Assembly (NCBI GenBank): GCA_950295325.1
Contig: OX485805.1
Span: 45,224,758 to 45,288,757 of the forward strand
Direction: 5' to 3'
DNA from: Polytrichum commune
Lineage: Eukaryota > Streptophyta > Polytrichopsida > Polytrichales > Polytrichaceae
DNA length: 64,000 bases
The notes below the pieces were generated by a model that saw only the letters and a list, made by a program, of their open reading frames with translations, ran no database searches and was not told where the DNA came from. Made by a program: the position numbers and the translations under genes. Positions 1 to 64,000 of the stretch are shown piece after piece; the stretch's first letter is position 1, and each line of letters begins with the position of its first letter.

Positions 1-43
1 AAAGTCTAATTTGCTAACTTGATAACCCTTGGATTGCTTCAGG

Positions 44-2756
44 TTATTCAAGAATATAAGAGACCTGCATAATATAGTCTTGCTGTAGCATGCCGGAAAT
101 GGATGCCATTGTTGTCAAGTAGTCTGGGGCAGATAATTGCTGCACCTGGAAAAAAAGTGCACATTACAAAACTTCAAAACTTCACTTCAATTTGTCAATT
201 ATTTTTGTAGTGGCCAAGTACCCAGTTATTGGGTATTGAATGGATACGGGAACCGCTACAAGGGGTAATTTTTCAGACACGTGAAAAGTAATGATCAAAG
301 TAGATCTCAATCTTGACCTTGATCTCTGGGATTTTATATTACACGTTAAGGCTGAAAACTGAAGACTTCAATTTGAAAGGTACAAGAAATATGTGTTAAC
401 AACGCCATTTAAGGAATCAGAATAAAACCATTTACCTTGCTCTGGAATCTGGTAGAAGAATGTTGTACAATTCACTATTCTATCTGTTTAAAGTATACAG
501 GCATGTCGCCTCACTTTTAGATTTTATAATGTTTAAGGAGTATTCCAGTGGTACCAAAACATCCAAATTTGGTGAAATGAAAGGGGGGGGGAGGAAGCGT
601 TTGACTTTGGCCAAAAGACGGCTGTATAAAAATAAATTCATGCCAAACTTTTGAAGGCACCTAAAACTTTTGAAGGAACTTTTACCAAAAAAGGAAGGTT
701 TCGCGGTTTGCTGAGTCACTGAAAGTTTTACTAACCTTTACAGCTGAAGAACAGTCCTCTGATTCTGTTACCACTACATTTTCCAACTGTGCAGTTAACT
801 CGTCGTGCATAATTCTGTTTGCTTCATCCAGTAGTCTGCAGATGTCCTCTATGATTGCGTGCTCTAAAATATGCATCACAATGTTCAATATCAATGACAC
901 TCAAACACATCACTTATATTTTCAGGTAAGTGAGACAAGATAAAAGTCTCAGATCTTCATGTTGACAAAGCCATATGAAACTCAAACCTGTATGCATATC
1001 TGTTTTAATTTGATCATAGACTATCCAATAAGGACTAGTCATTCATCTTACAGCATATAAGACAATAGAAATAACAACAAGGACGTGAGGAAATATGTAA
1101 TATGTCACATTGATGAAAGACAGCCATACTTGCTCTACCCTCCAACCATCAAACATTGATTCAGTTATGTCTGCCTGCACGATCTTAACGTCAAAAGAAT
1201 CAAAATATATATTGGCCTGTGCATACATTCTTCAAATTCTAGAACGGCGCCGTCAACTCCTACTATCTCATAAGCAAGAATTTATTTTTCTAAGTACATA
1301 CAACTGCCTGCAAAAATTTCAATTCTATGAGGCATACCTTTCTGGATGTGATTGTGGAGGCCCTTCAGCGCATTGTCCACTGACAGTCCTTTACAGCACA
1401 ACAATTTCCATCAGAGGCATATTGCATTGAATATCACATTGGATCACACACTTGGTTCTGTGTGTCCAACATATGTGTAGGAGTGTATATACCAGTGTTG
1501 GTCAGGTATGTAGGTGAATGCACAGTATCAATAATCAACATCAATAATGGTCTAAAGAGCCTACCCATGGGTATCAAAACTGTGATACTAGGTCGTATTG
1601 ATATTTGATGGGTATGTCAAGGTGAGAGAATCTTTTTATATCCAATTTATTATTTGGGTCAATACCATTCTAAAACATATTGATGCTAAAAGTGATTTTA
1701 ACTAGGTACAGACCCGAATGGTGTCGAGAACACAAATACTGTCAAAAAACAAAAATGTGAAATCCTCATTAAAGCTACCCAAATGGTATTAAAAAAATGA
1801 TACCAGACCCACACTGGTATATAGACGGTGGTTGATGATTGTAATTCACTTTCTTGGGTTCTATTTTGGAGGGATAAGGTGCATTGATGACAACCAAACT
1901 TACCAGAACCACTCTTACTTGCCCAACTACGATACAAGGTGTAGTTGGGAGTGGTTGCGATGGGTTGTAGTTTACTTTCTTTGCTTCTGATTGTTTGTAG
2001 TTACTATGTGGCACCGGGAGAGAACTTCAAGGCCAAAGAATGCGAGAAGAGGATTTGTAGGTATCACTGCTCTTAATACTTCCCGCATAAACTGTTTGTC
2101 TCCACTCCATCGAGTGCATCAATAGTAGGGACGATCATTGAGGTCAAAATCCACTCTTCAACTACAAGTAGTTGTCTGTAAACCCCCAAAAATCAAAGTT
2201 GTGGTAAAAGTGGGCCTGAACGACACCCACAACCACTCAGGTAGTCGTGTGTAAACGCAACTCATGTTTATGTCTTTCCAGGCTGCATTGATTTGCATAC
2301 ACCCAAAACGCAAAGGCACATAAATTCTTAAACCCTCAGCCCTAAACCCTGAAGAAAACCATACTCCATGAACAAGGACAAGAGGTATGAAAACTTACAC
2401 TTGACCACCACTGTGTGATCGGTGTACTCATGCCTACATCCTGCCTCTTGATAAGCACTCAACCGCTCCGAGGGCACGCTAGCAAAAATTTGAGCTACCA
2501 AACTCGAAGACTCGTGAAGGGGCGGTCTATGAAACATATCTAAAACCATGAGAGCATATTACAAGTCAAAAACAGTGACAAGTATATTTTGTGTAGGTGC
2601 AAAAGACAGAATGCAAACATAAGCTAAGAAATAAAAGTAAGGAGGGATACGCATGACCATTTTGACCCCAAAAAAATTGAGGAAACAATTACCAAGTTCT
2701 TGTTGATACACTCCCAGCATTTGACTGCCTAGCTTTGCCTGATCCTCCATAGCCAT
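44..2756 (-). CDS. Unrecognised small coiled-coil protein, six exons, 171 aa model
   Basis: I do not recognise the family. Exons on the minus strand are 2756-2693 (ATG at 2756), 2539-2399, 1379-1338, 1170-1130, 861-736 and 145-44. Splice phases match at every junction and the sum is 516 nt, 171 codons plus stop. The start reads MAMEDQAKLGSQML; the centre (exons 3 to 5) is rich in spaced hydrophobics and charged residues (LDNALKGLHNHIQKD, EDICRLLDEANRIMHDEL), typical of a coiled coil. There is no signal peptide or membrane segment. The donor after exon 2 is a consensus GTAAGT. The last exon may end at the stop at 44-46 or splice on through a weak GTCTCT donor at 64, in which case the gene continues outside the window. 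The reading frame is open upstream of the chosen ATG, so a more N-terminal exon (near 2,940-3,000) is possible. A structural or cytoskeletal adaptor role is only a guess. Confidence 0.55.
1527..1830. repeat. Dispersed repeat, intronic copy 1 (partner at 48,296-48,610)
   Basis: This block, in the large intron of the coiled-coil gene, resembles 48,296-48,610 in the same orientation along most of its length. Shared strings include the start 'atcaacatcaataatggt', 'ttatttgggtcaa' and 'gtgaaatcctcatta'. Both copies sit in introns, but of genes on opposite strands. The class is unknown; no clear terminal repeats were seen. Confidence 0.6.
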
Positions 2757-3229
2757 CACTCTGATTCCCTCCCAAGAACAACAAACATGTGAAGCTAGTT
2801 CGGTATGAGGAACAATTTGATAAGTAGGGTCACAAAAATTTCCTGAAAAATGCCAGCACAGACACAGTGAAATTCCTGGAAAAAAAAAGATGGAGGATTT
2901 TCCAATTAGGCTGTTGAAAATGGACCTTTCCATGAAGTTTTGAAAAATGCGAGCGACGCCATTGTCCACAACCATCTCTCCTGACACAGAGAATGAACTA
3001 AAAGAAAACATAAGATGGTATGCAATGCAATACACGGAGAACGAAGGCATCGTGAAATTTGGTGTATTCACATGCAAGAGAAAAAAACCATGAAAGAGAT
3101 TCTGAATTACCACAAGCAGCTGAAGAAACTCCTGATGATTCCGATCACTTCACTTCACACCAACACTATGCAAAGCCACCGGTTTCAATGCAACCTTAAC
3201 ACAAATCCCATAACCCCGATGATGATTCC

Positions 3230-3660
3230 TTTACGAATCCCGAGCGCGCGCTTTTTATTCATGCATGGCGGGGGCGATCCGTAGCGTGAACGCCCGAATC
3301 ATCAACATTGGTGACAAAGCGCCACGCACCTCTCAAACTTGTCGTCGATTTGAAGCTCTCAACAATCTACGCAATCGGTCACCGAGCCTGCCTTGCCGGA
3401 CTGCATGCGGTGGCCAAGGGTATGGTTGTGCTGTGCTGTGTTGTGTTCCCGAGATACCGAAAACAGGGGAGAGAAACGAAGGAGAAGACCGTAAATATCA
3501 CAAACAAGGATTTCAAAGCTCTGCGGCAATGAAACATGAAGTTAAGATTACGTTGCGATAATGATGATGAGGGAGCCGCGACATAGCAGCGACAATCAGA
3601 CTCGCCCCTCCTGTTGCGAAACGCAATGCCCTACCTAACAAACTATCACAAGCTTACGGG
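3230..3660. other. GC-rich, CpG-containing stretch upstream of the coiled-coil gene
   Basis: Base composition rises sharply here compared with the surrounding AT-rich DNA, with many CG dinucleotides. It lies about 0.5 kb upstream of the inferred start of the minus-strand coiled-coil gene, so it may be its promoter or 5' untranslated region. Short plus-strand open frames here have no recognisable product and look like by-products of the composition. Confidence 0.3.
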
Positions 3661-6600
3661 AACCTCCAACGAAATGTGAAAGGAAGGAAAATGAAAAGCG
3701 GGGGGTTCATGAATCCCGGTGCACCGATTTCACCGGTGCTCGGTGTAAACCAGTGTTGAACGGATATGTTGTAAAGTGCATATAGGGGAGGCCTGGTTTT
3801 TGAAAATTTCTTGGAAATGTAGAACATCGAGGTATTGATATTACAAAGGTTTTGTATTTTCAAGGTAGGGTATGTGTATGTGGTCTTGTAAAATTTCTTG
3901 AATTTTAGGGTACGTGTTATGGTGTGATTTTTTTTCATATACCAGGGTGCCCAGTGCAAGGGTATGGTATGTCATTTTAGGGTTTTTAAGAGAGAATTTA
4001 TTTATTTAATAATTTAATTTAAAATAAAATAAAAAATCCAAAACAGATGAAGCATGAACTTGAGCAAACTCCCTCTCTCCCACATTAATCAACGTTGCTA
4101 GCTTAACCCCAGCAACAAAGCTCCACTACTTGTAGTACGTTGTGCACACAACAAACCAGTACATCACCGGAAGCAGGCATAATGAACAAAGACGTGCATG
4201 TTTAAGGGTTTCCAAGCTCATCGTTGAGCAAGGTACGGGTTAGTGACCATGTTTAGGGTTGGCAGTGAGTCCAGGGCCCGGGTATGAACCTGGTATTTGC
4301 GCACTGCTTGGTAGTTCAAGCTGGTATTACAAACCAGTGTACATACCCTTTTACAGACCCGTGTGCGGGACAGATACCCGTTCAACATTGGTGTAAACTC
4401 CGGAGTTCGCTCACCTTGCGCTTTCAAGAGCCGAGGCCCTTCCACCGTGGTATCCGCCGTACACCGCCTTCCACGGTCGTACCGGGAGTGACCCGGTAAT
4501 AGGATCATGTCACGGTCATAAGGTCTTCTTGGGATGTTCAGCTCCCAACCTAACAAACTAGACAGATATGTGCAATTAGGTTGACCCACGCTAATTTTAT
4601 CGACATTTCACCATAGTGTTATACATATATGTATATAATTTTTTTCTATAGTGATTGGTATACACATATATAAACAAAGTTCTGAGGCTGCGAAACGAGC
4701 GAGCTGAAGCTGGGTGCGTTGCTTGTGGTGGACAATATCATCACTGAGCCGGCCAACCCCAAATCTTAGCAGCTGGGCAAGTTCCATTGTTGTCTGCAAG
4801 GTCTGAAGTGCACATTCTTTTATTGCTTATGGAAGTAGGCAGTGTCATGATAGTCCAATAATTAATAACGCGTATGGGTTAGCACTGGATGAAGTGAAAT
4901 CACGATACAAGAATGAAGCGTGCACAACTTCCAGTTATGTACTTGGGCAGGGTCTATGATCCTGGAGAACCGGCAGTTAGTTACAGATGAACCGGTTGAG
5001 TTTGAGAAAAAACCGGTTGAAGTTCAAGACTGCAGGAAAATTACCAATCATTATAGAAGAATCTATAGAATATACCCCAATTCAATAAAGGAAAACCGAA
5101 GGATGTCAACATGTAACCAGTTGGACTTGCAAACTCTAGGATCTCAACCGATCATGCCCAAAAATCTCCCCCATCACTGGGCAGGGTGAATCCATGGTCA
5201 CCAAAGTGGATAGCCTAGAGCATCTGTGTCCACTGTACTTGGGACAATGTAATCTTAGTATCTTCCCATGGGAGGCATACATGTCATAATTCCATTAGTG
5301 TTGTCCCCCCCCCCCGTTCCAATGCTAATGTGAACATTGAATTTGGGTAGTTTTGTACTTTTGGATGATCACAAATTAAGTGTATTCGTGCTCTGGGAAC
5401 ATTTCGGCATCATGAACAGAGATTTGTCTTTGGGTAGGTCGCTCTACATCCATTGGGTCGGTGTGATTCTAAGCAAGAGGATACGAGAACTGACAGTGGA
5501 GGAGTGTTCCATGGCCTGCTTGAATGTGGATGATGAAGTTGCATGTGTTGTAATCATGTAAGACACGAAAAGGATATCATGGAGTTGTAGCTATATAGCA
5601 AGTCCGTTGTTACTTGTGAGCTACTAGCAAAGTTCTTCATGAGACCTTGAAGGTTGAATACCTGTGAGATAGAACCTCGTCCCTTCAAGAGACATAGCCA
5701 ACATGTACCCACCATATTGGTTCCATCCAGCTCATGGCATTACCAACGCCAAAACATGTGCATACATCTTCAGATATTTCTATCAAAAGCCCAGAGTAAA
5801 CAAAAGGCATTAAGTAGACATTGGCAGCAACGATACTGATTGACTAAGCTACAATCAGGCGCAATAAATAATGTGAAAATGGTGCACATTGCAAAGTTCG
5901 GTTTGTACACATGTTTGCTTAAGTATGTTGCAGAACTAGAGTCCTCTCATCAACATTTAAACACTGAAAGACCACCTTACAGAAAACATGGTAACTTCTT
6001 AATGACGACTTTCTTACTTGTGGTGCTGCAAATGCATTCAAACAGATTGTACCGATTACTGCACGTCTTCATTGTCCCATCCTTAGGGGCGAGGGGAGGC
6101 TACACAAAGCAGATGTTGGCAAACTTGAAAGATGTTGCACAACAATGTTGCTTCTTCTGAAATTTTGAAGAGGAAAGGATCCAAATGTTTGCACAAATTC
6201 CTCGCAAGCTGAAATTTATTTCTTTAGAATCTTGCAACAATGATACATAAAGTTGAATGTGAGTGTGATTCTGGGTTGTAGGACAATCACACTTATTTCA
6301 ATTTGTGTGAATCTCACTAATTTCAGAACATCCACATTTGTCATTTGGTATAGGTAGACTACATTAATTTGAAGTCATTATCAATTCAGATACAAACATA
6401 TTTAGTGTTGTCCGCCACATCAATGTCATTGAATGTACGATAATGTGTATTGTGGACACTAGAGACGTTCAAGCGCACATATTTTGTTTGTTTCTCTCCA
6501 AGTGCAAAAGGTAAGTAATGACAATGATTGATTTGCAGTAGGTTCTTAGTATGTTGGAGAAAAAATGCCCAATAACTAACTTTTTTTATTAAAAAAATTT

Positions 6601-7570
6601 TTAATTTAAAAAAAAGAATTAGGCCAATTCATTCATTTATATTTATTTATTTACTTAGGCACGTAACGTATCCTATAGACAAATCCATGTACTATAATTT
6701 ATTTTTCATTCATTCATGACAAGTAAATACGCAATGTTAGCTTTTAAAATTTTAATTATCTTATGCCCTCTCCCCAGAAGACCTTAGCAAAAACCGGGTG
6801 CTTAGGCTAGAACCCACCTTTATATTCGGGGCTCGGGTATTAGGGTCCACCACCTGGTGTGGTTATTAATGGCAGATGTGGGCCTAATACCCAAGGTTTT
6901 CTTATCTTTGCGACCCAACAACCTTCTTAACTTTGCTGCTAAAACTAGGTGTAAAATTGATGGGAGAGTCCGGGTTCCCAAGCTTGCTGAAGGCTCTAAC
7001 GGCACTTCTCAACTGCCATTTCAGTTGTGCACGAAATTGATAGGCCAACGGAAATCAATGCACTGAACCTCACCTCCAGCATTGACAATTGTTTTTAAGG
7101 GGTTTAGGAAACACAAAATTATGGAATTCGCACCTTGTTCGAGTTGCTCCAGCTGTGGAAATCCATGTGTATTTCGGCTTCCATCTCAAATGATTCTACA
7201 TCACCCGCGCAGATTTTAGCTAAAGGAATTGTTATTGTTGTTCAAGGTTAAAGTTGGATAAACTCGAGTTTCGTCACAATAATGTCTTCATGTAGCGATT
7301 TTATTCTTAATTTTTAATTTTTAGTTTATAAGTTTCATGATTCGAAACCACTAATTGTTGACAAACTTTTCCTTGAGCAATGCAAATTGTCATGGATTGC
7401 ATGTATAGAGCTTGACTACAAAACATGCTCTTTCGGTTTCAGCTTCCTATACCAATCCTGGGTTTTGGGTTTAGCAATTTCCAACGAATTCTCATTGCTA
7501 AGGGATATTTCCTTGTATGAAACACAGTGTTCAATCTTAGATGTAGTCGGTAGAAATTGTTTAATAGTTT
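3661..7570. other. Intergenic DNA without a recognisable gene
   Basis: Apart from the repeat at 4,940-5,165 I see no exon with homology or coding character. The stretch 4,260-4,500 is GC-richer and carries several CCCGG/ACCGG and 'accagtgt' motifs that also occur near 3,710-3,960, suggesting an old duplicated repeat. Elsewhere there are AT-rich runs (6,570-6,760). Confidence 0.4.
4940..5165 (+). repeat. Dispersed repeat family copy (inverted copy at 25,160-25,380)
   Basis: The strings 'ccggcagttagttacagatg', 'aaccggttgagtttgag' and 'ggaaaaccgaaggatgt' recur reverse-complemented at 25,160-25,380. A partial copy with 'gaatctatagaatatacc' and 'cccaagaatctccc' lies at 61,590-61,672. The element is about 220 bp and has no coding capacity. 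It is probably a non-autonomous transposon. Confidence 0.65.
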
Positions 7571-8159
7571 GCAAGTATGGCTAAGAGGCAAAGGCAAATC
7601 AATCATTTGTTTCATTTCCTTAACAAACATGTAAGATTATTGAGTGTTGCAAGTGATATCAAAGTTTTGAATGCCCAAGTTAAGAGAGATTACCTTGGGG
7701 AGATTGGAGAACCTTCGAAAACGAGTGTGGCGCATCCAAAGAAAGTTGTGGATGTCACTATTCTCAAGGTGCATAAAAAATAAAAATAAAAATAAAAACT
7801 CTCCAAGAAATTAAAAATGTGCAATTCTTACAAAATTTGATTTATTTCACTGCTTTGGTTTCCTATTAATGCCACATTTAGAAAACATGGCAATTTTATT
7901 GTTGCCTTGCATTTTTAATGAATAACTCACAAATGGCCATGAAAATGTGATTCAATATTTAATGATTTAACTAGAGATACATTGTATAATTGGTTTATAC
8001 CTTGATATAATTTTTTAGAGAAGTATAAGACATGTGTAGAAGGAAATACTTATTTCTTAAAGTGTCATCAACACTATCCTATTTTTGCCAACTATCCTAT
8101 ATTTACCTAAAATGAATGAAATCTACCTAAATCAAAATAATTAAAAAATAATTAAAAAA

Positions 8160-8840
8160 AACTACTTCAAAGGCTCAAGAAGCTACTAGTGAACCATTGT
8201 ATGACACAAGCATACAACCATTGATCCAAACTAAGATACAAAGAAGTATTCTCAAATTACTTAACTCGTGCTCCAACATTGGATGGATTATTGAATGGAT
8301 CAAAGATCATTTGAATTGGAGTTATAGAAGTTTTACAACAACTATAAATATGTTACTTGAGGATTGAAAGACCAAGGGTAAGGATGGCTCAACGTATGAC
8401 ATACTTAGTTAAGCTCCATAATATTTTTCCTTCATTTGTGATGAATACAGATCAAACGGACATTCATTTAGTACGCACAAGAGGTTCACGAACTAAAAAG
8501 TTGCAGGGATCTTAACATGTCTATGTATATGGATTGGAAGACAAACAACAACTCACAATAATGATATCTTTATCTCTTACCAATGAACTTTTACTATTCC
8601 ATGTTGTCTTCATTGGAAGTACTACATGAATAAAGATTATGTGAATCCAATGATTTGTACCTTACGACAAGTGCTAATCATTGGTCCACTCTTTTTGCAT
8701 ATAAAGACTTTGTTGAAAAAATCCTTCAATCCTACCGGGACTTACAAACTTTCATGTTTGAAATTATCCCATGATTAAAAATCTTGTTTTACTCATTGAT
8801 TGTTAAAGAGTACATAAGTTTTGAGGGAATTTTGAATTGA
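8160..8840 (+). pseudogene. Degraded pogo/DDE_1-type DNA transposase
   Basis: Read across frameshifts and stops, the plus strand gives the catalytic-core landmarks of the DDE_1 (pogo/Tigger/Fot1-like) transposase family. Near 8,436-8,480 is VMNTDQTDIHLVRT (family pattern N-x-DQT-x-V-x-LVPT). It is followed by a DKQQLT segment (family DKRQ-x-T), a VVFIGST segment (family V-x-F-x-GKT), and TSANHWSTLFAYKDFVEKIL near 8,667-8,728 (family S-x-NHW). At least three in-frame stops and a frameshift make it non-functional. The small open frame at 7,577-7,783 upstream could be part of the same element but is not recognisable. This element could have mobilised the pogo-like non-autonomous sequence at 61,674-62,386. 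Confidence 0.65.
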
Positions 8841-11590
8841 GTGTAGACTAGTCATCCCAAGGTAGGTATGTATGTATTATCATTATCATCTAGATTAACA
8901 TCATCAGCGTGTTATAATTAACAGACACCTACATACAACGATCACTCAAAACTACATTTATGTTATAATTCGATTTATGGACAATAATTTATATTTTAAT
9001 TTAAATGGATGAGGGACAAACTATTTAGATGAGTTTCAAGATGTCAACAATGAAGCCTTTATTGTGTGGGCGGTTAGATATAGCATGACAATATGTGACA
9101 AACAATCAAAATATAATCAAGAAATGATGGAATCAAGCATGACTTTTGCGTGCATTTGTATCTACCTTAATCTACATTATATCATTTGGCATAAGACATA
9201 GAACCCAATAGATTTGTCCTCTTGTTTTCGCAACAAACTCCTCCTCTAATGTACCTTACGTAATACACCTCTAGCTTCACGTCTTACACTCCTATACGAG
9301 GCTTTTAGTTTCTAAGGATGCATAACCCACAACACATGTTAGTATGCTTCAGACATTCTCTAAGCAAGTAAAATTAGTCTACCTCTTGGAGTTTCCCTTA
9401 TCTAATCTTTGGGCCGTCTTTTGCAGGGCCGTCACTTGGTGATCATGGGGCTTTACAAGCGCCCCTCACAGTCTTCACCATTCAACAAGACCAAGTTATG
9501 TCACAATTTTTGTACCCACATGTAAGTTTGGGCCATCCCATCATTTATGCTAGTCCACTGACATAGCACTAGACTCCCAACCAAATTCAACCCTCACAAC
9601 CAAAGACATAACCAACTCATCGTGCACCCAACTCGGCATTCCTTCATACTTGAAGGGTCGTATATCATCACCTAGTAAAAATACTTGATGTCATCATCAA
9701 CCCCTAGTATTGTGCTCATTTTTTTAGGAATCAAACTTATTGAACCCTCACGATTCAATAAGTTTATGTTATGGCGACCTTTAAACGAAGGTTAATGTGC
9801 ACTTCTTCCAACATTATCGTGCGTTATTCTTATTTTTTTTGCAAATTCTCTTGGCTTACTTATTCCAATTATTGCCTTAATCTCAACATTCACAAATCTA
9901 CTTTGGCAAGGTAGATAACGAATTTGTGTTTATGCCAACATGTAGAATGCCTTCCAGATTAGCAACTCCCTTCTCTTGTTCATCCTATGGGACATAAATT
10001 CCCAAACATGTGATCCCACTCCAAGACGCATCGTTTCATAACAATCTTCCCTCAACTTTTGCATCTGCACCTTAGTCTCATCACAACCAAGCCCATCTTA
10101 TTTTCCTACAATAGGTCACTTTGTTATCCCTTCGAATAGATTCAGTTATCCTTCATGCACTTGGACTCTCATCCTACTACTTTGACTGTTAGGATTATTC
10201 TTGATACATAATTGTTTTTGCCCTAAATGGTTGTATATTTTATGCAATTTTGGTCATATATTGACACAATTTTTTTCTCTCCCAATTGAAGGCTTTGGTG
10301 TCCTCACCATCTCACCGGCAAACTTGAATGTGTCCTTGGACTTTTGGAATTGGCCGTGCATCAAGCTAAATGCAACTGCCAATTGTCCTTTTAGCAATCA
10401 CATATATTTTGGCCATACCTTACCTTTGTCATATTTATCTCAATTTTTCATGACAATTCATTTAATTTATCCATGACCAATCGTCTCTCCATGTTTGTTG
10501 GCATATGTCATTCACCTTGAACGAGTTTTTTTTCATATTCAACATTGAATCTAGGTGTAAAAGGATCTCAAGGGCACAATGCCATGACAACACTTGATTT
10601 ATTCCTAGTGATAATAAACATGGTCTTGTACAAAGGTCAATGATCTTGATCTTACTCAAATGATTGTAGGGTTACATCAAAAGGTCTTATGTATCGTGTG
10701 AAGCTCAACCCTTATGCCAAGGGTTTCCTAACTAAGCTATGTTGATCGAGGAGTGGTTTGCCAAGCTAACATAATTCTACTATACACAAATGTTGATGTC
10801 ATTAGCTAACATGGAGACTATGTGTTTAGTTCAACACCCTCCCTTGGTCACTATTTCCTATTGTTTCAAAAGCTTTACCTTTCTACAAAGGAATCGTATG
10901 CTTGTTGGTTTTCAATTTTGACAATGTCACAGTTCACACTTCTTGTGAAGATTGTTAGTTTGATGAGGGAGCATGTTGACAACGCATCAATAATGAGTGG
11001 TCTTTGCTTGCGTGGCTTGATTTTATATATGCATTAAATTTATCATGGTTGTTATCGAGTGCCTTCGTATTTACATATGTCTTGTGGTCTTCAATTGGAG
11101 AGTATGTTATTGTGCTTTTCAGTCATAGTCAAGGTTTTTGGCAGGATTTGTGATTGGATATTGAATGTCTTGTTCATTTGGCCCTTGTCATCCTTGCACA
11201 ACATGGGTAAGTCTTTAGTTGGGGATAAATTTGATGAGGCCAGAGTTTCCGAAGATAAAGTCATGTTACAAAAAAACTTTAGTGAAGCCTAGTGTTCTTC
11301 ATGGTGAGGATGTAACTAAGAATCAAAGGAGAGGTTTAGTGACAAAGAGTTATGATAAACAACTATTAGTAGATTATTTGGTTGAGATGTCCAATTGGTG
11401 AGATAATCGTTTGAAGCACAATATTTCAAACACAACCAAACTAAGAGGCACTATAGGTGGATTGATGGTACACTCTAGTGTGGGTCAAGGATAGGTTTGT
11501 TGGAGGGTCATAGTGACAAAATTTGGGAAATTGATAGGTTGAATTGGTAGAAACTTGACTCTAGATCCTTTTGAGTTTAATGCAAAAGGT
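8841..11590. other. Gene-poor DNA between two transposon relics
   Basis: I see no recognisable coding homology. The open frames at 10,201-10,476 and 10,822-11,401 have no family signature. The part next to 11,590 may contain the 3' terminal repeat of the adjacent copia element, but I could not identify a matching pair of long terminal repeats by eye. Confidence 0.3.
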
Positions 11591-11599
11591 CTAAGAAGC

Positions 11600-14250
11600 A
11601 AATAATTTTCATGAGGAAGCGTACCTATTGTATTGGGGTGGGAATATTATCAACAATTATCTCTCCTTATTTGATTTCGTCTTTGATAAAGTGATGTTGG
11701 ATTTCTATATGCTTTGTCCTAGCATAGAATAGTTAGTCAATGCTATTTGATATAGGATTGGCTATCACTTAGGAGTGGTGATGGTTGAGTTGGTTGTATC
11801 CTATTATGACAGGAGTTTGCGGAGATAGACTATGTCTTTGAAAATATTTGTGGAGACAAAATATTTTGCTTGAATGGTAGAAAGGGAGACAATTTGGTTT
11901 TAACTTATTTGCCCAATCAACACTTCAGTCACTAAGCTTGTGTAGGAGGTGTGATGTTGAACACCGTATATCGATGTTCTGCCCCTAGTCGGCGTCCGCG
12001 AAAGAGTGTAATATGTCTTGGATTTTGGATGAGAAGTGTAGGTTGTAATTGATGGTTAACTTTGTTTTAAGTATTGGAGAACTTGCTTTGGTGCTTGAAG
12101 GTGGGGTCTTTGGGTGCATCCATAAAATGATTTATGTTGCTCATTATATACCAAATGTTCAGTTGAGTGTTCATAACGTAGATGAGGCTCCCAACTACAA
12201 AATTTAGGACTTGTAGAAATACCGGTCTCTTTGGTAAGCTTGCATCATGGGTCCATGGGAAAGTCACTTTCGTTGCAATGTATCACTCCAAATTTGTCCA
12301 GCAACCTTTTGATGTAAGCACTTTGATGTACCCAACTACATATCTTGTGGTGCTCAAGATCAAGCCAAGGTAATGGCCAGGATGGCTTGACCCAAGTCAG
12401 TCATCTCGAGCAAGAGAGGTTTGAGTTTTTGTTGATGTTGAGTTCAATGTCATGTAATTAGCAAGTCATCCACGTAGAGAAGTATGATGATATATTGTCC
12501 GGTGTCATTGATGCAATAGTACATGTGTGGATTGGATTCGCTTTGGGTTGGGCTGGTTTCTCAACCAAATATCAAATTTTCATACCTTGGGTGCATGTTT
12601 AAAGCCATAGAGTGCCTTGTTGAGTTGAGACTCACCACTATGTTGGGGTCCTCATGGACCTCGAAGCCCTCTAGGACTTATGTGAAGATGTCCTTGGTAA
12701 TTTGCTTGTTGAGGAAGGCAGTAATGACATCTATATGTCTAATCCTCTACTTCCTATTTGCAACTAGAGCAAGAATGGCTTCAATCGCAAAGCTTCGTTC
12801 CACGGGAGGAAAGATCTTTGAGATATTTATGCCATCAATTTGTTGGAAGCCCCTTATGCATAATCTTGCTTTGAATATTGAAATCTTCCATTTTGGCCCT
12901 TTTTCACTCTAAAGACCCATTTTGCAGTTTATCATTGGTTTATGTGTTGGTCGGTTCACAGTTTCCCATGCGATTCCAATGAATTGAACCAATCTCCTTC
13001 TTGATAGCATCCTACCTATCAAGTTTGCACTTGTGGGCTTTGACAAATATTCAAGGCTCTTATAGAAATTCAGAGAGAAAGGTATAGCAATCTCCAAATT
13101 TGTTGGGTGGTACTTTGTTTTGTGTACGTTATCTTTGGCTACCATGTCCTACTTGAGCATCTACAAGAAGTGGTCTTCAAGGACTTCTTGGGTTCAGTTG
13201 TGGTGGTGGATTGCACACAAGATTGGTTGGTTCAAGAGAGCATGGGGTTCGAGAATTTCATGTTGAAATTCTTTCATGATGTTCTCTTGTTTGGCTTCAG
13301 TGATTTTGTTTTCTCATATTGATAATCCAAGTGGAAAGGGGCCTTCATCATGTTTTTATTTGTGGAAGACATGGTGTAGCCTACTAATCACTTGTCAAAG
13401 ACGACGTCCCTACTTAATGCAATTTTCTTCGTAATGGGGTCATTCATGCCATAAAGTCTTGCTTTGTTCGTCATATCCAACAAAAGATACATGACACATG
13501 CTCATTTTTTTATAATCTCCAGCTACATGGCCAGTGCACCACTATCCATATACCATTCCAATTTTTGTATCCTCGAGGCATTCTGCTACATTTGCAAAGG
13601 CATGGTTGCTACTGTAGTCACTAGGGCTCCTACAGTCTCAAGACAGAAATATGGGTCTCCCACATTTGTAACATGTGATCACTAATGTAGGCCGAAATCG
13701 TGATGTCTGAAATGGAAGAATGGTGGTCAATGTGGGATCCCTCCTCCTTGGTTTCCGGCCTTGAAGTTGCCTCTTCCTCGATGCGGTGCTCTAAAGTGAG
13801 TGTTGTGTTTGAAAGATCTTGGTTGTCCACCTCAGCTATGTGTGGCTGATAGCACGTCTTTGTCACCTAGTTGCATGGTTCATTGCTCCTGCTGGTGTGA
13901 TTTCATGATGAGACTCGTTCCTACTAGATACAGTGTAAGTACTTGATGTGTGAGGGATTGGATTGTATTGTCAAAGCTACAGGGTAGCCCATTCATAAAA
14001 AGATGAACCATGGGCCTCTTGGGATAGGTCTATCACAAGTTTGCTTTCATGATGTGATATTCTACAGAGGCACCTTCAAAAAGTTTCAATGTTTGTAGTT
14101 TTCCCGTGACCAAGAGGATTTGTGATTGATCTCCTGATCGATATGTTGCCTTCTGTGCGGTCCATGCAAGTGTTGGATTGATCTCTGTTGCTATTGTGTC
14201 CACTATATCGATGTCGACTAAGAGAGCAGTGAAATGAATGACATTTGGAT
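11600..14250 (-). mobile_element. Degenerate Ty1/copia retrotransposon (gag, integrase, RT, RNase H remnants)
   Basis: On the minus strand the copia order is preserved from high to low coordinates, but with many stops. Gag UBN2-like text LPCSFDNTIQSLTHQ lies near 13,930-13,990. A zinc knuckle remnant CYKCGRP lies near 13,650-13,680. Integrase C-terminal text DPITKKIALSRDVVFDK lies near 13,390-13,450. Reverse transcriptase has the catalytic LYVDDLLIT near 12,454-12,481. The RT end, VVGSLIYVMNTQ, lies near 12,150-12,200. An RNase H-like tail follows near 11,640-11,800 (the QS..IK, K.YRNPTSLY region). Long terminal repeats were not identified. Confidence 0.8.
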
Positions 14251-14311
14251 TTATGAGATGTTATAATAATATGTTAATAATACTACTTCATACGACTATA
14301 ACATATATGGT

Positions 14312-14430
14312 TACATAGTATCAATTTGTGGCAATTTGTTGTGGTTTGTGCAGTGCTGTTTGTGCCATCTTGAATTATTCAAGAATCTTGTTACATAGTA
14401 TCAATTTGTGGCGATTTGTTATGGTAGATG
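14312..14430. repeat. Short direct repeat near the copia 5' side
   Basis: A unit of about 35 bp containing 'ttacatagtatcaatttgtg' occurs at 14,313 and again at 14,392, 79 bp apart, with two mismatches in the compared part. It sits just outside the copia gag remnant and upstream of its reading direction, so it could belong to a decayed terminal repeat. Confidence 0.5.
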
Positions 14431-14805
14431 ATTCTTGAATTACATATTTCATGTGCAGAAATTTAATTCTATATGCCACAGCAGAGAGGACTCACAAACA
14501 CTAAAGCCAGACCATGAAAATTTCCAGTGCACCTCCAAGAATACCTTATGCAGGACCCAGAAAAGGGAACCTTGCTCAGAATTATAATTGTGTAACCATC
14601 TCGTACTCACCTTCACTGGATGGTCTAACCAGCATCATTTGTTAAGGCCTGAGTGCTTGAAACATCCACTTTAAAACTGGGAGCTTGTTTGCAGTTCCAC
14701 AACCCAAATGATACTATTAGACTGTAGGCAAGACTAACTAGAAATTTGTTACCTAAGTCTCTTGATGTTAGCCCCTTCACAACATGGCCTGTATATGGGG
14801 TTCAG

Positions 14806-17800
14806 TCACATGAGATTGGGCACAAGGCCATTCCACAAACGCTGTCGATGTGGGCTTACATCCTTCAGTAGAATTTCAAGGCTATTCAACTCCAGATTTC
14901 TAGCATCTACATGGCCATTTCTGCCAGCTCCTTTTTCTCCCATATGCTGCAAGGCCATCCAACATCCACAGCGAACAGGAGTTAAATTCAAGCAAGTGCT
15001 TATCCAAAAGGAAAACCATTACAACTATGTCATGAGCATCACACATTTTTCCATAGGGTAGCACCACTTTATTCCTTGCAACCATGTGAAACTTGGAACA
15101 TTTGTCAAATTTGTATTGAAAGGCTTACCAGCGACAATACCCATAACTTGTAAGCAGCTGCAAGCTCCCGCTGCCTGCATGCATCCTCCATTAGATCTGA
15201 GGTGCTTGCAGATATACATTTATCAGCAACTTCAAGTTCTCTTACAGCTCTCTGAGAGAACTCATTCCCTCCTTCTGACAACGGCGTCGTGCTCCCACCA
15301 TCATTGGATACAATTGGCAGGGATGTTGACTGAAAGATCTTGGAGTTATGGCCAAAACCCCAAATCAAGAATCGTCGGTGGATCCAAAGAGCCTACAGGG
15401 ACATGTCATGAATCAGATGTGCATTGCCTTGTTGATATTCATCTTACCAACCACTGCTATTGCACATTCAGCTATATCTAGAGCTCAATGAAACAACCAG
15501 TAAAAGAAATGGTACCTCTCGTCCTACATATCGCTGGATCAAATCCTTATTCCAAGACAGCTCTTCCTGCGAAGTGTCTCACAACATTAGCAACATATTT
15601 GTAATCAACCATGCTACACAGATCCTTGCATATGCTACTTTCACTAGGTAGCATCAATACAATTTTCTGTAAATAGAAAAAACCTCCATATGATGCATTC
15701 TGGGACTCTAATGTATGGCCATTGTCTACATTCTGGTCCCAGAATACATCACCTACAATTAGTGGGCTATATCATGACATGGTAACATTTACTACAATTT
15801 TCAGCTTGCATTACCATCCAATTAACTTTTTTAGATAGTAAATTATCATCAATTTACACATGCGTAAGCTCTGGATGGAATTAAATGACCTACATCTTCT
15901 GTGTAAAAAGGGTTCCAAAATGACCTGCCTTCCATAATTTGGTCAAAATCTCGGGATTCTCAGACAATGCAGCAGAGAGGCTGGCCTGTGCTCTCGCAGA
16001 AGCTAAGGGAAGGTTGTTTGCAACTTTCCCATTTGCTGTTACCCCAGCTTGGAGCATCCCTAGGAGCAGACACTGCAATAATCCATATATGCAAGTTGAG
16101 TCTTTCTAGAATGCTAGGTAATACAAGAAAAAGCATAAGTGTCGTGAGAAAACTCCCTACAATAAATAATAAATCTGCTCTTGATCTCTTGTAAACTTTG
16201 CAATCAGCATTATGATATTTCTCACTGAACATGTCTGAGGGCTTTTGGAAACTATTTGAAGATGAAACCCAGAGACCAGAATCACGTCCTGAATATCCCT
16301 GGCAATATGTTCCAAGAAAGTTATTTACCAGTAAGAATAGACTGACAAGTGAACAACAGTAACCAGAAACTAACCCGCCGATAGTGGAAGCAACAGTTAT
16401 CAGCAACATGCGATTGCGCCCACCTCTTTGTGCGTTGCAACTCACCCGATACCTGCATTGATAACTCCATAGGAGCTCAGTAGGAGCTATGCATAAGGTT
16501 CAGCCTTGCATTTTCAAGATATCTTCAGTAAAATTTCAATCAAGAGGTTCATAAATCACAAGAGTGTCCAAACAAATTCCCTCAAAATCCACCTGCTTGA
16601 GACTCATGCGCGTGACAAGCCAGTAGCGATGACGCCAAGCCCGATAATTCATGGTAGACCTCTGCAACATCAAACCAAGCCACAAGTCGTACAAATAAAC
16701 TTAATCACCTTCCAATTGAAAATGTTTCCCAAGCTTCTTACAATATAAGAAATGTAAAGGGTGAGGCTGTACTCTGAGCACAGCCAACTGCAAGAATCTT
16801 AATGGTCAACTCTTCAGCTATCTTTTGACAGTCAATTATCACTTTCAGCTGTTCGAATGATATCCACACAGTAGTTAACTACTTTGATTGCATAAAGACT
16901 GTAAGCGAAAGGATGGGAATATCCTTTGCACAACTTCTTATATAGGATTGCAGTCGCAACAATCTGTCAAAGTACATTGGTGTAGAGTCTGACACACTTT
17001 CTGGAAGCCACAGGTAAATAAGAAATTCTAAGCAAATACCCCAGCAATGAGCTCCACAAGCCTTGAATCGCCCTCAAGAACCTGGTCAACAGTTTTCCAA
17101 TGAATGTTTCCAGCAATCATTCTATCAATCACCCACCGCCTGCACAAAGGTAAGACAGCACTTGCCAACCTCAGCACACAAGAAACTCCAAGCTACTTGC
17201 TTACTAACCCCAGGATGAAAAGTCCAGAATAATTAACTAAGATAAATGCTGAAGGATTGATCACTATTACTGTACTGGAAATGTACTTCGGAAACTGTGC
17301 CTGTAATTTCTTTGTGTATAAATGTTCCCAGCTAGCAACCTATCATACAGCACATCTTTGACATCATACTCTTCAATTGTCATATTTGTTGGAGGAGGAA
17401 GAGAACCTGTAAGCCCATGACTCCTCACTCTTGGGTCCATACGCTAAAACCATGCCTGCCAGCCGCAGCTCAGCAAGCAAAGATGCTTCAGAGACTTCCA
17501 TGCTTGACAGGACACGTTTTCTGCAGAACATAAATTTGGTGGTCAAGATTTGGAGAGAGGGCTGTAAACATATATGGAGGACAATGAATATTAAGCCATA
17601 TCATACCACCAAAACACAAATGTGCTAATGAGACAATAACAGATGTTCCTGCAGAACAATGAGTGATCATGACTATTTCATGTTTCAAATGGAAAATGGA
17701 AAGGGGTCTAACCTGGTATTCCAAGCGCTTGCATAATCACAGTTCACTATCACCAGCAATCTTGTGTATAGCAGAAGATTCTTTTCAAGAATCGCCTTTC

Positions 17801-19137
17801 TATCACCATCTGCCTTAGCTGAAGAATTTCCATTTCCATTTCCATTTACACGTTCGTTATCCAAACAACTACTTACTAAATTGGGGCCAGTGGATGATAG
17901 AGACAAGCCAGAACCCCTTGATTCATCTGTCCAATTGCTATATTCTTTCCGATTCCTTATGAACTCGTTCTTTGCTACTTGTAGTAGTGGAGCCAGGGCA
18001 GGCACTGCAATGGCAAGCTTGTGATGTGCACACCAAAAAGCTGACTTCTCATAAGCGAAATCAATGCGCTTCCCGTCTGGCCCCTTTGTGTAATTCTGAT
18101 TCGCAGTTGTCTCGGGAGGATCTGCCTCAACTTCTTGACCCTCGCTACGTTGAGAGCAATCCTCCGCTTGCTCAGAAGCGTCGTCTAATTCATCCTGCCT
18201 GTTAGCTTTCTTCCTTGTCTTCGTGAAAAATGGCCTTTCATTATCCAGTGTAAAGTTTTCCACGGAATGCAGGCTCTCCAGCTGAGAGGGATGAACGAAT
18301 CCCATCTCATCTCTGCAATACACAAATCATATAAGTAAGACACTTTAAAATATATAACAAGGTATGCAGCACGCCTTGAAACCAAATATTACGATATTAC
18401 CAACACTTAGGTAAGTGGGCCTTAAACAATCATTCTCTCCCCACCCACTTCTCGTAGGATACGAAACACGAAACGAGTGCAAGATGACTAGCGTGTGCGT
18501 GGCCATTCAGATTTTCGGAGCTTATATGACTAACTTAATTATTAACAAGTGTGATGGTTCCCATGCTCATTAAATGGTCATACAGCCCACCAATTATGTT
18601 GATGACCATATTCTGAGCATGTAGTCCAATCAAATTTAGACACATGTTGCCTTTTTGCTGTCCGTTCTTAGATCCACACCTACCCACACACCTCTCAATT
18701 ATAGGTGTCCACATTTCCGGGTACTGGATAAACGCTGCTCTAGCTTAACACTCTCACAGAGATCACAAATAAGTTAGATCCAGAAGCCTCAATGCTCAGA
18801 ATCAACCTCCAGAAGTCACTCCCAATCGACTAAACTCCTAACCTCTCAAAGAATCGACTCATCTCGTCTCAACGCATTTGAACCATCGATCGGATCCTAC
18901 AAGCCGCTTACAAATCAACAGAACTCAATCGCACGGCCGTGATTCATAACACTACACTGCAACGCTCCAAACCAAACCCCACGCCGAGCTGAAAACACTA
19001 AACATTGACGACGACGACAAAAACAACGGGAACGAGATAGCCATGGCGTACATGTAAGGATCGGATTCGAGGATGGCATCCAAGTCAGACACCAATCGCA
19101 ATCCCCGTGTCCAGGGATCCTCCTCCCCCTCCGCCAT
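14806..19137 (-). CDS. PTAR1: PTAR1-like protein prenyltransferase alpha-subunit repeat protein, ten exons, 548 aa
   Basis: Exons (minus): 19137-19052, 18312-17713, 17520-17407, 17139-17040, 16661-16593, 16452-16375, 16072-15929, 15566-15516, 15392-15129, 14946-14806. They total 1,647 nt in one open frame; every phase agrees. Five alpha-subunit repeats are visible: SAWNTRKR, SWAYRRW, NYRAWRHRYW, CCFHYRR and ALWIHRRF. The N-terminus has ESDPYIDEMGFVHPSQL across the exon 1/2 junction, as in PTAR1 proteins. A charged, low-complexity insert (about residues 45-95 and a GNGNGN tract) makes it longer than the roughly 400-residue animal protein. In animals PTAR1 pairs with the RabGGTase beta subunit as GGTase-III; the same partner here is inference. 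Intron 7 needs a GC donor (AAG|GCAGGT at 15928). Repeat 2 has Tyr where His is usual. Exon 10 may read through GTAAGC at about 14,856 to the stop, as modelled, or splice. Confidence 0.88.
18400..18780. repeat. Dispersed repeat inside PTAR1-like intron 1
   Basis: Two blocks recur elsewhere in the same order. The first, 'aggtaagtgggc' to 'acccacttctcgtagg' (18,408-18,460), resembles 52,770-52,835. The second, 18,566-18,770, including 'cacctacccacacacc' and 'ataggtgtcc', resembles parts of 27,265-27,770 and 53,260-53,390. No coding capacity is seen. The family is probably a decayed retroelement end or MITE. Confidence 0.5.
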
Positions 19138-19665
19138 CTCTCCCTCAACTCCCTCGGTTCGATGGAGAACACTGCAAACCCTCGCTATGCCATCTCACAC
19201 ACGAGCTCACAATTCACGGCCACCTCCAGAACCTCCACAGAAGTCCTCAAAACCCCTCAAAATCTACTCGAAACTCTCCGACAACATCAACGGCATCCAA
19301 GCTGTACTTGCGGGAACCTGAAAGGCTGAAACCGGGACAAGGGAGTCAGGCGCAACAGAGGAATCCTGCAATCCTGCATGGAGCAACTTGGAGTGACCTA
19401 AGGTGATGACCTAAAGAGATAGGTGATAGGTAGATCGGAAATAAGAAATTGAGAAAATTGGATCGTAAGTGTGATTCTTCGTTTCGGAGATCGGAGAGCT
19501 GGCCATGGCGATCGACGCCGTCGGAGACTCGGCCAAAGGCTGGCCGGGTCCGACTGACCGACCGTCAGACTCCCCCCCCCCCCCGGTCGCTGGCCAGCCT
19601 GGCAGGTCCAGGGTGTATAAAGAAAGGGTTTCCCGCAATCGTTGGGAGACACGTGGCATGGTGAC
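19138..19665. promoter_or_regulatory. GC-rich upstream region of the PTAR1-like gene
   Basis: GC content jumps in this stretch and CG dinucleotides are frequent, in contrast to the AT-rich DNA beyond 19,680. It directly abuts the PTAR1-like start codon at 19,137 and is therefore the likely promoter and 5' untranslated region. A C-run of 14 bases lies near 19,571-19,584. A TATAA-like string on the plus strand near 19,616 points away from the gene, so a divergent transcript is possible but unsupported by a coding frame. Confidence 0.35.
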
Positions 19666-19689
19666 TTGGCCATGCATGACATTTAGTTT

Positions 19690-22250
19690 TTAATTACATC
19701 CTTTCAATCCCGTTCTCTTTACCGTAACATTACTGAGCCCCTTCGTAGCTTGGACATGTGCCATTGCAACCCATTGCACCTATGCATATGAGTTAATATG
19801 ACTTCAACGAATTTAATTTTTCAAAAATTTAGGCACCTTTAAAATTAATTGTTTCCTGCACAAGCTGCTAGAGAACTATGGTATGTCCACTCCGTCATGT
19901 TGCACTTGTGCATATGAATTAATATCTCAAATTAACCCAACTTTATAGGCTCGTGCAACCATATGTCATGTCCATGCGTACTCGCCATCTGCATGCTCGT
20001 AAGTCCACCTCCTCTAGGTTTCCCCCACCATACGCACCTTTTGCACTTGTAGTCCCTCAACTTTCCACATTTGTTTCCTTTTTTTCGTTTGAATCAAATT
20101 TATGCTTTGGGGGTGTGGCCCTCTTTCTCTAGGGTTCCTTTTTTAAGGCAAAAATAGGTGTTGGCCTCATCACCACCAGCACCACACCTTCTATATGTGG
20201 AGTCTGAAAAATTGCTCGGCATTATACTTCCATTACTCATGTCAATTCCCCCCGTTTTCCATACACTCATGTTGAACTTTGTAGATGGAGAGGGGCTTGA
20301 TTTACCACCAGCTGCATGGTTATAAGATTGCCCACCGGCTATGGGTGTTGTCCAACCTATGGACAAACTTCATTGGGTTTTACTCAGGTGCCACTCAATG
20401 GCTAAACATTGAACACGGGTGGAAACGAAGCTTTCCGCTTGCCTGGAGTTAGAAACTAACTGGTTTTTTCTCTCTAATGTTAGTATACATCTGCCTTGAC
20501 TATTATCAATTACACCCTCCCATTCAGCAGGTGTCACAAAAAATTTACCTTGTAGGTTTATGACAAAGTCATACCACATCAACCTCAACATATCAATTCG
20601 AGTTAGGATTTTGTATGATTAGAAGAGTCATATTCTGCTCAACAACAATAATTAATAATCAACAACATTTTCATCCTTAGTAGGTGTCACAAGTCTCTAC
20701 CAACATTATTTAGTGTGGTGGGGATATTGAGGGGGTAGTATCACCGTTCAACCTCGACCTCTTGATCCATTTGTAAAACCTTGTAAATAGCTTCCCCAAT
20801 GGTGAAGTGAGGGTAACATTTCCAAATTTAGAGCTATCACTGCAAATTTTGGACTACAGTCCACCTTAATTGGCATATCATCAAATTGAAACAATTGGGG
20901 ATGATGAACCACTTGTGATGTTCTCTATAAATGGTATACCTTAAAATAGCATGTGATTTATAATTTTAAACTTGGAGTCGGAATCACCAAATATTTGGAT
21001 GCATTTGGTGTATGAATTGGAAATCAACAAATTGGCAAATGCAAAACTATGAATCCATGTCCTTCGATTGCCAAAGCTTCGTCACATGTAATGATGCATG
21101 CTCTTTGTGCATCTACTTAGAGTTTTGAGGGGTGGAGAGGATTTCTGCTAATGACGGTCACATGCTACCGGTTACCGGTAATAGTTATTAGTTATTGATG
21201 TAGTGTCTACTACCTGCAAAGGGTGAAGTAGTTTTACATCTAACGCCATTGCCCTAGGGCGTGGCCAAGGATGTTTTACAAACACACGCCCTATTCACTT
21301 TGGCCTCCTCCGGAGACTAGATTTCTTCTTCTTCTATGAGGGTTGGAAATCGTGGTGCATGTTGATTGGTGGGGCACAAAAATTTATGATGAAACAAATT
21401 TATGGAAAAGGACCCACTCTCAGCAGTAGCCCTAGTTTTTGTTTTCAAATATAGAAGAAAGTCGAAATGGGAGCGAAATGGCAACATATCATTGGAGTGA
21501 TGAAGCCATGTGGATGATATTGCATGTTTTCATTCAAATGTTGTCACATCATCTCAAATAGAAAAGTTTCGTTTGTGTTTTATAGTTTGGGGATTCTTTG
21601 GCAATTTCATTCATGAAAAAATGACAAAATGTTTTTTTTTTTGTCATTTGGTTTCTCCCAATCAAGAAATAGGGTTTTGCAACAATGGTTTTTTTTAAAT
21701 CAAATTTCTAGGAGAGCCACACTGGATATAGTTATTGGAGTGATGAAGCCACATATGGATGATAATATGATGAAGGTGTTAACATATTTTGACAATTTCA
21801 TACAAATTTTTGGAAATAAAATACATTTAAATATTTAATAATAATAATAATAATAAACAAGGGAATGCTAGTCATTACATTAATCATGCACCGTAATGAC
21901 TAGTTACAGGTTATATCCCTTGACATTTTGGAACAAGCCATCATCGACTGCAATCCTTCCTCAAATACACGAGAAGCCAATGGATGCTTTCTTTAGAGAA
22001 AGGAGTGTGTGTGGGGTAAATTTATTACACCCATATTGGTATTAGTGTGGTTACTATATACATTCTACACATGTTACAATTTCTTATTCACATGAAACCA
22101 TTTTGTTATCTTGTCTCCTATGTGCTCGTCCCATATGAATGTTCTATAAAATTGTCTCATGTTTACATGAGATTTTGCAATTAACACTTATGAAAGATGA
22201 CTGTGTGTGTGCGCCTTTTTATGAAGCACATGTTGTTTATAAGTGTTCGG
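19690..22250. other. Mostly non-genic DNA with one interrupted open frame
   Basis: On the minus strand 20,591-20,100 forms one frame of 163 sense codons broken by a single TGA at 20,370-20,372. I do not recognise the product; it is Ser/Asn/Gly-rich in the second half with a few Cys. No splice context or homology supports a gene, and a transposon fragment is the likeliest explanation. The rest shows nothing recognisable except an ATA-rich tract near 21,838-21,855. Confidence 0.25.
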
Positions 22251-22256
22251 AACATT

Positions 22257-22372
22257 ATTCAAATCCATAACAATGTTATGTGGGACTGACAATATTTCCC
22301 ACATTCAAATTGGATGTGGGGAATATTTGTGGAATATTATCACTTCCACATAAAATTATTATGGATCTGAAT
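22257..22372. repeat. Near-perfect 116-bp foldback palindrome
   Basis: The left arm 22,257-22,285 (including 'aaatccataacaatgttatg') pairs with the right arm 22,345-22,372 (including 'tccacataaaattattatgg'). An inner pair is formed by 'aatatttcccacatt' and 'gatgtggggaatatt', with a loop of a few bases near 22,306-22,311. This is a foldback MITE-like element, and a transcript across it would form a long hairpin. Confidence 0.65.
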
Positions 22373-22652
22373 CATGGTATGTTATGTTTGTATAAGAATT
22401 TGAAATCTATAACAAAGTGGCAAATTCAATCATGCAATGCCATGTAACATACTAGTATGGACCCATGTTGTCCTGACTATTTGCATCCATCCATGGATCA
22501 CTTTAACATGGTCCCCACCTCTCCAACATAGTGTGGAATGGTGGGGCATCGGCTATTACCACATAGAGAGATAGTTAGTGTATACGAGTTTATCTCTCAT
22601 CCATCAAAAATTGAAAAAATAATATTAATATAAAAATAACAATTATTAAATA

Positions 22653-22669
22653 AACACACACACACACAC
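22653..22669. repeat. (CA)n microsatellite
   Basis: A short uninterrupted CA/AC run. Confidence 0.8.
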
Positions 22670-23204
22670 CTCCTATAGGTTTGTTGCCAATTCATCTCAA
22701 ATGACACGAACTATATTGATATGGGGTCTTCAAAGCTAATTCCAATGTTAAATCAATCAAAAAATAACCTTTGGGTTGCACATTATTTCAAGAATCTTAT
22801 GTTGGGTGAATGAGAGGTACGCTCATGTATGATAAATTCTCTCCCTCCCACTACCACCACGATGTTTTCCATTTACGTAGTTTTTTTTGTGTATTTCAAT
22901 ATCTCCACTTGTTTATTGTCATGGGGGGGGGGGCAATTAAACATGGGCATAACAATATTCAACAAAGTAAGGGTCTTCCTATATCATCATCCACTTGACA
23001 TTGTAAAATGGAATGTAAAAATGTGCAAGATGTTGTGACAATACTCCTAGGGTTCCGCATACCACCCAACTGAAGGTGCATGTGTTGTCTAATGTCACAT
23101 GGTTGGCTTGAGTACAAGACATCATGTATCATAGTTTTGAGGATCTTGAACGAGCACAAATATTTGTGAAAGGGTCCTTAAAAACTTTGGATTCCAAAAG
23201 TTCT

Positions 23205-23573
23205 TAGTGCAATCATATATTGTGTTTAGTGTCATATGGTATTTTATGTCATTGTGGGTAACTTTTCTAATGACACTTCTCATGAATAAGTTCACAAATG
23301 ATGTCATCCCAACTTCCTTTTAGTTCGTCCACTTTTGGTATGTTTGTCCATCCTAATATTTTGTAATTCAATGTTGTCACGGATGATTGATATTTGGATG
23401 GAAAAGTGCTTAGTAAGTGACAATAACTGCAAACTGGAAGTCTTTTTTTTTACAAAGAATGAGAAATAATGTTAGGTCAACATTTATTGTTGGTGCCACT
23501 ATACACGAGGTTTATGATTAGTACTATTGAGCAAGACAAATAGAATTGGTGACACTAGATACAATATTTAGTG
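23205..23573. repeat. Non-autonomous element related to 34,751-35,139
   Basis: It shares with the 34,751 element the blocks 'atgtcattgtgg', 'aacttttctaatgacac', 'acttccttttagttcgtcca' (near match), 'agtaagtgacaa' and the end 'acaatatttagtgtagt'. The 3' end gives CACTAAATATTGTAT when reverse-complemented, a CACTA-like terminus. The 5' end is diverged here. It has no coding capacity. Confidence 0.55.
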
Positions 23574-23939
23574 TAGTACTCCAACCATAGGTAGTGGGTT
23601 TGGCTTAACCCTCGGGTGACACGTGGCACTAGCACTCACCCCAACATGACATTTGGATTTTGGGACCCATCCCCATTGGCTTTTGAGGGTCCCGAGCCCA
23701 AGGAGAGTAGACTAACTTGTGAGGTTGGTCAGTGGAGGCACACAATTTCACGAAAAACGTGTTTGCATGGGATCCCTACAAAGTTGAAGAAAAATGAATC
23801 TTACAAACTTTGTAATGTGGATGTGATGGATTCGGTTACTTATCTTAATAGGACACGTACATGTTTGAGTGGTATGTGGTTAGGCGTGCCTCCAAGAAGG
23901 AAATGTGTTCAAAATATGACATGAAATTGATTTGAGTGT

Positions 23940-24461
23940 CCAGGAAGCCAAAAACACACATGAGGTTGTTGTCAAATCAACTAATTCCCCGGAGTGGCAA
24001 AGTGCGGTAGCCTCCTTGAGATATAGGGTAATATCAGCTAGACGGTCCAATTGAAAAAAAGATTGGAGGCTCCCTTAACACACTACATTTTGAAAAAGTG
24101 ATTGGAACTTCTTCGTGATGGAGTTATGTAGGGGACACGTCAACACAAAGTGTGCCTAAGCTCCAACTATATTATGGGAGCAAAAGCGGCCAAATATAGT
24201 ATCTCTATTGATAGGAGTAGTCGAACACTGTCCAATTTCAACGACAAGTCTATGATTCCATATGCAATAAGTGGCAATCACCTTGAGTTGTGTTGGTGTT
24301 AATGGTCGCTCCAAAGAACACTTCACGTTCGTTTGGGAGGAAAACCCTTGAGGTGGAAGCAATTTAGCTTCATCCTCGAGAGATAAGAAAGAGTTCCATT
24401 GTTTAGCAAGAGATGCCTCCTTGGGATTCGAACTTGATGTATGACGGTGTTGGGTTGTCAT
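23940..24461 (-). mobile_element. 3' fragment of a LINE (non-LTR) retrotransposon
   Basis: The minus strand encodes SLAKQWNSFLSLEDEAKLLPP and, downstream, a Cys/His-containing tail. The nucleotide sequence matches the LINE relic at 62,740-63,220: shared 'ggggacattccaacac'-type strings, 'ctatattat.ggagc', 'tagtatctct', and a VFLAKEWNSF counterpart. A shorter copy of the same 3' end lies at 25,630-25,930. Three copies of one terminal segment suggest 5'-truncated LINE insertions. Confidence 0.55.
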
Positions 24462-24823
24462 GGGACCCCTTTATGCCTCCACATTGTCTCCCAATATGAT
24501 AACCATTGTAGATTTAATAGTCAACATAATCGGGGGAGGACCTATATGACCATTTAACGAGCATTCACTTTTGATAATAAATCAAATATTCATACGAGCT
24601 CCAAAACCTATGAGGAGAGTGACTGCAACCTCGAGATAGGTTTGCTAACCACCTCGTGATTCATATCCTTTTAGTTGAAGTGGATAGTTGGAAGAAGTAA
24701 CCATTTAAGACCTTGACAATTTGGGCACAATTTTTATTTTTTTTGGAATCATTTTCTACTCGTTTCTATTTTAGAAGGAATTGGTACGTATATGAAATTT
24801 GCAAGTGAACACCAAATCCTATA

Positions 24824-25110
24824 CTCCCTCTGTTCCAAAATGAGTGTCCTACCTCCCGGAATTTTTTGTCCCAAAATGATTGTCCAGTTTATCTGCCCAA
24901 CTAGAATTTTGAGACTCAAAGTCAAATATTTTTGCACCAAACTTTCTACATCAATAAGTCTTTCGATACCGCAACTTCTGGGGGCGTTTCAAAATAGCTT
25001 TTGTTTTATTTATTTTAAGAGTCATACTTACAACTACTCGGTCAATGATCAAGGGGCCTTAATCTTGCCAAAGTTAGGAACACGGACAATCATTTTAAGA
25101 CGGAGGGAAT
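24824..25110. mobile_element. Stowaway-like MITE with CTCCCTC terminal inverted repeats
   Basis: The left end reads CTCCCTCTGTTCCAAAATGA directly after TA at 24,822-24,823. The right end, 'aatcattttaagacggaggg', is its near inverse and is followed within a few bases by TA. CTCCCTCCGTYCC ends and TA insertion sites are the signature of plant Stowaway (Tc1/mariner-derived) MITEs. The interior contains only chance open frames. Confidence 0.75.
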
Positions 25111-25159
25111 GTATAATATGTACAAACATTCGGCACAATTGAGTCAGTGAGCGGGGAGT

Positions 25160-25380
25160 TTTTTGGGCAGAATCGGTTGAGATCCTAGTGTTTGCAAGTC
25201 AAACCGGTTGCATGTTAACATCCTTTGGTTTTCCTTTATTAAATTGGGATATATTCTATAAATTCCTCTAAAATGATCGGTAATTTTCTTGCAGTCTTGA
25301 ACTTCAACCGGTTATTCCTCAAACTCAACCGGTTCATCTGTAACTAACTGCCGGTTCTCGCCGATCATAGACTTGAGTCC
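25160..25380 (-). repeat. Inverted copy of the 4,940-5,165 repeat
   Basis: This is the reverse-complement match of the 4,940-5,165 element, including 'catctgtaactaactgccgg' and 'cctttggttttcctttatt'. It begins 50 bp after the Stowaway-like MITE. Confidence 0.65.
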
Positions 25381-25629
25381 GTTTTTTTTTAAAAGAGGGC
25401 ACGGTAATATATTATAATTTTTGTCACGGCTGCCCATAAAAAGGGAGCTTCTCAAAGGGGCTTGACCCAATCACATGGTTCGATGTGGAGTCGCAACGAT
25501 GTTTGAGTTTGAAAACCTCCAAGTTTCAAATTTGTCTTCATTGGAGGGAACTTTGACTTGAGCCAAAGGCATCTTCAAAACGAGGCTCTCAAACTTACCC
25601 AAATACTAAGCCCAAGTTTGGAAAATAAG

Positions 25630-25930
25630 TTGTGCAATGAAACAAGATTAATCTTAACGTCCAAGAAGCCAAGAGGCTCATGAGACTCAAAGTACATCAA
25701 GGTGGTGTTAAAAAGGTCAATTCCCTAAGTAGTGGAGGGCATTGACCTCAATAAGATATATGCTAATATCAATCCGATGGTCTAATTGTAAGAAAGACTT
25801 GAGCCCACTTCAAATTACATTATGAAGTAGAAGGGACCTTGTCCTAATAAAATTGTAGTGGGGACATTCTGACAACACAAAGTGTGCTTCAAAGTAATAA
25901 GTAACTTAACTTGCTAGTAAAGTACATTGT
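25630..25930 (-). repeat. Short LINE 3'-end copy
   Basis: It resembles 23,940-24,160 and 62,740-62,960, for example 'ccaagaagccaagaggctca', 'ttcccta.gtagtgg', 'gctaatatcaatc.gatggtc' and 'ggggacattctgacaacaca'. It is decayed and non-coding. Confidence 0.45.
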
Positions 25931-28900
25931 TCATAGTAATTAGCATCAAACACACTATTTGCAAAGGACCTAAATTAGACGCCTAGAGATCTCAAACTGT
26001 CACGTTTGCTAATTGCCAATATGGTACTATTCGTCAACATAAGTAAAATCTTTTACATTATAACAATTAGTGTAACACATTGGGATACTTTAGAGGATAT
26101 ATATTTGTGCTTTGGCATAATACAAGGGAAGTTGTTATTGAGCATATTAATGGCAAGTGTCATGTGTTTACAATTTAGTATGCAAGAGGAAGATATTCTT
26201 GAGGATACTACATAATGTCTTCCATATTACGACCCTTGTTTATACGATACCTTGACTATACATCGCATTTCTTGTTGACCAAACTTCTTAGTGCTATTTT
26301 ACCTCCGTGATATGACTATGACACATAATATGACAATCTTAGGCAAGAGTTTTCATATAACAAAGGTAATTATTGTGCATAAATGATGGGATCCACATGT
26401 AATTAGTACTTCGGAACATGCAGGGGAACCTTGGGGAATGTTATAAGCATTGGGAAACCTTAGAGAACATTGTGAGCAATTCTCTTCAATTTCATACTTA
26501 TGTATCTTCACTATATATATAAAGTGACAGTTTACATTGAACTAGACCATTTTCTTGAAAAACCTCAATGATATGACATTTGAGGCCAAAATGTCATAAC
26601 ACCAAGAATACAATACTTTCTTGCGCAACCAAACACGTCTAAATAAGAGAGAGAGAACAATCATGCCAAGTCTCGTTTGTAAACTTTAGTCAACTCATAG
26701 ACCATTATGTAACATGGGCATACACCTCATCGCATTATTGAACATACTCATGCCAAGATAGTAGCAAGTGCACTTGAATGAGATACTATTATACAATGAT
26801 ATTAGCAAGTGTCATGAGGTGACACTGACGGTGAAGTTGGTGGTTATTAGTGTAACCTAGCATAGACCTAAAGACAAAGTAAATGACACTATTACGCATG
26901 TGACACCAAATATCATAATCGGTGCGGTGCAATTATTTCAATTTGCTTTGGAGGAGGGGTGCTCTTTCCCACAAAGGTTGACCAATCACAGGGTGCCACT
27001 TGGTAGGGAGACTCCGCCTACTTGGCATGACCCCATTTGGTTTTCAAATCTTTTCCCATTCGAATTGAAGGGGACTCGTGGTTGGAGTGGAGTTGTGACC
27101 CCACTACTCTTACTTATGAGGTATATGGGGTGTCACACATTTCCCATAGGATGAGTAGTATGATTGATATGAGATGCTTAGAGAATCCAAATCAAGGCCG
27201 GAGCCCTTTCCTCATTTTTTTGGAGGTTGTATGATGATCTTATTCAAAAACATAGTGAGCATTCTTGTGCTCATTAAATGGTTGCATAGGTGCCTCTAAT
27301 CATGTTGGCTATTTAGCTTAGGTGTTGTTATCATATTTTGAGCACGAATCCAATCTCTTTTGAACACATATTGATTTGGTGTTCATTCGCTGCACTTAAT
27401 CACATGCCACTTAAATGTAGGTGTATGATTAAGAGAATTAAACAACTTAGGCACATCTATCTTAAGTGGCTCCTTCTTCTTGCTCTCCATCTTTCGTTGG
27501 TTAAATTTATGTCTTCAAATTAGTGTTGCAATAGTAAATTTAATCGAACACATAGGTCCTCCCAAGTCACGTTCACTATTGAGTGTGGAGCAATTAGTAG
27601 GATTTTAAGATGTATCCAATTTCTTCCAAACATGTGTATTTATGGTGCTTGTTCTTCGATCCTCACCTACCCACACACCAGTCAAAATATGAGTGTCCAA
27701 TTAGGAAAAGTAAGCGAGTAACACATGTGTACCTTAAGCTTAACACACTATAATTGAGACCATCATTCGACTTCCTATTCGAGTCCTAATGCAATTTCTT
27801 CAAACAATGTAGGGTTGTAGTGTTGGGCCAATGACCATCGTTGGATCCTTCTTTGAACGTTGAAGATTCTCTATGTGAGCGCTTCAAATCAAAACTTAGT
27901 ACGATCCCTCAAAATTCCAAGATAATCTATGATATATTCCCAAACATATCATAGATGTTCTTGATTGCATAGTGCAAACATAACCGCGTGAATAGTAATG
28001 TTAAGTTCACATTGAAATTGAATCAATGCTATACTAAGGTGTTACACTTCAACATGCTTATTATGGCTTATTATGACTTTACAATATTATAAAATAGTTG
28101 TTCGATTATGATTGAGAAAAATATTGGACAAAAAATCTCAATCATAGTCCGTATGCTTATAGGCTTTTCAGTCAAAATGCACACTCTATGATTCATATAT
28201 GCATTTGCCTTTCACCTATCGAGCATCTACGTGTTGTGATGATCACTAACATATTTGGCAGTCATTTTCCCTTTTGGCTACAAACAACTATCAACATGTT
28301 GGTTCAAGTTCACTTGCTAGTCATGCTTCCTCCTCATAGCTCACATGACTAAGTAAACCAACGGCCAATAGGAAAATGTTATTTGCCCTCGCTTCTCACA
28401 ATGGCAACTGTTATTATGCAATCTAAAGACTTGGACAAACATGTCAATTCTAGTTCAAGAAACCGGTCCATATGTTATTTGCCAACATAAGTGCTTGGTG
28501 TCTTGAATCTCGCAGTCTCAATTTGGGTATATTTGCAATGCATTGTGTCAATGTAGTGTGCATAGAAAGAGGGCTATGTTTAAATTGGTAAAATGTGTAG
28601 AAAATTTATGGAAATTTAAGATCCGATTGGGAAAAAGAAAAAAGAAAAAAGGAGAAAAAACTGATAATGAAGCCAAATCATTTGATTTTGCTTCTCTTTT
28701 TTTAGATCATCGAGGACATAGGTATATTGGGAGATCGGAGTTCACTTTTGTAGGAGCTAATTGGATTGAATTGACCATATTGTTCTGACGGACCCGTTCA
28801 TCCAACTTGGGCCAAATCCTTCCATCCGCCTTCTGTCTTGGAAGCTGAGCGAAAAGCTTCATGTTTGCCATGATTGTGTCCAAAAGTTTTAAATTCTCTA

Positions 28901-31560
28901 CATAAAAAGCTCAGATTCTATATTCTCCTTGAAGGATCTGTATATAGTAGTCAACACATTTGCCTCAATTATTACATCCATGGAAAAAAATTTGGGTGGA
29001 GCGCATATGAAACCAAATCATTACACAAAATAGGTTCATTAGTGTGACTAACCACAATAAAGCAGTACATCAAATCGCACAAACATTACAATCAAATAAA
29101 CATATTAGATATTACACATTCATTAACGCAGACAACCAAAACTCTAGACCCCAAGAAAACACAATCCCATAATGGGTAATCGAATGTATATGTTCCACTA
29201 TACCATGCACATGCCTATCTAGACTCACACAGATAGCCAATTCCCACCCCTAACACCAACCCCACCAAATGTCATACAAATTCATTAAATTCACTTACTG
29301 CCACGACATATACCCAAACACCGTCCACAACAGAAAAAATTCGCTAAATACAACCCACTTATACAAGCGCTTGGAATAATTGGCTAGCAAGCCAACCCCT
29401 TCATCACCATCACATCAGGTGTTAGAGGGGCTATCCATGAACAACATTTAGAAACAAACTCAAAATACCCAAAAACGAGATCAAAACACTCATGAAACGA
29501 TTACACCAAATTGCCATTAAATACCTTACATACCTAATACTAAACAAAGGAAGCTAGACAACAAACAAACCCCCGTAGACCCCCCCCCCACCTACATATT
29601 AGGTTCCATGGTTCTTAAAACTAAAGGAGCCCACCTTCCCAGAGGGAGGAAGTAGCCTTACTGTGACACTTGGTTAAGCAAGAACACGGTACAGAGTAAC
29701 GGGCTCTCATTCACGTCGGTGTATAAACCAAACCTTAACGTTACTTTTGTTTTATTTTATTTATGACTCTCACTAATTTCGGAACATGTTCCAAAGATCC
29801 AAAATTGAAACTTTGATTGGAATAGTAAATATAACATTGGGAAGAATAATTGTAAAAAGTAAACAAATAAAAATAAACAAGTAAGAAAACACACTCACAC
29901 AACGATAGCATACACATTCACACAACTTCTACTAATATGTGTTTTCATGTGTCAATATGTGACTTTGACTTTATCTCCATATCTTTGACATGCAATTCAA
30001 CATAGTAAAGCATACTACTCAAAAAGTCACATTATTGAGACTCTTTAGCTTGGTCCGTGCATACAAGTGCATGGACAAAAGATTGTCAAAGATCATTGGT
30101 TGAAATAACAACTTCATCTAATGGGACGTTCAAACATGGGGTTTGTCCACTTCGTCAGCCCGCCATGTCGCCAATCAATGTAGCCACCTCAACTGACAAG
30201 ATGAAGAAGTTATGGGTCTTGCCTAGGGGTGGCTCCAAACTTCTCTAGTGAAGGAACGCTCCTACTTGTTCAGTTGGTATTAGGGTTGTTGGCAAATCTA
30301 AAGCTGCATTTAATGAATTGGATGGCACACACAATGGCCCGATGATGTGGAATCACTTTAGGGGGACGAAAGACTAGCTAGGGTGTCATCGTTCATGCTT
30401 TGTCCAGGCGTTCATTTGAGCCGGGCCTTTGGTGTATGTAATGTCTTTTCACTTGGGCTACCCATCACTTCCAAGCCTAAAATAACCATCTCATACCCCT
30501 ATTAATCAAGAAGGGAGGATTCAACTCTTGCCAATCGTAAGATCTCAACACCCACCCATGGGGCCCAATTGGGATTGGGACACACCCTTATTGACATTGG
30601 ATGTAATGTGAACATATGTTAACAAACATTATTCAAGTTCCCCCTTCCACACCCACACATAACAATGTTATACATCTACGTGATTAGGGGTTGAACCACA
30701 AGCCACCTAGTGGATAGTTACATGGACAAGATATTGCATGCAAGGAGTCATGCTACAACTGTACCAGGGTCACACATGTATGATATTGGATATAGCAACA
30801 ACCAAGTCTTCATGATAACGTCTTGGAGTCTATAATCAACATGCTAATGCCCAATGGATACATGACACATCAACAAGATTTGAGATGGTCAATGCTACAG
30901 AGAGGAGGTTTGGGACAAGTTTGAGAGCAAACCACCCATAAATTGAACCTCCCCTTTTGTAGCTCCTCTAGAGAACTAGTTGTTCAAAAATTAATATAAG
31001 AGAGTTTTAATAATAATAATAATAATAATGTTCACAATAGAGATGTATTGGCTTAACCCCATTCACACAGAGACTTTGCGCAAACTTATGCCCACACACA
31101 TACATACGAAAGTAGCACCAATTTGATCACAAATCTACAACTTGTTTTGGAAATTATAATCTAACTTTCAAATTTATGGTGATATGTGGAAATATAAAGG
31201 GATATTGTCCTTTGTCATTGCAATACTATATATATAGCATATATTATTAATATTATATTTACGACTTTTGTTGTAGACTTCCATATGTGTCCCAAGAAAT
31301 AGCTTCAACATGTTACACTAAAAAAACTTGTTTTCATATGACACTCGACACCTAAATCTGGCTAAGTTGCAAACGTCGTTTGTATCCACCACATCACCAA
31401 TTTGCATCCCTCTAAAAAAAATGATGACATTTGCTTCCTCTTTGTGTTTTTGGCTTCTCATATAAATAGACGGAATGATGAAACCAACAAAATAAATCAA
31501 ATCAAATCAAATCAAAAGAGTTTTCCTTGCAATATGAATTCTTCAAAGTTAATAAAGTGA
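25931..31560. other. Gene-poor, repeat-derived DNA
   Basis: No exon or protein family is recognisable. Near 26,220-26,345 a fragment resembles the start of the pogo-like element at 61,690-61,800 ('cttgtttatacga', 'gaccaaactt'). Near 27,265-27,770 lies a copy of the repeat described at 18,400-18,780. Small open frames at 26,900-27,234, 28,543-28,788 and 30,057-30,248 carry no signature I know. A TAA run sits near 31,009-31,028. Confidence 0.3.
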
Positions 31561-32341
31561 GCAATTAAAAATAATAATAATAAAGATCGGATGAAACATA
31601 GTGAATGATTGTGAAGATGGACCATAAACGGATATTCAAAAGTGTTGCGTTGATAAAGATATTATTGGCAAATGATAACTTTATCCATATTATCACAACT
31701 TGATCCATGAGAAAGCCTAGTTTGGTTGCACATTTGGGAGTGTGCATGTTGACCATTGCACGTGAATCGTTGAATGATTCACATTTCAATGGTCCTAAAA
31801 ATGGCGCAAAACCCAACAATCAACACAACTTAGAGTGTTTGTCGGGACACCAACTTAGGGAAATGGCCGAGATATCCACACTTGCTAGTTGTGAGAGCAA
31901 TCCAATGTTTGGGAGGTGCATCAATGAGCACAAAGGGACCAAGAATTATTCCAAGTTCCGAAGGATGTCTTATCAAAGTTGGGAATTATCCTCTAAACTT
32001 TCAACTTTGCATACCTACATGCATGTTTATGTGGACCTCATAATACGACAATATAGTCTACGTTGGATGCGTGAAAGAGGACAATTCCACCATGCATAAA
32101 TGAATGAGCTTAATTTTCACATGTCCACATGCTACATTTTTAGTCTAATCTATGGAGGGTCAAACTATTCCTCATCTATCCAATCCTTTCAATGCCGAAC
32201 CATGTGTGACAAAGGTATACATGATGTGTGTTAGGTAACAAACTCATGTGTTTATACTATGGTTCTCAGTTTAATGTGATAATTTTTTTGACCCCACACA
32301 CACACACACACACAAATATATATATATATATTTATTTATTT

Positions 32342-32386
<45 letters not shown>

Positions 32387-34080
32387 TTCCAATTCACTTT
32401 CCAACATAAGAAAAGTTGTAAATGACTTTGTTTATTCACATGGTTGTAACTAATGGTAATATGATCTTGCAACATATATCATTCATAACATTCAAAAATT
32501 CCCTTTTGTTCCTTTTTTATTTCTACTTCACAATCTTGGATAACCTTCTTATCTATACAACCTAGAGAAAAGCAATACCTCCCCCTTGTCCTCTTTTACA
32601 CACACACACACACAAAAAGTATGATAATGTCTCAAATAATAACCTTTTTATACTCGCATTAATTAGTATGTGGTATGGAGAGTGCACACCCCAAGTTATA
32701 AATTGTGAGTACCAAGAGGATCAGGATGCCTAACAAGGCCAAATTTCCACATGTACATTGTCCACATGAAGGAAAGTAGAGTTTGACAATGTCAACAAAG
32801 TTATGGACATGATCTTCCAGAAGTTTCTTGGTTGAGCACTTCCATGTGAAGTAGGAAGCTAACAAGTTAAAGGAGTATGTGGGCCTTGTTGTCAAACATG
32901 CAATTTGAAATGTGGATGTCTTAGCATTTGCCACATGCATTATAACTTATGAATAATTGCATAGGGGATTGTTAGTTCAACCACATGATCGTTAAAACGA
33001 CAACGTTCAGATTGTAAGGTGTCAACTAGGCTATAACTTGTCATCCAAATTGGCCAAGTTTATCAATAACAACACGTAGCTAGTACCTTGATACTCCTTG
33101 TTTGTGCAATCAAAAATTAAATTTTGACATGTCATATCACCACACAATGTGTCTATGTGACCATTTAAACGAACTGCGTGATCAATTCAAGAATACCTTT
33201 TGCATAAAGCATAATCAATAATGTTTGCTAAGAGATACTTTTAATATATTATCCACAATGAGTACATGGTTAATACAATTCTCATTTGATTGAGTGAAAA
33301 TAGGAAACCGATGCACACTTCTTTGTTCATCAAAACTAAAAAATAAATGATATGAATACAATATTCGTGCGTCGAATGTCCCTCAAGCTCACTCTAGTTC
33401 GAGTGTTGTCCATTGTGGGATGGCATATAGAAATGGACTAATTCAAAGATGAAGCAAACACCATGGCTCACACCGGTTGCAACATCAAAATCCTTTCTTT
33501 ATTACAATTCTCATTGTCCGAACTTATAGTAGGATCCCAAACTTGCATTTGGATTCTATATCTATCTATCTATATATTCTATATATCTCTATCTATTTGG
33601 TTGCGTATGGGGGGGGGGGGTACAATTGAAGAATCAATTGCAAGAAGAAGGAACTAAAATACAACCACTACGGGGGAGCCAACGCAACCAAAGGGGAAAT
33701 CAAGAAATAATGCCCATCCGAGGCATTTGAATCCTATCTTAAACTCATCGCTCTTAAGTCTAATTCGATGCTTTGCTCACTATTCATACACCACCCCCCC
33801 CCCCCCCCCCCATACGCTCACTTGTTTTTTTGGGTATAGAACCATATTGCCATCTTCATTTTTGCCACTCATGCTATCATTGCTCACATGGTAGCCACAC
33901 CCAACACACAATAAAAGGCATCCAACAACACAAATGTTCCACCACTGTACCATTAGCCAATTTTTGAGTGCACTTTCTTTTAGATATCGATAAAAACGCA
34001 ATAGTATGGTTTTATTTTTTCCACTCAACATATTTGTATGCCCCATACATGTTAGGAAATGGCAGTTAATGCCAGTTAAT
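31561..34080. other. Non-genic DNA rich in simple repeats
   Basis: It contains an open frame at 31,707-32,099 without recognisable family, microsatellites near 32,295-32,384, and long G and C homopolymers near 33,609-33,620 and 33,794-33,811. No exon is supported. Confidence 0.3.
32295..32384. repeat. Compound (CA)n-(TA)n-(GA)n microsatellite
   Basis: A CA run (about 32,295-32,314), a TA run (about 32,316-32,331) and a 40-base GA run (32,345-32,384) lie next to each other. Confidence 0.9.
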
Positions 34081-34084
34081 GCCA

Positions 34085-34207
34085 ATAGAGACTCCGGACC
34101 TCTTTCAAGACCGGACAAAGGGCCATTGGAAAAATTCACTTTACAGTCTCCGGTCACAAACATACACTTTATTCACGCCGGCCTTGAAAGAGGTCCGGAG
34201 TCTCTAT
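34085..34207. repeat. Foldback element with perfect 25-bp inverted repeats
   Basis: Positions 34,085-34,109 and 34,183-34,207 are exact inverse complements; both contain AGAGACTCCGGACCTCTTTC or its complement. The pairing extends a further five bases with one mismatch. The 73-bp spacer is non-coding. A related, more diverged GC-rich motif (accggagtctct-like) recurs near 34,583-34,620. Confidence 0.8.
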
Positions 34208-34750
34208 CTATCTAGCTTTGGAATTTTGGGAATCCCAAAATGTGAAATTACACAACACTATAAAATGTACAGCCTCGTGGCATTTAGCCGGTCATGTGCA
34301 CAATAAGGCCGCACTAATTAGTACTAGTTTAATTATGTTGAATAAGTGTGTCAGTACTTAATGGTGAATGGTTGGCAATAATCACAAATGATTATAATAG
34401 ATATATTATACAATAAAGTCAAATTGGGCAAGTTTGATTCTCATGTTTAATTTCTAAGACACGAGTGAATTAGATGCCTTTTTGAATACATCCAAATGTA
34501 TGGGCACATGAACACATTCTTATTTGAGGGTAGTTTCAACCCTTCATGCATTATTTGAAATTGTTGGAATTCTGGACATGATAGAAGAAGAATTCCGGTC
34601 TCTAAAGGAGGCCGGAGTGAATAGAGTGTCTGTTCGTAAAACATCTTTGGCCAAGTCCTAAGGACATACATTATGGACATGCATAACACGCGTGATTTGT
34701 TTGAAGTCAAGCTGATTGTGTCCAATAATCTTTTGCATGTACATGTGCAA

Positions 34751-35139
34751 CACTAAATAGTGTATTTAATCTCGTGTGGTATTTCATGTCATTGTGGTAA
34801 CTTTTCTAATGACACATTGTATGAATAGGCTTACGAGTACTGTCAATCCAACTTACTTTTAGTTCGTCCAAATGCCAATAATTGAAAACAAGTTTGGTAT
34901 ATTTAGCACCCCTAACAGTTCTATGATGAAATTTTGTCATGAGTTGAAAGTTAGATATCAAATCACATAGTAAGTGACAACAATTGCAACATTGTAAATC
35001 TATAATGCCAAAATAAGGTTACAAAGGATGACAAATAATGTAAGGTTACATCTAGTGTGGGTGACACTAGATGGGCGGTTTACAATTTGGTATTGACCAC
35101 GACAAATAGAATTGATGGCACTATATACAATATTTAGTG
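34751..35139. mobile_element. CACTA-ended non-autonomous element
   Basis: The left end is CACTAAATAGTGTATTTAAT. The right end, 'actatatacaatatttagtg', is its inverse with four mismatches in 20. The interior is 389 bp overall and shares several blocks with 23,205-23,573. It has no coding capacity. CACTA superfamily membership is inferred from the termini only; no clean 3-bp target duplication is seen. Confidence 0.5.
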
Positions 35140-35377
35140 TAGTTGTTAATTGAAACACATGTTTCATCCATTCTAAGGGAGTTTGTTTATGTACAAAATC
35201 TTCCTAGTCTTGTTCTACAAGTTTTGAATAAAAAATCCTAAAAACAATTCACCAATTGGGAAATCAATTAATGTACACCTCATATGACCCACATGTAAGG
35301 TATGAGAGGTTGGGTTTGAGATGCAAATAAGTTTGACCCACCCTTGTCATCCCTTGTTTCATAGATGATTGTCATTA

Positions 35378-35942
35378 GGGTCAGTTTACATCATAGACCA
35401 TGAAGTCGGACCATGGAAGATGGCATGTTTCCATGGTCTGACTTCATGATCCAACTTCCATGGTCCGATTTCTTAAAAAATCAACGACCAAAGCCTTTAG
35501 GCCCCTCACTAGGTGTAAATTGAATGTGGACCAAGAGGAATGACCATGCACCAAAAAGTGAACATGCTAATTTTTTTAATATATTCCAAAAAGGGCAATT
35601 TTGAAAAAAAAATCAAACTTTACCAATCTTTTGTCTTCTTTTGTCTTCATCTTCTTTTTCCCATAAAGAAATTCATTCTAATTTTATTATAATCATAGTA
35701 TTTTGCCATGGGCCTCTTTTGCCAAAGCACCTCTTTTGCTTCTCCCACTGTAAAACCCATTGGGCCATGTCAGTGCATAATGTAGGCTTTAAAATATGTT
35801 TGTAGGAGACCTCGAACTTCATTGTCACCTTGACATTTTTTCCTTGGTGTAAAGCGAAATGATCCTAGAACGAGTTCAACAACCAATCACAAATTTTATA
35901 GGGCCTTGGGATAACTTCATGGTCCATGGTGTAAACAACCCC
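35378..35942. mobile_element. Tourist/PIF-like MITE with TTA target duplication
   Basis: TTA at 35,375-35,377 and TTA at 35,943-35,945 flank ends that are inverse to each other: GGGTCAGTTTACATCATAGA on the left and 'ccatggtgtaaacaacccc' on the right. An additional internal palindrome around 35,388-35,475 alternates 'gaccatggaa' and 'ttccatggtc'. GGG-starting ends with TTA duplications are typical of PIF/Harbinger-derived Tourist MITEs. Confidence 0.65.
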
Positions 35943-36711
35943 TTAGTTGCCTTGATAATGGATTGTCATATACAAATAATGATATTTACATACACTATCC
36001 ACCTTTTCCACACATTTCCATGTTTTGGGTTCCACCGGTTTTGTGCATTTCACCATTCAAACATACACGATCTATCTAGGAATCTCGTGGCAACAACATC
36101 ACAAACCCTAAATTTGTATTTTCTACACCCATGCACCATCACTAAAGTTCACATCAACCAATCTTGAGACACATCAAACACATCTTTGTGATAGATTGTA
36201 ACAAGTGAATATGATCAATGCAAAATTTGTACCACTTTATTAGTATTCGAAGGCATACTTGAAAATATTCTCGATGGCCGATCAGGTAAATCATCATGCA
36301 AACAAAAAAAAAAAAAAAAAACTTGGTTAGGTCATCTATATATGCAACCGCATTCAAGAATTCTCAAATCAATGAATACCTCTATTTTTTTAACCTACAC
36401 ACATGTTAGGGATTGCACTTGCCATCAACATGCTTCAAAGAAGATGTTTACATAAATACAAGTGAGAAATTAATGTCGTAGTCATCTTCATAAATCATCG
36501 AAGCAAATCTTGTTAATCATGCTTCCTATGATCGATGACTTGATTGCGTTGTTAATCACAAAGTTCGCATTTGATTATTATTCATGATTTTTGTATTGGA
36601 TTTGAGTGTGCCTCTTGAAGAATGACAAACATCAATTGAATATTAGTATTATACATATTTTTTGATTGTAGAGAAGGTCATATACCTATGTTGATGACGC
36701 GGTGATTACAG

Positions 36712-39700
36712 GACAAAACCGATTATTCCGTTCCGAAGGTAGTCCCTGTTCCAAAAATTGTTCCTGTTGAAGTTGAGGATGCTGTTAGTAAGCTTTTGCA
36801 AGGCATCGACTCGTGGTCATTTGATATCTTCCAAATCGAGGACGATGATCTACCCAAGGCAAATCATTTTGATTGAAGCAATATTTGAGCATGATTTAAT
36901 ACATCTTGAAGTCAATATTGGTATGTATTCCCGATGCATAATATAGGTGTGGTGGATGATGGAATTGTGAATGGATAATAAATGAATTGTGAGGATTTTT
37001 ATATTGTTGCAGATGGCAGAAAAAATATTTAGGATCTTGGGTGTGTTTGATAATTTTCCAATTGACATGAAGAAATTTCGAGCATTTGTTCGCTCAGTAA
37101 GTGCATTTGTTCCTTAAACCACAAGGTTTGTGGATTTTGGTGCACTTTTGTGCACTCATGAATGTGTTGCAAATTGATGTTCTCCACAAAAATGCATTGT
37201 GTGTGCACATAGTAAATTGCGTCAACCTTTTGACCATATTCTTAAGGCTTGGATTCCTTTCATGTGCAGATGGTCGCTCGATACCAACCAAATCCATACC
37301 ATAATTTCCGGCATGCTTGCGATGTGCTTCATGCAACGTAAGATTTTCATTGCATCTCTTCCATCATGTATTATATGATTAAGAACCTACATTAATTGTC
37401 TACAACAAGTTTGTCAAAGTAAATCTTCGCATATGTGTTTACAAGACAAAAATCAAAGTAGACAAGCCTAAAACAATAACTTTGAACACATGTAGGGATT
37501 CTCGAACAAGGTAGAAATTGCATGAGCACATGGGCAAAGTCAAATGAGAATATGACCATTGAGCTTTAAAAGAAATCAAGTGAAGATGGATATCTTTTGA
37601 ACTCTCAAGGTGTTGCTCATAGATGTCCTTGAACAACTTCTTTTGGGTACACGCATGCAAACTTGAATATGTATACAAACGTTAGATAGTGATGAGGATT
37701 TAAACATGTCTATCTCAATCATAACCCAGTACTCATTCCCATTTTTCATCCATGTACAACCCCTCCAAACATTGTAGCTCTACAATGATCGAGGATGGTC
37801 ACCAGTCAAGCCTTCTCTTGAACCCCAAAGATTCCCTACATGAGAACTACATTTTGAGATTTGGTATAACAATCCATGAATTGACATGGGTATTCTTTCA
37901 ACAATACCAATATAAATGATATAACGTTCTAAATGTGTATGATTAATGCTATGATTTATGATGTGTAGGTATTTGATGCTCACCCTCACAGAGGGTGCAC
38001 AAAGGTTGAACAAGTTGGAGATATTTGCGCTTGCTCTTGCCGCATTGTGCCATGATGTGGATCATCCTGGTTTGACAAATGCATTTCTAGTAGCTGCAAG
38101 TGACCCGATTGCCCTTCGATACAATGATAAAGCAGTTCTGGAAAGTCATCATTCGGCGACAACCTTTCTAACAATGCGGGTTAGTAGGTATCTTTTACTT
38201 TCCCTGTTATATCCTAGGAAGAACCAAAAAACATCCACTAGCATGAACAAATAACTTAGTCCACGTTAGAGTTTCAACTATCATGTTGATAACTTTTTAG
38301 ATTATTCAACAAAATTTGCTAGATTGTTAGGTAATTTATTTGTACTTGTTGTATGTGATTGTAGTGGGTGTTCAAGTGCAACAATTGTGCAATAAATGGA
38401 AATTGTTGACACGAGCATATTATTATTCAACGAACAAAGGTTGTTTATGGGTTTGGTACATTTGGCCTCAACCAAGTGCATTGGGATTTGTATATGCTTG
38501 TTTTTTCAAGCTGAATTTGAACTCATTTCCCAAAAAAAATCATAAATATATGATAGAGTTAGAGATTGAGTAATATTATGAACATTCAATCTAGTCTCTG
38601 ATAATAATAAAAGAGAACAAAGGAGAGCAGTTCGATGCTTCTTTTCTAGAATTCAAGCACATGAGATCCATACTTGATTGGAGAGTCCACTAATTGAGAA
38701 ACAAACTTGAGAAAACTTCTAAGCACTAGTGGATTGGAGTATCGGTGCTTTGCGTGGAGCTCACAAAATTTTGACATCCCATATACTTGTGGTTGATATA
38801 GGGACATGACACGGTCAATATAATGGCATCATTAGATGAACCTCATCAACGTCATTTACGAAAACTTGTGATATCATGCATCCTTGCCACTGACATGGGT
38901 CTTCATGCGGAGATCCTTGGCAACTTCACCACAAGACTAGTTGATCCTCGGCCTTTTGAGATGTCAGGTCCATACCAATCACCGGGTCCAAATATACCTG
39001 ATACAATTGATGTAGGTGTTGTGGGGAATGGAATTGAAGGTGGACAAGATAACAATTCTTCAAGTCAATACCTTGGGAATTTTGGGGAAGCAAAGAATGA
39101 CGGGTCACTAAATATGGCTAGGAAGGCCCTGCCAAAAAGCGGCCCACCTTTGAGTAGTAGTGGTGACGTGGTGTTGTTCCTACAAATGATCATCAAATGT
39201 GCAGACTTGAGCAATGTGATCAAACCATTCTTTTTGTCAAAACGGTGGTCTGCGTTGCTATGTTTGGAGTGGTTTCGACAAGGGGACATAGAAAAGGAGC
39301 TTGGCATGAATATTTCAAAGTTTATGGATAGGGAAGACCCAACAACCCTTATGTTCGTTACACTCCACCTTGGTTATCGCCTCAAATGAAAATAATATGT
39401 AAATTCTCAACAACCCATACAATCAATCATAATATATATGTTTAGATTTTCATACAAAAGAAATATGTTTTGGATTGTCAATATCCAATCAAGATGAAAT
39501 ATTATTGGTTTGGGTTGTCTATGAATCGACCCAAGAAACATGTCACAAAGAAGGAAAATGCTTGATGTTGGAGGACGATACTTCTCAAGTCACTCAAACA
39601 TCTTGGCTTGAAAGTTTGTCCCCTCATTCTCCCCTCACTATTGTCACGAGTATTTCATAACATTACTCTATATTCAACTTTTGTGTTGTAGGCCCACATG

Positions 39701-40596
39701 ATATAACAATGGGTTGCTCAAAAAGTTGTGCAGGGAGACTCATATTCATATTGAGTTCTCAACATCCCATTGTTATATTTTGAGGGCTCATATCACTAAG
39801 TAATGTTATGTTATAGCGCCTCCATATTTCAATTGTTTGATTTGAAAATCCCCATTTCCAACTTGATGTAAAGCTTTAAAAACATGCATAAGATGTTTCA
39901 ACAACTTCAACTTTATCAATGGACTGTAGGGACAAGGCCAATTGATGTTGGAATTTGTGGTTTGAGATGTGGATATTCACTTAATATCATATAGAATACG
40001 AAACTTGGCTAGTCCTCCATGGATTGTGCAATTTGGTGTTGGTGAGCGATGAGTGTGGGACACTTTTGGGGTTTAAAAGCAATGCTAGCTTGTATTACAC
40101 AAATGTATGTTGATTTGAATATAAATCATTGTAGCTTGGCAAACTCAAAGATTGACGAATACCTAAATGATTTCATTGATCAATATAAACTATTATATTT
40201 TGATTGCTTAATTACATAAGCATAGTGACATTGACCATGAGTATTTCCAATTTCGTCTACACTCACTTGCTAAAGAGGTGATGAGGTTGTCAAGTAGTAG
40301 TGTAATGATAACCTTTCAATGTTCATTTGTGTATTCAACACGTCACAAGTGATGTTAGTGCATCTACAAGTAATTATAAATGTTGATTGTGGTTTGTTCA
40401 ATTTTGTAGGGCTATGACATGCGGATGCATTGATTTTGTCGCAAAACCAATGTACGAAGCTACCTCACTTTTCCTTCCACGACTAAATGATGAAGCTCTT
40501 GCGAATCTTACTTTGAATCGCAGCTTGTGGAACACTTTTAGCACAAGTGGACGCCGAGCCTCAGAGGCAATTTATCTTTCAAATAAGTTCAAATAA
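36712..40596 (+). CDS. Class I cyclic-nucleotide phosphodiesterase domain (N-terminal part of a PDE-cyclase)
   Basis: Exons: 36712-36858, 37013-37096, 37270-37337, 37969-38179, 38802-39352, 40410-40546 (or on to a stop at 40,594-40,596). Phases agree. The first exon has [12 protein letters not shown], a usual PDE catalytic-domain entry. [11 protein letters not shown] carries the general-acid His. [12 protein letters not shown] fits the HD(x)2H(x)4N signature. [20 protein letters not shown] and KCADLSNV (metal-binding Asp) follow, then [12 protein letters not shown] and FMDR. So all metal ligands are present. The final exon gives [14 protein letters not shown], where the purine-clamp Gln and Phe of other PDEs are replaced. 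The first intron needs a GC donor (AAG|GCAAAT). The first exon starts mid-protein, so 5' exons are missing. Product: hydrolysis of cAMP or cGMP to 5'-NMP, cytosolic. It is fused to, or adjacent to, the cyclase at 41,411 onward; the last exon can splice on at 40,547 or stop. Confidence 0.85.
37338..37968. other. PDE intron without other features
   Basis: This GT-AG intron (donor GTAAGA, acceptor TGTAG) separates the HNFRHACDV exon from the HDVDH exon. I see no nested gene or repeat. Confidence 0.5.
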
Positions 40597-41410
40597 TGTT
40601 GAGGATGTATAGAAATAAAACCTATAACATAACCGAGCCGCTTGAGAGGGTTCATGGGCCAGAGAATAAAAAAATAAATATGCTAGAATAATTTGTATGT
40701 ATATTCTTGGGCTCTCATATTCAATGTCGAATTTGGGATGCACAGTGCAACACCTTATTGACATGGGAGCTTTTAAGGTTAAATTTGGCTATCTCTACAA
40801 GGTTAAAAAGGGAACCTCTACAAACGGCTTTGTAATGCTATGATCTTGGAGTCTTAATATTATTGTTTAAGAAAAGCTCAACCACACACAACTTGAGTTT
40901 CATGGGTCGAGGTAAAAACACTTAGACTCTTACACTTGCCTAATATGGTGTAGATTTGGTTCCTCATGTTCTTAGGTCGGTTCTCAGAGTTGAGGCCCAA
41001 ACTTGAAATTGTAGCCATCAAACTCCAAAGCTCTACAAGTTCAACTCATATAGTGATACTTGATAATCAAACTAATAGCAAATAAGAGCCAACACCATGA
41101 CGAAGGTCCATCGTCTAAAACACATGTAAAGGTTTAGATTCTTGTGACACTTGTTGAAGTATGTTTGGGGGGACACAACAAGATGTTTGCTCAAACTCTA
41201 CACGGTAAGGGCTTGAGTGTCCATTTATATATATGCAACTTTTGAAGATGGAAGTCCTATGGGGTTCTTCAACATAAAAAGGTGCTACCATCAATATTTT
41301 ACAACCGTAGCGCAATCATAACAATGCAACATGTGCGAACTAAATATTGTCAAGTCTTAGAGTGGTAGTTGGGTGACAACTAACATCACACATGTATCTA
41401 ATATTGGCAG

Positions 41411-44400
41411 GTTGCAAAAATCATTTTAGGTCCATTTTTCCCGCCTCCCCTTTCAATTGACCGAATTCCAAGTAATTTTTCCGAAGCTCCCATCAAACTT
41501 GAAGGAAAACTCTTCGCCCCAACCCTAAGTGAATATGGAGCACAATCGGATCCTCGTCAACGACCGCTCGAAAGCCCACGCTTGCTTTCCGAAACCTATG
41601 CACATCGAGCAAGTGTGAAGCCTCTATTATATATGGGCGATAACCGACACCCCACACTCATGGCCCCGCTCCCGATTGGGGAACGAAGGGTTTCGAGCCC
41701 TAAAACATCCTCCATCAAGGAAAGTCTTGAAAGCTTAGTAAACTTTCGGCGTGGGTCAAGCCCACCCGTGATCTTGAATGGTGGGAATGGCAAAGAATTA
41801 GGGCCCTTTTTACGAGTCGGATCCATATATGATAAAAGTCCCTCTGACAAGTTGCTTATGGATGACAAGAAAACGGACAACTTAATGTATAACAAAGGCC
41901 CCTCCACTATTGCCTTACCTCGCCGTGGCTCAGCAATGAAAATATTGACGACCGCTGACATACCCATGTCGTCTCCGTTCAAGTTGACCGGGCTTGCATC
42001 TGTGCGGGACCCGAAAACGGCTCCAATTCTGAAGCGAAACTATGGGTTTTGGGAAACGATTCGACGTCATCCGACTGGAAGGAAAATTAACAAAGTGTTG
42101 GACACAACAATATGGGTGTCGATTAATATTCTCGCGACGTTCATAGGGTTGTTTGCGGATGACTTTGTGAAGTCGTTTTTCCCAAAACAAGTATGATAAT
42201 GTGTTTTTCTTTTTTATGTGATTTGAAGGTTTATGTGTGTGTACAATCTTGACATATAGACAAAGGCAAATATGTGTCATGATGAGGCATATTTCATTCA
42301 CATCAAGCAAGTTTGGTTGGCGTCATCTCTCTATATACAAATTATCTTAGAAATGAAAATATTTATTCATAATCCATAAACTATTTAAGGTATTCTAAAT
42401 GTCTAGATTAACGTAGCTTGACTCTTGGGTAACAATATATTACAAGAACCTTATCATATGCTTGATTTCAATTATGAATAGCAACTCATTTGTTTTTCAT
42501 CCACTGTCTACATTGACGATACGTTTCACAACTTTGTTCTTGGATGGTCCTCAAAATGTTCATTGTCAAAACAATGTAAAATTTTCTAGTGTGCTCATGT
42601 ACTAATGTTAATAATCCACTTATACAACGTGACATTCAATGAGGGTACGTTATTGCCATTTCCGCTTCCTCGCGCGGTCTACAATGATGTTAAGATTAAA
42701 TTATTAATTGTGTCTCTAATAAAAAATGATCTGAATAATATTATGAGCGTGCATTACATTATGATTAGTGTTATGTCTTCCACAGTTCATTAATGAATAA
42801 AAATTCTTACACCATGTGTCAAAAAATTCATGCAGGCCGATATATTTGAACTACATTTTCTTATTGCATGCATGGTTGTGTTCATATTTGAACAACTTGC
42901 GTTATCAGCTCTTCGACAAAATTATTTTTTCGGATTTTTCTTCTGGTAGTAACATAACAAGTAGTTTGTTTTTTTCTTTCTTTTTCTCAATTGCTTTCAT
43001 ATTCAAACAAATCCCCACCATTACCATCACGGGTTTGGAAAACACATTACTTTAACTCCAAAACCATTTCATTTTGTATTTCGTCATGTAAAGTGCAAGC
43101 GTAGAGCTTTCACGTAATTTTTCCATGTATACTTTTTCTTTCTTTCAATATTCACGTATTTTGAAAACGTTTGTTGGTATAAATGTGAGAGTGTTTTTTG
43201 TGATGGGAACGGGTATGTGCAGGCTTGATTTGATTGGGAACCTGTCACTTGTGGCTCTCATCACCAACATTTATCAACAGAACCTTGTGATTGCAAGAAC
43301 TGGAAGAGCAGCTAAATTGGTGACTAGATTGAGCAAATTAATGCAAGCTTCGCATTTCTCAAATTGCTTTCCACTCAGTCAACTAATGAGGGTACGAATC
43401 TCCATAAAATTGTGTTCAAGACAATATATTTTCATATGAAAGTTCAAGCATGTGTGTGTGTGTTCAAGACAATATATTTTCATATGAAAACTCAAGCATG
43501 TGTGTGTGTTCAAGACAATGTATTTTCATATGAGAACTCAAGCATGTGTGTGTGTTCAAGACAATGTATTTTCATATGAAAATTCAAGCATGTTTTCATA
43601 TGAAAACTCAAGCATGTGTGTGTGTTCAAGACAATGTATTTTTATATGAAAATTCAAGCATGTTTTCATATGAAAACTCAAGCATGTGTGTGTGTGTGTG
43701 TGTGAGCGCCCCCCATGAATGTTAAAAAATATCAAATAGCAAGTGTTAATGAGAGCAAGAGGCATAGTGATGTATAGATGTTAACGACATGGCTAGAATA
43801 GTTGGGGTGGGGGGCATAGTAGGTATTGTACATATGTAGGACCATGTTGATCAAGAAAGGATGAATTCAACACTAGGAGTTGTTATTGTGATATTTGTTT
43901 AGTAAACTACAGTAAACACGTGATTTGGTGCGGTCCACACTATTCATCGTCGACCGTCATAGATTGTCTGGCAATCTCTGGGTGGCAACTAGAGAGGGTG
44001 TCACGTGACACTTGGTGCTACGTGACAAATCATCAGTAGCATTTTTATTTAACATGGCACACCAATCATATTGTCATACTAAATCAAATGTTTAGTTTTT
44101 TCTAGTTATTTCATTGCTTCTTGCATGGCTTTGCCTGATCCATGGAACAAAATACTACACAACCTTTATCACTTCAACTATTTAAAAGCGAATGAATATG
44201 TAATTCCTATGTTTAGATTTGAAAACCAAAATTCCCATATTAATATTTGAGATTTTGAAAATACAAAGTTCAAAATTTTTGGTGTTTTCTTTAAATAGTT
44301 TAATTAGTGCTGAAGTGATAAAGGTACTATTGTAGTCACCGATCTTGGAACTTCCATGGACACAATGTGCACAAAGCCAAGGGAACCTAAAGAAAAGTGA

Positions 44401-47400
44401 AAGAGAGAAAGAGGAGAGGTGAGAAGAGGAAGGAAAGGAAGGGTGAGAAAACACTCCACAACAAGTAGAATAATTTGTTGGCTCTGTCTGTAGGACAGAG
44501 ACTATGCATCAACTTCTTCGTTTCAAGAGCAAATTTCCTAACCACTTTGTGTTCACACTTGGACGTTACTTGTTTTTGTTATTGTTGGTCCACTTTATGT
44601 AATGTGGATGTTAACTAAAATTATATATATGTATATATATAACACTATAATTGCTTCCTAAAATGCATTGAAAGAAATCTAGTTAACTATAGTTATTTCG
44701 TCAGTTCTTGATTATGTATTCTAAAAATTTTGGGTAATAAATGGGTAGCTTCAATTCTTGACCTGCATTTGAGAAGAAGGTGCACAAAATCCAAGAAAAG
44801 TTTGGTATAGTAAATAGCCATGGATTGGCATGAGCAAAGTGAACAACTATAATTGTAGTCTTTCATAGTAAAGGACAGAGCCTCACGGTTCTACTGTTTT
44901 CTTGTTGACATTGTGATTACTGGAACTTGAAGCTGAGCGACCCTTGTTCTCCATCAATCAATCAATCGATAACCAATGTTAGACAATCTGACGTGAATTT
45001 GAACCCGATGGCTTTACCTAGCTCGATCAATGTTCTTTGCTACAGCTCATCCGACACAAGAACTCGATTCAAGACGACGACGAGGAGGACGAGAAGGAGT
45101 TCATGCGGGAGGGCATGTTGTCGGTGACCGGAAAGCCGAGCCAAGTGTGGACGCGGCTCTCGGAGCTCACGACGCAAAAGCTCATCATCGGGCTCCTCGT
45201 GTTCATCGTGTTGACGCCGTTCTTGCGTGTGGTGACCACCGACTTGGGTCCCATGGTGTCGTTGAACATGCTCGACGAAGCTCCCGTGTGCACTTTGCAA
45301 TTCAATGTCTCGTTGGGGAAGCTCTTGGACCTCAACACGAGGCACAACTATGAGCTCGTGTATTTGGGGGTGAAGGGCGGGTGTTGCCCGACACGCAACT
45401 ACTCCAACGACGTCGTGTGCTCGGTGAACGACTTGAAGAGCCTCTACACACAAATCCTCCCGGACCCTAGAAAAGCATCCGATGCGTTACAAGACGTGCA
45501 AAGAGACTACCGGACCATGGAACTCAAGGTCGTGATGAGTGACACGAATCAATCGGAGGGCTATTATTCCATCCGCACTCAAACGCAAGCGTCTCACCGA
45601 ATGAACGTGAGCCACCACTTTCAATTCAACTTCGTGAAGGCATGGGGGTTCATGGCATTTTCTATAGGATTTTGTTATTAAGTGACTCATGTAGTGGTTG
45701 AGCTTGAGTGGAACCTGAAAATTATCACCAAAGGGAACTCGTGAGGTACCATTGAACACGTCCGTAGGGCTAAACACCCACCCATAACGTGATCTTGAAA
45801 TCACCACTCAGTCTGCTAAAATGTCACTTATTATTTGAGCAATCTATAAGATATAGTGGACAATCATTCTTCAAAACCGATGAACAACCTTTAGGAGGCG
45901 AGAGGCAAATTCAATTGCTACATTGGGCCCCAAGTTGCTAGACAATACATAGTCTTACCAAGATCTGATCCTCTGAAGTTGAGGATCCCATTTAGGGACA
46001 TTTGATTGATACGAATCTTTCAGATGGATGCTGCAAAAATCAAAACTCCACTCCAAACATGAACACCCTAAAATCTTGCACAATGAATACATACGGATTG
46101 TGGAATGTCGACAACCTTAACACCATGTGATCCCATGATGTTGGTTTTGGACCATATACCAACAAAAGTTTGAACCATTGTAGCTTTTTTTCATACAAAA
46201 CATTCAAACATAAGGCAGACCTCGTAAAGTGACTCCAAAACCGCTTCACGTTCAACACTTCATTGCGTGGCATGTACCTTAAGCTTGTTGATGCGTTTTC
46301 ATGAACTTGTTTGGTAACACGTGATTCTAAATTCGATGCTTGTGAATCAGATGGTGTGGACGATTATTATGCTCTTTGTTCTAGGTGCATGGTCATTCTT
46401 TCTAAGCCGCGACTCCAATCAACTGTTAATCCAGGCAAGTAAAAAAAAATAAAAATCCCATTTCCCAGTCAGTTTCGCAAACATTCGAGTGCTCGAATCT
46501 TGAGCGGCGTGTCCAAATTTGGCAAGTTTGGAGACCAATCACTGATGCGTTTTGGCAAGTTGCGCATGAATATAGGAGTCTATTATTATTTTTTCCTTAG
46601 AAAACAACATTTTAAATATACAATTATGTGAAAGTTTTTTCAAATTTTCATTATAGAGTGCATTTGAATATGTGAACCATATGGCCAGACCCAAGGGTCC
46701 CATCGGTCCCTGGTTCTTGCGTAAGCTCTCCGATTCTTTCTACGAAGGCGGCAATTGACTGCTCGCATCATGAACTATGTGGGGACATTCATATCAAATT
46801 TTTGCAATGTTGACATTCAAATCAAATTAGTCATTTTTAGGGGTATCATGCTCATTTTTTGGATGGATTTTTGGAGAAATAAGTAAGAACAATTTTTTTA
46901 TATTAAAGTTATTAAAAGGAAAACTTAGCTGAGAGAAAGAGAGATTCAATAATACGCTGCGAGATGCAGTAATGACTTCTAGCCAACATCTACATGTTTA
47001 AGTTAAAGGTTATGTTGCAACATAAACACTCCAACAAAATAAATAATTAATGACGTTTTGAGACAGAGTCTATGTGGGGCCCCGGGACCCGCCATGAGGT
47101 TCATATGGGAATTGCTTAAAGTGACGGGAATGGATGAAGTTACCTTACTCTATGAGTCGATCTTATTCTTCCATTGTCGCGAATTTGATGAGGTTTCATG
47201 TTGATTTTACATGTGGCTCACAGCCAATTGAACGCATGGTAGATTTCGTAAAAGAGTTAGCCGAAGACCCGGTGTCGTTTGCAGGGAAAGCTTTGACACA
47301 GCCGGTTGCTCCTTCTGTTGGACGGGTAATTTTTTATCCAACGTTTTTATTTTTGGTCTTGGCATTTAAAAGTAAGCCTACGCATGTACACAAGGTTGGG

Positions 47401-50400
47401 AATTGCAACCCTATGTTTGGTAAGCATTGATTCAATGTTTGTGATTAAGTATGACTATATTAGGGCTAGTTCACATGGGATCCCAAGTCCCACTCACGTT
47501 AGCAAGTCCCCAACTTTTGAACCTCAAAACCATTAGAATATAGTTAAGTATTAGTAAAATTGGATCTTGATTACTTTATACAATAGTATTTGCGGGACTT
47601 GGGATTGAGAGTTGGGTCTAGCTTTTTGCTCGACCTAACCCTCAACACAAGTCCTAAGCCTCACCTCCAGAAAGTGTGGCCATGTAGACATCCATGTCAT
47701 AGTTGGGGGGGACTTACGACTTGGGTCCCCCCTGTGTGAACTAGTAAGTCTCAGCTTCCATGCTTCTCAACGGTTGAGATTGCACGGATCAACTTCAAGT
47801 GACTTGAAACTTAGAAGTTGGGACCCCTGTGTGAATTGGTAAGTCCCAACTTCCATGCTCCTCAATAGTTGAGATTGCACGGATTGACCTCAAGTGACTT
47901 GGGACTTAGGACTCGGGACCCGTGTGAACCGGCCCTTAATGCGAAATCGGTGTTGATGATGCTTGAACTCCGAGGCTAGTGAACATTTTTGGGTTGACAT
48001 TTGGGTTTCGCAACATGTGAGTTACCGAATCGTTTTCATGGTCTTCATTATATCCTTGGTGCATCCAAATTTTCGTGCTATAATGCCAACATTGCGAGGG
48101 TTTTGATCGACGAGGCTGCAGGTTATGGAAACAAGGATGGTCGAAGCCGCGTTAGTGAAAATTGCGAGCTTGACGAAAGTGGGCCTTGGAGATGCAGGCA
48201 TGGACATTTTATCTGCGAATCTGAAAGGAGCCGAATTCAATCGTAAGTTTGCTACCACGAATGTTGGGCCGGTGTATATTAGGTAAAAGAGCATGGGATC
48301 ATTTAATCAACATCAATAATGGTATCAAAGCACCTATCAAATTTGTAATACGAGTCAATTTATTTGGGTTTTGGTGGGTATTTCAAGGTGTGAGAGACTC
48401 TTTGTATACCTGAATTGTTATTTGGGTCAACACCATTAAACCATATTGATATTACGGCAATTTTACCTCGGTATGAAGGTTTCCTGCATGGTGTATAGAC
48501 TCGAATGGTATCGAAAACAAAAATATTCTCAAATACCCGTACCTTACTGGTGTCAAAAAAAAAGTGAAATCCTCATTACACATTCCGAAATTGTTTAAAA
48601 CATAATACGCTATCGGTGCAACACTGGTTGCTTGTTTTTCATCTTCATGAAATGTCCAAGGAAGGGGTATAGAGCTCTAAGCTAGGATGTATACACAAAA
48701 AAAGAACCGCTCCGCTTAATTGTTCTCTTGACATATGCAGATGTGTAACTTGCAGATATACTGCAAACATAGAAATGAATGTAGACATTAAGCTTGATTG
48801 AAAGTGTTAGACAAGATATTGGGTTCTGGATTTTTTTTTTTCCTCTGTCAGACAACTTGGCATTTAATCCAAAAAGCCTGAATGATGGACTATAATCTAT
48901 ATTCTTGAACGTAGGTAGCTTAGTGTTGGAGATGTTGTTGAAACAGCTATGATTCCCGGGAAGATGATACGCGCGTGCTTTGGGTTCTGTGATATCCGAA
49001 ACTTCACCGATGCCACCGAGTGTTTGCAAGAAGACGTGATGATGTTTGTCAACAAGATTGCGGATGTGGTGCATAATAAAGTGGTGGCGCACCAAGGATT
49101 CCCAAATAAAAACATCGGAGATGCGTTTCTACTTGTGTGGAAGAAGAGCGTATCCGATAATGTCAACAAGGTGTGACTTTTGTGCCTATTATAGATATAT
49201 GTTGTTGTATAATGTAAGTATCTCTAATAGAGTCCACTATCATAAGGTGGCAGTAGTCCGCAGGCGAAGAGACTCTTCACTCACAGTGGCCTCCATTCGA
49301 GGTTGGCGTATCTCTCTATCTATCAATCTAAGTATTCCTAATAGGTATGTTACTTTCAAACACTGTTAGGGTGAGGACTCAAATAGGACATTTTCTCTCA
49401 GTTTATAAGGTATGTGGGTGTTATTGAGTTACTTTTCTTAATCAGACATCTATATTTGATCGGTGTGTGGTTCAATGAGGAACAAAGAACAAACGCCATA
49501 TAGACGCATGTTTATAAGCTTCAAATTTTATCATCTACTTCACACCCAATAGTGAACCCTGAAATTGCGACGACCAATTTCGTCAATACTATTGTTACAG
49601 GAACGATTGAAACCTTGTCAGTTTGTGCATAACCGATTTCTACTTTGTGTGCTATAGGCAAGAGGCAGATCATTTGCTGACCGTGCAATTCAATCGTTTC
49701 TTGACATAATTCAATGCATCGAAACATCCCACACCTTGGCTGAATATGCCATGCATCCTGCGATTCAAAGGCGTATGCCTGGTAAGATGGGAAACATTAC
49801 AGATTTCTAACAGATTTCTAACAGATCTACAGATTTGATTATTGGGCAAAATATGGCCAACTTGCTATCAACCTACGGTATCACCTTGTGTTGGAGGGTT
49901 CTGTGATATTCATGGGGGAAGCATACTGACATGATTGATATGATTCTTACATGTAACAATGCACTAGGAGTGGAGCATAATATTGCATAATGGATTGGTA
50001 CCGGTGCATTCCATGCAATAGAATGCATTTGCACACCTCGGTGAACCTGGAGTGTTGCATGATGTAGACTCTTGTGAGGACATTTGTTGATTGGGATTGA
50101 ATTCCTGAAAAAATCAACTATAAATCCCTGGATGTTGCCAACAATATTTTTGCTTTCATAGATGGACTAAAAACTTTGATTTCGTGGTTTCAACAAAAAC
50201 AATTTGACAACTATCTACACAGCTGTGAATGATCACTATTAAACCCACATCACACATCTATGATGTTGGCCAAAATCTTCACAAGCTTCATAAACTCAAG
50301 TTCAAGAGAATTGGTTGCATGAGGTATGATCCTTTGCCGCGGCGATTGCCAGGTTACAAGATCCACATGTAGACTCTTGTGGGGACATTTGTTGATTTGG

Positions 50401-51171
50401 GTTTGAGTTCTTGAGAAACCAACTATCAACCCCTGAATGTAGCCAACAATGCTTTCTCTTTTCACAGAATTGATTAAGAACTTTAATTTCTCGATTACAA
50501 AAAACATGTCAGCTGTCTATGAAGTTGGGAATGATCACTACCAAATCACATCCACGTAGCTGTAATGCTAAAAAAACAAATGATCCTCCATGAGCTTCAT
50601 AATTCGAGGTCAAGAACGTCGGATGACTAATGCTTGATCAATTGCCGCGGCAATTGCAGGTTACAAGATCCACATGGGCTTCGGCCTGCACGTCGGGTGG
50701 GCGATCGAGGGCGCGATCGGCTCCTCCCACAAAGTGGACCCCTCGTACCTCTCGCCGCACGTGAACATGGCCTCCCGGCTCGAAGCCGCGACGAAGCAAT
50801 ACGGTGTGATGATGCTCATCTCGGAGACGGTGATCGCGCAGCTCACCAAGAGCAGCCTGCGTGACTCGTGCCGCAAGCTCGACCGCATCACGGTGAAAGG
50901 GAGCGCGGAGCCGTTCATCATCTACACGTTCGACATGCCGTTGTTCCAACAAGAGTTGAAGGGCCACCCGGCCGATTACCGCGACATGTTTGAGAGCGCC
51001 GTCGACAATTACATCGAGGGCGATTGGGCGAGCTCGTTGGACAAGTTGGAGGAGTGTTTGCAATTGTGGCCCACCGATAAGCCCGCGCAAGTCATCCTCA
51101 ATTTCATGGCGTCGCATAACTACCGCGTGCCTCTCAATTGGCAAGGCTATCGAGAGCTCACAGAGAAGTAA
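41411..51171 (+). CDS. Membrane class III adenylyl/guanylyl cyclase with voltage-sensor-like segment
   Basis: Exons: 41411(or 41430)-42190, 42836-42945, 43223-43391, 45046-45606, 46351-46434, 47224-47325, 48122-48242, 48932-49170, 49658-49781, 50660-51171. All phases match and end at TAA. In order: a linker with three RRxS sites; four hydrophobic segments with an S4-like RTGRAAKLVTRLSKL; an acidic DDDEEDEKE stretch; SELTTQKLIIGLL opening a transmembrane helix; an extracytoplasmic domain with CC and several Asn sites; a second helix (MLFVLGAWSFF) followed by PIERMVDFVKELAEDP. The catalytic domain has GFCDIRNFTD (metal Asp), NKNIGDAF (purine Lys, second metal Asp), and HVNMASRLE (transition-state Asn and Arg). 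The C-terminal GDWASSLDKLEE and GYRELTEK match protist and algal membrane cyclases. Lys favours ATP, hence cAMP. A GC donor ends exon 46434. The order PDE-TM-cyclase matches the CAPE type known from liverwort, though symbol use would be premature. Confidence 0.88.
41684..41932 (+). other. Linker with three RRxS kinase-consensus sites
   Basis: The predicted cytosolic linker before the first membrane segment holds RRVS (41,684-41,695), RRGS (41,747-41,758) and RRGS (41,921-41,932), the basophilic consensus of cAMP- or cGMP-dependent kinases. A fourth, RRAS at 40,552-40,563, lies at the end of the PDE exon and is kept only if that exon is not spliced at 40,547. The sites suggest feedback phosphorylation; whether they are used is unknown. 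Confidence 0.55.
42065..43391 (+). other. Voltage-sensor-like four-helix membrane domain (exon-split)
   Basis: Over three exons the cyclase encodes four hydrophobic stretches. S1-like is TTIWVSINILATFIGLFADD. S2-like is LHFLIACMVVFIFEQLALSA. S3-like is FFWLDLIGNLSLVALI with an internal Asp. S4-like is ARTGRAAKLVTRLSKLMQ with basic residues spaced R-x2-R-x2-K-x3-R-x2-K. No pore loop or S5-S6 pair follows directly. This resembles the voltage-sensor-like part of many algal and protist membrane cyclases; sensing itself is inferred. Confidence 0.6.
43392..43715. repeat. Intronic minisatellite, units of about 54-60 bp
   Basis: Immediately after the donor at 43,392 the block 'ttcaagacaatgtattttca' plus 'tatgaaaactcaagcatgtg' plus a variable (TG)n is repeated about five times, some units missing the first half. 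Each unit contains the self-complementary 'ttcatatgaa'. It ends in a (GT)n run near 43,685-43,704. The continuous open frames across it are repeat artefacts. Confidence 0.85.
43716..45045. other. Long cyclase intron, no nested gene seen
   Basis: AT-rich intron sequence between the S4-like exon and the membrane/extracytoplasmic exon. A purine-rich stretch near 44,395-44,450 and a TATATA tract near 44,622-44,641 are present; no exon is supported. Acceptor TACAG precedes the GC-rich exon. Confidence 0.4.
46351..46434 (+). other. Second transmembrane-helix exon with GC-AG donor
   Basis: This 28-codon exon encodes MVWTIIMLFVLGAWSFF and joins in frame to the PIERM juxtamembrane exon at 47,224. The donor is CAG|GCAAGT, the standard strong form of the rare GC-AG intron class; no GT donor preserves the frame. 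Confidence 0.75.
47463..47935. mobile_element. Tourist/PIF-like MITE inside a cyclase intron, TTA target duplication
   Basis: TTA at 47,460-47,462 and at 47,936-47,938 flank inverse ends (GGGCTAGTTCACATGGGATC on the left, 'gggacccgtgtgaaccggccc' on the right). Inside, a block of about 90 bp containing 'ttgagattgcacggat' and 'aagtgacttg' is tandemly duplicated (47,735-47,825 and 47,826-47,925). Confidence 0.75.
48296..48610. repeat. Dispersed repeat, intronic copy 2 (partner at 1,527-1,830)
   Basis: See the copy at 1,527: same orientation, shared start 'atcaacatcaataatggt'. This copy lies in the intron between the METRMVE exon and the first catalytic exon of the cyclase. Confidence 0.6.
50063..50680 (+). 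repeat. Tandem duplication covering a 3' splice site of the cyclase
   Basis: About 305 bp ending in 'ggttacaagatccacatg' is present twice (about 50,064-50,368 and 50,369-50,677). The second copy supplies the real acceptor (CAG at 50,657-50,659) and start of the last coding exon. The first copy keeps an intact acceptor (CAG at 50,349-50,351) and the same first six codons, then TAG in frame at 50,369-50,371. Confidence 0.85.
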
Positions 51172-52760
51172 TTAACGATGCATGATCGTGTCTACTAAAT
51201 GCACTTCATGGCAGAATGATCAATATGAGAATTTATTCGGCTAGAATTTTTGCAAGATGACTCGTTGGAAACTTGAGTACGGATCGTAGTTCATCAGATT
51301 GTGTCACAGAATTTTAAAGTGGGTTTCTTGGGCATTGATCACAGTAAACAGTGACGGATATTGCTCATGAAAGGTGAAGAAATCAACAATGTCCAGTTCA
51401 TTCTACGTGCTCTTCAAAGAGGACGTAGAATTGTCAATATCCAGGTTTGACGTATACAAGATTGCAAAACTACACAAATGTGGTGGTTGGTAAATATGAA
51501 ACACAAAACATTTGAAGTTGTGGTTGTTGTGTTGTTGCTTTTGATGTGTTTGTCCCCACAAGTGCATATCTCTTATTATTTTTGAACAGGTGGTTAGTCC
51601 AGATTTACTTAAATTGTGAGTTCAAATCATCAACTCCTACTCCTATAATATCAACTATTGTGAGGAGATATTAAGTTATTTGAAAACTTTGTGTAACATG
51701 TAAATCTCCTAGAATTTCATCACTTTCTACAAAAAGAAGAAGAAAAAAATAAAAAACAAAAAAACAAAGAAATGGGCAGCGTCCTACATTTATGATGACT
51801 AACATAATTCACCTTCACTCAATTCCTCTCTTTCTATGAAATACTCACACGTGAGCTGCACCTTCAAGTTCAACTGAAAATCGCGCAAAATCTAAGCATC
51901 GGCCATGTTATATCTAACCACAAAGTCTAAGCGATTCCTAGGACCCACAAAACATATTGTCAGTAATGGTGAATGATGTTATGGAGATAGCATGGCATTG
52001 CATTCAGTTTGTCACTCCCATGTCAAAGGTTTAATATCCAAGAACGTCATCGTCACCGCTCCAAGATTTGGTATGTTTTGATTTTTTAAATCAACAATTA
52101 ATCGTTGACCGACTAATTGGAGTATAATTCACATTCTAGTTGGTTATCCAAGCTGCTTCCCTACTGCTCTATATCATGTTCGCAAGCATTTGTAAGATGT
52201 AAGTAAGCATAGTTTCTGAGAGAGCATGATATTGAAGTAAGCGTGCTGATTAAGCATGATATTTTCTAAAAACCAATGCCAATGTGTCCGGTCAGTCTGT
52301 GGACTTCAGAGCACACGAATGACTCGATGTGCATGCACTTAATCTTTGCCATTGTTGCACAAATTTCCACACGTGTCTCAGCAGCATAATGTACCAAGGT
52401 ATAGTCTGGCACATCTTGTTTTGTTGTGCAAGGCTTGAGTTCTAATCTGACATTTTAGGTCTGGCCACATGCAATCGAGCTGACCACGTAAATTAATGAT
52501 AGGCTTTTCAACTTCTACAACATGTGTCGTGTCAAGGAGTGTAAAATTGCTTTCAGTAAATTTGTCCGAATGTCCTCCAGCAAGTTTGCCATCTTCTGGT
52601 ATCAAAGACGCAATTTGCGTCCACAAGCACTTCAAAGTCCATAATTTATCAGCACAGTAAATCATGGCTTTTCTCCATGTTTGATCTTGAATCCTTGAGA
52701 TCCCAAGATGTTGTTCATTTCATCAGGGTCAAGCTCAAGCTCAAAGCCTAGAATCTTCAA
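51172..52760. other. Downstream region of the cyclase
   Basis: Contains presumably the 3' untranslated region and no recognisable gene. A block at 51,430-51,625 ('tacacaaa.tgtggtggttgg', 'gaagttgtggttgttgtgtt', 'cacaagtgcatatctc') is repeated, diverged, at 52,893-53,095, 1.47 kb further on. Confidence 0.4.
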
Positions 52761-52764
52761 TATA

Positions 52765-53390
52765 AACTTTGCATATCTAAGGTAAGTGGGCTTTAAACAG
52801 GCACTGTTCGCTCTGCACCCACTTCTTGTAGGTTATAAAACCCGCAATTAACTAAAATTTAAGTATATTTGGAATTATACATAAATTTTGGACAATTTCA
52901 ACCGTCAATACAATGTACGTTAGATTGCAATACTACACAAAATATGACGGTTGGCAAACATGGAATACAAACATTCGAAGTTGTAGTTGTTATGTTGTTG
53001 CTCTTGTTGTTATTGTTTGATGGTTTTAAATCCACAAGTACACATCTTTTTTCATCTTTAAACAAGTGGTTCCTCCTAGTATATTTAAATGTCAGTTAAT
53101 TAGTGCAAGATGCCCGTAGTCATTCTCCTCATACTTTTCTAAACTCGCATGAACATTTTTTTCATTACCAAAGTGAAGCTTCTCTTTCTTCTTAAACGGT
53201 TGTATGAGTTTCTCCAATCGCATTCATTATTGAGCCTAAAATGGTCAACAAATTTCGATCATGTCATCCAAACTCTTCAAACACGAGCGTTTTCGGTATC
53301 CGTTCTGAGTTCCACACATCACCACCACACACCACTCAAAATATAGGTGCCCAGTTACTTCAACCTAAATGCAATCCTGAGCACAATCAA
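52765..53390. repeat. Composite repeat copy (partners 18,400-18,780 and 51,430-51,625)
   Basis: Its first part, 'aaggtaagtgggctttaaac' to 'cccacttcttgtaggtt', matches 18,405-18,465. Its middle (52,893-53,095) matches 51,430-51,625. Its end, 'aaaatataggtgcccagtta', matches 18,690-18,712 and 27,690-27,715. It has no coding capacity. Confidence 0.5.
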
Positions 53391-54972
53391 GCAACCACTT
53401 TAAATTGAATCAATTGGCCTTGACACACAGACAATCATCGAAAAAAAGAGAAATACAGAAAACATAACCTTCTTAACTTAGTGGCATGCAACATACTCCA
53501 AGTCTCCAACTGCAGATGCGAGACAGAGCATCTTTCAGACACGGTTGCAGAATCCAGATATAATATTGTACGTGAATATGGAAGAAGTTTGACAAAATGA
53601 TCAAAGTACTTAGGTACCCAATGGGGAAGAATAATGTACCCTTGGAGATCGCAATGAGTGTGAGCTGATGCATTTGTACCAGTCACAAATGATAGGCTTG
53701 CTCTCTTTTGTGCTTTTTGTGCAACATGTTGCTTATTCACAACAAGTCCATGCCACTCTCATGTGTTTTCTTCCACCTAAATTTCATGGGCGAGGAGAGA
53801 TTGCCATGAACGGCTCCAATTTAGGGTTGTCGCAATAAAATACTTGTGATTGTGCCGGTCGATCGTCACATCAATTATGACAATGACGGAATGTAAGTTA
53901 GATAGTTGTCCCCGGTGACGCGTCGGGGACGACACAATGCATGTACGGGGTAGTATTCCTTTAGGGTTGTCATAAGGGGAGTAACATAATTCAATGGGCA
54001 TATTGTAGAGGGCTCTCTATTTTGACAGGGGTATGCCGAAAACACCAAATAATACAATTCATGCTCGTCCACACAACTTGTTATTATATAAAGGCTTGTT
54101 CTCATGCTACTTGCTTCATTTTGATAATCTTGAGTGTTTGAGCAATGCATGGCTTGCTAGATTTAGCAACACATTGGTCTAGCATGGTACTCTCAATAAA
54201 CTAACATTGATCTGCTTCATTTTGGTAAGTAAGGTTGTTGTTGTCTTCTTCCACATTCGTGTATCCCTTTACAATAGATTTGAATAATGATAGAGCAATA
54301 GTTGGCTCCATAGTTGCAATTTGGAAGTTTGTGTTGAAGGCCATGTCTAAACATGTCTTGCACCAACCTATGTGTACAATTGTGTTCATTTTGCTAATGT
54401 AACTCCATGCACTAAAAACCATGAGGGTAAGTGTGGTTTCATTGTAGCAAGTCTCAAATCTACTTTAGTTGAGTCAAGTTCTTCCTTCATGATTCTACAA
54501 GTCCAAGAATTAAACTCATTTAAACATGTACGTATGAATGGTCTTTGAATGACCATTCACCACATCTATTGGTTGTAGCATGCTAGTGCAAATGGTAGGG
54601 ATGAACAACAAGCATATTTAAGAGTAAGAACTCTTGATTAGCTAAAGAAAGTATACATTCGAATGAACATACCAACAATTGATCAACCACATTGGTCTCT
54701 GACATGAAGGAAGAATTGAGCTCTTTGCACATTGATTCCTAGTAGGGTAGTAGAATCTTCTTTGCGAATTGTAGATTGGTCTCCAAGGTCGACCAATGGT
54801 TGCATGAATACATGAAGTAAAAACCAACACATTCACAGGACAAAGGACTTAAGGACTTTGTCGCATTGATCTTGGTTTTTATCATGATTTATTATTATTT
54901 GATCAATAAATTTTACATAAATAAGTAGATAGTTCATAAGCTTTATCAAGAAATATCTTTATTATTATTTAA

Positions 54973-54998
54973 TAATCACCCTAAACCCTAAACCCTAG
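54973..54998 (-). repeat. Interstitial telomere-like units (CCCTAAA)
   Basis: Two and a half consecutive CCCTAAA units followed by CCCTAGG, the complement of the Arabidopsis-type TTTAGGG telomere repeat used by most green plants and many algae. It is too short for a functional telomere; it may be a chance or repair-derived tract. Confidence 0.55.
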
Positions 54999-57589
54999 GC
55001 CACATCAGTGGCATTTTTTTGCTATTTAGGTGTGCATTGGTGGTCAATTATTTCCTGTTATGTATCTTGGTACCTTGGTAAAAGTGTCATGTGTCCATTC
55101 ATATAAATTTTTTTGTCCAATTCTAATACTAGACGTTCCTTTTACGTGTGGCCGTGAGTATATGTATATTTGGACATGTTTGGTGCCACATGTAAAGTTG
55201 GGCAATTGCTATTCAATACATATTTGGTTCTATTGGTACACACTTGAACGATAATTTTGAGGAAAAAAATTGGGATCATTTCAATTAATTCTTGTTGTCC
55301 TTTTCGTTCCTTGATTCTAAGGTCAGGAAGTAAGACAACACTCCTGAATGTCCTTTAAGGAATCAAATGGATATCATAGATGACCCTATTCCTTCTAAAT
55401 TAACTTTGTCGTTGTACTCAATATGGATGAAATGTAGGTATGATCCAAAATATGCTCCACAATACAAATCCAATTATACCAAGTATGTGAAGTTATCAAA
55501 AAAACTCCTTAAACCGTTAGACACCCAAAAGTAGTACCCCAACCGTGAATGGCCCCATGTGACTTAACAAAGTGATTTGCATGGGCAACACTAACCAACT
55601 TGGCACAAATACATGTCATCACAATAAGAAATTCAACTAGATATTAAACCATTTGCATTGCTTTTGAGGCTTTCCAAAGTCTTTAATTAATGAATATAGT
55701 GATTTTCTAAAAATTTCAACATACTCCCTCTATAATGGCACTTTCATGTCACATTCCTTGATTTTTTTGTTTTTTCAGTCCCTTGCAATTTGAATTATTT
55801 ACTATCAACATAGGGAGCCCTCTATAGTAGGGTTCGGTGGTGGGACCAAAAATAACAAGAGTTATGTTTGCACATTGGACGGACATGCCAAAAATAGTTG
55901 GGTGCCATGGGTAGCATTTGGAAGGGCACATGACTAACAAATTAGCCGGATAACAGCCAAGGTATCTAGAATTAAGTTAGATTTTTAGAGGTCCAAAATA
56001 TTGAATTTCCAAATATTGGCCGTCCCCACAAGGGTATTAGCAGATATTGGTTGATAACAGATGAGACATCCATATATCAACCATTCATTGAGAGGACATT
56101 TCAACCAATAGAGGCCCCTTCACTCTTCAATTTTCTTCTCATTTTTGCCTATCTCAGCAACCAATTTTGCCCTATCAAATCTTTGCTCCTACTTGTAACT
56201 TGCTCATGCCTCACTCCTTGGGTGTTGGTCCAAGCTCCATAGCCATTTATTTTGGGTGTGCTACCTTGTTGCACATTTCTCATTTTATATTATTCATGAC
56301 AATGAGACTTGATCTCACTTCAATTTTCTTTCTCTCATTTCCTTTCACTCCTAAAGGATGGTTCATTTGTGATTTCAGGATTGTGCATGAGTATGTCAAG
56401 CATTTGACTATGAGAATGTGTTGATTTGTTTCTATTCCGTTGCGAGAGCACTTTGGCTTGAGAAATAGTTTTATAACCTCCCGTTCGGGGTGCAACAATT
56501 TAATAATTGCCCTTTCAATTGCAAACGGTCTTCTAAAGTTCCATGTCTGTATTTTTTAATTATATCTTGGTTACTTGTGAGTTGTCATAAATGGAAATAG
56601 GCTATAGTTAGATTTAACTCGCGGACCGACAATTTAGTTTCACAATGACTATAGCTACCACTTCATCATGAATGTATAGTTTGGTGGATCGAACTTGTAA
56701 ACATCACTTTAAAGCATATAGCATTATTTATGCAATCGGATACTTCCTTCGGGTTGTACATGTGATGACCCATTCTATGTAGCCAAATAACAAGGTCAAG
56801 TTACTCTTACTTGGCTATGCAATTAATCCTACTCATCTCTCACATTTCATGACATTTTAGTGGTTGATAGTTCAAATTTTGTGTTTTTTTACAATAATTT
56901 CTCTAACTACTACATACTTCTCTTGGCTATACACTTGATTTGTTGGATGTGACTAGCCTTGCTCATTCACATATCATTATGTAGGACTACAATCAAACTT
57001 TTGTCAACATTCTATTGTAATTGCTACTAAAATAACAAAGACTTTCATCTTAACTTATATATTTGTCTGGCTTACTCTTGCCAATCTATGAATTGCTTAA
57101 TTGCCACACATTTTATCCTAATTTTCATTCCTATAGCCTTCTAGAATTTACCAAACACGGGATACAGCTAATATATATCGTGTATAACAATTTAATCCAT
57201 GTTCAATCATGAAAAAAGACTTGTCATATCACATCATGTATTTCTCAATCTTCACTCTTTCTCAAATCTTACTCACTTTAGGCCATGATGTTCACTAATC
57301 CTATTGGTAATGGTCCAAAACACACATTCAACATCACTATTATGTTTGTGTGAAAGAAACGAGTTTGTTGTTGATGGAGTGATGATGTCCAAAATGGATT
57401 TGATGTTGTGTTAAAGTGAGGACAATTTTATTTTAAAAAGCACATCCTGAAATTGTAGTTTGTTTGTATTCAAATTTACAAAATAACAACCAAAAATATA
57501 TATTGATTCATTTATTATCTTCTCCTACAAAGACATCCCTCACCCATAGCCTACAGTCCTTTCATAAGATTATGTAGTTATAATTTTCT

Positions 57590-57591
<2 letters not shown>

Positions 57592-57638
<47 letters not shown>
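57592..57638. repeat. (CT)n microsatellite, about 47 bases
   Basis: An uninterrupted CT run. Confidence 0.95.
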
Positions 57639-57641
<3 letters not shown>

Positions 57642-57978
57642 TATGGCATATGCTACTCCTACTAGATCTCACAACTATGACTTGATTTTTTTGTATGAAA
57701 ATTATCTACATGTGGCATCGGACAAACTTCTCTTATATCACTAGACTCTTGTGCAGTTGTCAATGAGTCAGTTTTATTGGCAATTGCATTTAGCCTCCCA
57801 TTACATTGTTTTTATGCTTTAGTCATACTTTATGAATATACTTTTAGTAATCTACTTCATACAACCATTGTGAATATGCTATAGCCCAAAAACTCACATT
57901 AAAATCCTCTTCATCTAGTTGCACAAGTTGTATGGGCTTGAGTCCTTTACAAATCATTGTATATCAATGGAGTGATTA

Positions 57979-59540
57979 TTGGTGCACTTGGTTTTACAAA
58001 TAGAGTTTAATATTGATATTGGAAGACGATTTTGTAAAATCTACATGGTAAAGGTAGGAGCACACTTATCGCCACCTATCAACATCCTTATCAACTCCTT
58101 CCACTACCATACAAAGTCAAAGGAGCCCAGGAGGTTAATGTGGGTTCAACAACATGGCAAATGCACTATGGAAAGAGGTGTCGTTAAAGAAAATAGAACT
58201 TGCGATGAAGCAATGCAACATATTTTCAAAATTACTTACTTTATAAAGCAAAAAACTTATAGCATTTAACAAGTTCCCAGGATTGTGTACTTCGTTGGTC
58301 ATTGTGAAAGTTAATATGATTGAAACTTTATACCACAATAAAAGAAAATCATGTACAAATTTTATTTTATTTATTTTAATTCTACATTTCGTCTATTATG
58401 CAAAAAAATGTTGGATTGGGTTAGAGACTTGAAGTTCTACGGCATCATGCTCAATGAATCAACCTACATATCAATGACCCATCATTTCACGGTAGTTGCT
58501 TCATTCATGGAGAAAGGTATGCCCCAATTTTGCTTTTTAGGTCCTTTGACGACAGTAAGGAGGATGTTGAAGTGATATTCGAAACCCTAACCAAACGTAT
58601 GAAAGAATATGATTCAAATGTTGATAAGTGTATTCCTTTTGGTTCTAAAAGTGCAACAAGGATGATTGGCAAGAGGATATTAATGGTTGTTTGCTTCAAT
58701 GACCAAGTAAATCCGTTCCTAACCTCAATTCATTGCACAGCTTTGGACGCTACTAATGCTCCAAATTGCAATGAGTTCTCAAAGAATATAGATACTTCAT
58801 CAATGTTGTTGCTAGACATCAAGAAATCTAAATTGCACTATGAAGATTTCAATCAAAATTTAACAACACAAAGAAAAGTCTACAAGTGGAATTAGAAGAT
58901 GTGTTGGATTTCAAGGTAGTAAGGAATAATCACCCTTTATGATTCGTTAGAATTAATGCTAACTTGTTACATATGCACCTTACTAGAACGGAGGATGTTA
59001 TCATGTAATATATTTATTTGAAGTTCCAAAGCTTCAAGTACATTTATTGCCTCTACTTTATATCATACATACTACATCTGTTGTCAATGTTGTCTCAAAA
59101 TTTTCAACATAAATTTGTGGATATCATAACTATGGATTTTGATGAAAAAAATGTAGAACATATTTGTATGCTCTTTGTAGATATGATGCAAGTTCTCAAT
59201 GTAATTTTTTTATGAGACATGCAAAATGTAATCACACTAGGCACGACCTGATTGAGGCCTTGGTTTTCCATAAAAGGTTTGCACCCATTGTGTGTTAAGC
59301 TTTAGAGATGCAATCTTGAGGACAAATGCATCATGAATGCATTTAAGGTCTTAGAACTTACTAACGTGTACAACAAGTTGGATTGGCATGTTGGAGAGTA
59401 TAATAGTTGTAGATTCTTTGTGCTCATTGTGCAACAAGACTTTCACGGTAAGACACTTCTATCTTTGATAGAATCAACAACAATAAAGCAATTGTTCTTT
59501 GCCTTCAAGTTACAAGCAACATTAGATTGGTGGTGATAAG
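57979..59540 (+). pseudogene. Degraded hAT-type (DUF4371/ZNF862-like) transposase
   Basis: Plus-strand translation across several stops and frameshifts gives the order typical of ZNF862/DUF4371-type hAT transposases. An IFKITYFIKQKTYS segment lies near 58,220-58,260. MLNESTYISMTHHF (family DESTD) lies near 58,448-58,490. It is followed by a FLG segment, then KCIPFGSKSATRMIGKR (family GSDGAxVMxGxxxGV) near 58,629-58,680 and NPFLTSIHCTALDA (family HCxxHR) near 58,710-58,755. The family's catalytic acidic and HC-H residues are only partly conserved (ESTY for ESTD, CTALD for CxxHR), so it is inactive. Confidence 0.65.
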
Positions 59541-59632
59541 TTCTTCAATGGTGTGTAGGCAATGGTAACATAGAATGATACACTCAAGAATTTGGTTTTT
59601 CTTGCATAAATTGTCCATGTACAATGTGTAAG

Positions 59633-59936
59633 CACTACACCAAATATGATATTTAGTGTTTGATTAGATTTAGTGTTTTACCACCCAATTATGCTCAACA
59701 CTAATTTTCAATTCTTTGATAATTAGTGTTAGACATAAATGCGCCGCCGCCGCCTTCCTTGTTGCCACCTCTTTCCTACTAAACACTAAATTCGTGCATG
59801 TAACTTTCACATATTACCATAGATGATATTTAGTGTTTGAGTTTACATTTAATGTTACTTACTTTCATAGGGTTAGTGATATTTAGTGTAGTGTCCGTAT
59901 TTAGTGTATCTAACACTAAATATCATATTTTGTGTA
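59633..59936. mobile_element. CACTA-like MITE with subterminal TTTAGTGTT repeats
   Basis: The left end, CACTACACCAAATATGATAT, is mirrored at the right by 'atatcatattttgtgta', giving roughly 28-bp terminal inverted repeats. At least six copies of TTTAGTGT or its complement ACACTAAA lie in the subterminal parts of both ends, as expected for CACTA transposase binding sites. The centre has a GC-rich 'gcgccgccgccgcc' patch. No coding frame is present. Confidence 0.7.
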
Positions 59937-61670
59937 CAATTTGTGAGAGGCCATTTTTGGTCCAAAATTTCACTAAAATAAAATATGGTAACCAAATGCC
60001 AACAAAGAACCTAGTGGGTGTGCTTCAAGTAGCACTAGAAGGTCCAATATGAGTTTGTCATGATATTTTTGCAGAGGCCATGGGTATATGGAAGAACAAT
60101 AGAAAATTCATGTGCATTTTCTCCCCATCTCAAAAGGTATTTGTTTGGTTTGGGAGAAGTTGAAATTGATGAATTGGGAGGCCTTTGAGTTGCATCTGGA
60201 ATTGTTCGTTATGTTATTTAAATTTGGACATATATGTTTGATGCTTGTGTTTTGTTTGTGTACTAACTTTGAGTCCTTTTAGATTCCAACATGTCCTATA
60301 ACAATATGTTTTATTTGCAAAATAGGTAAATTGTGTCATGACAATTATCTGTCCCACAAGGTATATGAGCCTTGAGTGGATGTCTAGATTGTACCAAAAA
60401 ATTCAATAAGTCCAAATAAATGGCATCAACTCACATGAGAATATCATTTGCATTCTCGATACATGCACATTACAAAACTTAACCTTCCGCATATAATAAC
60501 TACTCTAGTCATACACATACTTTGCAAACCAATATGGATGAAGCACCACTATGAATGTGTTTAATTATTTCTTTGTTTTGTTTTTTTGTTTTTTGACAAC
60601 ACACAATACATGTAACAATAACATGTGCACAACATGAGATGTGGTCCATGTGCATGACCAATTTCTACCGCTTTTGCCATAAGACCCGCTAATAAAACCA
60701 CATATTTTTTAACTTCAATATGTACAAAATTTCATGCATAAGTCTATTTTTATTTGAAACCATGTATTGTTTAGTTTGTGAAAAAATATTTTGAAACACT
60801 TATGTTGTTCCATTAAGATCCAGTTTATAGCAACACATTGGCTTGAATGGAGCAATATGAATTGTGTGTGTGTGAGAATTATATTCATAAAATTAAAAAG
60901 TTGCGACAAGTATGATAAGCAACTAAGGTGAGAATATCTATCTCGACAACTTAGTCTAAATGGACATACATATTTAAATAGTGTGTGATTAAGTGTGGAT
61001 CTAAGAATAGACACCAAAAGGATGTTTGCTAACCCGTAAAGGTTGAAGCAAAATTGTCTAAAACAACTTAGTCATGTTTAGAAGTTCATTAACAAAAAAC
61101 AACACTTCCTATGGTAGACATATGATTGTATAGATGGAGACTTTGTGGCGTCAAATTTGTTCACCCAAAGTCTCAACCATCCACATGTCCAAAAATTTAA
61201 AGATTACAACACAAACGTGTATGCAATTATTACGGGGCAACGGTGATTGCCCAAACAAAAAATCCACTTTGACCTATAGTGGTTATATGATATTGAACTA
61301 CGATCTCAAAATTTGTTGACCATTCCAAACCCAATAATCAACTTATGTGGGAGACCTCATACGATAATTTCATAAAAACAAATAGAGATAATCCACTATG
61401 ATAATGAATAAAACATCACATGAGTTCCAAATTGGCTACAACCTTGATTTAAATTTGCTAATCATCTCGCGTTATTTGCATGTTTCATCTTCTACTAGAA
61501 GTGGGTACAACGCTAACAATGTCCGTTTAAGACCGCTAATATCATCTTAAGTTATTGCATACCAAAGCAATGAACGGGGAGAACTAAAATGATAAAAAGA
61601 ATCTATAGAATATACCCTATATTTATAACAAAATCTAAGACCAGTTAAGCCCAAGAATCTCCCATACATT
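59937..61670. other. Non-genic DNA
   Basis: No recognisable exon or element apart from the partial repeat copy starting near 61,590. Confidence 0.35.
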
Positions 61671-61673
61671 GTA

Positions 61674-62386
61674 CAGTCTAACCTCGTTAATACAACACTT
61701 GTTTATACGACATCCTCGATATTAGAACACATTTTTGCGCAACCAAACTTTTTGGTTCAAAACTCCCTCTTTTATATGTCTATGACACTCAATAATTCGT
61801 CATTTAGATCTCCATTTTGTCACCTTAAAGAGGTAGTTAATGCTAAAATTCCTTTCATCTATGTCATGTACATCTAAAATACATCCATTCTCACTTGGGA
61901 ACTACTTGGGAACTTCACTTAGGGTTAGAGTGGTCTCTTGCCTAGTATGTTGCCTTACACACAAATGATATAATATCACCAATATCTTGATGCTAAACGT
62001 CATGCATCATTGTTGTCTAGTTTCTTATTAGAGAACTCTTTATATTTCAGTGTAAATGAAATTATAAGTTTTCAAAAATTAGTAGGGAATTTAGATAAGA
62101 TGACAATTGCTGACTAGGGTAGGCAACATCATAGATCTTTGGACTCCTATTACAAGAGATCTTGAAATATTTATATTTGTTTGAAGTTATAAGTTATTAG
62201 TTCGTACCATCTATATTGCTTAAACTCGTTGTACATATTTTTAATCTCATATTACTAATGTTTTCGTATTCCCTCAATAATACGACAACTTTACGAAATT
62301 CATCATATTAATGAGAAGACAACACCTCGATAATATGACTTGTTGGGTGTTTCCCAAATGTGTCATACTAAAGAGGGAGAATAGTA
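61674..62386. mobile_element. Probable pogo/Tigger-like non-autonomous element
   Basis: Starts at TA|CAGTCTAACCTCGTTAATAC, the usual look of pogo-type ends. The far end, reverse-complemented, gives a similar 'ctccctctttagtatgacac' text. Internal 'acctcgataatatgac' echoes the terminal motif. A fragment occurs near 26,220-26,345. The right boundary is approximate. Confidence 0.45.
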
Positions 62387-62548
62387 CCAAAGTCGATCCA
62401 AAGGCCCAGAGACATTTATGGCCTCCCACATCCCCGGGACACATTTAAAGTGTGGACTTATCCAAAATAGACACTAAGGACGCCTGCATTGAATTAGATA
62501 CCCGGAAACGACGATACCCGGAAGCACCTCCATAATCTATTGCACTAA

Positions 62549-62669
62549 GGGTTCGTTTCCATATAGGCCGCTCGCCTATCAGATTCTAGTGTAAATGTAG
62601 ATTATGTGAGGTGGAATCTACATTTCCACTAGAATTTGGTGGGTGAGGGGCCTACATGGAAACTAGCCC
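62549..62669. mobile_element. Foldback Tourist-like MITE, 121 bp
   Basis: The ends GGGTTCGTTTCCATATAGGC and 'ggcctacatggaaactagccc' are inverse. The interior also folds on itself ('attctagtgtaaatgtagat' against 'atctacatttccactagaat'). Flanks are TAA (62,546-62,548) and TGA (62,670-62,672), a near match to the TTA/TAA duplication. The ends resemble those at 35,378 and 47,463. Confidence 0.65.
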
Positions 62670-62739
62670 TGATGAAGTGAAATGAAACGAGATTGGTTTT
62701 AAAGTCCGGGAAGTCGAAAAGGACGATGGGACTGAAAGT

Positions 62740-63800
62740 ACATGATGATGATGATTTTATACTTGTTAATTTTTTAGAGTGGCAGAGTGTGGTAGCTTCT
62801 GTGAGGTAAAGGCTAATGTTAACTTGTTGGTCCACTTGAAAGAAAGACAGGATGTCGCATGGAACTACGTGCTCAAAAAGTGATGGAAACAAACTCTAGA
62901 TGGGATTTTACAGGGGACATTCCAACACGAAATGTGCCTTGTTTTCAACTATATTATAGGAGCGGAAGTGACATAGTCTAGTATCTCTAGAGAAAGGGAT
63001 AATTGTTCGTTGTCTAGTTTCAATGGCACGTCTACAGTTCGAGGTGCGGTAGGCAACAATGATCTTGCGTTGTGGTGGAGTCCATGGTTACTATGAGTAC
63101 AATTCACATTCGTATTTAAGAAAATCTTTGAGGTGAATGTGATATAGTTTCTTCCTAGAGAGATGGAAAGAGTTCCATTCTTTGGCAAGAAAAACCTCCT
63201 TGATATCATCAACACACGTTGTTTTTGACGTGGTTGGGTTTTTCAACGAGGGAAACCCCATGATGTTTTCCACACAGTTGTCGATTTGTTCCAAGTGTTA
63301 AATTCTTGTTCGGCTAGGTGTTGGGATAGTGAGGTTGCTCTACTCACTAACCAGGAGGGGAATAGGTGGGCAAGCCATTGCTAAGAGCCCATAGAGCGTA
63401 TAATTCTATGGGGAGTTCTCCGAATTCAACCAATAAGATATGATAGGTAATCGAAGAACGAACTTTGACGCAAGACATCATATGCATCTTCATGCCTTTC
63501 TCAAAGACTTTCCAATGAGAGTTTTCCAAGTCACCTCCCCAAATTCTGGTACCATACATGACAGTAGGAGACACTAAAGCCTTGAATAAATGAGATTTGA
63601 CTTCCCAACATGTGACGCCAACTATTGCTTCTGTCCCTAAAGTTTGCACGAAGACTTTCATACATGCGATTCCTCGCCTTTTACGAGATGGCTCAAAGTA
63701 ACCATGTGAACAAAAACCAATCCCAATAAATTTGTATTCATGGGTGATCTCAATTTGGTCCTTTTCTAGTGCCCTAATACGAAACATATCAGCCCTAGTG
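62740..63800 (-). mobile_element. LINE (non-LTR) retrotransposon relic: RT C-terminal region and 3' part
   Basis: The minus-strand frame 63,787-63,347 (146 codons) reads FKALVSPTVMYGTRIWGGD. This is the conserved RT C-terminal block of many LINEs (family pattern LFxALVxPxLLYGxExWG). KYFIGIGF-like and GELPIELYALWALS segments flank it. Downstream 63,294-62,629 encodes diverged tail text (VFLAKEWNSF) shared with 24,156-24,461. Stops and frame changes between the pieces show decay. The catalytic RT core would lie above 63,800, but the sequence there looks like a different repeat (direct 'gatacccgga' at 63,808 and 63,991), so the element is 5'-truncated. Confidence 0.75.
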
Positions 63801-64000
63801 ACGTAGATACCCGGACGGTACCTTCTAGAACACGTCAGCTGCTCATGAATTCCAACAGGTATATATTTATACCATGGAATGTACCAGCCTGTGTATGAAG
63901 ACTTTGGCGATGGGGGACCCCATACTTCTCCATTGGCCTGTACCCGCCTTACATTTCCATTGTACCTTTCTATCCTTTGACATTTATTGAGATACCCGGA

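Follow-up and report, generated by a model that had tools for sequence, protein, structure and literature searches.

A candidate CAPE orthologue, probably from a land plant with motile sperm, modeled as a single 16-exon gene

With a probability of about 0.92, judged from sequence, the locus analyzed here is an orthologue of CAPE (COMBINED AC with PDE), apparently single-copy, in a land plant with motile sperm. CAPE both synthesizes and degrades cyclic AMP, is associated with sperm that swim, counts expression in spermatogenous cells among its traits and is described from streptophytes with motile sperm (PMC5159850, PMC8115329); it has been reported absent from Mesostigma. Within the window (the whole stretch of DNA that was analyzed, 64,000 nucleotides), a phosphodiesterase (PDE) part made of exons 1 to 6 and a membrane-anchored cyclase part made of exons 7 to 16 were found on the same + strand in one readable frame of ∼1,338 residues. 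Intron phases fit throughout the 16-exon model, with the reading frame restored at every junction, and the two enzymes would share one polypeptide. The features, in window coordinates, are:

36274..36285, + strand: tentative first coding exon, inferred; MADQ, phase 0
36712..36858, + strand: exon 1, start of the PDE domain (QGIDSW); GC donor
37013..37096, + strand: exon 2, PDE
37270..37337, + strand: exon 3, PDE, with HNFRH; HACDVL is the same as the CjCAPE-f1 peptide
37969..38179, + strand: exon 4, PDE, with HDVDH
38802..39352, + strand: exon 5, PDE, with KCADLSN and a long insert; donor TAT/GTTCGT
40410..40566, + strand: exon 6, end of the PDE; Thr replaces the purine-binding Gln (MTCGCIDF); GC donor
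40594..40596, + strand: in-frame stop, read on retention of intron 40567-41410; a PDE-only isoform may result
41411..42190, + strand: exon 7, linker (VAKIILGPF...) and membrane helix 1
42836..42945, + strand: exon 8, membrane helix 2 and beginning of helix 3
43223..43391, + strand: exon 9, most of membrane helix 3; basic S4-like segment
45046..45606, + strand: exon 10, acidic linker, next membrane helix, and a domain of ∼127 amino acids (4 Cys, 3 N-glycosylation sequons)
46351..46434, + strand: exon 11, last membrane helix; GC donor CAG/GCAAGT
47224..47325, + strand: exon 12, PIERMV linker
48122..48242, + strand: exon 13, linker ahead of the cyclase
48947..49170, + strand: exon 14, cyclase core (GFCDIRN, NKNIGDAF)
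49658..49781, + strand: exon 15, cyclase core
50660..51171, + strand: exon 16, cyclase core (VNMASRLEA) and C-terminus GYRELTEK; stop codon 51169-51171

The tentative start was taken from 88 candidates running from an ATG to a phase-0 GT within 33700-36700, among which it had the best donor score. The N-terminus of AaCAPE, read from a primer as MANFDED, found its best match elsewhere in the model, with 58 of 200 shuffles as good. Among the donors scored, that of exon 5 was the lowest (−1.0 bits). Ten further open frames of the window were compared with Pfam and none matched over a cut-off; a scan of the window against Rfam never reached a gathering score.

Both catalytic domains that the preliminary description had read from the letters were recovered. 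The joined PDE exons matched PDEase_I at 6.5e-73 over query residues 87-381, and all three motifs claimed for a class I core (HNFRH, HDVDH and KCADLSN) were found. The joined second half matched Guanylate_cyc at 2.2e-10, which places the claimed class III cyclase downstream on the + strand in compatible phases. Against PDB chains, the two best matches of the PDE were labeled only “Phosphodiesterase”, followed by PDE4D and PDE9A at similar scores; the PDE of CAPE is described as nearest to the PDE9 family. On alignment of the cyclase with photoactivated cyclase chains, both metal Asp, the Lys, the Asn and the Arg were matched; the set listed in the CAPE paper comprises eight residues.

One trait shared with CAPE lies in the PDE. 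By alignment, the position of its purine-binding Gln is occupied by Thr; replacement of this Gln of class I PDEs by Thr or Asn is described as a CAPE trait, with Thr in MpCAPE, GbCAPE and AaCAPE (PMC8115329). Agreement with published CAPEs was measured by translating 20 printed CAPE primers and matching the peptides to the model, with chance estimated from 200 shuffles. Eleven primers matched well, at 0-7 of 200 shuffles as good. Their peptides were either identical in the model (QPIERM, GFCDIRN, HACDVL, and ELTEK, YRELTEK and GYRELTEK, each followed by the stop) or differed from it by one or two residues (QGINSW, LPKMVE, PKMVER, FMASHR and EEEQRH). LPKMVE (CrCAPE-f) and PKMVER (AcCAPE-F) are similar to LPK/MAE at the exon 1 junction, and QPIERM, which in MpCAPE begins at residue 1251, spans the junction of exons 11 and 12. 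Two primers were intermediate (MpPDE-EX-r, 12 of 200; Cjf2, 19 of 200), and the remaining seven (MpCAPE-f, CbF, CbR, AcR, Gbf, Gbr and Aaf) were at chance level, with 58-113 of 200 shuffles as good; low conservation or a position outside the translated sequence may account for some of these. Note that MpPDE-EX-r was initially scored over three frames, its best match then falling elsewhere in the model. Since a stop codon fixes its frame, it was rescored as QILGPF, a choice made after the first result. With frames fixed, EEEQRH and QILGPF were equaled by 3 and 4 of 300 shuffled proteins, respectively. Spacings also agree with those of MpCAPE: Q101 to H259 is 158 residues and D1340 to the C-terminal end is 270 residues in both proteins. 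Together with the domains and the readable frame, these agreements bear out the earlier suggestion of a CAPE relative.

PDEase_I matches across the genome were confined to this gene, and the cyclase query returned this locus plus one match at E 3.75. A genome search with the Guanylate_cyc family found another place and missed the gene's own cyclase exons; a lack of matches in searches of this type therefore carries little weight. Dirigent (42 matches in the genome) and dynein heavy chain (13 matches) are families that we take as pointing to a land plant whose sperm are motile, the kind of plant in which a CAPE would be expected. Mesostigma as the source was rejected on the Dirigent and light-harvesting results. 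In bacterial and archaeal genomes scanned with the last exon, two class III cyclases were found at 34% identity, with N-terminal parts unlike the one here; the same scan of viruses gave no confirmed match.

The splice between the two halves was proposed earlier as 40546 to 41430. A phase-1 pair does exist there, but among the 39 in-frame joins it does not rank in the top ten, the last of which scores 2.3 bits. The best, at 8.3 bits, runs in phase 0 from the GC donor at 40566 to the acceptor at 41411, and is likely to be the one used. Exon 7 itself probably has no ATG beginning and requires a coding exon upstream, because the 74 codons that precede its first in-frame ATG, at 41633, contain no stop; among overlapping intron stretches of equal length, only 1 of 950 was open. 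The codon score of this stretch was 7.5, compared with a mean of −19.2 and a maximum of 13.3 for overlapping intron stretches. A different reading frame there reached 14.0, above this one, yet contains three stops. The halves are further tied together by MpCAPE, in which QILGPF is known from cDNA to follow the PDE directly (PMC5159850, PMC8115329), since its counterpart, IILGPF, stands here at the beginning of exon 7, the first cyclase exon.

A soluble, PDE-only form made in addition to the full protein, through retention of intron 40567-41410, is compatible with the CAPE reading and is a possibility that we regard as real but on the unlikely side. It arises because the joining intron has a GC donor, then the in-frame stop (correctly placed in the preliminary description as ending at 40596), then AATAAA motifs at 40614, 40665 and 40673, all within 80 bases of that stop; the first AATAAA past the cyclase stop is 577 bases on, at 51748. 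Several MpCAPE transcripts arising from alternative splicing are also registered (PMC8115329, 2021), whereas AATAAA is frequent in A+T-rich sequence. That the same stop, AATAAA motifs and ATG at 41633 instead delimit two adjoining same-strand genes, one for a soluble PDE that stops at 40596 and another, beyond it, for a membrane cyclase, is very improbable given the open, coding-like codons ahead of that ATG, the MpCAPE cDNA and the CAPE-type change of Gln to Thr.

For the CAPE reading, we infer that a single spliced transcript would encode a class I PDE and a class III adenylyl cyclase, both in the cytosol, with a membrane part between them, that the cyclase would be specific for cAMP and act as a homodimer, and that expression would be in sperm. 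Between PDE and cyclase, five segments exceed the hydropathy cut, and one further, S4-like segment carries a basic residue about every third position (R732, R735, K738, R742 and K745). Six helices may be present, the S4-like segment being the sixth, because five segments pass and both enzymes are expected on one side of the membrane.

The preliminary description considered this membrane part an extra, voltage-sensor-like module. Such an addition, absent from other CAPEs, seems highly unlikely. Two helices are predicted in the published CAPE of Mp and four in those of Cr, Gb and Aa (PMC5159850, PMC8115329), fewer than the segments counted here, but the simple scale used here also flags two segments within the soluble PDE and the counts are therefore not comparable. 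The word “extra” is unsupported because published CAPEs also have predicted helices and the total of ∼1,338 residues is within the published lengths (1240, 1252, 1259 and 1610 amino acids; PMC5159850, PMC8115329). The ginkgo, cycad and hornwort proteins are 79-98 residues shorter than this one, whose start is tentative. From primer residue numbers, the middle part, from QILGPF/IILGPF to QPIERM, is 559 residues here versus 772 in MpCAPE, ∼213 fewer. The voltage-sensor label rests on the pattern of basic residues and drew no support from comparisons: Ion_trans gave no match at E up to 10 (HMMER filters drop most matches above 0.1), and local alignment to S3-S4 of the genome's own potassium channels did not exceed chance, 306 and 1530 of 2000 shuffles being as good. 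AlphaFold prediction of exon 10 alone gave a mean pLDDT of 44.4, and the model was set aside.

A different proposal concerns the whole family and is offered tentatively, as we consider it doubtful: the CAPE membrane part may descend from voltage-sensor cyclases of flagellated protists, with four S1-S4-like helices and an external sensing domain. PDE would then have joined later, and CAPE would be a cAMP switch of plant sperm controlled by membrane potential or ligand. Helices with an S4-like segment precede a class III cyclase, as here, in fusions of Plasmodium, Paramecium and Tetrahymena (Weber 2004, via PMC10651576) and in Phytophthora PPTG_13136 (PMC12223298), also organisms with flagellated or ciliated cells. 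The former have a K+ channel pore and the latter a Pfam Ion_trans domain, neither of which was found here, and the accounts of these proteins in the two sources mention no PDE, unlike the present gene. “Voltage” occurs zero times in the main text of PMC5159850 and PMC8115329, and among the literature matches listed, no title or abstract beginning makes the proposal for CAPE. The CAPE-like AC/PDE proteins of Saprolegnia and relatives also combine a class III cyclase with a class I PDE, and published trees place both of their domains apart from plant CAPEs (PMC8115329).

With the PDE-membrane-cyclase order that it has in common with MpCAPE and its orthologues, the protein looks like an ordinary member of the CAPE family and does not seem to represent a novel type. 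Taken as a CAPE orthologue, it extends a known pattern by one plant and supplies a full gene structure. Gene finders may overlook its GC-AG introns and so break the gene into two. Should the membrane part be a voltage sensor, cAMP in plant sperm would be under electrical control.

The gene model was assembled by manual choice of exon borders, guided by open frames and splice signals, followed by a script check; the reading frame is restored at every junction.

36712-51171, + strand: gene of 16 exons (1-6, class I PDE; 7-16, membrane-anchored class III cyclase)
36274-36285: tentative small first exon

Exon 5 has the lowest-scoring donor (-1.0 bits). Exons 45046-45606 and 50660-51171 are G+C-rich (0.55 and 0.59, versus 0.33-0.51 in other exons of the gene). 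The intron separating exons 9 and 10 contains tandem repeats at 43411-43695, the units being 24-70 bp long.

Profile searches with the joined PDE exons matched PDEase_I at 6.5e-73 and, more weakly and below its own cut-off, HD-CE; the joined second half matched Guanylate_cyc at 2.2e-10. The motifs HNFRH, HDVDH and KCADLSN are all present in the PDE. When the cyclase was aligned to photoactivated cyclase chains, the two metal aspartates were covered, as were the lysine, asparagine and arginine. Alignment of the PDE to PDB chains placed a threonine at the purine-binding glutamine position. This residue is shared with the CAPE (COMBINED AC with PDE) proteins MpCAPE of Marchantia, GbCAPE and AaCAPE, whose cycad and Cryptomeria counterparts carry asparagine there, according to PMC8115329.

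Translations of twenty primers printed in two CAPE papers (PMC5159850, PMC8115329) were matched to the model, taking the best of three frames and using 200 shuffled proteins as a control. Seven (MpCAPE-r, MpEX-f, MpD2A-f, MpPDE-EX-f, Aar, Cjf1 and Cjr) gave identical or one-off matches equaled by 0-3 shuffles, and Crf, Crr, AcF and PMp-r were equaled by 2, 2, 6 and 7, respectively. Note that these eleven good primers do not represent eleven separate sites, as three fall at the C-terminus and two at the LPKM junction. For the remaining nine, 12-113 shuffles scored as well (MpPDE-EX-r, 12; Cjf2, 19; MpCAPE-f, Aaf, CbR, CbF, AcR, Gbr and Gbf, 58-113). Residue spacing in MpCAPE, taken from its published numbering, is identical in the model from Q101 to H199, H203 and H259 (98, 102 and 158 residues) and from D1340 to the end at 1610 (270 residues), and differs by one from Q1251 to D1340 (89 versus 90 in the model). 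Domains, primer peptides and spacing bear out the CAPE identification made in the preliminary description, and the sequence indicates a CAPE orthologue with a probability of roughly 0.9.

Two neighboring genes, a PDE and a separate cyclase, would be a very improbable arrangement. Three AATAAA motifs do lie within 80 bases past the in-frame stop at 40594-40596 that is reached if intron 40567-41410 is retained, and past the cyclase stop (51169-51171) the first AATAAA or ATTAAA occurs only at 51748. However, the first cyclase exon has 74 open codons ahead of its first in-frame ATG (41633), whereas only 1/950 overlapping intron stretches of equal length is open. The codon score of this stretch is 7.5 (intron mean -19.2, maximum 13.3); another of its frames scores 14.0 but contains 3 stops. 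The strongest evidence for one gene is a peptide from published cDNA: QILGPF, encoded by the primer with which the PDE construct of MpCAPE ends at residue 479 (PMC5159850 and PMC8115329), has a counterpart, IILGPF, at model residues 414-419, at the start of the exon carrying the cyclase side. An equally good score was reached by 4 of 300 shuffled proteins, and the distance from the QGIDSW glutamine is 385 residues (378 in MpCAPE). Donor-acceptor pairs were scored with a small matrix trained on the gene's other 14 introns. The top in-frame pair of 39 is 40566 to 41411 (8.3 bits); the join proposed previously, 40546 to 41430, ranks below the tenth (2.3 bits) and would remove IILGPF.

Seven segments passed the hydropathy cut. 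The scale overcalls, because two of these fall within the PDE, which is expected to be soluble. The other five lie between the enzymes (639-657, 678-696, 702-720, 809-827 and 951-969), with a basic segment between the third and fourth (R732, R735, K738, R742, K745). Both enzymes need cytosolic nucleotides, and therefore an even number of crossings is expected; counting the basic segment gives six, which would place a 127-residue stretch with four cysteines and three N-glycosylation sequons outside. The preliminary description had proposed an extra, voltage-sensor-like membrane module. Profile searching gave no Ion_trans match, and similarity to S3-S4 of channels from the same genome did not exceed that of shuffles (306 and 1530 of 2000 as good); since helices this short and diverged easily escape detection, the membrane part may still be a voltage sensor. 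CAPE cyclases are reported to be close to those of algae, alveolates and stramenopiles (PMC8115329), groups that include voltage-sensor cyclases (PMC10651576, PMC12223298). No evidence for an addition emerged: the model (~1338 residues) falls within the CAPE lengths given in PMC5159850 and PMC8115329 (1240, 1252, 1259 and 1610 residues; four or two helices are predicted in these proteins), and MpCAPE has a longer middle part. The claimed novelty is not upheld, and the splice sites are corrected.

Two other long, possibly coding open frames in the window (15963-16499 and 17688-18326, both - strand) matched no Pfam family at E 0.1. Across the genome (407.8 Mb, 64 contigs), PDEase_I and the membrane-part query matched this gene only, and the cyclase query added one match at E 3.75. 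Searches were run exon by exon, so absence of further copies is unproven; it is also weakened because the Guanylate_cyc family search missed this gene, matching contig C3 at 1892984-1893235 instead. That match, missing from the cyclase query's list, is perhaps the counterpart of the Marchantia non-CAPE cyclase-like gene Mp7g08500. Family matches included Dirigent (42), light-harvesting (58) and dynein heavy chain (13), markers fitting a land plant with flagellated sperm, perhaps a bryophyte. The best PDB relative of one light-harvesting protein was the 620-residue chain 9vfj, and the best single-domain relatives were 8htu and 7xqp, presumably moss structures. At least 14 equal-scoring light-harvesting matches lie within 95 kb on both strands of contig C5 (1751760-1846160). 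CAPE is reported from liverwort, moss, hornwort, lycophyte, fern, cycad and ginkgo (PMC5159850, PMC8115329).

The 16 exons are separated by 15 introns, and in three of these the donor is GC rather than GT (after 36858, 40566 and 46434). Published CAPE peptides span, and support, the junctions after 36858 and 46434: LPK/MAE in the model corresponds to LPKMVE (Cycas) and PKMVER (Adiantum), and Q/PIERM to QPIERM (Marchantia). GC donors usually make up ~1% in plants, and the proportion here is higher. Such GC-AG introns could lead gene finders to split or truncate the gene.
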